Below are positions 1 to 64,000 of a stretch of 64,000 nucleotides of DNA, piece by piece; positions within the stretch are counted from its first letter, which is position 1; every line of letters begins with the position of its first letter. The position numbers and the translations under genes are program-made. The notes under the pieces were generated by a model. The model searched no databases and had not been told where the DNA came from. It saw only the letters and a program-made list of their open reading frames with translations. The stretch is from Phytoactinopolyspora halophila (lineage in GTDB: Bacteria > Actinomycetota > Actinomycetes > Jiangellales > Jiangellaceae), in assembly GCF_003287285.1 (NCBI RefSeq), contig NZ_QMIG01000017.1:1-64000 (forward strand). Reading direction: 5' to 3'.

Positions 1-48
1 GACCGCGCCTACGTCCGCGACGAGGCTGGCCACCAGCGCTACACCACT

Positions 49-137
49 CTATGGGGCACTACTGCGGGGAAGATCCCTCACCATAAAGAATGTCGAACTC
101 CGCCTGCCGTTTCTCCCCACGTGTGCGGGGAAGATCT
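49..137 (+). CRISPR. Decayed end of a third type I-E array
   Basis: Two repeat-like units lie 61 nt apart, exactly one repeat-spacer period. The better copy (110-137) carries CTCCCC...GCGGGGAAGATC, matching the main repeat of this locus read in the forward direction with about eight differences. The first copy (49-76) keeps only its 3' half, GCGGGGAAGATC. Their orientation is opposite to the two intact arrays. No further unit is visible to the left in register, so this is either the old end of an array lying off the window or an isolated relic. Confidence 0.6.
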
Positions 138-566
138 CTGCCCCGGTCGGCTGGTTGACAGCTCGGCTCGGCCCCGCCTCCCGACTCGGCGCTACCGAGC
201 TCCCGATTCGCTCCCCGTCACCGCGCTAGCTTGCGAGCACGGCACATTTCTACTTGCACGAATACAGAGGTATTTCGCTCTAAGAAATATTGTGCGGATG
301 AGTCACATTGCAGTCACAGCGGAGAAATGCACCCAAAAGTTGCCGAAGAAATTGATCACGGAGCTGCCAGGCAGGATACTGGCCTACACGTCGTTTGTCT
401 CATTGAGTTGATGCTTCGTCTCGCCAGCCGGGAACCACAGGTGATAGGAGACCACGAAGCGTCAGATTCCAGTGGAATATGAGTTCCGCCTCTTGAGAAT
501 CCCCTTCCCATGGCTTACATATTTATTTAACGCAGGAACTTCCGAATCACAGGGTAGGAGGCCGGC
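138..566. other. Intergenic, no convincing gene
   Basis: Mixed-composition stretch between the CRISPR relic and the small ORF at 567. Open frames here lack ribosome sites and GC-biased third positions. I see no RNA gene or repeat. Confidence 0.5.
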
Positions 567-788
567 GTGTTAGTCATCTGCTGCAACCAGTGCCAGGACC
601 GGCTAATCGACGACGGCTTCAAGACCTACGTTGAGGCCGAATCCGCGCGACGAGTCCTCGGGTACGTCACGGGCCAACTCACGCCTCATGGCGAAGAGGA
701 AGTACTGTGCACTCCGTGTTCCGGATTCGGCTCCGTCACCGTGCTACCGGTGTCCGCCCCGCTCGAAATGCTGCCCGAGGCCGCCTGA
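567..788 (+). CDS. Small Cys-rich hypothetical protein (73 aa)
   Basis: The GTG start follows a perfect AGGAGG (556-561) with 5-nt spacing, which is the main reason to believe this gene. The product is 73 residues. It has a Cys cluster near the N-terminus (ICCNQC, residues 4-9) and a second pair further on (CTPC, about residues 48-51). Two CxxC-type pairs separated by roughly 40 residues suggest a small zinc-ribbon fold, but this is inference. It stands alone, with no neighbouring gene on the same strand within 1 kb. I do not recognise the family and assign no function. Confidence 0.5.
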   Translation: MLVICCNQCQDRLIDDGFKTYVEAESARRVLGYVTGQLTPHGEEEVLCTPCSGFGSVTVLPVSAPLEMLPEAA

Positions 789-1633
789 ACACGCCTCTGA
801 GTAGCGCTTCCGCCCCTTGCACCTGACCTGGATCTGACACCTCGACAAGACTGGTGCGCAGTCGACAGGTCGGGCGCCTCGCCGAGCCGCATGCTGCACG
901 TCGACAGCCAGGTGAAATCCCACGCCAAGGCGCACTCAAGCCCATCAGGCCTTGCGCTTGAGTCTCTCTTGCGCCGGTGCGTCGCCAGCTCTCGCCACCA
1001 GCCCTCCTCGTGCCAACTCTCCAGCTCATGGGATGCATGGCGCCTTCCAGCCTGACCGGCCGCATAAATATGAGAAGACCACACCTGCACTCGCAACGAT
1101 CTCGGATATCGACTAGCGAAATTCCGTCACCTGCGTGCCTCTCTGATTCGCGGCTAATACAAATGCAGCGCGACAGGATCAAATAACAATGTGCCGATAT
1201 CCGCGCATCCTTTCATTCAACGGAATGTGCGAGAATTTCTGCACTACATAATGTGCATCAAAGACCGCATTCGACGCCCCATGTAATACATAAGAGATCT
1301 TCCGGGTCTTGACGTGTTACATGTGAAAGGTAGCGCAAAGACGGGTCAGCATCGCGTTCAACGGCACGCCACATGTCTCGAACAGTGGAACCGTGAGAGA
1401 AAGGCCCTCAAGAGGCGTCCGGAACCCCTCAAGAGTCGCCCGGAACGCCACATGAACTTACCTGTCGCCAGATGATCACTGCGGCGCTTGGACTCCCGTC
1501 TCACGAGACTCCACACCGTCTCGCATATTCCGCCCCACACATGATCAATCCCGTCCCACGCACGATCAGATCCCGGCCGCCCCAAAGACATCAACGGTCC
1601 GGCCTGCTTCGCACGTGATTGAGCCCTACCCTC
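789..1633. other. Gene-poor stretch with short direct repeat
   Basis: No frame shows a credible gene. A roughly 20-nt unit beginning CCTCAAGAG and ending CCGGAAC occurs twice in tandem, at 1406-1425 and 1427-1446 (period 21), with two mismatches. Nothing else is recognisable. Confidence 0.5.
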
Positions 1634-1656
1634 GGGCGAGATCATCGCTCTCGCCC
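1634..1656. repeat. Short hairpin
   Basis: Perfect inverted repeat GGGCGAG/CTCGCCC with a 9-nt loop, immediately left of the much larger hairpin at 1668. It may be part of the same structured RNA or a terminator, but neither strand has an obvious gene ending here. Confidence 0.4.
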
Positions 1657-1667
1657 AAGTATCACCT

Positions 1668-1735
1668 ACTTCTTGGCTCTGTGGAACGTCCAGAAGGGCT
1701 CCACGGGCTCTGGACGTTCCGCAGAGCCAAGAAGT
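1668..1735. repeat. Long hairpin, 27-bp stem
   Basis: Arms 1668-1694 and 1709-1735 are complementary over 27 nt with a single mismatch that can form a G-U pair; the loop is 14 nt. The stem begins ACTTCTTGGCTCTG. It is far longer than a normal intrinsic terminator and has no U-tract on either side. It lies in a gene-free stretch about 300 bp beyond the old end of CRISPR array 1. Possible identities are a structured RNA, a miniature inverted-repeat element or a recombination site; nothing seen here decides between them. Confidence 0.6.
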
Positions 1736-2030
1736 CAGTTCCGGCAGCCGTGCCAGGAGTCATCGATCATCCCATAGAGCCATTTGCGCATCGTGCATCT
1801 CTGGGAGAGCGCAGGCACGACGCTCGTTGTTGGTGTTCGCAGACACCCCTCCGCGAGATCAGCCCACGTGGGAGCACTGTTGCCCTCGCGGACGCGGCGG
1901 TTCATGATCGAAGTGAAGCGGGTGTGCGGAATTCAAGTCGCTATAGCGGCCTATTCTCCGCACACGAAACGCCGAAACTCTACATCGATCATCGTTGAGG
2001 CGGACCAGCATCTACATGTCGACCGTAGAC
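1736..2030. other. Spacer region between long hairpin and array 1
   Basis: No gene visible. A repeat in 61-nt register before 2031 could not be found, so array 1 ends cleanly at 2031. Confidence 0.5.
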
Positions 2031-2607
2031 AGATCACCCCCGCGTGCGCGGGGAGCACGTCGCCGACGAGCTGAGAAAGCTCCTGGAGGAAGGATCATCC
2101 CCGCGTGCGCGGGGAGCACCACCGCAAAGTGGCCCGCCTCTCGGACGCCGCTGGATCATCCCCGCGTGCGCGGGGAGCACCTGTTACAGACTCTAAGCCA
2201 GTTTCCTGACCAAGGATCATCCCCGCGTGCGCGGGGAGCACGCCCGCCGAGACTTATCCGCAGGCTTGTGAGCCGGATCATCCCCGCGTGCGCGGGGAGC
2301 ACTCTGCTGGTTTGGTGGTGCCGGCGCTCAAACGGGGATCATCCCCGCGTGCGCGGGGAGCACCCTCGGCTCCGGAGCGCGTGACCAGCCATTGAAGGAT
2401 CATCCCCGCGTGCGCGGGGAGCACTGGGTGGCCCCGTCTCCGATATCAATGTCGAAGGGATCATCCCCGCGTGCGCGGGGAGCACTCCGGATTCCAGTGA
2501 CCTGACCGGACGAGCCGGGGATCATCCCCGCGTGCGCGGGGAGCACGCAGAGAGTAACCCGTGGCGATTGCGGATCGTCGGATCATCCCCGCGTGCGCGG
2601 GGAGCAC
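2031..2607 (-). CRISPR. CRISPR array 1, type I-E, 10 repeats
   Basis: Ten 28-nt repeats start every 61 nt (2031, 2092, 2153, 2214, 2275, 2336, 2397, 2458, 2519, 2580), with nine 33-nt spacers. Read on the minus strand the repeat begins GTGCTCCCCGCGCAC and ends GCGGGGATGATCC, aligning with the I-E class repeat, so the leader lies to the right, next to cas2. The leftmost (oldest) repeat is a variant beginning AGATCACC on the plus strand. Spacer 2303-2335 is identical to one in array 2. Confidence 0.98.
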
Positions 2608-2735
2608 CCTTTTTGACCAGGGTCGTTGTGCGCGGGCTACCCGATTTTGAGTCACTCTTGTCAAGATCCCAGACGGCGATCTCCGGCTTCTCGAAGATCA
2701 ACTATAACGGTAGCGGGCATTCGGAAGTGGCGACA
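2608..2735 (-). promoter_or_regulatory. Leader of CRISPR array 1
   Basis: This is the 128 nt between the cas2 stop and the newest repeat. Two motifs recur at identical distances in the leader of array 2: TTGACCAG on the plus strand 6 nt from the repeat edge (2613-2620), and a block starting at offset 34 (2641, CCGATTTTGAGTCACTCTTG here). By analogy with other I-E leaders it should contain the array promoter and the sequences guiding spacer integration; those roles are inferred. Confidence 0.8.
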
Positions 2736-3125
2736 CTACTTCTTGCGGAACTTCTTGCGTGCGTCGCGTCGCTTCCACACCGTCTCATCGGACGCTGTCG
2801 ATCCGGCCCGCTGCTGGCGCATCGGCGCTGATGGAGCGGGAACGTAGTCCGGCGCGGTCTGGCGTCGCATAAGCATGACGCCGTCATAGTCAACGGGGGT
2901 CCAGTCGTGTCCGTGTACCTCGAAGGCCAGCCGCTGTTCACCGCTCACGGCATAGACCAGCAGTGCACGGCCGTCTTCAACGAACTCGACCACTCGTTCC
3001 CACATGTGCTGCCGTACCCGTGCAGAGACGTATCCGACGAAGACGCCTGGGCTGATCTCCAGCAGCCATCGGGTCAGGTGTCCCCGTAAACCTGGCGGTA
3101 CGGCCGTCAGAACCACGATGGTCAT
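2736..3125 (-). CDS. cas2: CRISPR-associated endonuclease Cas2, type I-E
   Basis: Cas2 forms the central dimer of the Cas1-Cas2 integrase that inserts new spacers at the leader end. The N-terminus (MTIVVLTAVPPGLRGHLTRW) is characteristic of the I-E (ygbF-like) subfamily, as is the VGYVSARVRQHMWERV segment. At 129 residues it is longer than E. coli Cas2 because of a basic tail after about residue 88, ending in a Lys/Arg cluster (KRRDARKKFRKK). Its ATG overlaps the cas1 stop as ATGA, so the two are translationally coupled. It is the last gene of the cas operon, followed directly by the array 1 leader. Confidence 0.96.
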   Translation of the reverse strand: MTIVVLTAVPPGLRGHLTRWLLEISPGVFVGYVSARVRQHMWERVVEFVEDGRALLVYAVSGEQRLAFEVHGHDWTPVDYDGVMLMRRQTAPDYVPAPSAPMRQQRAGSTASDETVWKRRDARKKFRKK

Positions 3126-4075
3126 GACGCATCTCCATAGGAGACGCCGCCACGCACGGACAGCACGTATTCGTCCCAGAGCGACACGTCGTCGAAGTCG
3201 ACGTCACCGCCGTCGTCTGCCACATCGTCCGGCTCGTCAGGTAACAGCAGGCGGCGGATGTCACGCGCGCACCTGTCGAGCAGCTTGCCGTCATGCAGCG
3301 CATCCCGGACCAGTCGCCGGGTCACACCGCCGATCTCGCCTTCTTCTTCGGCCGCGACGTCGAATGCGATGGGAATGGTGAGCTCGGCCTTGTACAGGTC
3401 GGCAATGTCGTAGACGAATGATCGGTGATGCCCGGTATGGATGAACCCCAGCCCAGGTGAACATGCCAACGCGACGATGACGGCATGCACCACTCCATAC
3501 AGTGCCGAGTTGGCCGCCGAGAGTGCCTGATTCACCGGGTCGCCGGCTTCCCAGTCCTCCGGGTCGTAGTGACGCCGTGACCACTCCACGCCGGTACGCT
3601 CGGCATGCTCGCGGTAGACCCGGCGCACGCGCGCGCCTTCGCGTCCCCGCAGCTTCTGCATGGTCAGCGACGAGACGTCCTCGTCGGGAAAGCGCATCGC
3701 GTACATGTCGCGCGCGACGCGTAGCCGTGATTTGGGGTTACTCACTGCTGCCGCCTGCGCCTCCAGCAGCCGGGATGTCCGGGCGAGGGATGTGCCGTGC
3801 GCGTAGTAACGCACGCCCCTCTCCCCGACCCAGACGACGGTAGATCCGCTGTCCGACATCAGCGTGATGGCCTGATGAGTGATCGTCGTGCCGGGGCCGA
3901 GCAGCAACGCTCCGACCGACGCGCCCGGAATGTGGACCGTTCCTCGCTCATCCGTCGCCGTGATCGCGTTGCTGTCCCGGTTGACGACACACCGCTCCAA
4001 GTAGAGAAACGAGATGCGGTCGACGGCCCGGGTGAGTTCTCGTGGCTCGGTCGGGCGGAAGCCGATCGTGTTCAT
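3122..4075 (-). CDS. cas1: CRISPR-associated endonuclease Cas1, type I-E
   Basis: Cas1 is the metal-dependent integrase subunit that cuts and joins spacer DNA into the array. All expected catalytic residues are visible: Glu146 in LRGREGARVRRVY, His213 in GFIHTGHHRSF, and Asp223 and Asp226 in VYDIADLYK. The product is 317 residues, normal for I-E. I start it at the ATG at 4075, which overlaps the cas6 stop as ATGA; a start 72 nt upstream is open but would run into cas6 with an unrelated N-terminus. It is coupled to cas2 by a second ATGA overlap, so adaptation genes sit at the 3' end of the operon. Confidence 0.97.
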   Translation of the reverse strand: MNTIGFRPTEPRELTRAVDRISFLYLERCVVNRDSNAITATDERGTVHIPGASVGALLLGPGTTITHQAITLMSDSGSTVVWVGERGVRYYAHGTSLARTSRLLEAQAAAVSNPKSRLRVARDMYAMRFPDEDVSSLTMQKLRGREGARVRRVYREHAERTGVEWSRRHYDPEDWEAGDPVNQALSAANSALYGVVHAVIVALACSPGLGFIHTGHHRSFVYDIADLYKAELTIPIAFDVAAEEEGEIGGVTRRLVRDALHDGKLLDRCARDIRRLLLPDEPDDVADDGGDVDFDDVSLWDEYVLSVRGGVSYGDAS

Positions 4076-4815
4076 GCCGAGCTCACCGCAACGTCGCTCT
4101 CCTCGGCTGCGTTGACAGTTAGACGTGCCAGTGTGAGCAGGCCGCACCCGTATGCCTTGGCTCGGCCAACACCGTGAGTGAGCGTGTGCCGCATCGCGTC
4201 GACGTCGGTGATCTCGAGCTTGCCTTGAAACGTCGCCATCGCCACGGTGACTTGGGTGCCCCGGCGCTTGAACCGCCGGATGGAACGATCGACGACGGCG
4301 ACGTCCGGCTCCGCTTCAGCGACGTCGGGCTCCGCCCCTGCGGCGCCGTCGGCCGGGCCAAATCGCGTCGGCAACACCCGAAATCCCAGCCGCGACGCCC
4401 GATCCAGCAGCCACTTCTCCTGTTGTTTGACGGTGACGTGCGGCAGCGGTTTCGTGTCGGTCCAGTCCTCCCGGCGCCCGGAGTGCACCGGGTTCGCCGT
4501 GAGGCGAAAGTGCCACTGCTTCCCTACCTGCAGCGAATCGAGCAGATCATCGTATGGCCGGGTCTCCCATGCTTGCGTGGTCGGCCAGCCGGCCTGCTCG
4601 ACGATGTGCGTGAAGTCCGGTTTATTCGGGCTCGCGACATACAGCAGCACGCGGTGCTTTCCGTACGAGTCCAGCCGCCACAGCACTCGCCCGTCTTCGG
4701 CGGCGGGTGGTTCGGCGAATCCCGCGAGCACGGCCGCATGCAATGCCTGCGGTGAGGCCATGAGTCGCCGCGCTCCGCGACGCGCCGGATTGATCGGCAT
4801 CCTGGTCAAGAACAC
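4072..4815 (-). CDS. cas6e: crRNA endoribonuclease Cas6e (CasE/Cse3)
   Basis: It cleaves the array transcript within each repeat and stays bound to the 3' hairpin of the crRNA in Cascade. The N-terminus (MFLTRMPINPARRGARRL) is the family signature; His26, equivalent to the catalytic His of Thermus Cse3, is present in SPQALHAAVL. The C-terminal glycine-rich loop GVGRAKAYGCGLLTLARL is also intact. I choose the GTG at 4815, preceded by GGAGGAGG on the minus strand, because it gives the canonical N-terminus and starts one nucleotide past the cas5 stop. The length is 247 residues. A stretch of repeated Glu-Pro-Asp-Val (about residue 160-175) is low complexity. Confidence 0.95.
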   Translation of the reverse strand: MFLTRMPINPARRGARRLMASPQALHAAVLAGFAEPPAAEDGRVLWRLDSYGKHRVLLYVASPNKPDFTHIVEQAGWPTTQAWETRPYDDLLDSLQVGKQWHFRLTANPVHSGRREDWTDTKPLPHVTVKQQEKWLLDRASRLGFRVLPTRFGPADGAAGAEPDVAEAEPDVAVVDRSIRRFKRRGTQVTVAMATFQGKLEITDVDAMRHTLTHGVGRAKAYGCGLLTLARLTVNAAEESDVAVSSA

Positions 4816-4816
4816 G

Positions 4817-5545
4817 TCAGCCTCCTCCCAGCACAGGCATGGGGTCATGCTCGGGCGTCACGTCACCCACGCCCCGGGGGTTGTCGACGACGACGCTGTC
4901 CCGCAGCACCGAGCGCCACGCATACATTCGACGGTTCGGATCGAAGCTCACTGGATCGTCGTGGATACGCTCCGCGCCCGGTTCGTCCGGACGGGCGTCA
5001 CGGATGGTCTCCAGCTGCACCCGGCCGGCGCGATGCCGGGCCTGATGGTGCCTGCTCGCCAGCCACGGCACCGTCTCCAGCGCCGTGGCCAGGTCAGTGT
5101 CGTAGATACCGAGTGCGACGGGGCCAGCCGGTGGGCAGGATCGCCGGCCCAGGTAGAGCGGGAACGCCGGGCTGCGCACGGCGGCATCGATCTGCTCCAC
5201 CAGGGCCTGGTCGCCTTCGAGGACGGCCAGGTATGCGGCGTCGCCGAGGTAGTAGCGCTCGGACAACGGCAACGATTTCCAGGTCACCGAGCCGTCCCGT
5301 TCCTTGCGGGGCTGTTGCGCGGTCTGGAAGTCACGTAGCAACCGGCCAGGCTGATCGATACGGACCGCCAGCCGCAGGCCCGGCAGTTCTCCGAGTGGAT
5401 CAGTGCGGCGCAGACCTTTCGCCGCCGCGACCAGGCCGACGACGCCACTCTTCGTCGGCGCCAGCTCGGTCGTGCGGCGCACGAACTTGCTCCCGGATCC
5501 CCACGCCTGCAGCGGGCCGCATAGTCGTAGCGCGACGACACTCAT
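4817..5545 (-). CDS. cas5e: Cascade subunit Cas5e (CasD)
   Basis: Cas5e caps the 5' handle of the crRNA and helps position Cse1 in the Cascade effector. The N-terminal RAMP-like strand (VALRLCGPLQAWGSGS) and the motif PTKSGVVGLVAAAKG are typical. At 242 residues it is of normal size. Its ATG overlaps the cas7 stop as ATGA. The C-terminus is Pro/Gly-rich and ends just before the cas6 GTG. Confidence 0.95.
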   Translation of the reverse strand: MSVVALRLCGPLQAWGSGSKFVRRTTELAPTKSGVVGLVAAAKGLRRTDPLGELPGLRLAVRIDQPGRLLRDFQTAQQPRKERDGSVTWKSLPLSERYYLGDAAYLAVLEGDQALVEQIDAAVRSPAFPLYLGRRSCPPAGPVALGIYDTDLATALETVPWLASRHHQARHRAGRVQLETIRDARPDEPGAERIHDDPVSFDPNRRMYAWRSVLRDSVVVDNPRGVGDVTPEHDPMPVLGGG

Positions 5546-6663
5546 TCTCCGGATCCCAGGCGCGACTCGACGACGGTGCCCAGGCTGGAAACGAGATCGC
5601 CCAACGGCACGCTGCCACCGAGGTCGTCCAGGCTCGACGTGTCGTCGCCGACCCGGGTGACCCAGCTCGCCACCGGCGACTCCGCGTACGCTCGCTCGAT
5701 CTCGCTCGCCTCGTCGCGCAAGGCCTGCGACGCCCGCTTGATCCGGCCTTCAACTTCGGATTCACGCACCGGATTCTCGAAGGCGCCGACCAGGTTGACC
5801 GGCTGGCTGTCACGCACCATCACGACGACGGCTTCCGGCAGCGTGCGATTGGCGAACGTGTTCTGTTTGCCCGTTGGCATGGAGCGCACGAACGACTCGA
5901 CGAATGTTTCCACTGCCCGGCGGGTGGCCGATACGTCGCCGAGGTTCTCCGCCAGCCGGTTCACGTCGACGGTCGCGTACCGGTACAGCGTGGACGAGTT
6001 GAACTCGACCGTGCCGATCATTCCGGCACCGGTCTCTTCCTCGGGGTTCGTGTCGTCGACCGCGGTGAAGTAGTCGAACTCGGTTTCTACCGGGTGCACG
6101 CTGATCGCGTGCGCGACCTGTGCCGATGCGTCGACGTTCAGGTCGGCCTGATCAGCGACCATCCGGCCGAACAGCGAGATCGCGATCGAATGGTCGCGGT
6201 CGGCCAGATCCTTGACCTTTGCCTCCTTCAGAGCTTTGCCGACGTCGTCGGTGTCCGACGCCTCGACTGCCGCGCGCGCCAGGCTCTCGATCTGGCGGCG
6301 GCTGAGAAAGACCAGGTAGCCGGATTCCTCGGTGGCGTCCTTTTTCGGTGCCTTCACCTCGATACCGACCGCTTTGAACGTGGCGACGGCCAGCTCGTGC
6401 GCGCGCTCTTCCAGCGCCGGTTCCTGCCTGCGGATTTCTTCCGCCAGCAGTTCGACGACGCGGCGTGTGCGCACTCCCAGCTCGGATGGGTCGATCTTGT
6501 CCTGGAAATCCACCCGGGTGGCACGTTTCCAGGCCTGGCTCGATACCCGGGCGCGGCGTACGCCGCCGTACACGGCGGTCTTCGGGCTGCCGGTGTCGTC
6601 ACGGTTGAGGTTGCTCGGCGGGACGGTCTGCAAGATGTGAACGTCGATGATCGTGCGGCTCAT
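5542..6663 (-). CDS. cas7e: Cascade backbone subunit Cas7e (CasC/Cse4)
   Basis: This subunit polymerises along the crRNA to form the Cascade filament that displays the guide. The N-terminus contains the conserved blocks VHILQTVPPSNLNRDDTG and RRARVSSQAWKRATR, and GKQNTFANRTLP occurs further on. It is 373 residues. It begins 13 nt after the cse2 stop and overlaps cas5 by 4 nt, so the order cse1-cse2-cas7-cas5-cas6 matches standard I-E operons. Confidence 0.96.
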   Translation of the reverse strand: MSRTIIDVHILQTVPPSNLNRDDTGSPKTAVYGGVRRARVSSQAWKRATRVDFQDKIDPSELGVRTRRVVELLAEEIRRQEPALEERAHELAVATFKAVGIEVKAPKKDATEESGYLVFLSRRQIESLARAAVEASDTDDVGKALKEAKVKDLADRDHSIAISLFGRMVADQADLNVDASAQVAHAISVHPVETEFDYFTAVDDTNPEEETGAGMIGTVEFNSSTLYRYATVDVNRLAENLGDVSATRRAVETFVESFVRSMPTGKQNTFANRTLPEAVVVMVRDSQPVNLVGAFENPVRESEVEGRIKRASQALRDEASEIERAYAESPVASWVTRVGDDTSSLDDLGGSVPLGDLVSSLGTVVESRLGSGE

Positions 6664-6676
6664 GGCTGGTGCTCCC

Positions 6677-7387
6677 CTACTCGTCGTCGCTGTCTGTGCT
6701 GGTGGAGGGCGCGTCGTCGGCCGTCTCGCTGCTCGACGGCACGTGCACCCGGTGGAAGTCGCGACCCCAGGTCAGCCGTACGCCCGTTGCCCAGCCGGGA
6801 GTCAGCAGGCCGTGGATGTCGTCGGCGAAGGCGGCATAGTCCAGGCCGATGCTGCATGCCTTGAGCTGGGTGACGAGGCCGCGAACGTGGACGAGGATCT
6901 CGTCGATCGTCTCTGCCGTGGCGACCGCCATGAACCGCCGTTCGACGGCGTCCTCGCTCACCTCGGGACGGCTGGCCAGATATCGAACGGCGCGGCCGAA
7001 GGAGGTACCGGGTACGTGCATGGCATCCTGCCTCGACTGCTGGTGCACCGCGTAGAGGGTGAGGGCCGCGTGGGCTGCCTGCTCGGCCCGGCTGGCGTGC
7101 TCGTCAGTCCCGGCGAGCTGCTCGGGTACCGCACCGATGGTCGTCTCCCAGATCTCCGGGACGCTTCCGGCTGGCTTGCCCAGGCCACGGCGCAGGCGCG
7201 CCAGCTCGGCGCGCGCCGCGGGCCGGCCCTCGAGATACTCGCGTTGCAGCTTGCTGATCGTCCACTGCAGCGCCGATCCCAAAGCCCTCATGCGGCGGTG
7301 TCGCTGCTGCGGTGCCACCGCCGTCTTCGTAGCCGTCTCCGCCGCCGTATCGGTCGTCATCTCCGCCGCCGTGTCGGTCGTCGTCAT
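6677..7387 (-). CDS. cse2: Cascade small subunit Cse2 (CasB)
   Basis: Cse2 forms the inner dimer of Cascade and stabilises the R-loop. The core (about residues 30-205) has the all-helical composition of the family with segments such as GRAVRYLASR and VERRFMAVATAETIDE. The protein is long (236 aa) because both ends carry low-complexity tails. The N-terminal tail is built from a tandem 24-nt repeat (7337-7384) encoding Thr-Asp-Thr-Ala-Ala-Glu units; the C-terminal tail is Ser/Thr/Asp-rich. Its start overlaps the cse1 stop by 4 nt. Confidence 0.93.
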   Translation of the reverse strand: MTTTDTAAEMTTDTAAETATKTAVAPQQRHRRMRALGSALQWTISKLQREYLEGRPAARAELARLRRGLGKPAGSVPEIWETTIGAVPEQLAGTDEHASRAEQAAHAALTLYAVHQQSRQDAMHVPGTSFGRAVRYLASRPEVSEDAVERRFMAVATAETIDEILVHVRGLVTQLKACSIGLDYAAFADDIHGLLTPGWATGVRLTWGRDFHRVHVPSSSETADDAPSTSTDSDDE

Positions 7388-9018
7388 TGCGTCTCCTCGT
7401 CTGTTGCAAAGGCCAGCGCCAGGTGCTTGCGCAGCGAAGCGCGGAACCAGGCTTCGGCGACGGAAACGTTCACCAGCCGACTGTTGATCGTCCGTCCCCT
7501 CCAGGCGGCCGGACCGGCCGACTCCAGCACCTCATTCACGATCGGCCAGCACGCATCACGCACTGTCAACTGCCACGACGTCCGCGCCTGCTGGGCATCG
7601 GTGCCGGAGCGCAGCTCGCCAAGCCACCTGCGATACGGCGTTTCCAGCGCGGCATACAGGGCCTCGCGGGGCCGATCACCCGCGCCTGAACCCCGCTCGG
7701 CACCGGCTGCCTGCGCGATGTTGTCGGCCAGGGTCCACACCGCGTACGCCACGTTCTCGGCGTCCTGCACTGCTCCCTCGGCCGTCCGGCCGAGTTCGAC
7801 GCTCTCCTCGTTGATCAGGGCAGCCGTCATGGCCAGCACGTCGTCGACGATCTCGGCGAACGTCGCGCTCTGCGGGCCGTACTCCACGCCGACGATCCGG
7901 TTGCGCACCGGGTAGTCCTCCGGCAGGGAATCGCGACGGACGAGATCGCTGATCCACTGCAGGACACCCGGCGCGAGCGACGGCCGGGGTTCCTGCCCGC
8001 TCGTTCGCCGTCCCGACAGCGAGGGCAGCATCGCGCCCAGACCTCGCCAGACCGAGCGGCTCGGATCGTGCACCCGTGGCATGTAGACGACCTGCTTGAA
8101 TTTCTTGCTCTGCGGCTCGCTGTGCCGCCAGGTGGTGTGCGGCTCCACCGGGTTCCGGTTGTGTGGCTGGATCTTGTCGCCGTTCGCCAGTACGACACCG
8201 GTGACGCCCCGCCGATCGCCCACCAGCCGGATCCGGCGGGTTTGCCACGTGTAAAGGTCGATCGCACCCGCCGGCGGGCGATCTTCGTCCCATGTCGGGC
8301 CGTCGACGTCGCGTTCCCACGGCGGCACGTCGTCCCGGCCACCGATCCGGACGTAATCCGATGCCTCGCGGCCGATGAGGTTGAGCAGCAACGTCTCACG
8401 CAAGTTCCGCCCCTCGGGGAGGACGCCTCCGATCTGCCCGCTCCATCCCGGGCCAATCGGGTAGCCCTTGCCGCCCTTGGCTTTCGGATCGTCGACCGCG
8501 CCGGTCTTGATCCCAGAGGGATCGAACGCCTGCGTATTCACTAGCCAGCGCGCAGCCTCGGCAGCCTCGATGCGTTCCAAGCTGGCAGCTGAGCGCGTCG
8601 TGAAGTACGGCGCGCCGTTCGGCACGTCGGCGACAATCTTCTCCAGCCCGCTGACCTCATCCTTGGCGCTACGAAGGCCGGGCACCTGGAAAAACGGCTG
8701 CGTCGCGTCGAACAGATCGAACCGGTGCCGGACGCGGCCGGCGTATGTGGTTATCTCCTCCATCGGCAGCGAGCCGGCTCGCCACAGCTCCTCCCAGTCG
8801 TCGCCGTCTTCGGGCCCGTCGATCGCACGGTGCAGGAACGCCAGCAACAGCCGGGTGATAGCGAACCCCTGCGTGGGCACCTCGCCACCGATCGTGACCA
8901 GATCCGGCGCCTTCTCGAACACCTCGAGGACCGACACCTGCTTCTCGTCGCCATGGGGTGTGAGCACCACGATCCACGGTTCGTCGAGCAGGTTGAAGCC
9001 GCCGTCATCCGCCGTCAT
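7384..9018 (-). CDS. cse1: Cascade large subunit Cse1 (CasA/Cas8e)
   Basis: The large subunit reads the PAM and recruits Cas3. The opening residues FNLLDEPWIVV are the classic CasA N-terminus. I use the ATG at 9018 (GGAGGTG upstream on the minus strand), giving 544 residues; an in-frame upstream codon at 9099 would add 27 residues unlike the family. It overlaps the end of cas3 by 14 nt in another frame. The C-terminal four-helix region contains INSRLVNVSVAEAWFRASLR. It is the first Cascade gene after cas3. Confidence 0.95.
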   Translation of the reverse strand: MTADDGGFNLLDEPWIVVLTPHGDEKQVSVLEVFEKAPDLVTIGGEVPTQGFAITRLLLAFLHRAIDGPEDGDDWEELWRAGSLPMEEITTYAGRVRHRFDLFDATQPFFQVPGLRSAKDEVSGLEKIVADVPNGAPYFTTRSAASLERIEAAEAARWLVNTQAFDPSGIKTGAVDDPKAKGGKGYPIGPGWSGQIGGVLPEGRNLRETLLLNLIGREASDYVRIGGRDDVPPWERDVDGPTWDEDRPPAGAIDLYTWQTRRIRLVGDRRGVTGVVLANGDKIQPHNRNPVEPHTTWRHSEPQSKKFKQVVYMPRVHDPSRSVWRGLGAMLPSLSGRRTSGQEPRPSLAPGVLQWISDLVRRDSLPEDYPVRNRIVGVEYGPQSATFAEIVDDVLAMTAALINEESVELGRTAEGAVQDAENVAYAVWTLADNIAQAAGAERGSGAGDRPREALYAALETPYRRWLGELRSGTDAQQARTSWQLTVRDACWPIVNEVLESAGPAAWRGRTINSRLVNVSVAEAWFRASLRKHLALAFATDEETQ

Positions 9019-11917
9019 CCGCAAACACCTCCAGTCCCCTCGCTGCCGTGTAGCGGACACGACGGCCGTTGATCTCTGCCCACCCGTGCTCGTCGACAAC
9101 GAGTGCCGGCAAGCGGAAGATCAAGTGCGAGTGTTCCCACGACGGCGGGGTCGCGCTCCACAGCTCTTCCTCGGCGTCGGCGTTGCTGAACGTCAGCGGC
9201 AGCCGGATGGCACAGGCCGCCATGACCTCGGCGAGGTCGTCCGGCGGCACGTCGTCTGCCGGGATCTCGCGCCCGCCCTCCTCGGCCAGCCACGATGGTG
9301 TGTGCAGCACGCCCGCGGCGCTACGCTGCACCAGCATCGCTTCCAGGCTCGGCGCACCGTCACGGACCTGGCCCTGGCCTTGCGCCTCCTCGTCGGCTTC
9401 GCCGGCCGACGCCGTTATCCAGCCGACGATCGCCTTGCCGGGCTTCGCCGGATCGTTGATCTGGAAATGCCCTGCCTTGTCCTCGCGCCGCCTGCTGGAC
9501 TCTCGTGACGTCTGCTCGGCCCCGGCCATGGCCTCCTGCCAGCTGTCCGGGCCGACGGGCTCGCCGCCATAGGCCCGCTGGACCAGCGGCGCGATGTCAG
9601 CCGGGAGCTCGACAACACCACCCAGCCGCGGCGTCAGGACGGCGGCAGCGCGATAGAGCACGTGGGCGTCGTAGACGTACCGCGCGGCGACCGGCTCCAA
9701 CGCCGGTGGATCTCGTGACATGTCGGTGCCGCCGATATATGTGCGTGCCGTGCGAAGCTTGGCCGGCCGGTCGGTCTGATCCACACCCCGCTGGTGCCGG
9801 TGCAGCCGTCCCATCCGCTGCAACACCAGATCAATCGGCGCGAGATCGGTAACCAGCAGATCGAAGTCGACGTCGAGCGATTGCTCGACCACCTGCGAGG
9901 AGACGACGATGTGGCGTGTTGGCCTGTGCACGGCACGCGACGGCGAGCCGAACAGGTCGAGCAGCCGTTCGTCGTTGCGCACCCGGTCCGCCGTGATGAA
10001 ACGCGCATGCGTCACCGTGATCTCGCCGGGGAACTCATCCTCCAGCCACTCGGCGGTCGCCAGAACCCTGTTCACGGTGTTGCGTACCACGAGCGCGGTT
10101 CCGCCACCGGAAAGCTTGTCACGCAGAATCGCGATGAGTGACGCTGAGTCGTCGCCGTGTTCGTCGCACTCCAGGGCGTCCACATGGACCGACGTGCCAC
10201 GTCCCGACGGTTCAGCTACCCGCGTGTGGACGTCGTTGCCGTCCGTCCAGGTCAACACCGGGTAGCCGATGTCACCATCGATCTCGCCGGTTGCGCCAGT
10301 GGTCTCGGCGTTCGAGCCAGTGGCCTCGGCGTCGCTCGCGCCTACATCGTCAGCGGTGCCACTTACTGCTCGCGCCCGGCCTCGCCGATACGCCTCCACC
10401 AGCTCCCGGCGCCGGTACCCGGGCAACGTTGCCGACAGCGCTACGACGGGAACGCGATAGGCACCGAGCCACGTGAGCACCCGCAGCAGGTACGAGTTCA
10501 TGTACGCGTCGTAGGCATGGATCTCATCGATCACGACGACCTTGCCGGCCAGCGCCAGATGCCGCAGCATCAGATGCCGCGCCTTCAGGCCGGCGAACAG
10601 CAGCTGATCGATCGTGCCGATAGTGAAGTTGGCCAGCTGCGCCTTCTTCCGGCCGGTCAACCACGAATGCGCGACGACGCGGTGCGCCGGCTCCTTGCGC
10701 CGCCGGTTGCCGCCGACCTGCTGGTCACGATCGATCTCACGCGTCCGACCGGCCGAGACGAAACCCCGGAAGAGACGATTGAACTGCTTCTTCCCGTGAG
10801 CCAGCATGATCGATCCGCCGATCTGCTGGTGATCGGCACCGATTGCGTCGAGCCAGTCGACTACTCGCGCGAACATGGCGTCGCTGGTGGCCTGGGTCGG
10901 TAGCGCGACGAACAGGCCGCCGGCGCCCCAGCGGCTCGCCAGGATCTCGGCCGCTGCCAGCGCCGCCTCGGTCTTGCCCTCCCCCATGGGTGCCTCGACG
11001 ACGAGCAGACCCGGCTCTGACATCTCCCCGGCGACGTCGACGGTGCTCGCCTGAACCGGGCGCGGTGTCGCGCCGTCAGGAAATGCGAATCTCCTGGTGA
11101 ACAACTCCTCGGTCGTGGTGTGCGGCAGCGCTGCACGCCACGGCACCGGCAGGCGCAAAGATCGAAGGGCGCGACGCGCCCGGTCGGTGCGGTCGGTGAC
11201 GTGAGGCAGGTCGTCGGCGTGAAACGGAAAGAGTTCCTCGTTACTGGCAATCCAGTCGGCCAGAATCACCAGCCCGGTCTGCAGTACCTGGGCCTGCTGG
11301 GAGAATTTGACATCTGCCCACTTCTCCAGATGCTCCACGGCTCCGGTCCGGCCTGCCTGACGTTCCAGCAGCTCGTCCCAGACGTCGCACCAGAGCCCTT
11401 CGCCATACAGCTTCGGGTAGGCCCGGGGCGTGCAATCCAGGTCGACCGGCTCGGGCGGAGTCCCGTGATGACCCCCGAGCACGACGGCCCACGCCTCGGC
11501 CGCGCGTCCCGGCCATCCACGGTCACGAAGCCAGCGCTTGAAGATGTGGTGTCCCGTCACCGTGTGATGAGCGCGCTCGCGCTCCATCAGCTCGTTCTTG
11601 TGTGCCGGAGTGAACAGCCCCAACCCGCTCATCTGCTGCCCCAGCAGGGTGTGCTGCACCGCAAACGCGGGCGTTGCCTTGCCGATGTCGTGCACGCCAG
11701 CAAGAAAACGGCACGCCGTACGGGCCATGACGACATCGCCCGCGAACTCGGCAGCGATGAGATCGACGACGTTGCGCGAAAGCCACTCGTCGAAGAGCTG
11801 GCCGGCGACGTCGGCCGAGTCGTCCATGTGCTGCCACAGCGGCAGCCACTCCCCCCGCTCATTCGGGGACTTCGCCCACACCGACCGAGCGGCACTGCTC
11901 AAAGATCGATCCCCCAC
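9005..11917 (-). CDS. cas3: CRISPR nuclease-helicase Cas3
   Basis: Cas3 is recruited by target-bound Cascade to unwind and degrade DNA. The N-terminal HD nuclease contains GVHDIGKATPAF (about residue 75) and a GGHHG metal motif near 150. The SF2 helicase shows Walker A APMGEGKTEA (about 310), DEIH box VVVIDEIHAY (about 465), SATLP (about 497) and motif VI LQRMGRLHRH (about 705). I prefer the GTG at 11917, since the 39 codons upstream of it (ATG at 12034) encode an Arg-rich stretch unlike Cas3, while GTG gives the usual ARSVWAKS N-terminus behind a G-rich ribosome site. A low-complexity Ala/Thr/Gly/Asp insert lies near residue 525. The length is 970 aa. It is the first gene of the cas operon. 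Confidence 0.96.
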   Translation of the reverse strand: MGDRSLSSAARSVWAKSPNERGEWLPLWQHMDDSADVAGQLFDEWLSRNVVDLIAAEFAGDVVMARTACRFLAGVHDIGKATPAFAVQHTLLGQQMSGLGLFTPAHKNELMERERAHHTVTGHHIFKRWLRDRGWPGRAAEAWAVVLGGHHGTPPEPVDLDCTPRAYPKLYGEGLWCDVWDELLERQAGRTGAVEHLEKWADVKFSQQAQVLQTGLVILADWIASNEELFPFHADDLPHVTDRTDRARRALRSLRLPVPWRAALPHTTTEELFTRRFAFPDGATPRPVQASTVDVAGEMSEPGLLVVEAPMGEGKTEAALAAAEILASRWGAGGLFVALPTQATSDAMFARVVDWLDAIGADHQQIGGSIMLAHGKKQFNRLFRGFVSAGRTREIDRDQQVGGNRRRKEPAHRVVAHSWLTGRKKAQLANFTIGTIDQLLFAGLKARHLMLRHLALAGKVVVIDEIHAYDAYMNSYLLRVLTWLGAYRVPVVALSATLPGYRRRELVEAYRRGRARAVSGTADDVGASDAEATGSNAETTGATGEIDGDIGYPVLTWTDGNDVHTRVAEPSGRGTSVHVDALECDEHGDDSASLIAILRDKLSGGGTALVVRNTVNRVLATAEWLEDEFPGEITVTHARFITADRVRNDERLLDLFGSPSRAVHRPTRHIVVSSQVVEQSLDVDFDLLVTDLAPIDLVLQRMGRLHRHQRGVDQTDRPAKLRTARTYIGGTDMSRDPPALEPVAARYVYDAHVLYRAAAVLTPRLGGVVELPADIAPLVQRAYGGEPVGPDSWQEAMAGAEQTSRESSRRREDKAGHFQINDPAKPGKAIVGWITASAGEADEEAQGQGQVRDGAPSLEAMLVQRSAAGVLHTPSWLAEEGGREIPADDVPPDDLAEVMAACAIRLPLTFSNADAEEELWSATPPSWEHSHLIFRLPALVVDEHGWAEINGRRVRYTAARGLEVFADDGG

Positions 11918-12182
11918 CGAACCCCCTCGGCGCGTTGCTGTGTCATCTGTCGTTCGGCGACCACAGAACCTTCCCCTCTTGCGGCCCTGCAGACGCCTCG
12001 ACGTTATGCCCCACCCCGGACACAACTCGCTCATCGCACGGATACGACGACCGCGATCTCCGTAGATTGGTAGATGAGCTACACGAAAACAAGCCCTTCA
12101 GTCTCTTGTATTTTCGTGCCGATCATCGTATTTGAACGCTTGGATCCGGCGGGACAGTGCGATGTGTGTTGCTGGTCCGACA
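11918..12182 (-). promoter_or_regulatory. Presumed cas operon promoter region
   Basis: This is the only non-coding gap upstream of cas3 and must contain the promoter of the eight-gene operon if it is a single transcript. I could not pick out a convincing -35/-10 pair or operator. A GATCATC at 12121-12127 may be a fully worn-out repeat of array 2. Confidence 0.4.
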
Positions 12183-14829
12183 GAACCATCCCCTTACGCG
12201 GGAGCATGGGCCGACCGGGTCATCTGGCCGAGTGCGGTGAGGGATCATCCCCACCGAAGGGAGCACGTACCCCGCGATGACGAGTGCTACTTCTGCGACG
12301 GATAATCCCCGCGCACGCGGGGAGCACAGGAGGGATCGATCCATGAGCACGTTCGCCGGAAGATCACCCCCGCGTGCACGGGGAGCACGACAAAGCATCA
12401 AGCATCGAATCACGTGTTTGTGGATCATCCCCGCGTGCGCGGGAAGCACCACAACTTCCGCGCTGTCAATGCCCTCAGCCCCGGATCATCCCCGCGTGCG
12501 CGGGGAGCACGAGTGCGCCGCGTGTACTGCGGAGAGTGTCCGAGGATCATCCCCGCGTGCGCGGGGAGCACCGTTTCTGGCGCGCCGCGAAATCGAGAAA
12601 GAACGGATCATCCCCGCGTGCGCGGGGAGCACGTCATGTCGGGCGGCGGGTCGAGCGGGGGCGCCGGATCATCCCCGCGTGCGCGGGGAGCACTGACAGC
12701 GACGTGTACGACGACCCACCGGTGTCGGATCATCCCCGCGTGCGCGGGGAGCACGGGAAACAACACCAACGACGGCAACCAGCCGCCAGGATCATCCCCG
12801 CGTGCGCGGGGAGCACCCCCGTTGACTGGGGCGATTCTGATGCCATGCCGGATCATCCCCGCGTGCGCGGGGAGCACGACAGCGACCGCCTCATCGTCTC
12901 CGAGTCCGGGGGATCATCCCCGCGTGCGCGGGGAGCACGTCACCAATACCAGCCGGCTCGCAAATCCCGACGGATCATCCCCGCGTGCGCGGGGAGCACA
13001 GCGGGCTGATCGGGCTGCGGTGGCCGGACCTGGGATCATCCCCGCGTGCGCGGGGAGCACAATCAGGGTCACGTGTTGACACGGCATGGTGCAGGATCAT
13101 CCCCGCGTGCGCGGGGAGCACTCTGCTGGTTTGGTGGTGCCGGCGCTCAAACGGGGATCATCCCCGCGTGCGCGGGGAGCACAATTGGTCTCGTCGTCGG
13201 TCTCGTCACCAACTAGGATCATCCCCGCGTGCGCGGGGAGCACTACGCGAAACCAGGATGCATCACTGACGATCGCGGATCATCCCCGCGTGCGCGGGGA
13301 GCACCTCGTGTAGCGGGATGATCCGTTCCTTGTCGCCGGATCATCCCCGCGTGCGCGGGGAGCACCCGCCAGCCAAGCCGATCAACGACGCTTCGAGAGG
13401 ATCATCCCCGCGTGCGCGGGGAGCACGCCATGTCGCCTTCCACCTCACGTGGCGTCCAGGGATCATCCCCGCGTGCGCGGGGAGCACTTCGACGGTGATG
13501 TGGCCACGTCGGGTGCGGAGGGATCATCCCCGCGTGCGCGGGGAGCACTTCACCAAGAGCGATAGCGACAGCAACTTCTAAGGATCATCCCCGCGTGCGC
13601 GGGGAGCACAAAATTGATACAGGCCAAACGCCAGGTTTATAAGGATCATCCCCGCGTGCGCGGGGAGCACGCTGTCAACGCGACACCGCGTAGTTTGGCG
13701 CTCGGATCATCCCCGCGTGCGCGGGGAGCAATGAACCCGATTTGGATAAGAGATAAGTCCCCGTGGATCATCCCCGCGTGCGCGGGGAGCACGCGTGGTT
13801 TGTTTTGCCGTGGATTTTGGGCATGGGATCATCCCCGCGTGCGCGGGGAGCACAGTGAGTCTGCGGCGCGCCCAGCTCGGCCAGCCGGATCATCCCCGCG
13901 TGCGCGGGGAGCACATCACCATCTAACATAACAACGCCAGGCTCTTCGGATCATCCCCGCGTGCGCGGGGAGCACCTTGTCGACGCTCAGCTGTTGCAGC
14001 CGCGCCAGGGATCATCCCCGCGTGCGCGGGGAGCACCGGACGTATCAATGTAGAACGTCTCTCCAGGAAGGATCATCCCCGCGTGCGCGGGGAGCACCTT
14101 GGTACGTGGTACCAAACTAACAGGTGATCGGGATCATCCCCGCGTGCGCGGGGAGCACACGGGCCACCGGACACCCCAGGCCGGTGGCCCGGGATCATCC
14201 CCGCGTGCGCGGGGAGCACGCCCGCCGAACCGCCCACGCTGTCGGCCGCCTGGGATCATCCCCGCGTGCGCGGGGAGCACACCCAGAGCGCCGGCGGGTG
14301 GCTGCACGAGAGGGGATCATCCCCGCGTGCGCGGGGAGCACTCCCCCGTGCTGTCCCTGTCCGAGCTGCACTGGGGATCATCCCCGCGTGCGCGGGGAGC
14401 ACCTCGTCGAGCAGCACCTGCAGGTCCTCGGAGAAGGATCATCCCCGCGTGCGCGGGGAGCACGATCGATGCGGGGGTGGGGTGGATGACTGCTGAGGAT
14501 CATCCCCGCGTGCGCGGGGAGCACGTTTCACCGATGCTGCCGGGAGCGAGTGGTCGGGGATCATCCCCGCGTGCGCGGGGAGCACATCGACGCGCTGGAC
14601 TGGCACGACCGCCTGCTGGGATCATCCCCGCGTGCGCGGGGAGCACATTTTGCTGGGCAGGCGAATTATCTGGCGAATCGGATCATCCCCGCGTGCGCGG
14701 GGAGCACCATACTCGCCGAGCTGGCGTTCGTTTGGGTAACGGATCATCCCCGCGTGCGCGGGGAGCACATCTGCTGGGAAGTATTGTCACAGTGGCACTT
14801 GGGATCATCCCCGCGTGCGCGGGGAGCAC
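12183..14829 (-). CRISPR. CRISPR array 2, type I-E, 42 repeats plus two decayed
   Basis: Forty-two 28-nt repeats run from 12300 to 14829 with a 61-nt period, the same repeat as array 1. One spacer (12755-12788) is 34 nt; the rest are 33. At the left, leader-distal end repeats are increasingly damaged: 12422 (one change), 12361 (begins AGATCACC), 12300 (three changes), and two 25-nt remnants at 12242-12266 and 12183-12207 that have both lost three bases from the stem. The repeat at 13704 ends in A instead of C. The spacer at 13122-13154 equals one in array 1. Orientation puts the leader and newest spacers at the right end. Confidence 0.98.
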
Positions 14830-14960
14830 ACTTGTTGACCAGCAGCAATATACGCCAGTACCCCGAATTTTAGTCAGTCTTGGTCGATCGCCGCGCTCAT
14901 CTCGATCCCGGTCAGACCCGTACCCGAGCGAGGCGAGCGTTGCACCATGTGATCGAATCA
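14830..14960 (-). promoter_or_regulatory. Leader of CRISPR array 2
   Basis: The sequence next to the newest repeat repeats the array 1 leader pattern: TTGACCAG 6 nt from the repeat edge (14835-14842) and CCGAATTTTAGTCAGTCTTG at offset 34 (14863). The right boundary is a guess. The shared motifs imply both arrays can be used by the same Cas1-Cas2. Confidence 0.7.
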
Positions 14961-15069
14961 AGAAGCGTTCCTGAGGTTCATCAGTTGTCGGCAGCGTAGC
15001 TGACGAACACGCTGAGGTGGATGGCTCGGCCAGGGGAAGCTGGGCACCCGTCGGTCACAACCTCGTGAA

Positions 15070-15099
15070 GGGCTGCCAGCGTGATGCGCCGGGCAGCCC
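15070..15099. repeat. Hairpin upstream of array 2 leader
   Basis: Inverted repeat GGGCTGCC/GGCAGCCC with a 14-nt loop, between the array 2 leader and the next gene. It may be a terminator shielding the leader from readthrough, or part of the leader. Confidence 0.35.
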
Positions 15100-15178
15100 C
15101 ACACACAAGGAGCTCCCAGTGCGGCTCAACGTTTGCTGCGTCTATCGAGCCTGAACGCGAATTTGACCTCTAATACGT

Positions 15179-15220
15179 CATCGGCGGTAACCGAGCGTTT
15201 ACGCCCGGTAACCGCCGATG
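15179..15220 (-). terminator. Hairpin terminator after PKD/M23-like gene
   Basis: Stem 15179-15193 pairs with 15206-15220 (15 positions, one A-A mismatch, 12-nt loop), 20 nt beyond the stop of the minus-strand gene at 15241. There is no U-tract, as is common for actinobacterial hairpin terminators. Confidence 0.7.
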
Positions 15221-15240
15221 AGTGTGGGTGCGTCCACGAC

Positions 15241-16614
15241 TTATGGCTCGACGCGCAAGCGCATCTTCACCTGGGCGGGCTCTTTCTTCGGACCCTCGCC
15301 GCTCACACTCACCATGTACAGGCCGGGTTCCTCGTAGGTGTGGGTAATCGAGTCGAAGGCCCCGATGGGCTGTTCCGGTGATCCGTCGCCGAAGTCGATG
15401 AGTACGTTGTTGACGTCAAGAAGGCAGGTCCAGAATTCGACCTCCGTGCCGGGTCTGATCTCACGGCTGGGCGAGTAATACGCCCAGCCGCGCGCAATCT
15501 TCTTACTCCAGGTCGGCGCGTAGACACGCACGGAGATCGCGTCCCAGTCCTCGGCGCCATCAGCAGTCCGCACGACGAGTTCTTCCGCGTAGTACCCGGG
15601 CCGCTCGTAGTGAACGTCGGCATAGATGCCTTTGACGACGCTGCCATCGTGCAGGTGCCACTCGTAATCGACGATCTCCGAACCTGGCCGCGCCACCGAG
15701 CGGCTGGCATCCAGCCGGTAGGTACCGTTCGTGCGGACGTGACCGAAATTGCCGGCCAATGCAAGAACCTCGTCCGGATACGTTCGGAAGTACGATTCGA
15801 TGAGCATCGGATAGGGGTTCACTTGGATCTCGTCGAGGTACAGCTCGACGTTCAACCGCGGCTCATACAGCAGTTTGCGGGCGCCGATACGCGTTTGCCC
15901 GGTCAGGCCGATGTGTTCGCCACGTTTCAGCTCGGTGCCAGCCACCACGTCGGTCCTGAGGTACTCGATGTTCATGTGTGAGTATCTGATCTGGGCACCA
16001 TCGCCAACGTCTTGCGTGACTGGGTTGTAGTCCTGGGCCACTCCGGGCCTCGGCGCCTTCACCACCGTGCCATCGCGCATAGCCACCACGGAGAGTCGAT
16101 CCGGGATCGCTCCCAGATCTTCACCACGTTGGTAGTACACACAATTGAACGGGACCATCGATCCCCACGTGTTGTGGTATGTGCTGCTTCTCCACCTGTA
16201 GTTGGCGATCGGAAACATGATATCTTCCGGAGCCCACGGCAGCCCCGCCTCGATCACCGAGAAACATACGTCCTGGTATCCATGGTACAGAGGGCGATAT
16301 TGTATAAATCCGTGTGCCCATTTCCCCACCGTCTCCACCATCAGACGCACGCCGCCCACGGTGACAGGAAGGACGCCTGGCCGACAGCATAGGACCATGG
16401 GCTCGCCATCCACTTCGACCGTAACCATCGCCGCCGCGATGATTCGATTGTCGTGGATTCCGTCGACCCAGTATTCGGGTTCTGTGTGATATTCGATGTC
16501 GATAGGCTTGATAACAGTCGTTCCATTGGAGGTATTCAGCTGCGCAGCCTCACCAAGATCCAACTCGAAAACTGTTGGCCAGGGACCCGTAGCCTGAACC
16601 TTATTCAGGATCAT
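15241..16614 (-). CDS. PKD-domain protein with M23-like segment
   Basis: A 457-residue protein without signal peptide or membrane segment. The C-terminal half holds two PKD-like beta-sandwich domains: one containing YEWHLHDGS (about residues 315-385) and one containing VLIDFGDGSPEQ and THTYEEPGLY (about 400-450). The middle (about 175-270) resembles the lysostaphin/M23 peptidase fold (MRDGTVVKAPRPG, IRYSHMNIEY, ELKRGEHIGLTGQTR), but the usual HLHFE metal motif reads RLNVELYL, so it is probably inactive. The ATG at 16614 is preceded by AGGTGA; an upstream ATG at 16674 lacks one. It is monocistronic, next to the array 2 leader. The function is unknown; binding of a cell-surface or secreted carbohydrate/peptide is a guess. 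Confidence 0.8.
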   Translation of the reverse strand: MILNKVQATGPWPTVFELDLGEAAQLNTSNGTTVIKPIDIEYHTEPEYWVDGIHDNRIIAAAMVTVEVDGEPMVLCCRPGVLPVTVGGVRLMVETVGKWAHGFIQYRPLYHGYQDVCFSVIEAGLPWAPEDIMFPIANYRWRSSTYHNTWGSMVPFNCVYYQRGEDLGAIPDRLSVVAMRDGTVVKAPRPGVAQDYNPVTQDVGDGAQIRYSHMNIEYLRTDVVAGTELKRGEHIGLTGQTRIGARKLLYEPRLNVELYLDEIQVNPYPMLIESYFRTYPDEVLALAGNFGHVRTNGTYRLDASRSVARPGSEIVDYEWHLHDGSVVKGIYADVHYERPGYYAEELVVRTADGAEDWDAISVRVYAPTWSKKIARGWAYYSPSREIRPGTEVEFWTCLLDVNNVLIDFGDGSPEQPIGAFDSITHTYEEPGLYMVSVSGEGPKKEPAQVKMRLRVEP

Positions 16615-17185
16615 TCGATCACCTATTGGTACGTGCTGTGTATAGGATCTGCGATCATCACGCGTGCTCATCACCCGGCCCAGCCGCTATCGAGCACGAT
16701 TTTCCGCTCCGGCAAGGAACGAGACGGGCCAAGATCAGCAACTTTCACCGCACTTCGGCCCCGCCCACAAAGCCCACCCGAAGAATCGCTTCAAATGACA
16801 AGAACGCCCGTCCGCTACCGGCGCCCATCACGATCTCCAGCGGAACTTCAGCCGAAATCATGAAGCTTTCTCGATAATGACAATTCGGCTCTTATGTGGA
16901 TATTTGACACTGAATCAGCACCTCTCACCATTCCCACCCCCTTCATTTCGCATTACTGAAACTTGAATTTTATTAATCGCATCATACGCCCGACCATGTG
17001 GCTCCGCAACCGCCCTCTGAGGATTCAATATTTTGCCTTTCGCGCGCGGGAACAACCTGCGGAGTCGAAGGAGCCCCCTGCACACAACACAACATCAGGG
17101 GCAAAATAGTATGTCGACCAGCCACGGCCACTATTGCCCTGGCGCCGATGTTCAATCGAGCGATGTCAACAAGAAAGAATTAAAG
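16615..17185. other. Divergent promoter region
   Basis: 571 nt between the divergent genes at 16614 and 17186, richer in A/T than the flanks. It should contain both promoters; TTGACA at 16904 could be a -35 element but has no clear partner. An in-frame ATG at 17111 could extend the acyltransferase. Confidence 0.4.
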
Positions 17186-17836
17186 ATGTCTACTGATTAT
17201 GCTTCCTTATTTGCGCATTGTGGCAACGATGTCATCGTCGAGAATGATGTCCACATCGAGCGTCCAGAATTATTCGATGTAGGAACCAACGTGAGAATAT
17301 GTGACGGGTTCTACTGTATGGGGGCGGCACGCGTGACCCTCGGTTCGAACGTCACTCTCTACCCCAGGTGCTTCATACAAGGCTCCGGCGAACTCGTGCT
17401 TGCCGACCACGTTGATCTATTCCCGAACGCCTACATGTCCACCGGTCATTCCGACGGCCGGATCCAGGTCGGCGAAGGGTCCCACGTCGCCGCGGGCGCG
17501 GCCCTATATGGCAAGTACCGCCTGACGCTCGGTAGGTACTGCAACATCGCAGCCAACGTCGTCCTCTCGACGGTGCAACATGATCCTCGCATCCACGCGC
17601 AACCAATGGCACGCGTCCGCAGCCAGGGCGGACCGATCACCATCGCCGACGACGTCTGGATCGGCGCCAACGCCACCGTCACGCCGAACACGACGATCGC
17701 GGAAGGTTGCATCATTGGTGCCGGAGCCGTGCTGACTCGGGACACGGAGCCGTACGGCATCTACGGCGGGGTGCCGGCGAGGCGACTGCGGGATCGTGAG
17801 GCCGCGTCCGCTGACGACCCGGTGGTGCCTACCTAG
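17186..17836 (+). CDS. Hexapeptide-repeat acyltransferase
   Basis: A 216-residue left-handed beta-helix acyltransferase of the WbbJ/maltose-acetyltransferase type, expected to transfer an acetyl (or other acyl) group from CoA to a sugar. Rows of the hexapeptide pattern run from about residue 30 to 200 (VGTNVRICDG, LGSNVTLYPRC, IADDVWIGANATVTPN, IAEGCIIGAGAVLT), ending in the typical YGIYGGVPARRLR. It meets neuC/legG tail to tail: the two stop codons overlap within one CTAG palindrome (17833-17836). Because it lies by legB, legC and legG it could provide the missing N-acetylation step of that pathway, but it is not an obvious PglD/NeuD relative, so O-acetylation is equally possible. Confidence 0.85.
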   Translation: MSTDYASLFAHCGNDVIVENDVHIERPELFDVGTNVRICDGFYCMGAARVTLGSNVTLYPRCFIQGSGELVLADHVDLFPNAYMSTGHSDGRIQVGEGSHVAAGAALYGKYRLTLGRYCNIAANVVLSTVQHDPRIHAQPMARVRSQGGPITIADDVWIGANATVTPNTTIAEGCIIGAGAVLTRDTEPYGIYGGVPARRLRDREAASADDPVVPT

Positions 17837-19002
17837 CCGGAACCACCATGCAGGTCGACGAATGCCTTGGGCACGAGGGTATCCAGGCGAACGTTCTTGA
17901 GAACGTCGACGATCCGCACGGCGGCCTGGCCGTCACCAAACGGCGAATGTGCTTCCTGCGTGCGTTCGTGATGCTCCCAGGTCAGCGCCCGGCGTATAGC
18001 CTTCCCGATGCTCGGGGCAGTCTCGTCGCAATCGATCACTGACGCCGCACGGGGACGGCCATCCTGCCGTGTTCCAATGTTCACCGTCGGTGTTTTCAGC
18101 GCCGGAGCCTCGATGAGGCCACTCGACGAGTTTCCGATCACGACGTCGGCATGCTTGACCAAGCTCAGGTACGCGGTCTGGCCGAGTGACGGCATGGTGA
18201 GCGCGCTTTCCGCGTGCTTGTCGATATAGCGGCTGATCGGCTCCAGTACGTGCGTCCGGCTTTGGTCCACGTTGGTGCCCGTCACCACAACCGTCGACTC
18301 GGCGAATGTTTCCAGTGCCTCCACAAGTCCAGCCGCGCCTTGACGACTACCTTCGAGATCAGCCGTGGCGGGATGGTACGTCACGGCAAACAACGGTGTT
18401 CGCAGCTCAATACCCAAAAGAGATTCGAGTTCGTCGCGGGCAGGAAGCTCCACCGACATGATGGTGTCTATGCTTGGCACCCCTGTCACGTGAACGCGGC
18501 CGGGATCCTCGCCCATCTGGATCACCCGGCGCCGGAAAACCTCGTTGGCGGTGAAATGCACGCTGGCGAGCTTCGTGATGGCGTGCCGCGTCGAATCGTC
18601 CGTGGAACCAAAGGACAGTTCGCCACCGCTGATATGAGCGACCGGCAGTAGCCGCAGGTTCGCAGCAATCACGACGCCTAGCGCCTCGTAGCGATCGCCG
18701 AGCACGAGCAGGACATCCGGTTGCATTCGATCCAGCGCGTCCGTATAGCCGATGATTCCCAGACCCAGCGACTTGGCGACGGCCGACGGCGTGTCATTGC
18801 TTAACACGACGTCTACCTGTTCATCGACGACGAATCCGTCGGCCTCGATCTGCCGCACGGTCAAGCCTTGCTCTCTCACGAGGTGGCCGCCCGTGACCAG
18901 CAGGCGCAGATCGATGTCCGGATCGTTCGCGAGTGCCCGGATGACCGCCAACAGCGGCCCATAGTCCGCCCGCGAGCCCGTAAAGACACAAACACGACGC
19001 AC
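17833..19002 (-). CDS. Hydrolysing UDP-N-acetylglucosamine 2-epimerase, NeuC/LegG family
   Basis: The enzyme hydrolyses a UDP-HexNAc while inverting C2, releasing ManNAc (NeuC) or 2,4-diacetamido-2,4,6-trideoxymannose (LegG) for nonulosonic acid synthesis. Diagnostic blocks are VFTGSRADYGPL at the N-terminus, LLVLGDRYEALG, HISGGELSFGSTDDSTRHAI and VIGNSSSGLIEAP. It is 389 residues, the usual length. The GTG start shares one nucleotide with the stop of the SDR gene upstream (TAGTG), so it is the last gene of a four-gene operon. With legB and legC in the same operon the LegG substrate is more likely than plain UDP-GlcNAc; that is context inference. Confidence 0.92.
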   Translation of the reverse strand: MRRVCVFTGSRADYGPLLAVIRALANDPDIDLRLLVTGGHLVREQGLTVRQIEADGFVVDEQVDVVLSNDTPSAVAKSLGLGIIGYTDALDRMQPDVLLVLGDRYEALGVVIAANLRLLPVAHISGGELSFGSTDDSTRHAITKLASVHFTANEVFRRRVIQMGEDPGRVHVTGVPSIDTIMSVELPARDELESLLGIELRTPLFAVTYHPATADLEGSRQGAAGLVEALETFAESTVVVTGTNVDQSRTHVLEPISRYIDKHAESALTMPSLGQTAYLSLVKHADVVIGNSSSGLIEAPALKTPTVNIGTRQDGRPRAASVIDCDETAPSIGKAIRRALTWEHHERTQEAHSPFGDGQAAVRIVDVLKNVRLDTLVPKAFVDLHGGSG

Positions 19003-20054
19003 TATGCCGCTCCTACCGGCACATAGTCTCGGGGTTGCGATCGCACGTCTCGATCCAGCGCAGTGCTCAACATTCCTTCGAAATCCCAGGCCGGTGTATA
19101 GCCCAACGTGCGCCTCGCCTTCGCTATCGACAACTCAAAAGCCAACTTCACTGGCATCTGGACGGTGACGGCTTCAGCCTGGCTGTCATGCCGTGCGATG
19201 GCCGCCGCCGCGTCGTCGCATGTGGTGGTGTTCGGACCGATGATGTTGAACTCATCGTTGGCCGCCGCGTCACGTTCCATACCCAGGACGATTCCTGTGA
19301 CGGCGTCACGAACGTCGGTGAGGTGTAACGACCAGGGCATCTTGTCTGGACCGGTCAGAACTATCGCGGGGTTGTCGTCGCGCGATCCGACGGCGGTGTC
19401 CAAGAGCAGCGTGGGATCGCCTTGGTTGGCAAGGAGCGGCCACAGATTGCTCCGCCTGCCCGCTGCGTAGTGCGCCGCGAGGAATGCACGCGTCCACGTA
19501 TGACGAAACAGCGCTGTCGCCTCATTGGGGGCGACGACCGAGCCCAAGCGAAGGATCGTGTACTCCAGCCCGTACAGCTTGTGATAGTTCTGCACAAGCC
19601 GCTCGGCGAGTACCTTCGACGTTCCGTAGTAATCGCCTGGAACCTGCCGGCTTTCTTCGGTAATCGGCTGTGCCTGTGGATATGCCGGTCCATACGTGTT
19701 GTCCGTGCTGGTGAAGACGAATCGGCGAACGGGAGGGCGCTGGTTCACAGCGGCTTCGAGAAGTCGCAGTGTGCCGCCAACATTGATGTCGAAGTACCGC
19801 TCCGGGTCGGTGTCTCCGATTCCCATCTGTGCGGCCAAGTGCACCACCATGTCAGTACCGGCAACGGCCTGTCCCAGAGCCTCGGTATCTGTCAGCCAAG
19901 CTTCGACAATCTCGATATCGCGAGCAATCTCTCGGTCGGGGCGCCTTCCGTCAGGTCGGACCATCCCGCGCACGTCATACCCGTCGTGTAGTAAATGCTG
20001 GGTGAGCGACGATCCGATCCGACCGCCCACACCCGTCACCAGTACCTTCGTCAT
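19002..20054 (-). CDS. NAD(P)-dependent sugar epimerase/dehydratase (extended SDR)
   Basis: A 350-residue extended SDR with Rossmann motif VTGVGGRIGSSLTQ at the N-terminus, catalytic YYGTSK (Tyr-x-x-x-Lys) near residue 142, and the substrate-side segment LHLTDVRDAVTGI. The exact reaction cannot be told from sequence. It sits third in the legB-legC operon, 40 nt after legC and joined to neuC/legG. A paralogue with the same architecture lies at 61237-62298 in another context, which argues for a general nucleotide-sugar or sugar-acid role. Confidence 0.85.
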   Translation of the reverse strand: MTKVLVTGVGGRIGSSLTQHLLHDGYDVRGMVRPDGRRPDREIARDIEIVEAWLTDTEALGQAVAGTDMVVHLAAQMGIGDTDPERYFDINVGGTLRLLEAAVNQRPPVRRFVFTSTDNTYGPAYPQAQPITEESRQVPGDYYGTSKVLAERLVQNYHKLYGLEYTILRLGSVVAPNEATALFRHTWTRAFLAAHYAAGRRSNLWPLLANQGDPTLLLDTAVGSRDDNPAIVLTGPDKMPWSLHLTDVRDAVTGIVLGMERDAAANDEFNIIGPNTTTCDDAAAAIARHDSQAEAVTVQMPVKLAFELSIAKARRTLGYTPAWDFEGMLSTALDRDVRSQPRDYVPVGAA

Positions 20055-20094
20055 CAGCCGTCTCCTTCAAGGCGTCTCAGGCTTCTGGGGATCG

Positions 20095-21240
20095 TCATCT
20101 CCGGAATGACGCGTCGCTCAGCGTCTTGGTCAGGGCGTTGACGACGGTGAGCTGTTCGTCCGGGGTGATGCTCACGGAACTCGGCAGTGACAGGCCATTC
20201 CGGTATATGTGTTCGGCCGTCCGTCCGCCGAGACGTTCTGCTGACCTGTAGGGCGCCTGTCGGTGAATTGGCGGCCACAGTCGCCGCGCCTGCACGTCGA
20301 GCTCTGCCAGGGCGACCACCACATGGTCGACGTCTACGGGCTCGTCGTCGAGCAGCACCGAATAGAGCCAATATGAAGGGTCTGCCCACGAGGCCGCTGG
20401 TGCGGGCGTGAGGGGAAGTGGCCAGAGCCAGTCGTCATAGCGCTCCGCGATTGCACGTTTCGCGTCGAGGAAGGCGTCGAGACGCTCGAGCTGTGCCTGC
20501 CCCACGGCGGCAGCTAGATTGCTCAGGCGATAGTTATAGCCGACGGTGTCATGGACGTAATGTCCGGTCGCAAGCTTCGCCTGCGTCGTCAGGTGCCGGG
20601 CACGCGCTGCCAGATCGGCGTCGTCGGTCGTGATCATCCCGCCGCCACCGCTAGTCATGATCTTGTTTCCGTTGAACGAGAAGCACCCAATGTCACCGGC
20701 CGTGCCGACTTGCCTGCCAGCTAGTTGACCGGCACTCCATGACGCTCCCAATGACTCTGCGGCGTCCTCGACAATCGTGATGCCGAACCGATCTCGCAGA
20801 TCCAGCAAGGGTTCGAGCTGTGCGGGATGCCCCAGTACATGCACGACCTCGATAACGGCTGGGATCTGCTCACCGTCACGGGCTCGCCGGACGACGTCGT
20901 CGTGCAGCCGCTCGGTGTCCATGTTCCATGTCGTCGATTCGCTATCGACGAGCAACGCGTCGGCGCCCGTGTAGCTGATGGCGTTCACAGATGCGATGAA
21001 CGTGAAATCGGAGACCGCAACGAGCTGACCCGGCGCCGCACCGGCCACGCGCAAGGCGACGTGAAGTGCCGCCGTACCGCTCGAACAGGCCACGGCATGT
21101 CGCGCCCCCACGGCTTCGGCGAACTGGCGCTCGAATCGTTCGACGAACGGACCGACCGACGAGACATAGCCACTCGCGATGCATTCCTGGAGATAGTGTG
21201 ACTCGTTGCCATCCAGTGCCGGCTCGATCAAGGGAATCAT
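20095..21240 (-). CDS. legC: PLP sugar aminotransferase, LegC family
   Basis: A DegT/DnrJ/EryC1-type aminotransferase that would transfer an amino group to C4 of the 4-keto-6-deoxy UDP-sugar made by LegB. The N-terminus IPLIEPALDGNESHYLQEC and the block SGYVSSVGPFVERFE are characteristic of the LegC group. The PLP-binding Lys is in CFSFNGNKIMTSGGGG and the aspartate in IVEDAAESLGA. The chosen ATG at 21240 overlaps the legB stop as ATGA (381 residues); an upstream extension would lie inside legB. It is second in the operon. Confidence 0.9.
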   Translation of the reverse strand: MIPLIEPALDGNESHYLQECIASGYVSSVGPFVERFERQFAEAVGARHAVACSSGTAALHVALRVAGAAPGQLVAVSDFTFIASVNAISYTGADALLVDSESTTWNMDTERLHDDVVRRARDGEQIPAVIEVVHVLGHPAQLEPLLDLRDRFGITIVEDAAESLGASWSAGQLAGRQVGTAGDIGCFSFNGNKIMTSGGGGMITTDDADLAARARHLTTQAKLATGHYVHDTVGYNYRLSNLAAAVGQAQLERLDAFLDAKRAIAERYDDWLWPLPLTPAPAASWADPSYWLYSVLLDDEPVDVDHVVVALAELDVQARRLWPPIHRQAPYRSAERLGGRTAEHIYRNGLSLPSSVSITPDEQLTVVNALTKTLSDASFRR

Positions 21241-22232
21241 CGCTGGTACCTCCCGGCACGCACTGCGTCCACCCGAGGTTCGAGCCATCGCGCCGTCTGC
21301 GCCAGACCGTCTCGCAACGTCCATGTCGCCTGCCAGCCCAGTTCGCCTTTGGCCGTGCTCGGTTCGGACAACAGGACCTGCACTTCGCTGGCGGGCGGGC
21401 GGATCCGTTCCGGATCGGTACTCACCTGCGCTTCGACGCCAGTGACGTCGCAGCAGGCGGAGAACAGCTCACCAATCGAGACAGCGTCTCCCGTACCGAG
21501 CTGCAGCACAGAGCCCGAGACGAGCTCCGAAGTGGCGATACGAACGAATCCATCCACCGTGTCCGTCACATACGTCAGATCCCGGCGTGGGCTGAGACTG
21601 CCCAGCCGGACCGTCGTCGCACCACAGAGGAGCTGACCCAGAATGGTGGGGATCACGGCACGGGCAGATTGGCGGGGTCCATAGGTGTTGAACGGGCGCA
21701 AGATCAATACATCGCCATCGAAGGAGCGGGCATACGCCTCGCACAACTGATCAGCGCCGATCTTCGACGCCGCGTAAGGCGACTGCGCATGCAGTGGATG
21801 TGCCTCCGTGATGGGAATCGACTCGGGCGTCCCGTAGACCTCGCTGGTGGAAGTATGAATCATCCGAACATCGCCACGGTCTCGGACAGCTTCGAGCACG
21901 TTCAGCGTGCCGGTGACATTCGTGTCCACGAACGATGCTGGGCTCTCGTAGCTGTAGGGGATGGCCACGAGAGCTGCCAGGTGAAACACCACGTCGACGT
22001 TCGCCACTGCTTGCTGCACGGTTCTGGCATCACGGATGTCGCCGAGGCGCACGTCAATATCTGCTAGCCGCTCGCTGTCCAGCTCGTCGAGCCAGCCGAA
22101 AGAACCGTTGGAGTTGTAGATACAGAAGGCCGAGACTTTGGCCGCCTCGTCCAGCAACCGCTCAACCAGATGACTACCGATGAATCCGTCAGCTCCCGTC
22201 ACCAACACACGCTTGTCCGCGAGACTTACCAC
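21237..22232 (-). CDS. legB: UDP-N-acetylglucosamine 4,6-dehydratase, LegB family
   Basis: An extended SDR predicted to convert UDP-GlcNAc to the 4-keto-6-deoxy sugar, the first step towards legionaminic-type acids. The opening VLVTGADGFIGSHLVERLL followed by FCIYNSNGSFGWLDEL is the LegB signature (an aromatic YNS...GWLD block after the Rossmann strand). STSEVYGT, the PYAASK catalytic Tyr/Lys pair and RPFNTYGPRQ are all in place. It is 331 residues. First gene of the minus-strand operon, divergent from rmlA across about 240 nt that must hold both promoters. Confidence 0.9.
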   Translation of the reverse strand: MVSLADKRVLVTGADGFIGSHLVERLLDEAAKVSAFCIYNSNGSFGWLDELDSERLADIDVRLGDIRDARTVQQAVANVDVVFHLAALVAIPYSYESPASFVDTNVTGTLNVLEAVRDRGDVRMIHTSTSEVYGTPESIPITEAHPLHAQSPYAASKIGADQLCEAYARSFDGDVLILRPFNTYGPRQSARAVIPTILGQLLCGATTVRLGSLSPRRDLTYVTDTVDGFVRIATSELVSGSVLQLGTGDAVSIGELFSACCDVTGVEAQVSTDPERIRPPASEVQVLLSEPSTAKGELGWQATWTLRDGLAQTARWLEPRVDAVRAGRYQR

Positions 22233-22469
22233 GCGCTCCCCTTTCGGCTGCTATAGCGAATCGGCCAGCCTTTACGCATCGATCGTCGGCGCACTGGGCA
22301 CGACCGGGACAGGGGTCTGTTTTATGCGGTACCAGCAGAACTCATCCCCCTTTACTGATGCTTTTCCCTGGAGTTGGAATATTTTTGCGCCTATGCGCCC
22401 TTTCAGCACCCGCGCCACAGATTGATGACGCTGATCAGGGCGTTCACACGTAACGACGGTGGGAGCATG

Positions 22470-23345
22470 ATGAAAGGAATAATCCTTGCCGGCGGCAGCG
22501 GAAGTAGGCTGTATCCAATAACGATCCCCACTTCCAAACAACTTCTTCCGGTTTACGACAAGCCGATGATCTATTATCCGCTGTCAGTGCTAATGTTAGC
22601 GGGAATCACCGACATTCTGATCATTACGACGCCACCGGATCGGCCGATATTTGAGCGTCTACTCGGCGACGGTTCATGGATCGGAATCGAGCTGAGTTAT
22701 GCCGAGCAAGCAAAACCCAGCGGCCTGGCTGAGGCGTTCATCATCGGCGCTTCGCATATAGGCGAAGACTCAGCTGCTCTCATCCTTGGCGACAACATCT
22801 TCCACGGCCCCGGCTTCGCCCAGGTCCTGCGGGACCGAAAACACCACATCGAAGGATGCACGCTGTTCGGCTATCCAGTCTCCGATCCACACCGCTACGG
22901 CGTGGGCGAGGCCGACGATGACGGCCGGCTCATCTCGATCGAGGAAAAGCCAGCGCAGCCCCGGTCCAACCGCGCCATCACCGGGCTGTATTACTACGAC
23001 AACGATGTGATCGACATTGCCAAGCAACTCGAACCATCCGACCGTGGCGAGCTCGAGATCACCGACATCAACCGCGTCTACCTCGAACGCGAAAAGGCCC
23101 ATATCGTCGACCTCGGGCGTGGATTCGCCTGGATGGATGCAGGTACGCACCAGTCTCTCCTCGAGGCCAGCCAGTACGTACACACACTCGAGGAACGCCA
23201 AGGCGTCCGGATAGCGTGCCTGGAAGAGATCGCGTTCAGAATGGGTTTCATCGGTGCAGAAGACTGCTACTCCCTGGGCCGGCGACTCGCGAACTCCCGC
23301 TATGGGCAATACGTCATGGAAATCGCGCAATCCGAAGGGAAGTGA
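22470..23345 (+). CDS. rmlA: Glucose-1-phosphate thymidylyltransferase
   Basis: RmlA makes dTDP-glucose from glucose-1-phosphate and dTTP. The N-terminal nucleotidyltransferase motif [18 protein letters not shown] is exact, followed by [24 protein letters not shown] and the sugar-binding [10 protein letters not shown]. It is 291 residues, full length. Two adjacent ATG codons (22467, 22470) sit just behind GGTGGGAG; I choose the second because of spacing. It opens a plus-strand operon with rmlD (6 nt gap) and an rmlC-like gene. Confidence 0.96.
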
Positions 23346-23351
23346 CCAGGC

Positions 23352-24278
23352 ATGCTCAGCATCCTGGTACCCGGAGGCACCGGCCAGCTCGGCCGGGCTA
23401 TCGCCGAGCTGGCCGGACCAGACCTCGACGTCCTCGCTCCCGGTTCGGCAGAGCTCAATCTTCTCGACGCTGACATGCTGGGACGAGCCGTCGACGATCT
23501 TGCCGAACGCGCTCGCGAGCGGGGCAATCATCCCCTCGTCATCAACGCGGCTGCCTACACGGCAGTTGACGATGCCGAGACCGACGAGCGCCGCGCCTAC
23601 GACCTGAACGTCCGCGCACCCCAGCGGCTAGCAGCGCGCTGCCGGTCATCGAACGTGCCGCTGATACACATCTCCACGGATTACGTCTTTCCTGGCGACA
23701 AGAACGGAGCATATGAGCCAGATGACCCACGTGAGCCTCGCAGCGTCTATGGTCGCACCAAGGCGGTAGGCGAGGATGCCGTGCTCGACGTGAGTTCCCG
23801 TTCCTGGATCGTCCGTACGGCCTGGCTCTACAGCGCGTATGGCTCCAACTTCGTGCACACCATGATTCGCCTCGAACGCGAACGTCCGAGGCTAACCGTC
23901 GTCGCCGATCAGTACGGCTCGCCAACGTGGGCTGCCGACCTCGCCGCTGGCCTCCTGGAGCTCGGCCGTGCTATCGCCACCTCACGAGCACCGATGCAGC
24001 GTGTCCTGCACTGTACGAACGCCGAAAGCACCACATGGTGGGGCTTTGCCCGGGCGATTTTCAGCGAGCTCGGCGCCGACCCGGAACGCGTGAAGCCGTG
24101 CTCCAGTGCCGACTTCCCCCGCCCTGCTCCACGTCCTTCGAACTCTGTCTTGTCCCCGAGAATCTGGAACGCCGCAGGGCTTACGCCTATGCGTCCCTGG
24201 CACATAGCTTTGCAAAACTTCTTCATATGCAACGAGGACATTTACCGCTACCATGATCGCAAAACGCGACTCACCTGA
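23352..24278 (+). CDS. rmlD: dTDP-4-dehydrorhamnose reductase
   Basis: An NAD(P)H-dependent SDR that performs the last step of dTDP-L-rhamnose synthesis. Visible motifs are VPGGTGQLGRAIAEL, NAAAYTAVDDAE, HISTDYVFPGDK, the catalytic VYGRTKAVGE and VRTAWLYSAYGSNFV. It is 308 residues; the last 15 or so are unusual (a Tyr/Arg/His-rich tail). It starts 6 nt after the rmlA stop and ends 12 nt before the next start. A close deoxysugar reductase activity other than rhamnose cannot be excluded, because the epimerase that follows is atypical. Confidence 0.92.
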   Translation: MLSILVPGGTGQLGRAIAELAGPDLDVLAPGSAELNLLDADMLGRAVDDLAERARERGNHPLVINAAAYTAVDDAETDERRAYDLNVRAPQRLAARCRSSNVPLIHISTDYVFPGDKNGAYEPDDPREPRSVYGRTKAVGEDAVLDVSSRSWIVRTAWLYSAYGSNFVHTMIRLERERPRLTVVADQYGSPTWAADLAAGLLELGRAIATSRAPMQRVLHCTNAESTTWWGFARAIFSELGADPERVKPCSSADFPRPAPRPSNSVLSPRIWNAAGLTPMRPWHIALQNFFICNEDIYRYHDRKTRLT

Positions 24279-24290
24279 GGAGTGTCTCAA

Positions 24291-24893
24291 GTGACCATGG
24301 AAGCCAGAAAGCTCACCGTCCCGTACACCTACGCATTCACCGATCATCTGATCCGTGAAAAGCGCGGCGCGTCCATCGATTTTTACCGGCACGATTCATT
24401 CGCCAAGGCCATTGGCTACCCGTTGCCAATCGCACATATCAGTCACACCGTTTCCAAACGCGGCACAGTGCGCGGCCTTCACTTTACAGACACGCCTCCT
24501 GGCAAGAGCAAATACCTCTATTGCCCTCGCGGCGCGCTGCTCAACATGATCGTTGATCTTCGCATCGGATCGCCCATTTATGGACGCTACGACGTCATCA
24601 GGCTCGACCAAGACGCCATTCGGGGTGTATTCCTGCCCGGAGGCGTCGGCCACGCCTACATTGCCCTTGCCGACAAGACCGTCCTCGTCGAGATGTGCTC
24701 CACTGATGACCCGGACATCGAGCACACCATCTATCCGCTTGATCCTGACCTTGAACTTCCCTGGCCATCCGCTATCGAACCCATCCTGTCCGAAAAAGAA
24801 ATGAACGCACCCAAACTCGCCGAATACGAGGTTCCAGCCAAGCTACCCTTCTACGAAGAGTGGGTGGAATATTACGAAAGCTTCCTCAAGTAA
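24291..24893 (+). CDS. dTDP-4-keto-6-deoxysugar epimerase, RmlC-like, atypical active site
   Basis: A cupin of the RmlC family (200 aa). The catalytic His block is present (TVRGLHFTD), as are the Lys in GKSKYLYCPRG and VDLRIGSPIYG. However, where RmlC has a conserved Tyr pair before the PE motif, this protein reads MCSTDDPDIEH, so the general-acid Tyr appears missing. It may therefore epimerise only one centre or have another role. I start at the GTG at 24291, 8 nt behind GAGGAG; GTG at 24282 and ATG at 24297 are alternatives. Last gene of the rml operon, followed by a strong hairpin. Confidence 0.85.
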   Translation: MTMEARKLTVPYTYAFTDHLIREKRGASIDFYRHDSFAKAIGYPLPIAHISHTVSKRGTVRGLHFTDTPPGKSKYLYCPRGALLNMIVDLRIGSPIYGRYDVIRLDQDAIRGVFLPGGVGHAYIALADKTVLVEMCSTDDPDIEHTIYPLDPDLELPWPSAIEPILSEKEMNAPKLAEYEVPAKLPFYEEWVEYYESFLK

Positions 24894-24902
24894 CTCCAGC
24901 CT

Positions 24903-24943
24903 GCGGTTGCCTGGCCGACGACACCGACCGGCCGGGCAACCGC
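24903..24943 (+). terminator. Terminator of the rml operon
   Basis: Stem 24903-24917 pairs with 24929-24943 over 15 bp (one G-U) with an 11-nt loop, 10 nt after the rmlC-like stop. It is GC-rich with no T-run. Confidence 0.75.
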
Positions 24944-25316
24944 GAGGCAACGCTTAGCCACTAAGGATCGTCTGCCGGCTCCACCTTTTCCACGCTACGA
25001 CGTTGCCGAGCTCGCTCCTTCGACACATCCCGTGCAACTCGTCCATCGCCACCCGTGTGCCACACCCCCGAGCCCGCGAGCCTCGCTGATGTCTAACAAA
25101 ACTCGAGCTCTGCCGCCCCGTCCTTAACGCCTGTCCCCTCATCGAAAATCTCCCCCTCGCTGTTCTCAGCGAACGATGAAACATTGGCTTGGCAAACGAT
25201 GCCGACACGAGAACGGCACGACCCAATAGCTTCCGAGACACTTGTGGCTTTCGCTCAACCATTTCGAGCACCAGCAAGTAATGCACGAACTCTCGACTAA
25301 ATGGGGGCTCTTCAGA
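24944..25316. other. Intergenic, composition shift
   Basis: No gene visible. This marks the change from GC-rich chromosome to the A/T-richer block on the right; it should contain the promoter of the glycosyltransferase at 25317. Confidence 0.4.
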
Positions 25317-26588
25317 ATGAAGGTTCTGATGCTCACTCATGGCACTCGCGGCGACGTCGAACCTTTCGTAGCACTAGCCCTCGAACTCACATCGAGAGGA
25401 CATGACGTCGTTCTGTTCGCGCCCGCGTCGTCCGCGCCTCTCGTAAAATCTTATGACCTCGAGTTCGTACCGGTCCACGATACCTGGAACGCCCTGATGC
25501 ACGAGCCATCGATCCGATCAGGGTTTGAGACCAACTTCAAGACCGTCAAAACCATCACCGCCATGCGGAAGTTCCGACGCTTGGCCAGACAGGTATTAGA
25601 CGACATGACCGCTGCCGTCTCGTACAACCCAGAGCTTGTTGTCTGTCATGCCAGCGGTCCTCTACATGCCATCGCCGAACGACTCCGCGTACCGGCCGTT
25701 ATCGTATGCCCGGAACCCGTTTGGATTCCTACGAGGGCATTTCCCAACCCTTTAATACCCTTTCGCCTACCTACCCCGCTCAACCGTCTTTCCTACGCCG
25801 CGACTCCCTTATGGATTCGCGGCTTCATCGGCAAGACGACGAAGTGGCGCCGCAAGACGCTGGGCCTCCCTCGCCGTAGACATCAAAACAATTCGCTTCG
25901 ACGACCCGACGGTTCGCATGCGACCGTTCTACAACCATTTAGTCGACATATCCTACCGGACACATCGGATTATCCGGACTCCGTTCACACTACCGGCTTC
26001 TGGTTCCTCCCCACCGTCTCTAGCTGGGTTCCACCCAAACGCCTGTCCGATTTCATCGCAGCGGGAGATCCACCCGTCTATATCGGTTTCGGGAGCATGG
26101 CCGGCACCGACCCTAAGGAGACTGGAGAACTTATCCGCCAAGCAACGTCAATCGCCAAGGTACGCGCCGTTGTCGTCTCCGGATCCGGTGGCATCGACCT
26201 TGAATACGAATCCGACCAACGAGTATTAAGCATCGATCAAGCACCGTTCAGCTGGCTCTTTCCCCGCATGGCGGCCATCGTCCACCATGGCGGCAGCGGC
26301 ACAACCGGTGCAGCGCTCCTCGCCGGCCGGCCACAGGTTGTGTGTCCCTTTATGAATACTCAACACTTCTACGCTGAGCGGGTCCATGCCCTCGGCATTT
26401 CGCCTGAGCCGTTACCCCAAGATCGCCTGACGGCTCATCACCTCGCTCACCGCATTCATCGTGCGGTTAATGACGTCGAGCTCGAAAGACGAGCAGCTAA
26501 TATGAGATCACTAATATATACTGAACACGGAACCGGGCGCGCAGTGAAAATTTTTGAATCGACGCTTAATAAAAACGCTATCCAGTAA
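25317..26588 (+). CDS. GT1-family glycosyltransferase
   Basis: A 423-residue GT-B fold enzyme of the sterol/macrolide glucosyltransferase type. The N-terminal acceptor domain opens with MKVLMLTHGTRGDVEPFVAL; the C-terminal donor domain contains PVYIGFGSMAG and the nucleotide-sugar motif HHGGSGTTGAALLAGRPQVV. Donor and acceptor cannot be predicted; a deoxysugar from the adjacent rml operon is an attractive donor but unproven. I chose the ATG at 25317, which aligns exactly with the start of the paralogue at 45571-46854; upstream in-frame ATGs exist. Codon use is less GC-biased than in the rml genes. Confidence 0.88.
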   Translation: MKVLMLTHGTRGDVEPFVALALELTSRGHDVVLFAPASSAPLVKSYDLEFVPVHDTWNALMHEPSIRSGFETNFKTVKTITAMRKFRRLARQVLDDMTAAVSYNPELVVCHASGPLHAIAERLRVPAVIVCPEPVWIPTRAFPNPLIPFRLPTPLNRLSYAATPLWIRGFIGKTTKWRRKTLGLPRRRHQNNSLRRPDGSHATVLQPFSRHILPDTSDYPDSVHTTGFWFLPTVSSWVPPKRLSDFIAAGDPPVYIGFGSMAGTDPKETGELIRQATSIAKVRAVVVSGSGGIDLEYESDQRVLSIDQAPFSWLFPRMAAIVHHGGSGTTGAALLAGRPQVVCPFMNTQHFYAERVHALGISPEPLPQDRLTAHHLAHRIHRAVNDVELERRAANMRSLIYTEHGTGRAVKIFESTLNKNAIQ

Positions 26589-26961
26589 ATCATAAAACTG
26601 CCAAATACATTACACCCTTAACGTATCTTTGAAGCCATGGCATCGTCATAAATGCGAGAGCTTAAAACAACTACCGGGATAACCATCACTAAATTGATAA
26701 ATATAACAGAACACGACCGCTCAACGAACCGTCTTCATAAGTCGCCGACGCCGAAACCAACAACTTCGGAGTGCGGTCATTTAGATATGCAGCGACTTTC
26801 ATCTTGATCGCTTCGGGCACGACATCGAGATCCGCTACTAGGTGAATCGGCCGCGCAGATGACGTCAGCCACGACCCCGTTACCTTCTTCGTGGCCCCTG
26901 AGACAAGGGATTCTGGTCGCCAGTTCCGGCATGACTGATTGCTCCTGTCATTTGCATGATC
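26589..26961 (-). pseudogene. Possible 3' remnant of a gene cut by IS110
   Basis: A minus-strand frame (26689 to about 26961) encodes HLVADLDVVPEAIKMKV and SASATYEDGSLSGRVLLYL, which look like ordinary protein, but it runs without a credible start into the insertion sequence on its right. It may be the tail of a gene truncated by that insertion. I do not recognise the family; it could also be chance. Confidence 0.25.
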
Positions 26962-28364
26962 CGGGGGTGTTGTCACCGGGGCTGGTGGCGTGGGAGGACC
27001 GCTGATAGGGACAGGACCGCTGGCTCGACACCGTGCTGTGCGTTGGGCTCGGTAGGTCTCTTCGTAACGTGGGTGCCGGCATCCTTCGCCAGACTTGCGA
27101 CCAGTCGCCGTATGCGAAGGGGAGCCTATTCAATGCAAGGATAGGACAGATCTGGCTACGCCGTGTTTCTCGGTCTTGATGTCGGCAAGGAAGAACACCA
27201 CGCCACCGGGCTGGACCCGGCCGGGACGCGGGTGCACGATAAGCCTCTGCCGCAGGCCGAGGACAAGATCCGCGACCTGCTCGAGTCGCTGGCTGTGCGC
27301 GGCCGGGTGCTGGTGGTTGTTGACCAGCCCGCCTCGATCGGTGCGCTCGCTGTGGCGGTGACCCGTGACCTGGGCATCGATGTAGCCTACCTGCCCGGGC
27401 TGGCAATGCGCCGCATCGCGGACCTGCACCCCGGCAACGCCAAGACCGACGCCCGCGACGCTTACATCATTACCAAGGCCACCCGGTCGATGCCGCGCGC
27501 GCTGCGCCGGGTCGACACCGGCGACGAGGCACTGGCCGACCTGGAGGTGATCATCGGCTACGATGACGACCTGGCCGGCGAGATCACCCGGATCAGCAAC
27601 CGTATCCGCGGCCTGGTAACCCAGGTCAACCCCGCGTTGGAACGAATCCTCGGTCCGAAAGATCCGGCGTTCTGCCGTGCTGGAGCTACTGGCCCGCTTC
27701 GGCGGCCCCACAGGACTTGCCACCGCCTCGCGACGACAGTTCGTCGCGGCAACAAAGACCCGCGCGCCGCGCTCCTACGAGAAGTTCGTCGACGCCGTCG
27801 GGCACGCCCTGAACGAGCAGACCGTCACCGTGCCAGGAACCCGTGCCGCCGAGATGGTCCTGCCCCAGCTCGCGACCCAGCTGGCCGGACTGCTCGCTCA
27901 ACGCGAGGCGGCCGCGGCGCAGATCGAGGAGATGCTCGATGCGCACCCTCTTGCCCAGGTCCTGACCTCGATGCCCGGCATCGGCGTCAGGACCGGAGCG
28001 CCCGCATCCTCCTCGAGGTCGGCGACGTGTCCTTGTTCCCGAGCAGCCGCCACCTCGCCGCCTACGCAGGACTCGCCCCGGTCACCCGCCGGTCCGGCCT
28101 GAGCATCCACGGCGAGCACCCCAGCAAAGCCGGGCAACAAGCAGCTCAAACGCGCCTGCTTCCTCGCCGCGTTCGCCGCGCTGCACCACCCCGCCAGCCG
28201 CGCCTACTATGACCGGAAATGCGCCCAGGCCAAGAAGCACAACGCCGCCCTCATCTGCCTCGCCCGACGTCGCTGCGACGTCCTGTTCGCCATGATCCGC
28301 AACAAGACCCCGTACAGCCATCCCGAACCTCAGCGAGCTTGACAAGTTTCATAGGGACACCCCC
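26962..28364 (+). mobile_element. Insertion sequence, IS110 family, inactivated
   Basis: The element carries one frameshifted IS110-type transposase. The boundaries are approximate: GGGGGTGT near 26963 at the left and ACACCCCC at 28358-28364 at the right form a short inverted match; IS110 elements often lack long terminal repeats. Confidence 0.6.
27163..28342 (+). pseudogene. IS110-family transposase, frameshifted
   Basis: The DEDD-type N-terminal domain reads FLGLDVGKEEHHATG and NAKTDARDAYII, then the frame shifts near 27675 to LLARFGGPTGLATASR. It shifts again near 27990 (ARILLEVGDVSLFPSSRHL, AYAGLAPVTRRSGLS) and once more near 28130, ending with HNAALICLARRRCDVLFAM. At least three frameshifts interrupt an otherwise complete transposase of about 390 codons, so it cannot be made as one protein. 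GC-rich codon use sets it apart from the A/T-richer genes around it. Confidence 0.85.
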
Positions 28365-28792
28365 AATCAAACCGGCGACAAACCACGGTCCTGACGAACT
28401 TCCATGCCCCATCTACGCGACAGCGCTATGTCAGCGGTGCAGGAAAGAACCGGCCGGTCCGCAACGTCCGGTACGCAGATCCTCAACACCCGACATCCTC
28501 ATAGGAATCCCTCAGCAGTCTTCGCCCGCTGGTCAACGTCTCTTCGTACTGCGAGGCGTCGCGCCGATTACTGCACTGACCTCGGCCCAATAGATGCCAA
28601 ATAGATCGTTGCCGCTCGCCAACCCGATAGGCCATATCACCCTCCCCTTTGTGCGTTTCTCACCTCCAAACAAGGCCAGTCAGCCTATCGCGCCTTATGT
28701 CGTTTCGCTGATGCGTGCACGCAAAGCCTCATGCCGTTGCTCACCAGTGCACACGATATCACCGTTCATGCAGTCGCTTCTCAAGATCACAC
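28365..28792. other. Intergenic, nothing recognised
   Basis: No credible gene, repeat or RNA seen between the IS110 and the oxidoreductase stop at 28793. Confidence 0.4.
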
Positions 28793-30076
28793 TCATGCAT
28801 TAAATCTAAAGCTGACCTCAGGTACGATAGCTCCATGCTGTTTCAGTAATCGCTTCAATTGATCCATATTCACCTCTTCTGGATCGCTTCGATCTTGAGC
28901 AGCAAGAGCCGCCAGCGCACCTGCCGACTGTCCCATAGCCATACACGATGCCTGCACTCTCCCAGCGCTATTTGCCCATCGGTCACTCGCAAAGCACCGT
29001 CCTGCGACCAGAAGATTCCTACTGTCTCTGGGCAATAACGCCCTACGCGGAATCGATCCAACCTTTCCATATTCCATCGACTCGAAAAACCACGACGACG
29101 AATCAACCCCATGCAAATCAATAGGATAGAAACTATAACAAACAGCATCGTCCCATAAGCGTCCTGTCTTATAATCGTCAAGGGTTACTGCGCCTTTTCC
29201 TTCGATGGTGACTGTTTCTCGAATCCCCACCTCGGCCGAAATCCGCGCCACATATACGTCTTCAAGACCTGGTTGTTGCCTGAGGAATCGCACCATCCGA
29301 TAGACGCTTCTTCTTCCTTCAATCTCTGCCTGTGTACGACCGACACTATCGCGAGCGTTAACCGATATCACATGATTCGCATTTCGGCCATTCTTTCTAA
29401 GAAAATCCACGCGAGGATTATCGACATTCCAACATCCATCGCTTGCGCTTATTTCGCCGCGCTCAATTGCTTGCTGGAATTCTAGATCGATCTTCTGAAT
29501 GTCAATCGAGTCCAGGTCATAGCCCGCCAAATCACAGTCGAGAGTCGCTGGCTGCGTTTCTTCGTGTACATGTACCTTATAGCCTGCGATGAATACCATA
29601 TTTGCGTCGCCCGTACAATCAACTAGTTGCCGCGTGCTAATCGTTTCCATGCCTCCCTTGCCACAGAGGCGCAATGTCCAACTATCTTGGATTTGAGAAA
29701 TTTCAGCAATCATTGTATGTAACAATAATTCACAACCGGAATCAAGGACAAAATTGTCGCACAAATGTGAGTAAATCATCGGATCCACTAAGGGTTGATG
29801 CATTACGAAATTCGCTTCTGGATCCGAGAAATCCGGCATCTGTGCGCCGCTTTCACGGACAGTTCGCTCGACAAGTTCCCAACCGATGCCAGCAATTATC
29901 TGCCTACCCCATGCATGAAAGAGCCCTGGCACGTTGATTCCCGCATTGATGGTCACGCCGCCGAGCCGCGAGTCTTTTTCTACAAGCAGCGTACGTGCTC
30001 CAGCACGGCCAGCTTGCGTTGCCGCCACTACTCCGGCCGGGCCACCGCCCACAACGACTACGTCATAGTGTCTCAT
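28793..30076 (-). CDS. FAD-dependent oxidoreductase
   Basis: A 427-residue flavoprotein of the FAD_oxidored type. The N-terminal dinucleotide fold is YDVVVVGGGPAGVVAATQAG followed by LLVEKDSRLGG; a second FAD-contact segment near the C-terminus is SRNLLVAGRCFASDRWANSAGRVQ with QSAGALAALAAQ after it. Members act on diverse substrates, often sugars or sugar acids; the substrate cannot be inferred. The ATG at 30076 lies behind GAAGAAG. The gene is visibly A/T-rich and monocistronic between long gene-free stretches. Confidence 0.85.
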   Translation of the reverse strand: MRHYDVVVVGGGPAGVVAATQAGRAGARTLLVEKDSRLGGVTINAGINVPGLFHAWGRQIIAGIGWELVERTVRESGAQMPDFSDPEANFVMHQPLVDPMIYSHLCDNFVLDSGCELLLHTMIAEISQIQDSWTLRLCGKGGMETISTRQLVDCTGDANMVFIAGYKVHVHEETQPATLDCDLAGYDLDSIDIQKIDLEFQQAIERGEISASDGCWNVDNPRVDFLRKNGRNANHVISVNARDSVGRTQAEIEGRRSVYRMVRFLRQQPGLEDVYVARISAEVGIRETVTIEGKGAVTLDDYKTGRLWDDAVCYSFYPIDLHGVDSSSWFFESMEYGKVGSIPRRALLPRDSRNLLVAGRCFASDRWANSAGRVQASCMAMGQSAGALAALAAQDRSDPEEVNMDQLKRLLKQHGAIVPEVSFRFNA

Positions 30077-31454
30077 TGTATCTTCTTCTCGATCCAAAGA
30101 ACGTTCGAACACATTTCACATGAACTCCTCAAATACGCTAGGTGATTATACGGATTACTATAGCGATCTACATAGCAGATGGAAATGACATGAGTTTCGA
30201 CCCTTGAAGCTGCGGACGTCCTAACAGTTGCACAACGTTAGGTTACTAACCACATAAGCTCATGCATAAGCTTGCACTTGAAGAAATTTCGTTATGTATT
30301 TCGAAACGCACAAATGCCGCACCCTCCTAAATAGTCGCCAATGCAACAATTCTTTCTTGGCAATTTAATAATCAATGGCAAGTGGATTAGATAATACACT
30401 GCTAGCCCGATCTCCTTGCACAATGTAAAACACATTAGTGTCGCTTGCAATAACTTCAAGCCCACCGATTAGAAGCACTCTATTAATGTGCATCCATACC
30501 AATCCACAATGTTATTCTTAACCTAGGACCAGCATGGGAGTGTTTGGATCGCATCGCCTCGTCGTCGGCCTTGAACTGATTTGTTTGATTGAGTAATTTA
30601 CCGTGATCAACGTAACTGGCCGGGACCCGTTTATTCTGAGAGTTGCTAACGTTGCTATCCGCAATAGGCCGAAAGTCGACCTAGGTACTAGATCTTGTTG
30701 AAGGACTTAGTGTAAAGCTGGTGCTCGTGCTCTGTACCATGAGCTTTGTATCTTGAAAGCCGAATTGCTACAACGTTTCGGAACATGGGATGTATTTCCG
30801 CCATTTACTATGGCTTATCAAAGGAGCATTGATAGATAACAGTATCGTACGAATTATATACGATCTTGTGCGTATCGAACATGCTCCGCGATATCGGCTG
30901 TCATCTGGAGACAACGACATGTCGTGCATCGATCTTCCCGGGCCAGGGACGCCGATGAGTTTCGGTCCGCGGTGCAGGACACCGCCGACGGCGGCCCGTT
31001 GAAATCAGTATCGCATTACCGCTCACCAAGGAGTTCCAATATCACTAAGTAGTCAGTTATTACTACGGCCTAAAACGCGAATTGCCGTACCCGGCGGAAC
31101 CTCATCGAACGAGCGTCAAGGCTCAAGCCGTCCCTGGTAACGGTGAGAATTGACGTATCGCAGCCCGTTAGCTGTACAGTGGCAGAAGTAGCGTTTAGCG
31201 GCACTTCAACAGGCACTCGAGCCCGCCCACCGTGTCGAGCTACAGTGCAAGTGCCCAGTTCGTATTAAACACCTATACTGATATTTCAAGTTTGCGTATC
31301 CCTCTAGGACTACCTTTCTCCAGCTAAGGCCAAGGACACCACCAACTGGCTGTTGCAGGGCATATCCCTGTAGAAGCCGGATCGGGCTGAGAGGGCGGGT
31401 CTTCCGGAGCAAGATGAGAATTGCCAAGCGCTCATACGCCGAACAGGAAAAGCC
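30077..31454. other. 1.4-kb A/T-rich non-coding stretch
   Basis: No gene is supported. The left half is strongly A/T-rich with stops in all frames; GC rises after about 31150, where decayed mobile DNA begins. It includes the promoter region of the oxidoreductase at its left edge. Confidence 0.45.
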
Positions 31455-32290
31455 CGCTCATGGCCTAATGTCGCGGCCGGCCGTCGTCTGGTGGCTCGGT
31501 GCGAGGCTCGTCCGATCGCGCATGCCGCGACGGAGATGGGATCTCCCGTTTGTGTGCTTCGACTCGGTTTACCAATACCGGAGCTATGGCGAGGTCGACC
31601 GGCCCAGCGCCTCGCACGTACAACCTACGGCGACGTCGGCCGCAGTGATGTTCCGGATCGAGTAGCTACGCCGGCGCCCGCAAAGCGCTTGGCGCGGCGG
31701 ATTCCGCCCAAACCGGCCGCCGAGGGAATGGTCATCAGCGTGCACAAGGCGATGCGGCGCCTAGGCCGGCTCGGGCTCAACCGCCGCCGGCTCATCGACT
31801 TACCGGAAGGCACTATCGCGCCCCACGTCGCATCGGCGTGCACTGGCCCCGGTGACGCGATCCGCCTCAATGCGAACAAGGTCAGCCGTACCGCCGAACC
31901 CGGGGGCCCATGCACCACACCGACAACAGCGACCAAGCCAACCATGCAACGGGGCCAAGAAGGGTAGAGCACGGGCCGAATACACCACGTGCACCACCGC
32001 CATCGACGGCCGACTTTCACCTACTTACGCTGAAGCTCTCCCTAAACGAGAAAGCCACCACCGCCATCGGGCTCGTACATCGCGCCAAGGCGTTCTTCGC
32101 CGCGCAAGGCATCACCCGCATTCCATACTGCCGCAGGAAGCTAGCCACCAGCCTCCTACTACACACCGGCGTCACCAACGTCATAGCCTCATACACCCCG
32201 TGCTCCCGTACCACACGCTCCTGCTCAACATTTCGCGTATCTTTCGACATCCACAAAACCTGTTCACGATCCATCGATTCAGGGATTTGC
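31455..32290 (+). pseudogene. IS481-family transposase relic
   Basis: Fragments of an IS481 transposase appear in order but in alternating frames: HAATEMG (helix-turn-helix), SYGEVDRPSASH followed by TATSAAV, RRLGRLGLNRRRLIDLPEG, GDAIRLNANKVSRTAEPGG (the vDVKKlGripdGGg motif), then GRARAEYTTCTTAIDGR, LNEKATTAIGLVHRAKAFF and FFAAQGITRIP. At least three frameshifts and many substitutions show long decay. No terminal repeats could be defined. Confidence 0.65.
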
Positions 32291-32351
32291 GGTCGCGAAA
32301 TCTTCGCACATTTTTTTCGTCTACAACTATTCATAGCACCATCGAGCGCAC

Positions 32352-33761
32352 CTATCGCAATAGACTCTGATGAGGTTTACGAAGTGCCACCATCAAAAAT
32401 AGGCACCAGCATATTATCACCGCGGCAACACACCAAAACGCAAATTGGTAGCCATTCACAATCGCCGTCCCCGAATGTGTCGGCGCCGCCGAGCTCGCCG
32501 TCCCAACAGCGGCTGCCGACGAATAGACCGCGATGCCCAGGGCCCCACCAATTTGCTCCGCCGCTCTAACCAATCCTGATACCAGACCCGTATCAGTATT
32601 AGGAAGCTTCGCCGTTGCGAGACCTATTAAAGTCACACTCCCATAACCGACGCCTAAGTTCATAACGGAAAGTCCCGGGAGCGCAACCGTAACGTACTCG
32701 GAATTGGGACCGACCCGTGTAAGCAATATTGTTCCAGCAGCGATTAGAAACAACGCAGCAGGAGCGACGATACCTGCTCCGAGCCAGCGCAGCATGTGGT
32801 TTGTCGTCAACGAGCCAATGACTACCATTCCAGTCGGAGCAAGGAAGGCCATGCCGGTCTGAAGGGGCGAGTATTCACGTATGTTTTGGAAATAGAGTGT
32901 CATGAGCACGCCCACCGCCATTACGCCCCCTGCCATTATCGGAAGTGTGACGACCGCGATTGTTAGTGTTCGTTCACGAAAAATGCTCGGCGTAATCAGC
33001 GGCGCCGAGTGAAAATGTTCGACTAATGTCAATGTGCCAAGCAAGATCACAGCCACTATCCCAGCAGCCAGTGTGGTTGGGGAAATCCAACTTTCTTGGC
33101 GAGCATTGAGCACTGCGTAAACCAACAAAACGGAACCGCTTGTCACGAGTAGCGCACCGCCTAGGTCGATCGATCCAGAAATTCGTGTCCACATTGGCAT
33201 CCACCTAGCTGCTGCCGCCACGACGATCAAGCCGACTGGGACGTTGACCAGAAAGATCGCAGACCACGATAGCGTGTGGGTTAGTAAGCCACCGACGAAC
33301 AGTGAAACACTAGCACCGGTAAAATTAAATGCCGCCCATATAGACAACGCTCTGCGTCGTTCTGGACCAGGAGGAAAGGAAGCAAGCAATATTGACAAAG
33401 TCGTCGGTATCACAACCGCAGCACCCAGGCCCTGGAGCGACCGCGCGGCAAGCAAAATTTCCGCTGTGGTTGCAAGTCCCGCAAAAAGCGAGGCAACTGT
33501 GTAGACCGATACACCGATAAGGAAGACTTGCTTTCGCCCAAATATGTCAGCAATGCGGCCACCGAGCAATAGAAATCCGCCGAATACCAAAAGATAGGAA
33601 TTAACCACCCACGTAAGGCCCTCAACACCAAAGCCAAGGTCGCGCTGAATTGGTGGCAAGGCAATTACCACGATAGTTGAATTCACGATCATAAAGAATT
33701 GCGTAAGACAAATGATCGCAAAGACGAGACGCCGGCGTGCGACCAACTGTGTTTTCATCAT
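32352..33761 (-). CDS. MFS transporter, DHA2-type drug/metabolite exporter
   Basis: A 469-residue membrane protein with about 14 hydrophobic helices, typical of the DHA2 (EmrB/QacA-like) proton antiporters. Motif A between helices 2 and 3 reads GGRIADIFGRKQVFLIG, and WVVNSYLLVFGGFLL precedes it. The first helix starts at about residue 12 (FAIICLTQFFMIVNSTIVVIA). It stands alone, A/T-rich relative to the core chromosome, between two transposase relics. Export of a small molecule or glycoside is the family role; no regulator gene is adjacent. Confidence 0.92.
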   Translation of the reverse strand: MMKTQLVARRRLVFAIICLTQFFMIVNSTIVVIALPPIQRDLGFGVEGLTWVVNSYLLVFGGFLLLGGRIADIFGRKQVFLIGVSVYTVASLFAGLATTAEILLAARSLQGLGAAVVIPTTLSILLASFPPGPERRRALSIWAAFNFTGASVSLFVGGLLTHTLSWSAIFLVNVPVGLIVVAAAARWMPMWTRISGSIDLGGALLVTSGSVLLVYAVLNARQESWISPTTLAAGIVAVILLGTLTLVEHFHSAPLITPSIFRERTLTIAVVTLPIMAGGVMAVGVLMTLYFQNIREYSPLQTGMAFLAPTGMVVIGSLTTNHMLRWLGAGIVAPAALFLIAAGTILLTRVGPNSEYVTVALPGLSVMNLGVGYGSVTLIGLATAKLPNTDTGLVSGLVRAAEQIGGALGIAVYSSAAAVGTASSAAPTHSGTAIVNGYQFAFWCVAAVIICWCLFLMVALRKPHQSLLR

Positions 33762-34439
33762 CCTTTACCGTTCCGCAGTTCGCATCCGGTTACCTCGTCG
33801 TGGCCATCATGTGATATCAAAATTCTCTCTCGTTCTCGCCAATTCGATTATCCCTAAAGTTCTTGCCCTACTCAGCTGCAACCCGCAGAATGGGTGGTCA
33901 GGTAATTTCTGACAAGGGGTACTCTACGGTTGGACATGTTTTCTTGTTCCTGCAGGCGTTGCGCCACACGCTAAATCTTAAATTCTTACAACATTGTTGC
34001 GCATGTTATTCACAATTATTTCACCATTTTCAGGAATTTAAGTAGGGGGCAATTTTCGTCGGATTGATACTTCTTCAGTTCAAACAACTTGTTCATACCC
34101 TCGGGTCTTGCGACAATGACGGCCAGAGTGACAATGTCGGATGAAAATGCCAATTGGCTAAAAACCATTAACCATAGGCTTTGACGACTCGAAATCTATT
34201 TGATTTGACTTTCGGAGATGACTCAGGCGTAGCGCATTAGACGTTCTTGAGGCAGCCTGCACGAGAATATTATTTAGGGGAGGTAGTTTGCGCAGAACTT
34301 AGTGTGAACGATAGCTTTCGCCAGCGATACGAGATTTGCGCGTGCGACATTCACAGTCTGTTGGACAGGAAAACGATGACGATACTCGCCGCAGAGCAAC
34401 GTCAGATCCTGCCGCCAGCTCCCTGATACCCCTTGTCAG
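33762..34439. other. A/T-rich intergenic region
   Basis: No gene recognised. It holds the promoter region of the MFS gene at its left edge and merges into an IS110 relic on the right. Confidence 0.4.
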
Positions 34440-35102
34440 CAAAACGACATGTTGTGCGCGAGCGCGTTCGAGGCGGAGGTGCTGGTCGCGTCCGACCACG
34501 TCGCAGCCGAGGCTACCCGGTTCGGCGAACCGCATCCTCGGACCATTGGCCGACGTCCACTCGCCCCCGAGCATGTAGATACCCGCCTTATCGAAGCCAA
34601 CCCGGCCACGCTGAACGAGTATATCGTGACCGTGCCCGGCACCACCGCCGCCGACAGAGTGCTGCGGCAGCTGCCAGACAGCAGCTTGAAAACGGCGCTT
34701 TCTCAGCCGCATTAGCGGCTCAGGTCGAGGAACTACTTCATGCCTACCGTCATGCGCAGCTCCTAACCTCCACCCCCGGCATCGGAGTCAGCAATTACGC
34801 CCGCATCCTCTTCGAGACCGACGACGCCTCGCACCTCACCAAGTCGGCATACCTCACCGCCTACGACAGCGTCGCCCCCATCACCCGCAAATCCAACACC
34901 AGCTTCAAGGGCGAACACCCGGCGCAGGAGACAAGCGCAAACTCAAACGCCCGTGCTTCCTCGTCGCCACCGCATCTGTGTTAAAACCGGCCAGTCGGGC
35001 TCGGCACCACAACAAACGCGACCAAGGAAGGCACCCAAAGCCGCCGTCATCTGCCTCGCCCACCTAACGCCATTATTATTCCCCCACGCCCAGTTCCGCT
35101 GT
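34440..35102 (+). pseudogene. Second IS110-family transposase relic
   Basis: Pieces of an IS110 transposase in shifted frames: VAAEATR, SANRILGPLADVHS, then after an internal deletion EYIVTVPGTTAADRVL, AAQVEELLHAYRHAQLL, STPGIGVSNYARILFE, YLTAYDSVAPITRKS and finally AAVICLAHL. It has diverged well beyond the copy at 27163, so it is an older, independent insertion. The N-terminal catalytic domain is missing. Confidence 0.7.
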
Positions 35103-36241
35103 AAGTCCCACTACTTCTATCCCTAGCCCCAGACAGCTCGAAAACCTCCACAGGCAGATCCAAGGCTCTGCCACAGCTCAAGCTCATCTGCCAAAGCAGC
35201 TGCCGTCCTCGCTGGCCCGTTCCGTTGACCAGCTCGAATCTGTCCACGCCGGTCACATGCCTCATCGAGACCCACGAGACCAAGATCCGTACCGCTACAA
35301 CGCTACAAGTTCTACGCAAGACCCCATCACCTCGCAGGCTGCGCGGACCTATACGACCAGCAACAACCTCGAGCTCTGGCCAAACATGCAGCTACGTCCG
35401 GCCGCAACTACAACTTCCCGCTCATATGCCTGAAACAGGCGCAATCTACCTACAGCCACATCGACTCAGGCCCGCCCATGTTCTCTGCGCTGAACTTGCC
35501 TACACCCGGCAGATATCCTATCGATTCTGGGACCGCAAGTGCTCACCTACCCCATGTCGTCTCGCGGGACACGAATCAACATCGGCACCCACTAAAACTA
35601 CGGTTAACAGCCATACCTACCAGAACGACCTCGACCAGTTCGCCAAAATGTTACAGCTGTCGCGATCAAAGTACCTTTCACCCGTCTCATCTTGACCGCG
35701 ACCTAGTCAATTCCCAGACTGATTACTCCCTCAATGGCCGCCAGCAGCGCAACTCCTCGTTAAAATCGTCCCCTATGATTGACATATCAGCCCCCACGAA
35801 AATATATAATTGCCACTCAAAACAGGAACCGCAAGATCTATCTTCAGTTTCCAACGGGTCCGGCCTGGCAAAATTACGTGTAGCTCATCGCGAATAATTC
35901 TGAAGAAATTGGAGTTTAAATACAAACTACATCCAGACCGACGTAAGAACGAATTCATCCGTTCACCATTGACCGGCGTAAGCTCTATTAATCGTCCCGC
36001 GCTGCCTAATAGCCATCTCATACGCCAGATCTCTTCTTCCCCTTACGCGCTACCCAGGTTACACATTTTCCGAGAGCCAAAAGTTCCTATGTATCATAAT
36101 TAACTCATACACGATTAGCATGCATAAGCAACCAATTTTACACAGTTGCTCGCAAATCAATATATCTCACATCGCCTCCATCCCGGGACCTCCAGGATCC
36201 GCAGCCATTCAGTCGGAAACAACACAGAGAGAAAATTTTCC
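35103..36241. other. 1.1-kb stretch without a supported gene
   Basis: Several open frames of up to about 155 codons occur at 35225-35900, but they lack ribosome sites and show no family resemblance. The last 60 nt contain the ribosome site (GAGAGAAAA) for the next gene. Confidence 0.4.
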
Positions 36242-37792
36242 ATGACCTTAATAACAGCATTTCCCTTGAAACGGTTGACTGAGGTGAGAGTCGAAAGCTT
36301 CGGGCAGAACGTCATAACATTAGATTCACTCAAAGACCATGCGTCCTCTGGAGCCAGACATATCCTGATTGAGGTGAACGCCGCGCACACAGGATCGCAA
36401 CCACAGTACTGCGAAGTTGTAATAAATTCCGACCGGCGAAAAGTCTACAACTGGCGGGAATTTAGTGCCGGGACGCGAGGGGTACTTACGAGGTACAAGC
36501 TTGAGCAAACCACAGGCCATGGCGTCGATATCCCCTCGCGCGACCAGGATTTATACGGCGGCGGATTTCTTCTATTTCCGAATGCCTTTCACTCGGACAA
36601 TCTAAAGATCTTCCAAACAGTTGGGTCATCTGTCGAGGAAAGATTCAATCGACATGTAGGCATATACATGCGACCCGAACCCATAGACTCAATTCAACTC
36701 CGGCCATCACAAGACGTGGAACAAGACAACGCCTGGGACATTGGAAGCATTTTTCAATTATACGCAGTCGACGAAAGCCATCTTGTGGGCGAGCAGCATC
36801 CGGGAGCCGACGGTAGGATAACCGTAACTGAACCACTACGAGATACAAATCATCTTTCGTTGTTAATGCACATGCGCGCCCAGGAAGGAGTGGAGGCTTG
36901 GCAAGGTGAACGCATCTATCAGATCGTAAATGGATCAGATAATGATGACCGCTACGTGGTTCAGCGACTTGGTGGCGAAAACAACGAGGTAAATAAGATA
37001 ATTGACGGAAGGTTTATCGAACAAAGAGTCGGATGGTCGCCGGATGAACTCGCCCCAAAAGGCTCATTTGGCACGATTGCGGCACTTTATCCAGAACTTC
37101 AAAGTGCCGAATTTTATCAGTCTTGGATTAGCCAGCACGCGTCATCGGAAGGCGTATATTTTCCCGTCAGTCAGGAGAATGGTCGATGGGAATATCGGGA
37201 CCGGGTTTCCGAATTGCGATTCTACCCTAGATTCCGGTCAGGAAGCGCCGTCGGCTCCCGTATAGACGCTTATCGGGTACCATCAAATCCGACGACACGT
37301 TATCTAGTTGGTGAAGGCGGCGACAGATTAGTGAAGCTTGATGTCCCGCCAGGGGTAGTATGCCTTAGGGCAATTTTCGTCGCACGCACTGACGCCGACC
37401 AAGTCGAGGACGGCATCCTGATTGAACTCAATGAAGATACAAGCACCTTAAACTACGCTCGAAGGCGAGTATCTGCCGCGGACGGAACACATGAGACCGG
37501 TCGCGCAGATGACAATGAGTTCGGTGTTGCTCCGGGCCGTCGCGCACCGTCGAATGTGTTTGGTTGCGGTATTTTGAACTTTCTCCAACACGCCGCAGAC
37601 GATAGGGAAAAGCATGTCCTCGCAATCGTCGGCACATCTGGAGGTCGCCTTGCACTGTATGGTGGACGGTGGCGTAGTAGACATCCAGTTAAGTCAGTGA
37701 CCTTCAAGCCTAGAATGGGGAACGTCTTTGAGAAAGGTTCGGCATTCGAACTGTCGTTCGTTCCAGAGACCGCTAATCACATATGGGGTTGA
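36242..37792 (+). CDS. Protein of three tandem beta-rich modules, function unknown
   Basis: 516 residues, no signal peptide, no membrane helix, Asp/Glu/Arg-rich. I see three copies of one module of roughly 160-175 residues. Each opens with a hydrophobic strand then Tyr/Ile-Asn-x-Asp (VVINSDRRKVYNWR; YQIVNGSDNDDRYVVQR; ILIELNEDTSTLNYARR). Each closes with a V-x-S-x-x-x-x-P-R-type strand ending Gly-Ser-x-Phe/Ile-x-x (WDIGSIFQLYAV at about 166-177; AVGSRIDAYRV near 340; EKGSAFELSFVP near 500). Such closing strands recall phage tail or receptor-binding sandwich modules, but I cannot name a family. The ATG at 36242 sits 9 nt after GAGAG. It is A/T-rich and monocistronic. Confidence 0.8.
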   Translation: MTLITAFPLKRLTEVRVESFGQNVITLDSLKDHASSGARHILIEVNAAHTGSQPQYCEVVINSDRRKVYNWREFSAGTRGVLTRYKLEQTTGHGVDIPSRDQDLYGGGFLLFPNAFHSDNLKIFQTVGSSVEERFNRHVGIYMRPEPIDSIQLRPSQDVEQDNAWDIGSIFQLYAVDESHLVGEQHPGADGRITVTEPLRDTNHLSLLMHMRAQEGVEAWQGERIYQIVNGSDNDDRYVVQRLGGENNEVNKIIDGRFIEQRVGWSPDELAPKGSFGTIAALYPELQSAEFYQSWISQHASSEGVYFPVSQENGRWEYRDRVSELRFYPRFRSGSAVGSRIDAYRVPSNPTTRYLVGEGGDRLVKLDVPPGVVCLRAIFVARTDADQVEDGILIELNEDTSTLNYARRRVSAADGTHETGRADDNEFGVAPGRRAPSNVFGCGILNFLQHAADDREKHVLAIVGTSGGRLALYGGRWRSRHPVKSVTFKPRMGNVFEKGSAFELSFVPETANHIWG

Positions 37793-38309
37793 GACACGTA
37801 ATCCGTCCCAAGCTCAGTGTTGTAGATTCTGGAACGCCATACCCGCCGGAACACACTCATGCGCTCCCAATCTAGTCGTTCTCATTCGTAGCGGAACGGA
37901 CATTAAGAATGGCAAACTCATCGCCACGATAACAAAGAGGCCCAAGCCGAAGCTTACCTGGACAACCTAATCCAAAGGTCTCAACACTTGCTCCCAACAT
38001 AGAAGGACCTGCTCATGCTCTCGCGCCGACGCCCACCGTCTGCTGAGTTTGCATTCACGTCCGATATCTCGACCGGGAAACTCGAAAAGCTCGGCCCTTT
38101 GCCCTGCCCAGCTCCCGGACCTCCCGCGCCCCGCAGTAGGCACGTCGACGCGCTGCCGGCATCGACCTCGGACTGAGGCACACATTAGTGTATGCCTGGC
38201 CTCTCTAATCAAGCGGAAATGGCCTTGGTGGTCTCCCACTCCGAGGAGCCGTCACCAGGGCGCTCCATCACCAGCCGAACAACGCTATCCTCGGCGTCCT
38301 GTTGTTCTG
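37793..38309. other. Intergenic, nothing recognised
   Basis: Non-coding; GC content rises towards the IS630 relic on the right, whose outer end probably lies here but could not be fixed. Confidence 0.4.
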
Positions 38310-38576
38310 CGCCTGAGATCTATTAGATATTTGGGCAAGGGAATCGAAGATCTCTTCGGACGTCTTGCATCAGCCGAACCGACGGGCATGTCTTCCACCG
38401 CTCGATCCACGCCCTCCTCGTTCTCCAGTGCCGCCACGCTCCCGTGCACGCCGCGGCGAGCAGGCTGGGCGGTAAGCCAGGCGGACCAGCACTCAACCTG
38501 GTTGAGTGGGGTGAAGGAGGTGTAAGTTAGGGCGCCCGGCTAGCCACTGCCGCGCCATTAGAGTCTTCTGCATGGC
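38310..38576 (-). pseudogene. Older IS630 transposase, C-terminal fragment
   Basis: The minus strand encodes, with frameshifts, AMQKTLMARQWLAGRP, SFTPLNQVECWSAWLTAQ, ARRGVHGSVAALEN, RAWIERW and KTSEEIFDSLAQISN, the ordered C-terminal half of an IS630 transposase. The piece continues at 39706 on the far side of the inserted element. The break falls inside the conserved catalytic DNYATHK-type motif. Confidence 0.7.
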
Positions 38577-39705
38577 CTAGTGTCGCGTGTCGTAAATGGC
38601 CTTAGGGTTGGTGTTTGAAACCATGCAGCTTGGCGAATCGTGCTGCCCCGGCGTTGATGCTGCGTGATCGTGACCGTGCCGAGCTGCAGCGGTGGACGCG
38701 CGTGTCGACCGCGCCGGCGGGGCTGGTGCGGGGGCGCGGATTGTGTTGATGGCTGCCGACGGTGTGGCTAACGAGCGGATCGCGACGAGCGTGGGCGTGT
38801 CGGTGCCGACGGTGCTCACCTGGCGGGGCCGGTATCAGAGATCGGGCCTGGCGGGCCTCGGCGACGCCGCTCGCTCGGGGCGTGCGCGCAGCGTGGATCA
38901 CCGGGCGATCGTGACCGCGACACTGACGCCTCCGCCGAAGAAGGTCGGGGTCACACACTGGTCTTCGCGACTGCTCGCGGCGAGGTTAAAGGTCAGCCCG
39001 GCCACGGTGGCGCGCGCGTGGCGGTCCTACGGGATCCAGCCGTGGCGGGCCGAGTCGTTCCGGTTCTCCACCGATCCCGAGCTGGTGGGCAAGGTCACCG
39101 ATGTGGTCGGGCTGTACCTGGCCCCGCCGCAGAACGCGGTCGTGCTGTGTGTGGACGAGACGTCGCAGATCCAGGCGCTGGATCGCAGCCAGCCGGTTCT
39201 GCCGATGCAACCGGGACGGGTCGAGCGGCGTTCGCATGACTCCGTCCGACACGGCACCTCGACTCTGTTCGCCGCGCTGGACATCGCGACCGGGCAGGTC
39301 ACCGCCACGCTCAAGCCGCGGCACCGCCGCCAGGAGTTCCTCGCGTTCTGCAAGCAGGTCGCCCGCGCCTACCCCACTGGCGAGCTGCACCTGGTGATGG
39401 ACAACTACGCAGCGCACAAGACACCCGAAATGCGCGCCTGGCTGGAGGCGAACCCGCGCATACACGTCCACTTCACCCCCCGACTCACGCCTCCTGGATG
39501 AACCTCGTCGAGGTCTGGTTCGGCCTCATCGAGCGCCAAGCCCATCCGCCGCGGCGTGTTCACCTCCGTCAAAGACCTCAACACCAAGATCCGCGTCTTC
39601 ATCGACGGCTGGAACAACCGATCCCACCCCTTCATCTGGACCAAGACCGCCGAACAAATCCTCGCCAAGGCCAACCCTCAGAAGACTTCAAAGACGAACC
39701 ACTAG
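38577..39705 (+). mobile_element. IS630-family element inserted into an older IS630
   Basis: The element is bounded by CTAG on both sides (38577-38580 and 39702-39705), the target preferred by IS630/Tc1-like elements, which duplicate the central TA. Its ends are imperfect inverted repeats (TAGTGTCGCGTGTCGT on the left; TAGTGGTTCGTC on the right, complementary strand). Removing it rejoins the two halves of a second transposase on the opposite strand. Confidence 0.75.
38657..39705 (+). pseudogene. IS630-family transposase, frameshifted
   Basis: Reading starts at ATG 38657 (MLRDRDRAELQRWTRVS), shifts near 38725 into ARIVLMAADGVANERIA and continues through SVPTVLTWRGRYQRSGL, the first DDE Asp in VVLCVDETSQIQALDRS and the second in ELHLVMDNYAAHKTPE. 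It shifts near 39480 to HASWMNLVEVWFGLIERQ (the Glu) and again near 39540 to RRGVFTSVKDLN and AEQILAKANPQKTS. The stop codon lies in the terminal CTAG. With three shifts it is inactive, but it is much better preserved than its host element. Confidence 0.85.
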
Positions 39706-39930
39706 TTGTCGCGGACCAGAGCGTTGTCCAGCCCATTCGGTGTCGCCATGTCGATGCCGACCAGGACACTCCTGCACTCCGCGGCGCGGTCGCAGCGACG
39801 CAGCTCGGCGACGAGGCCGTCGGAGACGTTGAACCTGGCAAATAGACTCACAGTTCCATGGCGGACGTAGCCCTCGATGCAGAACTCGCCATGCCTGGCA
39901 CCATCGCCAGCACCGGCCGGAGCGGTCAAG
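39706..39930 (-). pseudogene. Older IS630 transposase, central fragment
   Basis: The minus strand encodes EGYVRHGTVSLFARFNVSDG and RRCDRAAECRSVLVGIDM, ending LDNALVRDN directly at the CTAG target of the inserted IS630. This is the segment before the second catalytic Asp; the rest lies at 38310-38576. The N-terminal DNA-binding part is lost or unrecognisable. Confidence 0.65.
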
Positions 39931-40234
39931 GGCCTACGCCATAGACATCGGTTCCCCCACGCTCGACGCCGCTCACCTGCAGTTTTGGGCCTCTCAAGCC
40001 CGCAAGGCTCCACCGTGAGAGAACTTACGTTCATCAAACTCATTTCAGGCGTAAGAAATCAATCGCGTGCGATCGCCATCGAATTGTCCTTGTTGGTACA
40101 AGATCATATACTTCATATCACGACAACGCACTAAGTCCGCATCTCCCAACCCGTAACCCACTGCAATATTTCTACAATCCGGACATCTGCATTTGTCGTG
40201 ACTCAACGTCGTCGAGACTCCCGTTCGTTCAAAT
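39931..40234. other. Intergenic, nothing recognised
   Basis: A/T content rises towards the pyruvyltransferase-family gene. No gene or repeat is supported. Confidence 0.35.
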
Positions 40235-41350
40235 CTATTCACTCAGACTTGTTTCCAAAAAATTAATTGAACGAAACTTCTCTTTTTCTAGTCTCCTTGA
40301 TACATGACTCCAATCTATCTTCTCTTCCAAACGTTCCTCGGTTATCTCGTCCGCCGACAAGATCATTCGAGATCTCAATCCGAGTATCTCAAGCAGTGAG
40401 CGGAATCGCTCAATGCCCCTTTCCGAATTTCCATATATGAAAAATTCTTTGCCAAATAAAATTGAGAATACGCAGCCATGAAACGAATCCGTCACGACGT
40501 ACCGAGCATCTCGAAAACTCCGTAGCCACGATTCTACAGACGAAATTTCAACTTCTGAATATGACCCGCCTTCGTCTCCTGCCCGACCGGTATCTACTAC
40601 TCCAAAATCTATGAAATTCGAAATCCTCCCAACGGCATCCATCTTGTCGTCTGTCACATCAAGCATATAACTAAAAACACTCGAATTAGCTTCCTCCTTA
40701 CCGAAATCATCAAGCAACTCCTCGTAGTCGGAACAATCGAGCAACATCGTTGGATCTAACACCTGTTCGGCGTTAACACCCAGGTACTCTCGGCAAAAGA
40801 ATACAGCGCTGGCCTCCCTAACTGACACGGCGTCAAACCGCTTCGCCAGCCTCGAGCATACCTCGGTCTCCTCTCTACAGAGCTCCCATCGATCCGTCCC
40901 AAATGAAGCCGCATATGCCAACCGCCTAACCGTCCAATCTTCTGCAAAGTGCAAAAAAACATTCGCCATCGAAGTCCGCAGTGCATGCCGCACGTACTCA
41001 GGTCGCCATATCTGATCGCTTCCTACAACTATCGCCTCCAAGTCATTCTGATGGAGCTCTGCCATATTCGAAGAAGAAATATGTTGGCCAATATGCTGAT
41101 CGATAAATAGTTTAGTATTTATCCATTTGTCTTCCGCGCTAGCACTCGACTCGATGACCGACGCATACCTTCTTCCATTGCTCGATTCTTCTGAATCAGT
41201 TGAAGGCAAATTTTGCTCCCTAATCCAATGATCTCGGTTAATTATCCACACATCATGCCCCCTCCGTCGTAGAAATTCTTGCAGTGCATAAACCTGAATT
41301 ATCCCTCCATAGTTAGTATGCAAAGGAAGGGTGAGAATTCCGATCTTCAT
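40235..41350 (-). CDS. Polysaccharide pyruvyl transferase family protein
   Basis: A 371-residue member of the WcaK/CsaB family, which adds ketal pyruvate to polysaccharide sugars or performs related glycan transfers. Motifs: MKIGILTLPLHTNYGGIIQV, YALQEFLRRRGHDVWI, the acidic VVGSDQIWRPEY, the middle VSVREASA and the C-terminal YVVTDSFHGCVFSILFG. The ATG at 41350 follows AAGGAGAT with good spacing. It is strongly A/T-rich with AGA/ATA codons uncommon in the flanking chromosome, which suggests recent transfer. Exact donor and acceptor unknown. Confidence 0.9.
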   Translation of the reverse strand: MKIGILTLPLHTNYGGIIQVYALQEFLRRRGHDVWIINRDHWIREQNLPSTDSEESSNGRRYASVIESSASAEDKWINTKLFIDQHIGQHISSSNMAELHQNDLEAIVVGSDQIWRPEYVRHALRTSMANVFLHFAEDWTVRRLAYAASFGTDRWELCREETEVCSRLAKRFDAVSVREASAVFFCREYLGVNAEQVLDPTMLLDCSDYEELLDDFGKEEANSSVFSYMLDVTDDKMDAVGRISNFIDFGVVDTGRAGDEGGSYSEVEISSVESWLRSFRDARYVVTDSFHGCVFSILFGKEFFIYGNSERGIERFRSLLEILGLRSRMILSADEITEERLEEKIDWSHVSRRLEKEKFRSINFLETSLSE

Positions 41351-42362
41351 TTCACTATCTCCTTCCAACATGAACTATCTGGTACATTCGCCTAGCGCAC
41401 ACCCGCGCCAGCACAAGTTGAGAAGACGCTCATATTGAGTACCAAGAACGTAAAGTAATTCAAATGAGGTTACTTTCAGATCGGAATCCATTACCCAAAT
41501 TGCCGGATATCGCGCTGCCACCCTGATAGCTATTACATAAACCGATGCACTAATGTCTCGCTTAAAACTTCTGGTCGCGGATTCGTCTCATTCATCCGCC
41601 CACGATCTTTATACATTGCTCCGATGTAATCTGATCATCTACACATGCCTCGTACTGTTGCAGGCAACATGTCAGGTACGCCAGAGGGCCGTCTTCGGCG
41701 GAATCGAGCTCACGGTCAACGCCACGCTGCACTATTCCTTCCACGACGCCCAGTTGTACTGGCTCGCGCCCCATCCTCTCCCACAAATTGCACATGCCGT
41801 TAACCTAAACGCCATGTGCAACCGGCGAATAAGATCGACTCGAGACGTAAGCCAATCACAATCTATGCTGACGATCTAGCACATGCCTTACTATTGAGGT
41901 ATCGTAGATTGCGCAGCCGAAATTCTTCGAGACAAAGGCTTGACGATATGCATGGCATACTCAACAATATTTCTACACATGATCTTTGAACAAGGAACTA
42001 TGGTCTTACCCAAATCGCATCAGAATAGGCACGATAAGCTAATCTCAACTAAATAGCGTTCCCGCCTTATTAAGTTTATATATTAACGATTATCTTTACT
42101 ATTTTCTAAAGTCGAAAAGTTGTCCATTTTCGAAAGCTTCAACTTTCAAATATGGAATCCGTCTCGTCCCACCGTACGATGCGTACTTGACCGCGGCTTA
42201 GACTCTTCGCCCGTGCTAGTGGCTGTCGACTATTTCGTAATTCTTCTAACGTTTCACCGTCCAACTTGCCTAAGTAGGCGTAACTCAGGATGGATACCGA
42301 AAACGTATTTCGCCACTCAAATTATCTCGGAGTAATCCAACCTTAGGTAAGGAGTCCGAACT
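41351..42362. other. 1-kb A/T-rich intergenic region
   Basis: It lies between the divergent pyruvyltransferase-family and GH3 genes and must hold their promoters. Only TAAGGAGT at the right edge (ribosome site of the GH3 gene) is identifiable. Confidence 0.45.
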
Positions 42363-44825
42363 ATGAGCTACAGCGAAGCCGGAATTCATGATCATATTGA
42401 ACACCTACTGTCCCAACTGGACCTGGAACAAAAAGTTCGGCTCGTGAGTGGCTCTGGCCTGTGGAGGACCTGCGGCGAGGCCCAGATTGGGCTACGTCCG
42501 ATCGTACTATCCGACGGCCCGTCAGGCGTACGTGGAGAACGGCCTTTCGACGAGCGAGATCCTTCCGTTTGCCTTCCTTGCCCATCGGCCCTAGCCGCGA
42601 CATGGGATGAGGATCTAATGGCTCGCCTCACCGAGCTCGTTGCCACGGAAGCGCTACGGAAGGGAGCACGGGCCGTGCTTGGCCCCACGATTAACATTCA
42701 CCGAAGCCCGCTCAGCGGGCGACATTTCGAGTGCTTCTCCGAAGACCCGTTACTTACAGCTCGTATGGCAGTTGTCTATGTTCGAACGTTACAGTCTTTT
42801 GGCATCAGCTCTGCCCCCAAACACTACGTCGCAAACGATTCCGAGACTGACCGATTCACGGTGGATGTTCAGGTAGATGAATGCACACTACGCGAACTGT
42901 ACCTTAAGCCGTTCGAATACGTGGTATCCGCAGGCGCTTGGATGCTGATGGCGGCCTACAATAGCGTTAACGGCTACACGATGACGGAGAGCCCACTGCT
43001 GTCCGATCCCTTGAAGGGCGAGTGGGGTTTTGATGGTGTGGTCGTTTCAGACTGGACAGCTGTACGGTCCACTGAAACCGCCGGCAGGGCCGGTACGGAC
43101 CTCGCCATGCCAGGACCTTCTGCTGAATGGGGCCAACCGCTCGTCACTGCCGTGAAGGAAGAGCGAGTTCCCGAAGCTGCAATCGACGACAAGGTACGTC
43201 GAATCTTGCGACTGGCCTGTCGGGTGGGGGCTGTCGAAGGTGTAGAACGGGCCGTTTTGGCGTTTCCTAACGTCGCCGATTCGGGCGGACTCCTACGAGA
43301 AGCCGCAGCTAGCTCGATGGTCTTAATTCACAACCCTGATGAGCTGTTGCCATTAGACGCGAATGACTTACGTCGAATAGCGGTAATCGGGCCGAATGCT
43401 GAGAGATCACAAATACAAGGTGGAGGAAGTGCCGGAGTTACGCCTACCTATTCAATCTCGGCACTGGAAGGTATACGAGCAGCGGTCGGACAATGTGTTG
43501 AAGTAGCCCATCATAAGGGAGTTGACGTCGGAGGGACTCTACGACCCGCTCCAACAGAGGCGTTCGTGAATCTCCACACCGGAGAGCATGGTTTCCAGGT
43601 CCAGTTCCTTGACGCCTCTGGCACTGTGGTCGACGTTGAGAACCGCCGTGCGACGACCCTCATATGGACATTGGCCGAACTTTCCGACGTAAAAACCATT
43701 GAAGCACGTGCCCGCTTTCGCGCACCTGGTAATGGCAAACACACGCTCGGCGTTGCCGGAAGGGGACACTATGTGGTCGAAGCTTCAGGAGAAGTGTTAA
43801 TCGACGATTTCGCTAAGCCACGAGATGACTTCGCGGCTGAAGCCCCCACCTACCTTGATGGCGAGTTGATGCTTAACCAGGATCAGCAAGTCGATATAAC
43901 AGTGAAGTACGAGGTTCCCACTACCGGCCAAATCGCTGAGATTATCATCGCCCTCAAGGAACCGACATGGCCGGACGACGAATCTATTGCATCCTCAGCA
44001 CGCCTTGCTCAGATGGCTGACGCCGCCATCGTCGTCGTTGGTACCACGGCGTCAGACGAGAGCGAAGGAGCCGATCGTACGACTCTCTCGCTTCCTGGTC
44101 GCCAGGACGATCTTGTGTATGCCGTCGCGGCAGCAAACCCTCGCACAGTCGTTGTGGTCAATTCCGGTGCGCCAATTCTCATGCCATGGCACCTTGACGT
44201 TGCCTCAGTCCTCATCAGCTGGTTCCCGGGACAAGAGTTCGGAAATGCACTTGCCGACGTACTCTTTGGTGCCCGGGAACCCAACGGTCGGCTACCAACT
44301 ACATGGTGGAACTACCAAGACGAGTCGATCTTGCCGCAAACTTGCCCTCAAGATGGCCGTCTAAACTATACTGAGGGCATACATATTGGCTATCGTACCC
44401 CAATTACAGTAAGAGAGCAGCCTGCGTATCCTTTCGGACACGGGTTAGGATATACGACATGGGAATACTTATCGATCGAAACTGCCGAGAAACTTGACAT
44501 TGGGCAAGCAACGTGGGTGCATATTCAAGTTTCCAATACCGGCAGACGAACCGGACGAGAAGTGGTGCAGGTATACCTCCAGAGAACGGACTCTGCATAC
44601 CAGCGACCACGCATCTGGCTGGCCGGTTTCGCACCGGTCGTGGCACAACCTGGCGAAATGGTCGAAGTAGCGGTGGAGCTTGAAGCCCGGGTCTTCGAAC
44701 ACTGGTCTCCCATGTCCCGCCGCTGGGAGATTGAGCCAGGCACATTCACGGTACTTGGCGGCCGATCCGCCGTCGATCTGCGTCTCCACACGGAGATAAC
44801 ATTTGACAGCAAGGTAGTTCCTTGA
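42363..44825 (+). CDS. Beta-glucosidase-type glycoside hydrolase, family GH3
   Basis: An 820-residue retaining glycosidase with the domain order GH3 N-terminal barrel (about 1-270), alpha/beta sandwich interrupted by a PA14 domain (about 390-490), and C-terminal fibronectin-III-like domain (about 700-815). The nucleophile is Asp230 in GVVVSDWTAV; KHYVAND (153-159) and SGRHFECFSEDP are the substrate-binding loops. There is no signal peptide, so it should act in the cytoplasm on imported glycosides. Start ATG at 42363, 8 nt behind TAAGGAGT. The nearby oligopeptide-type ABC transporter may bring in its substrate. Confidence 0.94.
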   Translation: MSYSEAGIHDHIEHLLSQLDLEQKVRLVSGSGLWRTCGEAQIGLRPIVLSDGPSGVRGERPFDERDPSVCLPCPSALAATWDEDLMARLTELVATEALRKGARAVLGPTINIHRSPLSGRHFECFSEDPLLTARMAVVYVRTLQSFGISSAPKHYVANDSETDRFTVDVQVDECTLRELYLKPFEYVVSAGAWMLMAAYNSVNGYTMTESPLLSDPLKGEWGFDGVVVSDWTAVRSTETAGRAGTDLAMPGPSAEWGQPLVTAVKEERVPEAAIDDKVRRILRLACRVGAVEGVERAVLAFPNVADSGGLLREAAASSMVLIHNPDELLPLDANDLRRIAVIGPNAERSQIQGGGSAGVTPTYSISALEGIRAAVGQCVEVAHHKGVDVGGTLRPAPTEAFVNLHTGEHGFQVQFLDASGTVVDVENRRATTLIWTLAELSDVKTIEARARFRAPGNGKHTLGVAGRGHYVVEASGEVLIDDFAKPRDDFAAEAPTYLDGELMLNQDQQVDITVKYEVPTTGQIAEIIIALKEPTWPDDESIASSARLAQMADAAIVVVGTTASDESEGADRTTLSLPGRQDDLVYAVAAANPRTVVVVNSGAPILMPWHLDVASVLISWFPGQEFGNALADVLFGAREPNGRLPTTWWNYQDESILPQTCPQDGRLNYTEGIHIGYRTPITVREQPAYPFGHGLGYTTWEYLSIETAEKLDIGQATWVHIQVSNTGRRTGREVVQVYLQRTDSAYQRPRIWLAGFAPVVAQPGEMVEVAVELEARVFEHWSPMSRRWEIEPGTFTVLGGRSAVDLRLHTEITFDSKVVP

Positions 44826-45570
44826 GCCGGCGTTTCACATCGAAGCTGACAAAGGCCATGGGCCCCGTTGAATCTCATTGTGCTAGTCGTGGTGGGAATT
44901 CGAGCTACGTCAATCACCAACAGGCGGAGCTCCTGCATGGCTGCGGTTGACCGAGATCCACGGTCGTACCGGGAGCTACACATGCTTCACATCTGCCCGC
45001 TGACTGTCCGCCATGGCATATAACGCTCCCAACAGAACTGTGTGCGTAACCCCGAACAGCACCTTCCTGGCTACCCGATCCGATCGTCGACCACATACCA
45101 TCCCGCTCAAACAACCGTCACCTGCTCAGCATGAACCTACCGCCGGTCCCAGGCTGATCGGCCTTCGCCTTCACGACTCCGCCAGCGCCGGCTGGAGCCA
45201 TACCGAACCTTATCGCCGCCCGCGCCCGCGAGGTCGTCCACTCTTTCGGCCGCTCGCAACCTATTCGGATTCGCCGACAACGGTTCCCGAGGAATCGGTA
45301 GCGCCATTCAGATCTCGCTCCCCTGCCGCGACGCTCATCTTTACCCCGCCCAGAAGGCTGCGCCTCTTCTCCGTCGGTAGCCAATAGAGACGCCGGCCCA
45401 AAGCGATCCTTAGGCCGCATTAAGAACACAAAACGGCAAAAATGAACCTAAGAAATTCGGCGTAAGAGAACTTACATACGGCTCCGAGATATAGATGTGA
45501 CGAAATCACTCATACCTATCTTCCCCGTTCCGCGAAAAGGCCACATTACATGTCGAATACTCGTCTAGGA
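44826..45570. other. Intergenic, possible gene debris
   Basis: Between the convergent GH3 and glycosyltransferase genes. GC-rich patches around 45150-45380 look like decayed coding DNA (a frame reads LIAARAREVVHSFGRSQP) but no family can be named. No strong terminator seen. Confidence 0.35.
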
Positions 45571-46854
45571 TCATACTAGTGATTCAAGAATCTTCACTGC
45601 ACAAGCCGTCCCATTCTCTGCACGGACCCTAGCACCAAGTTGTTCGGCCCGATATGACATGACACGGTCCGTCACAGCCCGATTAATAGCCTGGGCCAGG
45701 TCTTCAGATGTGAGTCGTCTTTGTGGTTGTGGAGCACTTGCAACTCCAATCTCATAGAGACGCCGCGCGTTGAACGGTTGATCGACAATGAAAGGGCACA
45801 GGACCTGTGGACGACCCGACGCAAGCGCTATGCTCATGGTGCCTGCACCTCCATGATGCACAATTGCTCTCGTGCGCGGAAATAGCCAGTCGTGTTGAGT
45901 CTCATTTATACATAAGACTTTCTCACCAAAAGCTTCTGGTTCAATGGCCCCCCAGCCAGTCGCAACAATGGCGCGAACATCAACCCGTTTGAGTGCCTCG
46001 GCCACAATACGGGTAGTATGCTCAGGATTCGATCCAACCATGCTGCCGAATCCCACGTATACGGGAGAATCACCAGACGCCAGAAAATCTCTCAAGTCCT
46101 GATTTGGTTCGAATTCGTGGCTGTTTGGCAGACGCCAAAAGCCCGTTGTATGGACCCAACTGGGGTAATCCAACGGACTGGGCAAAACAACTGGGCTAAA
46201 TGCTTGCAATACTGTTACAGGTCCTCCATCAGGTCGTCGCAGAATATCGTGGCGGTTTCGTCGCAAGTCCAATCCCAAGGTCTCTTGACGCCACCTGTCG
46301 ATAGCTCTCCGGAGGAGTGCATTCATCACCAAATTTGTCGGAAACGCCTTGGTGATCGAATAGGACGCGCGATTGATCACGCGAGATGAGCCGAATCGGA
46401 AGGCTGGATGAGCAAAAGAGCTAGTTGGAACCCAAGAAGGATGCAAGCACACAGGCACCGCCGGCACGGCCAACTTTTCAGCTACGTGATGAGCTGGAAG
46501 AGTCGCGTGATGGACGATAACATCTGCTCCTTCATCAGCCGCAGCTGAGATATTCTCGAGGCCACCCACCATCGAGGAAGCGTCTTCCCCGAATAGCCGA
46601 ATAGTTCGCTTTAGGCGCGTCAGAGTATGCCTGTCAGCATCCCATACCAGGGCTCGATATTCCGAACCTGTCAACAATCGATTGAGCTTGTTATTCAGTG
46701 GCTTGGTACGAATATTGTACGCTTCCGCAAGAGGGGACAATGCATCAGGCAAAGCAAGCGTGACTTCATGACCAGCCCTTACAAGTTCGATCGCGAGCGC
46801 GACAAAGGGTTGTATATCGCCCCGCGTTCCGTTGGTCAGGAGCAAAACCTTCAT
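45571..46854 (-). CDS. GT1-family glycosyltransferase, paralogue of 25317-26588
   Basis: 427 residues with the same architecture and many identical blocks as the gene at 25317: MKVLLLTNGTRGDIQPFVAL, ETLGLDLRRNRH, SWVHTTGFWRLP, PVYVGFGSMVGSNPE and the donor-site HHGGAGTMSIALASGRPQVL. It lies on the opposite strand and across the low-GC block from its paralogue. The ATG at 46854 follows GGAAGG at a somewhat long spacing. Substrate unknown; presence of two divergent copies suggests they act on successive or different acceptors of one glycan or glycolipid. Confidence 0.88.
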   Translation of the reverse strand: MKVLLLTNGTRGDIQPFVALAIELVRAGHEVTLALPDALSPLAEAYNIRTKPLNNKLNRLLTGSEYRALVWDADRHTLTRLKRTIRLFGEDASSMVGGLENISAAADEGADVIVHHATLPAHHVAEKLAVPAVPVCLHPSWVPTSSFAHPAFRFGSSRVINRASYSITKAFPTNLVMNALLRRAIDRWRQETLGLDLRRNRHDILRRPDGGPVTVLQAFSPVVLPSPLDYPSWVHTTGFWRLPNSHEFEPNQDLRDFLASGDSPVYVGFGSMVGSNPEHTTRIVAEALKRVDVRAIVATGWGAIEPEAFGEKVLCINETQHDWLFPRTRAIVHHGGAGTMSIALASGRPQVLCPFIVDQPFNARRLYEIGVASAPQPQRRLTSEDLAQAINRAVTDRVMSYRAEQLGARVRAENGTACAVKILESLV

Positions 46855-48482
46855 TTTCGCTTTTCCTTCCCGATATCCAATCGCCCGCGCACAAGCGGCA
46901 CTTTCTAATATGGTTAAGTCAAAACAGAACTCACTCAATGCCTGAAGACTTTACATAATGCGCTTGATAGAACTAATCAAATCTAACGCTTGGCGGAGTG
47001 AATTACAGAGTATTGAGTTCGCAAATTTATTCACTACCTATTCGTTGAGTTCCTGCACACATTGAAATCAACATGCCTTTCCGGCCGTCCCATTGCAAAA
47101 AGCTGGGAAGCTGTAGTCATAACTCCTTATGTAAGCGATGAGTGGCTAGGCGAAAAGAACGCAATTGGCTCGTGTAATCAAATATCTCAGGACGGCGAAT
47201 ACTTTCAAAAGGGGGCTATTTCCGCGCCCGCAATATTACATTACTCCAGCAATCCGACGGAGATAATAGTATAGATGAAGAGCGAAACTAGGTAGACTGG
47301 CGAAATACCCAGCACTTCTAACGGCTCATTCTGGGGCTGACGGGCATCTCGCCATGACACTATACTGGCCCTGGGGAGATGTACCGTTTCGACACACGCC
47401 GCCCTCGTAGTTCGCTCGTAATTTGCGCTTTACTACGACTGAGAGCAGCTGACGGCGATCGAGAATTGACCCTTGGATGAGTTCTTTCAAGAATAGCCGG
47501 TAAGGTGTGGACGAATTATCGTCTCTTGGCTCGTAAAAGTTGCCTTTGATTGCGATGAATTTAGTTGACGAGGTAGGACCTGTGCTCGCTCCAGGGGCGG
47601 TAATCGTGAGTACCCCGCTGGAACGAGCCAACGCCTCGTTCAGCTAACGATGAGAGGGGTAGGTGCGAACAAGTGGACGAGTTCGAAGCTGAAGGGACGG
47701 AACCAACCCTGTCCGTCACCGCGCCGGCACCCGCGCAGCCTCAGTGCAACTCTGCCTACCAACCGTCCGAGCCGGTCGACTTCTGAGGCCGTCAACCCTT
47801 CGCGCTTCGACTGCGAACATTACTGCATGTCCGGCCGGGCGGGCCGAGATACCTAGACACCGGTGGACCGGCTGGCGCAGTGGAAAATTCTCCGGAGTGT
47901 GCTGGAGGTGCTGATCGACGAACATGTGCGCGATCGGTTTCTCCACACAGCGGGGAGGACGGCGTGACCAGTTTCGATCAGGCGGAGACTGGCGCAAGGC
48001 TTGGGAAGCTGAATTCGACACGATGATGGGAATTTCGAGATCCTGACCAACGCCGTTGCGGAAGCTATCGATCTTGCAGGAATCGGTCGAACGGGTTTGA
48101 CGACGGTGCGAATGAACAGGTTGGACGCCGGGATGGAGACTTCACGCAAACTGGTCGCATGGTGCAATAGTGGTCTGTGTGACTTGCCCCGATAGGATCG
48201 GGTCCCACGCTACCCATAAGTGGTTGAATGAGCTTCCCGATGAACGCGCGTGTGGCGCGAGATGCGTGTGGCGCGAGATGAGAGATCGTCGTTCCCCGTG
48301 CAATCCTCCAGATCGTCGCCGCACATAAAAAGGTGGCCCTGTTAGGGTCCGCCCGGCACCAAAGAAGTTTCAGAAGACCGTCAGGCGCAAATCACGTCGT
48401 CCGTCTCTGGACTCCGCCACAAAGGGCCTGTCTCGTCTCTCCTCATCTCCTTGGTCCCCGCACATCGCTCCGCCCTCACCAT
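46855..48482. other. 1.6-kb gene-poor region
   Basis: The left part is A/T-rich and empty. From about 47640 to 48330 the DNA is GC-rich with broken coding-like frames (for example AQWKILRSVLEVLIDEHVRD followed by a shift to DRFLHTAGE), probably a decayed gene of unknown type. No RNA genes or repeats recognised. Confidence 0.4.
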
Positions 48483-49511
48483 TCAACGACTTCTACCGGG
48501 GAAGTGACACGCCGACTCGTGACCAACGCCAGCTCGGTCTGCCAGTTCCGGCGTCTCATTTTCACACACCTCCGCCGCCTTCCAGCAACGACCCCGAAAT
48601 GAGCATCCGATCTCATCTGCCCTCACATCATCCGCACCACCTTCGAGAACCACCCGTTGTTTTGCTTCCCGGTCTCTCGGATCGCTCACCGGAACCGCCG
48701 ACAACAAGGCCTCTGTATATGGATGTGACGGATTCTCATAGATATCACGAGGCGCACCTATCTCCACAAGTTCACCGAAATACATGACCGCCACACGATC
48801 GCATACATGTCGCACGACCGAAAGATCATGCGAAATAAGTAAATAGGACAGCGATAATTGTTTCCGCAAACTCTCGAGTAGCTCAATCACTTGTGCCTGG
48901 ATAGATACATCCAGAGCAGACAACGGCTCGTCCAATACCAACAGCCGCGGGTTCAGTGCCAAAGCCCTGGCAATACATATTCTTTGTCTCTGTCCTCCCG
49001 AAAATTCATGTGGATATCTCCGGCCGTGTTCCGGTTCCAACCCCACAAGCGCCAGAAGTTCATCCACCCTCTCCGCTCTTTCGCGAGCACCATAAGCACC
49101 ATGCACCTGGAGAGGTTCCGCCACAATTGCACGGACCGTCATTCGAGGATTTAAAGACGAGAAGGGATCTTGCAGGACGATCTGCATCTCTCGGCGAAGT
49201 TTTCGAATATCCCTCTTACTCAATTGAGTAACGTCATTGCCATCGAAGATAATTCGACCCTTACTTGGCTGAATAAGCCCAAGTATCGCCATGCCGGTCG
49301 TCGACTTTCCGCAACCCGATTCACCCACAAGACCCAACGCCTCACCGGCCAAAAGGTCGAAACTCACGTCATGCACCGCAGAAACTGTACCCAATTTTCG
49401 CCGCAGAACACTTGAAAGTATCGGATACTCAACGGATAGTCCCTCGACGCGCAACAGTTTTTGACGATCGGGACTCGGAGAAATTGAATCTGTCTCAATG
49501 AGCTCCATCAT
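48483..49511 (-). CDS. Oligopeptide-type ABC transporter, ATP-binding protein (OppF-like)
   Basis: Nucleotide-binding subunit, 342 residues. Walker [16 protein letters not shown] signature EFSGGQRQR, Walker [13 protein letters not shown] and the switch His in LISHDLSVV are complete. The C-terminal oligopeptide-transporter extension is present ([15 protein letters not shown] and the Cys-rich [12 protein letters not shown]). I start at ATG 49511, behind GGGGTGAAG; ATG 49508 is also possible. Last gene of a five-gene minus-strand operon, 37 nt after the partner ATPase. Confidence 0.94.
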
Positions 49512-49548
49512 AAGCTTCACCCCAGCCACCAGCACCAGTCAGCACTAA

Positions 49549-50601
49549 TCACCTATCAAAGATGTCGAGTTCATCCAACTCCCTTGAGAAATGGCACGCC
49601 GATAGTCGTTCGCTCCCGCTATTTGTTTCCTGCAACGGCGGTTCTAGCTCTCGGCACAACTGTCTATCGTGTGAAAGCGAACAGCGTGGATGAAACGCAC
49701 ATCCTTCTGGCAGCTCCACCAAGCTGGGCATCTGCCCACTGATCGATCTCAACTCATCGCTTTGATCACCGATCCTGGGCAAACTCTCAAGGAGGGCACG
49801 TGTATAAGGATGGCGGGGACTGGCAAACAATTCAACAACACCCGCAGACTCCACAATTTTCCCCGCATACATGACCAAGACTCTATCTGCAAGTTCTGCC
49901 ACAAGACCTAGGTCATGTGTAATTAAAACGATTGCTCCCCCCGTTTCTTTTTGCACTAGACGCAACACGTCAATAATCTGAGCCTGTATCGTCATGTCCA
50001 GCGCTGTCGTCGGCTCGTCCGCAATGAGCAATCTCGGCCTATTCGCCATTGCCATCGCGATCATCGCGCGCTGACGCATTCCGCCCGAATACTGGTGCGG
50101 ATACTGCTTGCACCGGAGTTCCGGATTTGGCACCCCAACCATGGATAGCAGGGTAATAGACCGCGACCATGCCCACCGCCGCGTCGCCCGCTCGTCATGC
50201 ACGCGTATAGCTTCTGAAATTTGATCCCCAATCGTCTTCACCGGATTAAATGATGCCATAGGATCTTGAAATATTACCGAAATATCTTTACCGCGCACCT
50301 CTCGAAGTTCACGTTCGCCAAGATTCAGCAAATCTCGACCACCGAACTCCGCATGACCGCTGTTCACAATGGCAACGTCTTGCCGCATCAGACCAAGAAG
50401 CGTATTGACACTCACACTCTTGCCAGAACCCGATTCACCCACAATAGCTAGGACTTCTCCATCGTAGATATCCCAGCCAATGTTCCTTACCGCTTGAACT
50501 AACCCTTCATCCGACCTCAACGACACTGATAGATCTCTCACGGACAATAGAGGTTCTCTTTCGGCACCCCTCTTTTCTCTCGCTTCCGCCATCTCATTCA
50601 T
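49549..50601 (-). CDS. Oligopeptide-type ABC transporter, ATP-binding protein (OppD-like)
   Basis: The second ATPase of the importer, 350 residues. Walker A AIVGESGSGKSVSVNTLLGL, signature QYSGGMRQR, Walker B LLIADEPTTALDMTIQ and LITHDLGLVAELADR are all canonical, with the C-terminal HPYTRALLESLP and CAFHPRCS cluster of the Opp/Dpp family. Its ATG overlaps the stop of the permease before it. Together with the OppF-like protein it forms the asymmetric heterodimer usual for this family. Confidence 0.94.
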   Translation of the reverse strand: MNEMAEAREKRGAEREPLLSVRDLSVSLRSDEGLVQAVRNIGWDIYDGEVLAIVGESGSGKSVSVNTLLGLMRQDVAIVNSGHAEFGGRDLLNLGERELREVRGKDISVIFQDPMASFNPVKTIGDQISEAIRVHDERATRRWAWSRSITLLSMVGVPNPELRCKQYPHQYSGGMRQRAMIAMAMANRPRLLIADEPTTALDMTIQAQIIDVLRLVQKETGGAIVLITHDLGLVAELADRVLVMYAGKIVESAGVVELFASPRHPYTRALLESLPRIGDQSDELRSISGQMPSLVELPEGCAFHPRCSLSHDRQLCRELEPPLQETNSGSERLSACHFSRELDELDIFDR

Positions 50602-51560
50602 AGTCGCTGCCTCGGGTCGAATGCATCACGTAAGCCATCCCCCATGAAATTTATCGACAAAACTGTCGCAGCTATTGCTACCCCTGGCGGCAGCCAAAGC
50701 CACGGCATCTCCTGAAGTATTGTCATCGACTGTGCCGCCTGCAGCATGCCACCCCATGTAGCATTTGGCCGTTCCACTCCGAGTCCTAAAAACGATAGGG
50801 CCGCTTCAAGTAAGATGGCATTCGCGCTAAGCAGGGTTGCCACCACGGTCAATGGAGGCAAAACTGGCCCAATCATGTGCCGACGTACAATCGCCAAACT
50901 ACCGGAACCCATCGCACGCGCCGAGAGGACGTAGTCCATCTCACGAACCGACAACGACACCTGACGCACGATGCGACACGCAGTCGGCCATTCGAATGCG
51001 GCAATCACTACTATTATCGTCGTTACGCTTGGGCCCAGGATAGCCACCAACAGCAAGATCACTACCAGCGGCGGGAACGAGAGAAATACGTCAACGACCC
51101 TCATAATAATCGCGTCAACCCAGCCGCGAAAAATTCCCGCGATCAGTCCGAGCAACGTCCCTAGACCCGTCGCCGAAACGGCCGCTGCAATTCCGACGGT
51201 CAGTGACACTCGTGCTCCGTGCAAAAGTCGGCTCAAGACGTCTCTTCCCGCCGAATCCGTCCCCAACCAATGAGCACCACTCGGTGGCTCACGATATGCC
51301 GCCGTATTTACAGCATTAGGATCATACGGAGAGATAAGGGGAGCTAGGACGGCTAGGAGTAGCAGAAGTGACAGGAGCAAGACGCTTGCCATCGCTAGGC
51401 GATGATGCCTGAAACGCCTTATAGCGAGCCGAGACGGCGATAGCGCCTGTCCCGCCCGCCCGTTTCCTCCTTTCTGCACCTCCCTTTCCCGCCGCCGACC
51501 TATGCCTTCTTCGTCGCTCCTACCTGCCACCGGAACGGCCGTTTGCACGTTCTCACTCAT
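50598..51560 (-). CDS. Oligopeptide-type ABC transporter permease (OppC-like)
   Basis: 320 residues with about six membrane helices. A hydrophilic N-terminus (about 45 residues) leads into the first helix (MASVLLLSLLLLLAVLAPLI), followed by the family motif HWLGTDSAGRDVLSRLLHGA and the BPD_transp_1 core; the EAA loop region reads LSARAMGSGSLAIVRRHM. Its start overlaps the upstream permease stop, and its stop overlaps the OppD-like start, so the four genes are tightly coupled. Confidence 0.93.
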   Translation of the reverse strand: MSENVQTAVPVAGRSDEEGIGRRREREVQKGGNGRAGQALSPSRLAIRRFRHHRLAMASVLLLSLLLLLAVLAPLISPYDPNAVNTAAYREPPSGAHWLGTDSAGRDVLSRLLHGARVSLTVGIAAAVSATGLGTLLGLIAGIFRGWVDAIIMRVVDVFLSFPPLVVILLLVAILGPSVTTIIVVIAAFEWPTACRIVRQVSLSVREMDYVLSARAMGSGSLAIVRRHMIGPVLPPLTVVATLLSANAILLEAALSFLGLGVERPNATWGGMLQAAQSMTILQEMPWLWLPPGVAIAATVLSINFMGDGLRDAFDPRQRL

Positions 51561-52519
51561 AGTCGAATCCTCGGATCAAGCGCTGCCGCAGTTACGTCAG
51601 CGAGAAGATTGAATAGCACGACAAAGACTGCGCTTATAAAGACGATCGCAACTATAACGGGATAATCTCTGCCCATGATGGACTCAAATGTCAGTCGTCC
51701 TAACCCCGGCCAAGAGAAAATTGTCTCAATCACAAGTAGTCCTGTCAGCAATATTGGTACTTGGATTGCAATCACCGTTGTCAGTGGAATAAGCGCATTT
51801 CTCAGTCCGTGTCCAAAAACCACCTTCATCCAAGGCACGCCTTTGGCTCTCGCAGTAGTTATGTAGTCCTGTCTTATTACCTCAAGCATACTCTGTCGCG
51901 TATACCGCACATACGGTCCAATCAAATTGATTGCAAGCACTAATGCCGGCAGGATCAAATGGTGGACACGATCTAATGCCGACGGATTACTCGCAGCCAG
52001 CGTACGCATTCCACCTGTTGGGAATATTCCTAATGATATTGAGAATATATATATTGCCATGAGGCCTAAGAAGAAGTTCGGAATTGACACCGCCATCATA
52101 CTCGTCACACTTGAAAGATAATCAAACCACGAATTCTGCTTCAGCGCCGCAAACGTACCCAACAATACGCCAATGATCAGAGCAATAGATAACGCGGTTA
52201 TCGCCAATATTGCCGTCGGTCCAATTCGCTCGAAGATCATGTCAGCTACCGGAGTATTTCGCCGGAACGAATGTCCGAGGTTTCCTTGCAGTACCTCACC
52301 TATCCATGCAGCGAACTGTACAAATATGGGCTTATCTAGACCCAACTCTGAGCGACGCTGTTCAATATACTCCGGAGATGCTGTCGCCAGCTCCTCCGGA
52401 CTCATCAGTGCCCTAACCGGATCTCCAGGTAACATCTGAACGAATATGAACGAGATTCCCAAGATCCCGAACAAGACCGGCACCGAAATGAGGAGGCGTC
52501 GTCCGACATAGCTGAGCAA
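51557..52519 (-). CDS. Oligopeptide-type ABC transporter permease (OppB-like)
   Basis: About 320 residues, six helices. The N-terminal YVGRRLLISVPVLFGILGIS and the MLPGDPVRAL motif are typical OppB/DppB; the EAA loop is TTARAKGVPWMKVVFGHGLR. I prefer the TTG at 52519, which sits 6 nt behind GAGGAG and gives the standard N-terminus; an in-frame ATG at 52582 would add 21 acidic residues. It follows the binding protein gene after about 100 nt. Confidence 0.92.
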   Translation of the reverse strand: MLSYVGRRLLISVPVLFGILGISFIFVQMLPGDPVRALMSPEELATASPEYIEQRRSELGLDKPIFVQFAAWIGEVLQGNLGHSFRRNTPVADMIFERIGPTAILAITALSIALIIGVLLGTFAALKQNSWFDYLSSVTSMMAVSIPNFFLGLMAIYIFSISLGIFPTGGMRTLAASNPSALDRVHHLILPALVLAINLIGPYVRYTRQSMLEVIRQDYITTARAKGVPWMKVVFGHGLRNALIPLTTVIAIQVPILLTGLLVIETIFSWPGLGRLTFESIMGRDYPVIVAIVFISAVFVVLFNLLADVTAAALDPRIRL

Positions 52520-52621
52520 TTCTTGCTCCTCTTCGCTATCGCTACACCTTCCTATGTGTCCTCCATATACTTCGACGAACACACAGGAAGGTGTCAGCTT
52601 ATTGCCTCATGTGCTCTCGCC

Positions 52622-54247
52622 CTATTCCTCCCAGGACCAATCTCCAATTTCGCGAACCCGCGTCTCCGGATTGACACCATCTAATCGCGCATCGTGAGCC
52701 ACGATGTTGTCGGGTATTATCATCCAGATATTGGGCACGTCTTCATTCAAAATACGAAAGGCATCTTTATATATCCTGGCCCGTTCTTCTTGATCAGTTT
52801 CACTCGAACCGGCTGACCAGAGATCATCTAATTCCTCATTACAGTAGTGTCCTCGATTCGCGCCCATTGGGAAGTGCTTGTCGCAGGCGGTCAGTTCTCG
52901 GACGAAATTGGGATCAACTGCGAAATTGCCGCCTGCACCCTCCCAGCCATGAAATGACTCCGGTGATTCTTCATTTCGCTCATTCATAGTCGGCAGGTCG
53001 ACGTTCTCAATCGTCCAATTTATCCCCACATCTGCCATGTTAGCCTGCGCTATCTCCAGGGCCCGGTCTCGCGGCCCCCCTGGTTCGCTCCAACTCAGAA
53101 ATATGAGTTCGTTCTCCGAATTCCAATCAGCCTGTTTAAGAAGCTCTTTCGCACGCTCCGGATCATAGTCATACACAGTTATTCCAGAGTCCGGAAGTGC
53201 CCATTCCGGAGCGATGTGTGGAATATTGGTTTCGGGAACTGTGCAGAAACCATTAAAGGCGGCCTCGCAGATCCCTTTCCGGTCTATTGCATGAGCCATG
53301 GCCTGACGCACTCGTTCATCGAGCAGAGGCTCGTTGTACATCAACCCCCATACAGGGGATTGCGAGACTCCTGTCGTTGATTGAATCTCGACGTGCTCAA
53401 ATTCCGCAATTCGGTCCGCATCGGAAGGATCGACCCTGTCATAATAATGGAGCTCTCCGGTTTCCAGTTGGGCGTTAGCAACATCGCCCGGTAGATATTT
53501 GATAAATAGGCGACTAAAGCCTGCTTCTCCCAAGGACCACTGATCGCTGCGCTCAAGTTCGATATGCTGACCTGATTCCCATTCCACGAACTTATACGGG
53601 CCATTTGACACAGGAAAGCTCGAAAAGTATTCGTGATCATTAAGATCGTCGTGTGGCACGTCTCCAAGGACGTGCTCCGGAACGACAAAGATCCGTTCCC
53701 TCGCCATATCTTGCAACCATACAGATGGGCTCTCAAGCTCGATTACCACCGTATGTTCATCTGGCGTAGTCAGACCTGCTATCTCTTCCGTCTCGCCGCT
53801 AAGGAATTCCTCTGCTCCTACTACACCTGCCAGTGATCCGGCTCGTACGCTGACCTGTGGATCTAAATTGTGTTCTAGCGTAAGCGCGACATCAGCTGAC
53901 GTTACCGCAGTGCCGTCGGTCCATTCCAGGCCCGAATTCATCTCTAGGGTTACGGTCAGACCGTCGTCTGACACCTCCCATGATTCCAGGAGCTCGGAGT
54001 GCCATTCGCCGGCCGAGTCGACCCAGATAAGTGGCGTGAGTATCGCTGCAAAAACCGGTTCTTTACCACCGTGCGAATCGTACGGCAAGAGATCGGGAGG
54101 TTCGTCCGGATTTCCTAACTGCAGCGTTTGCTCGCTCCCCGATTCTGCACCTCCGTCGCTTGTATCATTGTCATTAGGACCACTACATGCGGCGATTATC
54201 AAGATAGACACCGCCGCGGGTGCTAGGCCTAGGGCTCCGAGGTTCAT
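52622..54247 (-). CDS. Extracellular solute-binding lipoprotein (family 5, OppA/DppA-like)
   Basis: The capture component of the importer, 541 residues. A short signal peptide ends in the lipobox LIIAACS (lipidated Cys21), followed by a Ser/Gly/Glu-rich linker. The SBP_bac_5 core shows ESWEVSDDGLTVTLEM, the QAMAHAIDRKGIC motif and late YKDAFRILNEDVPNIWM. First gene of the operon, so it fixes the promoter to the left of 54248 on this strand. Proteins of this family bind peptides, but also oligosaccharides or glycosides; proximity of GH3 and GH78 genes makes a sugar ligand possible. Confidence 0.93.
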   Translation of the reverse strand: MNLGALGLAPAAVSILIIAACSGPNDNDTSDGGAESGSEQTLQLGNPDEPPDLLPYDSHGGKEPVFAAILTPLIWVDSAGEWHSELLESWEVSDDGLTVTLEMNSGLEWTDGTAVTSADVALTLEHNLDPQVSVRAGSLAGVVGAEEFLSGETEEIAGLTTPDEHTVVIELESPSVWLQDMARERIFVVPEHVLGDVPHDDLNDHEYFSSFPVSNGPYKFVEWESGQHIELERSDQWSLGEAGFSRLFIKYLPGDVANAQLETGELHYYDRVDPSDADRIAEFEHVEIQSTTGVSQSPVWGLMYNEPLLDERVRQAMAHAIDRKGICEAAFNGFCTVPETNIPHIAPEWALPDSGITVYDYDPERAKELLKQADWNSENELIFLSWSEPGGPRDRALEIAQANMADVGINWTIENVDLPTMNERNEESPESFHGWEGAGGNFAVDPNFVRELTACDKHFPMGANRGHYCNEELDDLWSAGSSETDQEERARIYKDAFRILNEDVPNIWMIIPDNIVAHDARLDGVNPETRVREIGDWSWEE

Positions 54248-55753
54248 GCCGTCACGCTCCCTTCTTAGCGGGCAGACGATTAAAGTCGAGTATCCGCTAG
54301 AGCGCTATCCGCTCACTCAGCGTGTAATACATCCGCTCCTTATAGCCTTTGTATATTCGCCCCGACTGGGCTCAGCCCACGATGGTTTTATTCAACAAAA
54401 TATACATTTTATTCATAGTAGAAACTGGCTGATTCCGTGTCAATCGTTGACGCGCAATATTGGCTCGCTGTGATTGTTTCGTCACCCAAGGCCCTCGTAG
54501 TAATGAGAGGGTGGAATATTTGCATGACTGACATGATGAATGTCTGCTACGTCTACTTATGTCGCCCTCCGCTCGTTCTGCATGAAACGGTGGCTATGTT
54601 CGCGTGAAATTTGTCAGCTATTTTTGTTTTTGCCGAATTGATCTATATGTGATCTTAACAATCGCTTCTCATTCCGCGACATCTGATATTCCGTAACTTA
54701 CGAGGCTTGAGTGCTGGACAATTGGGGCGGTCTCGATAATGCAGGCCGTGACAGTGATCTGCCTATATGCAGGATACACGGTTATTATGGAATTTCGTGC
54801 ATCCTGGTCAAGCTGCCTAGAAGTGACGTTCATTTCCTTATCTGGCATTATTACTTCAGCTCAGTCGAATGGCGCGTCATCGGGTTGTGATCGCTTGCGA
54901 TACCCAAACTGAAACTACGGCAATATCTCAGAGATTTGATGCCGATGCAACACTTATTTTGGCTATATAATCGGTCTTTCGTGCATAACAGCCGCAGGCC
55001 AGTTTGATCGGTGCCGCTGTGTTTGATTGGTGGAATAGACGATGCTGTCTAATATAGCTTGAACACCTTGTGCGTGCGTGCGGTGCAGCCCTTTGAAGAT
55101 GAGAGAAAGGTAGTAATTTTTAATCCAAAAATGACTTCGAAATACTCGAGGCAGGTCACGATCATTCAAGGCTTTACGTATTTTTTATATCTTTGGATCT
55201 CGGTGGAATTCCAAGAAATATTTTCGCGATCCCAAGCACTTGACACATGGCAGACAACATATATGCTTGTAGATATGAGGTGTTCATTCGAACGGCACCT
55301 CAGATCTCATCAAAATGGCCACGCTTCCGGACAAATTTGATGAGATGAACTCCTCTTGCGGCCCAAAGAGGGCCACTTTTGTAAGAGTAGTTTCCACCCG
55401 AAGCGGTCCGGGTCGATCCCTTTAATGATTGGCCCGGACCGTTCATTTTGCGGTGCGCGAGCCATCGATACGGCTATTCCGCCGTCCCGCCCGCATTCGT
55501 GTCCTTGAGGTCTGGGAAATACTCAACTGCGTCCGCAGCGTGAATAGCGAACCGATCTCTTGATCGGGCGGTATCTGCGACGCCACACCACACAACACTT
55601 CGTCTGATGGTGTCGCGGCGACCTTCTCGTCGATCTTCCGCCGAATTTGTGAATCCCCATGCCGGCACATTCTAGAGAGTCAATGGTCGACGTGCGCAAC
55701 AGGGCTACGGACTGCCGCTCCCCACCGCGTCATCGTGCGTCACGCCGACCTCA
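54248..55753. other. 1.5-kb A/T-rich intergenic region
   Basis: Promoter region of the transporter operon at its left edge, then about 1 kb with no gene. A GC step occurs at about 55380, where low-GC DNA gives way to the GC-rich chromosome on the right. Confidence 0.45.
55404..55441 (+). terminator. Hairpin at the low-GC/high-GC boundary
   Basis: Stem 55404-55414 pairs with 55431-55441 (11 bp, one G-U, 16-nt loop) and is followed on the plus strand by TTCATTTT. A smaller hairpin GGCCC/GGGCC at 55360-55374 followed by ACTTTTG precedes it. No gene on the plus strand ends nearby, so they may be remnants of a lost gene. Confidence 0.4.
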
Positions 55754-55797
55754 CCACGGCCCCGATCGCCGACGCGGACCGGCAATCGGGGCCGTGG
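55754..55797 (-). terminator. Terminator of the GH78 gene
   Basis: Perfect 13-bp stem (55754-55766 with 55785-55797), 18-nt loop, starting 28 nt downstream of the stop of the minus-strand rhamnosidase gene. Confidence 0.75.
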
Positions 55798-55824
55798 CTT
55801 TTGGCGCTGACGGGGCGCCAGCTC

Positions 55825-58494
55825 TTAGATGGCGCAGGTATAGCGCGCCTGACCTGGCTCGGCTTCGAATGTCTGGCCGTCTGGCAGTACCACGCGGGCG
55901 TTCGTTCCCGGGGGCACCGTGATGTCCAGGACGAACGTTCCGTCGTCGATCTGCCATCCGGACCGGAGAAGGCCGTAAGGGCTTTCGTGTTGGGTGTTCG
56001 CCCACGTCAACCCGCCACCGGGCATCGGCGAAATCTCGAAACGGCAATAGCCAGGGCCATCATCGAGTAGTTTGATGCCCCCAACGTACCTGTGCAGGAA
56101 CGAGATCACGGCGCCCTTGCTGTAGTGGTTGAGCGACAGCAGTGCGTAGCCGTTCTCATCGACCCCACCCCAGTCTTCCCAGATAGTGGTGGCATCACGG
56201 TCGATCATGGTCAGCCAGGACGGTTCCGTGCTCTGGAACAGCAGCTCGTAGGCGACGTTGGGGTAGCCGGTTTCCGCCAGTACCGGCAGCAAGTAGGGAG
56301 TGGACAGGAATCCCGTCGTCAGGTGCGTGCCGGACTTGCGGATCAGGTCTACGAGCCGCCGGGCCGTCTGCGCGCGAAGCTTTTCGGGCACGAGATCGAA
56401 GGCGAGGGCACGCACGTGGCTGGCCTGGCTGTCCACGACGAGCGAGCCACTGGCGTCGATGAATTCGGTCTGCCAGGCGAGCCTGGTTGCGGCAGCAACA
56501 CCCGCGTACCAGCCGGCATACTCGTACTCGTCCAGGAGCAAGGAGGTTTCGGCCAGCAGACGCGCCGAACGGTGCAGGTAGGCAGTGGCCACCTCCGAAT
56601 GATCGGTGTCGGCGAGCTTGGCCATGATGCCGGGATCCCAGGTGTCCGGTTCGAGCCACTCACCCCAGTGGTAACCGGTGTCCCAGAGCCAGCGCTCATG
56701 GTCGAGCGGCGTGACGCGCTTGGCCACCCGGTCCTCGTGACGCCGTTCGTTGGCGGCGCGTACTCCGTAGTCGACCCAGGCCATCATTGAGTCATACTGT
56801 TCAGCCAGGATCCCCACATCGCCATACGCTCGATAGATTTCCCACGGCACGACGACGGCGGCGTCCCCCCACCCCGCACTGCCGTGGGCGAATCCCAGCT
56901 TGTTCGCGTACCAACTGGAGATCGTTTCGGGCACACAGCTGCTGACCCGGCCATCGCCGCGCTGCTCGGACACGAGATCGTACAGCCACTTCGTGGAGAA
57001 GCCCGCGACGTCGTAGATGAACGCGGCAGCTCCCACGAAGATCTGCCAGTCGCCCGTCCAGCCGGCGCGTTCCCGGGTCGGGCAGTCCGTGGGGATGTCA
57101 CATGCGTTGCCACGGAAGCTCCACACGGCGGCTTCGTGTAGCCGGTTGAGGCGATCGTCGCTGCATTCGAACCAGCCGGTACGGCGCATGTCCGTATGGA
57201 CGACGACGCCTGTCACGTCATCTGGTGTCAGTTCCCCCTGATGGCCCTCGACGCGTACGTAGCGGAACCCATGGGTGGTGTGTCGCGGCTCGAACGTTTC
57301 ACCCGGCTCACCGGCAGATGTCACCTGGTCCGTCTGGAACGGCGCGGAGAGGTTGGCGAATTCCGGATCGTCAAATGTCGGGTCGGTCTCGATCCCGACG
57401 ACCAGCATGTTCTCTTGTGTGACATCGCCGTACGCATCGAGCGCTTCGCCATACGTCAAGGTGAGCCTTGTCCCGGCCGGTCCGAGGTTCGTCATCCGGA
57501 CCCAGCCATTGATGTTCTGCCCCAGGTCGACGACTCGCACGCCGGGCCGCGGTTCGGTGATCTCTACCGGACGTATCTCTTCGACCCGCCGCACCGGTGG
57601 AGCAGACGGCCCGCGCAGGCGTTCGAGGTCGTACTCACCCACCACGACAGGTGACCAGCCCTCTGGCGCCGCTCCGGGCGTGCACCAGCCGTTGATGCGT
57701 CTGCGCAGATCTACGGCCTGTCCCTGGATGAGGTCGGCCGCCTTGATCTCGCCGGTGCGACATGTCCAGTCGGGGCCGGTTCCGACGGACGTGACCAGTC
57801 CGTCGGTGTGGTGCACGTTCAGCTGGGCGAGCAGGGCGATGCTGTCGCCATAGAGATTCGTCAGGCGCAGGCCACCGTTCTGGCCACGGAACCAACCATC
57901 CGAGACGATGGCGCCGATGGCATTCTCCCCTGGCAGCAGCAACTCGGTGACGTCGTACGTCTGAACCTGCAGGGTGGTCGGGTAGCTTGTGAATCCTGGT
58001 GTCAGTTCGGCGTCTCCCACCCGGACGCCGTTGATGAACACTTCGTAGATTCCATGCGCCGTCACGTACAGCCGTGCACTGTCGATCGTGTCCTCGAGCG
58101 TGACGACATGGCGGAACAGGTATGCCGGCCGGGGCGTGCTGTGACGCACGTGGTCGTCTTCGAGGGGTTCGATCCACCTCGCTGTCCAGTCCTCAGGCGA
58201 CAGCAAGCCCGTTTCCCACCACGACGGCTCTGCCCAGTCAGACACGCCGGCGTCGGTCCAGACCCGCACCGTCCAGTGAACGCGCTCGGCCGAGTCCAGT
58301 GCCCTCCCCCTGTAGGGCACCAGTACAGAGCTGCTTGATTCCACCTTGCCGGAATCCCATTCTCCGGCTCGCACCTGGTAGGCCAGCTGCTCGCGAGCGT
58401 CGGCAGGAAGTCGCCATGACAACCGTGGGTTGCGACACGTGAGACCTATGGGTTGATCGAGATGCTCGACCCGCAGATGCGTCGGAGCGTTCAT
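55825..58494 (-). CDS. Alpha-L-rhamnosidase, family GH78
   Basis: An 889-residue inverting glycosidase that releases terminal L-rhamnose. Domain order: N-terminal Fn3-like region (LRVEHLDQPIGLTCRNPRLS; YQVRAGEWDSGKV), the carbohydrate-binding beta domain (ARLYVTAHGIYEVFINGVRV; SDGWFRGQNGG), the (alpha/alpha)6 catalytic barrel, and a C-terminal beta domain. The catalytic motif DCPTRERAGWTGDWQIF carries the general acid Glu. No signal peptide, so it is intracellular and would need rhamnosides to be imported. Monocistronic between a hairpin terminator and a divergent promoter region; codon use is typical of the GC-rich chromosome. Confidence 0.95.
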   Translation of the reverse strand: MNAPTHLRVEHLDQPIGLTCRNPRLSWRLPADAREQLAYQVRAGEWDSGKVESSSSVLVPYRGRALDSAERVHWTVRVWTDAGVSDWAEPSWWETGLLSPEDWTARWIEPLEDDHVRHSTPRPAYLFRHVVTLEDTIDSARLYVTAHGIYEVFINGVRVGDAELTPGFTSYPTTLQVQTYDVTELLLPGENAIGAIVSDGWFRGQNGGLRLTNLYGDSIALLAQLNVHHTDGLVTSVGTGPDWTCRTGEIKAADLIQGQAVDLRRRINGWCTPGAAPEGWSPVVVGEYDLERLRGPSAPPVRRVEEIRPVEITEPRPGVRVVDLGQNINGWVRMTNLGPAGTRLTLTYGEALDAYGDVTQENMLVVGIETDPTFDDPEFANLSAPFQTDQVTSAGEPGETFEPRHTTHGFRYVRVEGHQGELTPDDVTGVVVHTDMRRTGWFECSDDRLNRLHEAAVWSFRGNACDIPTDCPTRERAGWTGDWQIFVGAAAFIYDVAGFSTKWLYDLVSEQRGDGRVSSCVPETISSWYANKLGFAHGSAGWGDAAVVVPWEIYRAYGDVGILAEQYDSMMAWVDYGVRAANERRHEDRVAKRVTPLDHERWLWDTGYHWGEWLEPDTWDPGIMAKLADTDHSEVATAYLHRSARLLAETSLLLDEYEYAGWYAGVAAATRLAWQTEFIDASGSLVVDSQASHVRALAFDLVPEKLRAQTARRLVDLIRKSGTHLTTGFLSTPYLLPVLAETGYPNVAYELLFQSTEPSWLTMIDRDATTIWEDWGGVDENGYALLSLNHYSKGAVISFLHRYVGGIKLLDDGPGYCRFEISPMPGGGLTWANTQHESPYGLLRSGWQIDDGTFVLDITVPPGTNARVVLPDGQTFEAEPGQARYTCAI

Positions 58495-59151
58495 GCAATC
58501 CCCTTCTTATCTCTTGTGTTGTGCGCATCCAGCGGCCTGGATCGGCATGAGCGACACAGTATGGCAACTCGATCTAGACTCACCGTGTACGCGTTGAAGA
58601 AATGCTTTCGTCGTAGAATGAGACGGTAGTAATCCCCATCCCGAGGGTCAAGCGAATCGACGGAGAAATGTGGATCATCTTGACCGCATCAGAAAACTGG
58701 CCCCCACCACGCCGTTATCAACGACCGATTCGGGCCGCGCCACCCGTGATGGAAGGCGATTCCGAATCGATGACTGGCCCCTACCGTGAGTCACTGACCA
58801 GCACTGACGGGATGCACGCCAACCCTGAACGCGTCACTCAATGTCAGCAATCGCCACGACCCCCCTTGACGAGCCGGTCAGCCAGCCGTAGTCTCTCGCT
58901 TAAGAAACCGCTGTTTCTCATTAAGAAATGAGATGGCGAACCTTTTGTATTGGTAGTTGACAGAACGATTGCTTTTGAGGTGCTGAAGACCCAGTGTGCG
59001 GGTGGGTTGCACATTGAGTTCGCCGAGCAATCAACGACAACCAGATCGACGTCATCTCGTTTTCGTTGACGTCGTTCCACTCGTCGATATCGACAAACAC
59101 GTCATACATCGATATACGACGCGCGACGGCGAGGGAGTGAAGCCAGGAACC
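58495..59151. other. Divergent promoter region with palindromes
   Basis: 657 nt between the GH78 gene and the divergent operon at 59152. Around 58896-58930 two nested inverted repeats occur: AAGAAACCGCTGTTTCT and CTCATTAAGAAATGAG. These are plausible operators for a regulator controlling one or both sides, but no regulator gene is adjacent. Confidence 0.45.
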
Positions 59152-60108
59152 ATGGCTGACCGATCCACACCCGGGACTGTGACTCGTCCGCTAGCCGGCG
59201 ACGTCGTCCTGACCGCCATCTCCGGTCCGGAACCGGGGCCGACGCTGGCGGTGCTTGGCGGTGTCCACGGTGATGAGGACGAAGGGGTTCTCGCCGTACA
59301 GCGCGTCACGAAGGAGGTGAGTGCACAACCACAACGACTACGTCGGGGGACCATTCTCGCTATTGCTCGTGCGAATCCATCCGGGTGGGCAGCACAAGAC
59401 CGTCACAGCCCCGTCGACGGCTCCAACCTCGCCCGGAGCTTTCCCGGATCCCCCGATGACGGGCCCACGGCGGCGATAGCATCCGCGATCACGACGGATG
59501 TCCTGGCTGAAAGCGATGCACTGATCGATTTGCACTCAGCAGGTCTGCGCTATCGCATGCCGTTGATGGTCGGCTACTGCGAAGACACCTCGGAGCACAA
59601 ACGCTCGCGAGAGCTGGCCGAGGCCTTCGCGGTGCCGACCATCTGGGTCCACCCCACAGGGGCAGCGGGCCGTTCCCTCTCGGCCGCTGCCCAGCTCGGC
59701 GTACCCGCCATTTACGCGGAATGTTCCGGCGGCGGCAGCATCCGGGCGCACGAACTCGACGCCTATACACGTGGAGTTTTCAACGTCATGACTCACTTGG
59801 GAATGTCTTCGGACACCCTCGATATGCCCACCCGGCCACCACGCTGGGTGCGCGGAGATGGTGATCTCGACGACGGTTTTCAGGCAACCCATCACGGCTT
59901 CTTCGTCTCCTCGGCCGCCGTCGGTGAATTCACCGCCGCGAATAGCGAGATCGGCCGTTTCTACGACTTCGATGGAAACTTCCTGCATTACGTGAACGCT
60001 CATGCCGACGGCGTGCTGATGTTTCTCCGCCGTCAGGCTCGTACCCAGGCTGGCGACGTGCTGTTCGTCCTGGCCCAACCTTCCGACATGCACGAGGCAT
60101 ACACATGA
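59152..60108 (+). CDS. Succinylglutamate desuccinylase/aspartoacylase family deacylase
   Basis: A zinc-dependent M14-related deacylase of 318 residues. The zinc site is visible: His39 and Glu42 in GGVHGDEDEGVLAV and His128 in LIDLHSAG. PVDGSNLARSFPG is the family's substrate motif and the catalytic Glu is in IYAECSGGG near residue 190. The family removes acyl groups from amino acids or, in some members, opens other amides. The ATG at 59152 sits behind AGGA; in-frame codons further up lack a ribosome site. It is coupled by an ATGA overlap to the PLP enzyme that follows, so the pair probably act in one pathway on an N-acylated amino compound. Confidence 0.87.
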   Translation: MADRSTPGTVTRPLAGDVVLTAISGPEPGPTLAVLGGVHGDEDEGVLAVQRVTKEVSAQPQRLRRGTILAIARANPSGWAAQDRHSPVDGSNLARSFPGSPDDGPTAAIASAITTDVLAESDALIDLHSAGLRYRMPLMVGYCEDTSEHKRSRELAEAFAVPTIWVHPTGAAGRSLSAAAQLGVPAIYAECSGGGSIRAHELDAYTRGVFNVMTHLGMSSDTLDMPTRPPRWVRGDGDLDDGFQATHHGFFVSSAAVGEFTAANSEIGRFYDFDGNFLHYVNAHADGVLMFLRRQARTQAGDVLFVLAQPSDMHEAYT

Positions 60109-61193
60109 CCGGACGTTCATCCGGAATCAGCCGATTCGCTAGCGACCTTCCCAAGGTCGATCGATTCGTCACGCTCGGCGAGGGCAACACCCCTCTCGTG
60201 CCGCTCGACAAGCTCGCTCACGAGCTCGGCGTCGCCAAGCTCTCCGCGAAGCTGGAGTTCACCAATCCGACCGGCTCGTACAAGGATCGGGTCGCGGCCA
60301 TGTCCATCTCGCTCGCCGTGCAGCGAGGCAGGCGCGGCTGGGTGGCGACGTCGTCGGGGAATGCCGGGCTGGCCATGGCTGCCTACGGCACGCGAGCCGC
60401 CCTGCCGGGTTTCCTATGCATGGTCGCCAACGCGCCGTCGCACAAGTGGCTGCCGCTGACGCCGTATCCCGTCGGCCTCATCTCCGTCGAAGGAACCGGC
60501 CACAACGGTTCAAGTTCGGTCTCGACGAGGATGCTCGCACAGATCGAGCGGGCGGCCGACGAGTACGACCTGTTCCTCGCAATCACCGCGCACGTCTTCA
60601 ACCCGGACGGCATGCGTGGCGTGGACACGATCGGCTACGAGCTCGCCGAACAGACGACGGACCCCACCTGCGTCTACGTTCCCACGGGCGGAGGCGGGCT
60701 GATCTCCGCTGTCTCCCGGGGATTGTTCTCCCGGGACATGCCCGTGGCGGTGATCGCTTGCCAGCCAGCCGGGTGCGCCCCGATCGTCCACTACGTCAGA
60801 AACGAGATCGACACTCCGCAGATCGAGAGTTGCCTGAGCCAGATCTCCGGTCTCCAGCTTCCCGACCCACCCGACGGGTATCTCGCCGCGGAAGCCATCC
60901 GGGAGTCCTGGGGGTGGGGCACCAGCGCCACTGACCACGAGATCCTTGCCGCGCAACAGCGGCTCGCCGCCACCGAAGGAATCTCGGTCGAGCCTGCTGC
61001 CGCCGCCGGACTGGCCGCCCTCATCAACGACATCGACAGCGGGATGGTCGGTGACGAGGACCATCCCATCCTCATCTTGACCGGCGCCGGCTGGAAGGAC
61101 CCCCAACGTCCCCGCCACTCGTCGCAACAATGCCCGATGGTCAAGGTCAAAGACATCGAAAACTACATCGAAACCTGGCAGCGCCACATCTGA
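60105..61193 (+). CDS. PLP-dependent enzyme, threonine-synthase-like (fold type II)
   Basis: A 362-residue tryptophan-synthase-beta superfamily enzyme. The PLP Lys is Lys60 in NPTGSYKDRVA, with TLGEGNTPLVPLDKL upstream, SSGNAGLAMAAYG as the substrate loop and PTGGGGLIS as the phosphate-binding loop (about 195). The fold serves threonine synthases, dehydratases and lyases, so the reaction is open. No other threonine biosynthesis gene is near; the deacylase before it and the SDR after it point to a catabolic or specialised pathway rather than housekeeping threonine synthesis. Confidence 0.88.
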   Translation: MTGRSSGISRFASDLPKVDRFVTLGEGNTPLVPLDKLAHELGVAKLSAKLEFTNPTGSYKDRVAAMSISLAVQRGRRGWVATSSGNAGLAMAAYGTRAALPGFLCMVANAPSHKWLPLTPYPVGLISVEGTGHNGSSSVSTRMLAQIERAADEYDLFLAITAHVFNPDGMRGVDTIGYELAEQTTDPTCVYVPTGGGGLISAVSRGLFSRDMPVAVIACQPAGCAPIVHYVRNEIDTPQIESCLSQISGLQLPDPPDGYLAAEAIRESWGWGTSATDHEILAAQQRLAATEGISVEPAAAAGLAALINDIDSGMVGDEDHPILILTGAGWKDPQRPRHSSQQCPMVKVKDIENYIETWQRHI

Positions 61194-61239
61194 TCGCTCA
61201 CGTCACCCGTCCGCGGTCACGCGAGAAAGGATCTCCGTG

Positions 61240-62298
61240 ATGTTAGTCCTCGTCACCGGCGCCACCGGACGCGTCGGTGCCAATATGGTCAAACGCCTGG
61301 TCTCTTCTGGCGCCCAGGTCAAGGCGATGGTCATGCCCGGTGACCCGCAGGCCGCCAAGCTGACGTCCATGCCCGAGGTCGAGATCGTCGAGGCCGATCT
61401 CACCGATCAGGCAGCCATCAACCACGCCTGCCGCGACGTTACGCACGTGGTGCACCTGGCCGCGCAGCTCATCCGCGGTGACACGCCGGTGGACACGTTC
61501 TACGACATCAACGCCCTGGGAACGTTGCGCCTGCTCGAAGCTGTGGCGCGCGGCAACGGCGTCGAGAGATTCCTGCTCGCCAGCACCGACGGCACCTATC
61601 GCCCCGGCGACCCGCCGTCGATTCCCCTCTCGGAGGAAACCCACCAGCGCCCGGCTGATTACTACGGAACGTCCAAGCTGCTCGGCGAGATCATCCTGCA
61701 CAACCATGCCGCGCAGTTCGACATCCCGTTCACGATTACCCGATTCGCCACCGTACTTGACCCCGCCGAAGCCGCCCAGCAGTTCCGGGTCCATTCGCTG
61801 CGCGGCCTGCTGCGGCGGGCCGGGCTCGGCCGGGATTCCAACATCTGGCAGCTGTTCTACAACCACCCCGGCATGACCGAGGCGTTCGAGACCGGGGTGG
61901 CTGGCGCACCGGATGAGGCCGCGGTCTCCCTCGTGGGCCGCGACGGCGAGTCGTGGAGCATCCACCTGCTCGACGTCCGCGACGCCGTCGAGGGTCTGTA
62001 CCTGGCGCTCACCAAGCCCTACGCGCTCGGGTGCGCCTTCAACATCGCCGGGCCCGCACCCACCCGGCACGACGACGCGGCGTCCATCATCGCGGAGACG
62101 TACGGGGTACCGAAGGTCACGGTCACCATGCCCACCACCTGGCGTCTGGAGATGACCATCTCGAAGGCGCGCGGCCTGCTCGGCTTCTACCCGCGGCACG
62201 ACTTCCGCAGCATGGTCGAATCCGCTTCGGCGGGTTCGGATTCGGCGGCCAGCGCGGGCACTGACCCCGACGAGGCATACATCCCCGCACGCGTATGA
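61240..62298 (+). CDS. NAD(P)-dependent sugar epimerase-like SDR, paralogue of 19002-20054
   Basis: 352 residues of the extended SDR family. MLVLVTGATGRVGANMVKRL opens the Rossmann fold, VVHLAAQLIRGDTP follows, the catalytic pair is DYYGTSKLLGE, and WSIHLLDVRDAVEGLYLAL sits near residue 240. It aligns over its whole length with the SDR at 19002-20054, including the rare DGTYRPGD/DNTYGPAY and TISKARGLLGF/SIAKARRTLGY segments. It lies about 45 nt after the PLP gene behind GAAAGGA. Two adjacent ATGs (61237, 61240) are possible starts. The substrate is probably a sugar or sugar-acid derivative. Confidence 0.87.
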   Translation: MLVLVTGATGRVGANMVKRLVSSGAQVKAMVMPGDPQAAKLTSMPEVEIVEADLTDQAAINHACRDVTHVVHLAAQLIRGDTPVDTFYDINALGTLRLLEAVARGNGVERFLLASTDGTYRPGDPPSIPLSEETHQRPADYYGTSKLLGEIILHNHAAQFDIPFTITRFATVLDPAEAAQQFRVHSLRGLLRRAGLGRDSNIWQLFYNHPGMTEAFETGVAGAPDEAAVSLVGRDGESWSIHLLDVRDAVEGLYLALTKPYALGCAFNIAGPAPTRHDDAASIIAETYGVPKVTVTMPTTWRLEMTISKARGLLGFYPRHDFRSMVESASAGSDSAASAGTDPDEAYIPARV

Positions 62299-62316
62299 TC
62301 AGCTAGCTGTGGCGCC

Positions 62317-62352
62317 GGTGATCGTCGACGCGCGTTCGCGTCGACGATCACC
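62317..62352. terminator. Bidirectional terminator between convergent genes
   Basis: Perfect 16-bp stem (62317-62332 with 62337-62352) and a 4-nt CGTT loop, placed between the convergent SDR and amine oxidase stops. Confidence 0.85.
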
Positions 62353-62362
62353 TGACGTGCAT

Positions 62363-63592
62363 TCAGAACTTGGACATCTTGCCGAGCATCCGGTTCACCA
62401 CGCGGCGGCCACTGCGCAGCGCGCTGTCGATGTATCCGCTCATGGGTTCGGCGTACTCGCCGGCGAAGTGCACGTGGCCGGTGCGCGATGCGAGCCTCTG
62501 CAGGGCCTTAACGTCGCCCGGGCGGAACGCCGAGGCAGTGCATCCGCTTTCAGGCTCGGTGTCCCACCACACGCCCATCGGTTCACCGTCCGGGTCGCCG
62601 AGTTCGGGAAACCACGCGGCGAAGGCGCGAATCGCCTCCTCCGCGTCGATCCGTTGCATGCCGTAGACCCCGAGTATGCCGCCCCGCGCACGCTGATCGG
62701 GTGCGTTCTCGTAAACCAGGTCGAAACTGACCTCTTCGGTCACGTCCAGCTCGGGGTGGCGCCAGCCCGGCGCCGGGTACGGCACCAGGAGCTTCCCGCC
62801 GCGCCCCTGTCCGATGACTGGAAGCTCGATTTCAGGATCGAACGTCACGCGGGCGAGTGCGGGCAGCGGTGCGGTGACGATGACGTCGTCGGCTTCGTAG
62901 GTGGCATCGTCGGTCACCGCAGCAGCGCCGGACGCGTCGTGCTCGATGCGCCGCACCGGTTCGCCGAGATGTATGGCGGCGCCCTCGCAGCGCTGCACCA
63001 GCGCATCCACGAACGATCCGGCGCCGTCGGCGAACCGGTAGGACGTGCTGCGCGAACCGAGCCGTCCGGCCATGCTGAGCACGACCAGCGACAGCTCATC
63101 CGGCTCCACCATGTATTCGGCGCGGATGCGGGCCTCGAACCACGCCCGCGCCTCGTCCGCCGGGCGCAGGTCATCCAGCCACTCGGCGACGCTGCGGCGA
63201 TCCAGCTCCATTGCGGTGCGGTCGGACCAGGGCCGATCCATCCTGATGATCGGCTCGGCGAGGTCTTCCAACGCTTCGGAGATCAGGTGCGCCGAACGCG
63301 GCTTGGTCGGATGGAGCCGGCCATCGACGACGTAGGCTTCGAACTCCCGGGCCGCAACCATTTTCAGCCCGAATGCTGCGGCCATACCCCTAACGAGATG
63401 ATGCTCGGCCTTGACCCAATCGGCGCCGGCGTTTGCCCACCGGCCATCGGGGAGGGAGACCGTGTGCACGCGCCCTCCTACCCGCGGACGCGCTTCCAGC
63501 ACCGTGACGTCGACGTTCGCCGCGAGCAAGTCCATCGCTGCGGTCAACCCCGCCACTCCGGCGCCGACGATCACTGCTTTGTCTGGTCCCAT
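62363..63592 (-). CDS. FAD-dependent amine oxidase (monoamine-oxidase-like)
   Basis: A 409-residue flavin amine oxidase, expected to oxidise a primary or secondary amine to the imine with H2O2 release. The dinucleotide motif VIVGAGVAGLTAAMDLLAAN, the RxGGR block RPRVGGRVHTV and the C-terminal VHFAGEYAEPMSGYIDSAL are characteristic. I start at ATG 63592; a TTG at 63601 is an alternative. It lies 63 nt downstream of a membrane protein gene on the same strand. No signal peptide. Confidence 0.9.
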   Translation of the reverse strand: MGPDKAVIVGAGVAGLTAAMDLLAANVDVTVLEARPRVGGRVHTVSLPDGRWANAGADWVKAEHHLVRGMAAAFGLKMVAAREFEAYVVDGRLHPTKPRSAHLISEALEDLAEPIIRMDRPWSDRTAMELDRRSVAEWLDDLRPADEARAWFEARIRAEYMVEPDELSLVVLSMAGRLGSRSTSYRFADGAGSFVDALVQRCEGAAIHLGEPVRRIEHDASGAAAVTDDATYEADDVIVTAPLPALARVTFDPEIELPVIGQGRGGKLLVPYPAPGWRHPELDVTEEVSFDLVYENAPDQRARGGILGVYGMQRIDAEEAIRAFAAWFPELGDPDGEPMGVWWDTEPESGCTASAFRPGDVKALQRLASRTGHVHFAGEYAEPMSGYIDSALRSGRRVVNRMLGKMSKF

Positions 63593-63655
63593 GAGCGGCA
63601 ATATGGATCATCGGACCGGTGTTTCGCTACCGATTCCCGTCCTTTTTTCTAGTGA

Positions 63656-64000
63656 TCACGGAGAGATGACATCGGACACGTTGACGAGCTCCGTCACCGT
63701 CGTCACGCCGTACCACGCCGACGCACCGATGACGAGGGCAAACGTCAGTACCCAGAAGCCGCCCGGCAGGAGACGCATGCGGCGTCCCATCATGTAGGCG
63801 TCCGAGCGGGCCACACCGGAGCGCGTGAGGTGACTGCGCGTGATCGACCACAACGCCCGCACCGATCCGACGATCAGCAGCCACGCGAACGCGAACACGA
63901 CGACGTTTTGCACCCACGGCTCTCCGAACCAGGCGACCGCACCGAGCAGGACTCCCGTGGCGAGAACGACGGCCACCGTGTGCCAGCTCCGGGAGAACAG
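63656..64000 (-). CDS. C-terminal part of a multi-pass membrane protein, M50B-like
   Basis: The frame is open to the window edge, so the N-terminus is missing. The visible 114 or so residues contain hydrophobic helices (about VVLATGVLLGAVAWFG, VVVFAFAWLLIVGSVRALW and FWVLTFALVIGASAWYGV). The layout and the SVRALWSITRSHL ... MRLLPGGFWVLTF segment resemble the C-terminal end of actinobacterial M50-like membrane proteins; the metal-binding HExxH would lie outside the window, so this is tentative. Confidence 0.55.
   Translation of the reverse strand: MFSRSWHTVAVVLATGVLLGAVAWFGEPWVQNVVVFAFAWLLIVGSVRALWSITRSHLTRSGVARSDAYMMGRRMRLLPGGFWVLTFALVIGASAWYGVTTVTELVNVSDVISP

Follow-up and report, generated by a model that had tools for sequence, protein, structure and literature searches.

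The window analysed in this study is a stretch of 64,000 nucleotides from the soil actinobacterium Phytoactinopolyspora halophila (contig NZ_QMIG01000017.1, positions 1 to 64,000). Its forward strand contains an open reading frame of 516 codons, confirmed from the ATG at 36242 to the stop codon ending at 37792, which encodes a three-module protein of 516 amino acids. The gene stands alone between an MFS gene, placed on the opposite strand and ending at 33761, and a truncated IS630-type transposase gene (38692..39501, + strand) recognised by Pfam matches to DDE_3 and HTH domains. An ORF upstream (34433..34984, + strand) looks like a transposase remnant, of the IS110 type by eye; it belongs to the low-GC island context and is separate from the protein. 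The GC content of the gene is 50.8% (GC3 0.49), against 64-68% in the normal genes of the window and 64-70% for such genes as cas3 and that of the rhamnosidase at the window edges. The surrounding stretch, from roughly 24 to 56 kb, is likewise low in GC and contains transposase pieces. No signal peptide or membrane segment was seen when the N-terminus was inspected by eye. The low GC content and the missing secretion signal had been pointed out in a sequence-only reading of this DNA, together with a solitary position away from phage genes. All three observations hold, the last one on the basis of Pfam and PHROGs searches of the tested neighbours, which found no phage structural genes beside the gene either here or in the second genome described below; neither copy therefore adjoins the structural genes that would mark a prophage or a tail operon.

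Other features were observed in the same window. A low-GC sugar island (17033-46938) carries genes of the dTDP-sugar type, two EryCIII-like glycosyltransferases, a polysaccharide pyruvyl transferase, a GH3 enzyme and transposase pieces, as judged from Pfam and inspection. The regions 3122-12034 (reverse strand) and 12277-14974 hold what looks by eye like a CRISPR-Cas operon, with genes for Cas1 and for Cas3-like and Cascade-like proteins, next to two CRISPR arrays. The array repeats translate as GSSPRARGA / DHPRVRGEH open frames. Beside the CRISPR array is encoded a protein that Pfam relates to peptidase M23 and that carries two PKD domains (15241-16674, reverse strand).

The protein can be cut at residues 178 and 346 into module 1 (aa 1-178; 36242..36775), module 2 (aa 179-346; 36776..37279) and module 3 (aa 347-516; 37280..37789), all on the + strand. 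Judging from their sequences these are three diverged repeats of one module, alike above chance, as had been proposed from an alignment by eye. Local alignment gave a score of 51 for modules 1 and 3 (shuffled 28.8 +/- 4.4) and of 54 for modules 2 and 3 (shuffled 29.3 +/- 4.7), and in both cases none of the 300 shuffles scored as high. Modules 1 and 2 showed no direct similarity detectable by local alignment and are connected only through module 3, module 2 being the most diverged. The early turn, previously described as of the INSD/VNGSDND/LNEDT type, was also borne out: in all six modules of the two bacterial proteins this turn (NSD / NGSDND / NEDT) is in register, as is the closing strand with its Gly-Ser. 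The case for the threefold repeat is one of sequence and profile evidence, module 3 being the only module that was modelled well.

The sole full-length homologue found in whole genomes belongs to Jiangella muralis, a member of the same family (NZ_LFXL01000051.1, 4059-5585), and shares 50% identity over 509 residues. It confirms the three-module layout, and the identity between the two proteins is about equal in each module. The start codon assigned in the window is confirmed, because the alignment begins at residue 1 and because GAGGAGGGA precedes the ATG of the homologue. The gene was present in two of the 22 genomes of the order and absent from the other 20. No other homologue was found in wider samples of the class and the phylum (394 and 396 genomes), bar weak chance matches, of which those inspected (loci L003-L005) proved to be antisense frames or an unrelated enzyme. 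The rarity applies to this sample, which was drawn evenly with one genome per species.

The J. muralis gene has 55% GC and forms a sharp dip between neighbours at 66-70%; both copies look foreign because of their low GC against the surroundings. The two genes are not syntenic. The J. muralis locus is flanked by genes for an FAD oxidoreductase and a small putative lipoprotein, which differ from the flanks in the window, and likewise has no phage neighbours. A link to the FAD oxidoreductase of the window, prompted by this neighbour, was dropped since the two belong to different subfamilies. Downstream of the J. muralis gene a stretch (locus L008, about 7060-8040) matches many places in Jiangella genomes and is possibly a dispersed repeat. 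The differences between the two genes at codon positions 1, 2 and 3 are 0.375, 0.291 and 0.648, a distribution that shows constraint at the protein level; no ratio is given since synonymous sites are saturated. Such purifying selection may date from a period of residence in phages.

Direct database searches with the window protein gave no Pfam, NCBIfam or PDB sequence match and no match to any PADLOC model of a known anti-phage defence protein, while its PHROGs matches were insignificant. BLAST and HMM searches of plasmids and phages with the same protein also returned nothing significant. The tblastn matches to Erwinia and Xanthomonas phages (E about 1) sit in an acetyltransferase-like protein and the match to a Rhodococcus phage runs antisense to a tape measure gene; these were regarded as chance.

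Profiles gave a different result. The earlier suggestion that the closing strand recalls phage tail modules was followed, as had been recommended, by a profile search against phage proteins, and hundreds of IMG/VR phage ORFs were matched. A bacterial profile built from the six modules of the two proteins, used with filters off, reached pelagiphage proteins of the phrog_14820 type with 21.3 bits at best, and 19 ORFs scored at least 10 bits against three reversed and no shuffled ones. IMG/VR was then scanned for the coding pattern FNGDTxxNYxxH and at least 120 stretches were retrieved. Against the phage ORFs of these stretches the bacterial profile gave a best match of 50.5 bits (E 2.7e-14), and among the listed stretches 319 of 2769 phage ORFs scored at least 10 bits, compared with three reversed and no shuffled ORFs. 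More than half of the significant domains in the listed stretches (156 of 247) lie in ORFs without the motif by which the contigs had been retrieved. As a control for circularity, a phage profile was made only from 120 motif-selected ORFs with the selection motif masked. The window ORF was recovered by this profile with an E of 4.8e-8, and hhalign aligned the profile to the bacterial one over 153 columns with a probability of 95.6% (97.7% unmasked). A broader phage-only profile scored 85.7 bits on the window ORF (E 8.8e-26), the next ORF of the window reaching 7.1 bits, but its rows had been chosen by the bacterial profile and the motif-masked profile is the cleaner test. Among the single modules this broader profile recognised module 3, the nearest to the phage modules, with 49.1 bits (i-E 1.6e-14) and module 1 with 28.6 bits (i-E 3e-8); module 2 was weakly recognised when alone (4.4 bits). 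In a separate search module 2 of J. muralis reached 14.7 bits. With profiles matching in both directions, the homology of the bacterial modules to the phage modules is firm.

The phage relatives comprise the C-terminus of phrog_35103, phrog_31512, the single-module ORFs of IMG/VR and the C-terminus of gp29 of Streptomyces phage Intolerant. Named phages have the module in their tail region: gp29 of Intolerant is flanked by minor tail proteins on one side and by the endolysin on the other, and the module of Erythrobacter phage XM05 is part of a tail protein. The phage and bacterial modules have in common an Asn-Gly-Asp turn, a Gly-x-Trp strand and a closing Gly-Ser-x-Phe-x-Leu-Tyr strand. The proteins of Pelagibacter phage HTVC010P, encoded by three related tandem genes (21026-22984) behind the tail fibre gene, were at first the best phage match, but modules of the Asn-Gly-Asp type are far closer. 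These phrog_14820 proteins share the length class and the closing strand, and with the bacterial profile several relatives reach as much as 21 bits; the proteins themselves are much more distant (hhalign probability 18.9%) and their kinship with the bacterial modules is probable.

The phage module is widespread and essentially unnamed. Eight phage members were scanned without any significant Pfam match, and members match PHROGs only partially, in fragmentary families of unknown function. The literature searches made turned up nothing on this module. The statement that the protein belongs to no known family stands as far as Pfam, NCBIfam and PDB are concerned, although by profile and fold each of its modules belongs to a large superfamily of phage modules. 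None of the 563 phage module ORFs carries two or more modules, and 181 of the 198 phage contig stretches carry two to nine module ORFs; one phage stretch of 9.7 kb (IMGVR_UViG_3300047457_000081) has nine of them, all on the same strand. One module per ORF is the usual though not strictly defining arrangement in phages, whereas the bacterial gene has three fused in one ORF with no tail gene near, which is unusual.

The structure prediction and structural search, also proposed earlier, were successful in part. The full-length AF2 model, made from a two-sequence alignment, had a pLDDT of only 32.6. Module 3, however, was modelled with a pLDDT of 95.3 and a pTM of 0.89 from an alignment of six bacterial and 97 phage modules, that is, of mostly phage rows. 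The model is all-beta with twelve strands, in agreement with the beta-rich module expected from the sequence, and the predicted fold is common to the phage and bacterial modules. Its best matches in BFVD are uncharacterised Caudovirales proteins (TM up to 0.88, E 1.6e-16, the alignment being mostly phage), several of them annotated as tail fibre proteins. Among PDB structures the model most resembles lectin-type sandwiches, galectins included, and GH32 C-terminal sandwiches. A phage-rich profile found no match among PDB sequences. The resemblance of the predicted sandwich to galectins and legume-/galectin-type lectins (Foldseek E 2.5e-4, prob 1.00) comes with a TM of only about 0.4, a VIA Z of at most 5.8, in the range of unrelated sandwiches, and 8 to 12% identity; moreover, neither the protein nor its single modules match the galectin family signature in Pfam (PF00337). 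The top VIA Z was 6.7, tied among many, and the GH32 C-terminal sandwich matches at this score were not taken as kinship. The sandwich arrangement is common, and a lectin-like predicted fold is no proof of sugar binding.

The likeliest explanation, to which we give an even chance, is that a phage attachment module has been exapted, in three fused copies, for the multivalent binding of surfaces or sugars. On this view one chain unites three diverged versions of a galectin-like beta-sandwich module from the end of phage tail operons, and the gene entered the two Jiangellaceae genomes by horizontal transfer, alone and with no phage genes at its side. The tip proteins of phages usually form homotrimers. 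Each module, or all three as a built-in pseudo-trimer, may bind a surface glycan or a similar ligand, as is presumed for the module on the virion. From the general role of tail-tip modules and from the lectin-like fold we infer that the protein binds a surface ligand, probably a glycan, in a multivalent manner. What the data show is the threefold repeat, the homology to phage modules, the predicted lectin-type fold of module 3, the foreign composition and the lack of phage genes nearby; ligand binding, pseudo-trimer and benefit to the bacterium go beyond them by inference. The route of the protein to a surface is doubtful because no signal peptide was seen.

The same composition and surroundings can also be read as those of cargo or a relic, left by a phage, a satellite or another mobile element and of no function to the host. 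The low GC, the IS remnants around the gene, the lack of synteny between the two genomes and the patchy occurrence in the order (20 of the 22 genomes lack the gene) would all fit, but the frame of 516 codons is intact in both genera, the two copies show constraint at the protein level, the tested neighbours in both genomes include no phage genes and none of the 563 phage module ORFs has the three-module form. We regard a relic as less likely than exaptation but as a serious alternative. Protection against phages is another use to which a tail-associated module, copied and fused, could be put: as a decoy or poison it would mimic the tail-tip module and block receptors or spoil the trimeric tip assembly of incoming phages. 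The missing signal peptide would suit a protein that acts in the cytoplasm while phages are being assembled, and the island location agrees with it; nevertheless there is neither a PADLOC match nor an adjoining defence partner, and we consider this role improbable, though worth keeping in view. That the protein represents a new beta-sandwich family of bacteria with no relation to phages, as the title of the earlier reading implied, can hardly be maintained. Pfam, NCBIfam and PDB gave no match and PHROGs no significant one, but the profile matches to phage modules in both directions and the phage-dominated fold matches have refuted it in the main.

An orphan bacterial protein is hereby tied to a very common phage module which is unnamed and structurally unsolved, the scanned members having no Pfam match and no PDB relative by profile, and the bacterial gene would be a soluble, fused version of it. 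More tentatively, and with somewhat less than even confidence, the gene may represent a bacterial takeover of a phage tail-tip attachment module as a single-gene, pseudo-trimeric soluble binding protein, either a lectin or a decoy against phages bearing the module. Should it act against phages or as a lectin, a part for virus attachment would have been put to bacterial use. Should the fusion take a pseudo-trimeric form, the structure and the ligand of the module could conveniently be determined on it.

Between the two species the modules pair 1-1, 2-2 and 3-3, and therefore the triple predates the split of the species. It may have originated by duplication or by fusion of adjacent phage genes, and the trees favour neither: one groups the six bacterial modules with a support of 71 and another needs two changes. 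Two further actinobacterial matches resemble prophage tail genes by eye. In another actinobacterium (L231, G103:C89, 1495-2136, reverse strand) a single-module gene lies beside a tail-fibre-like gene in a prophage-like setting.
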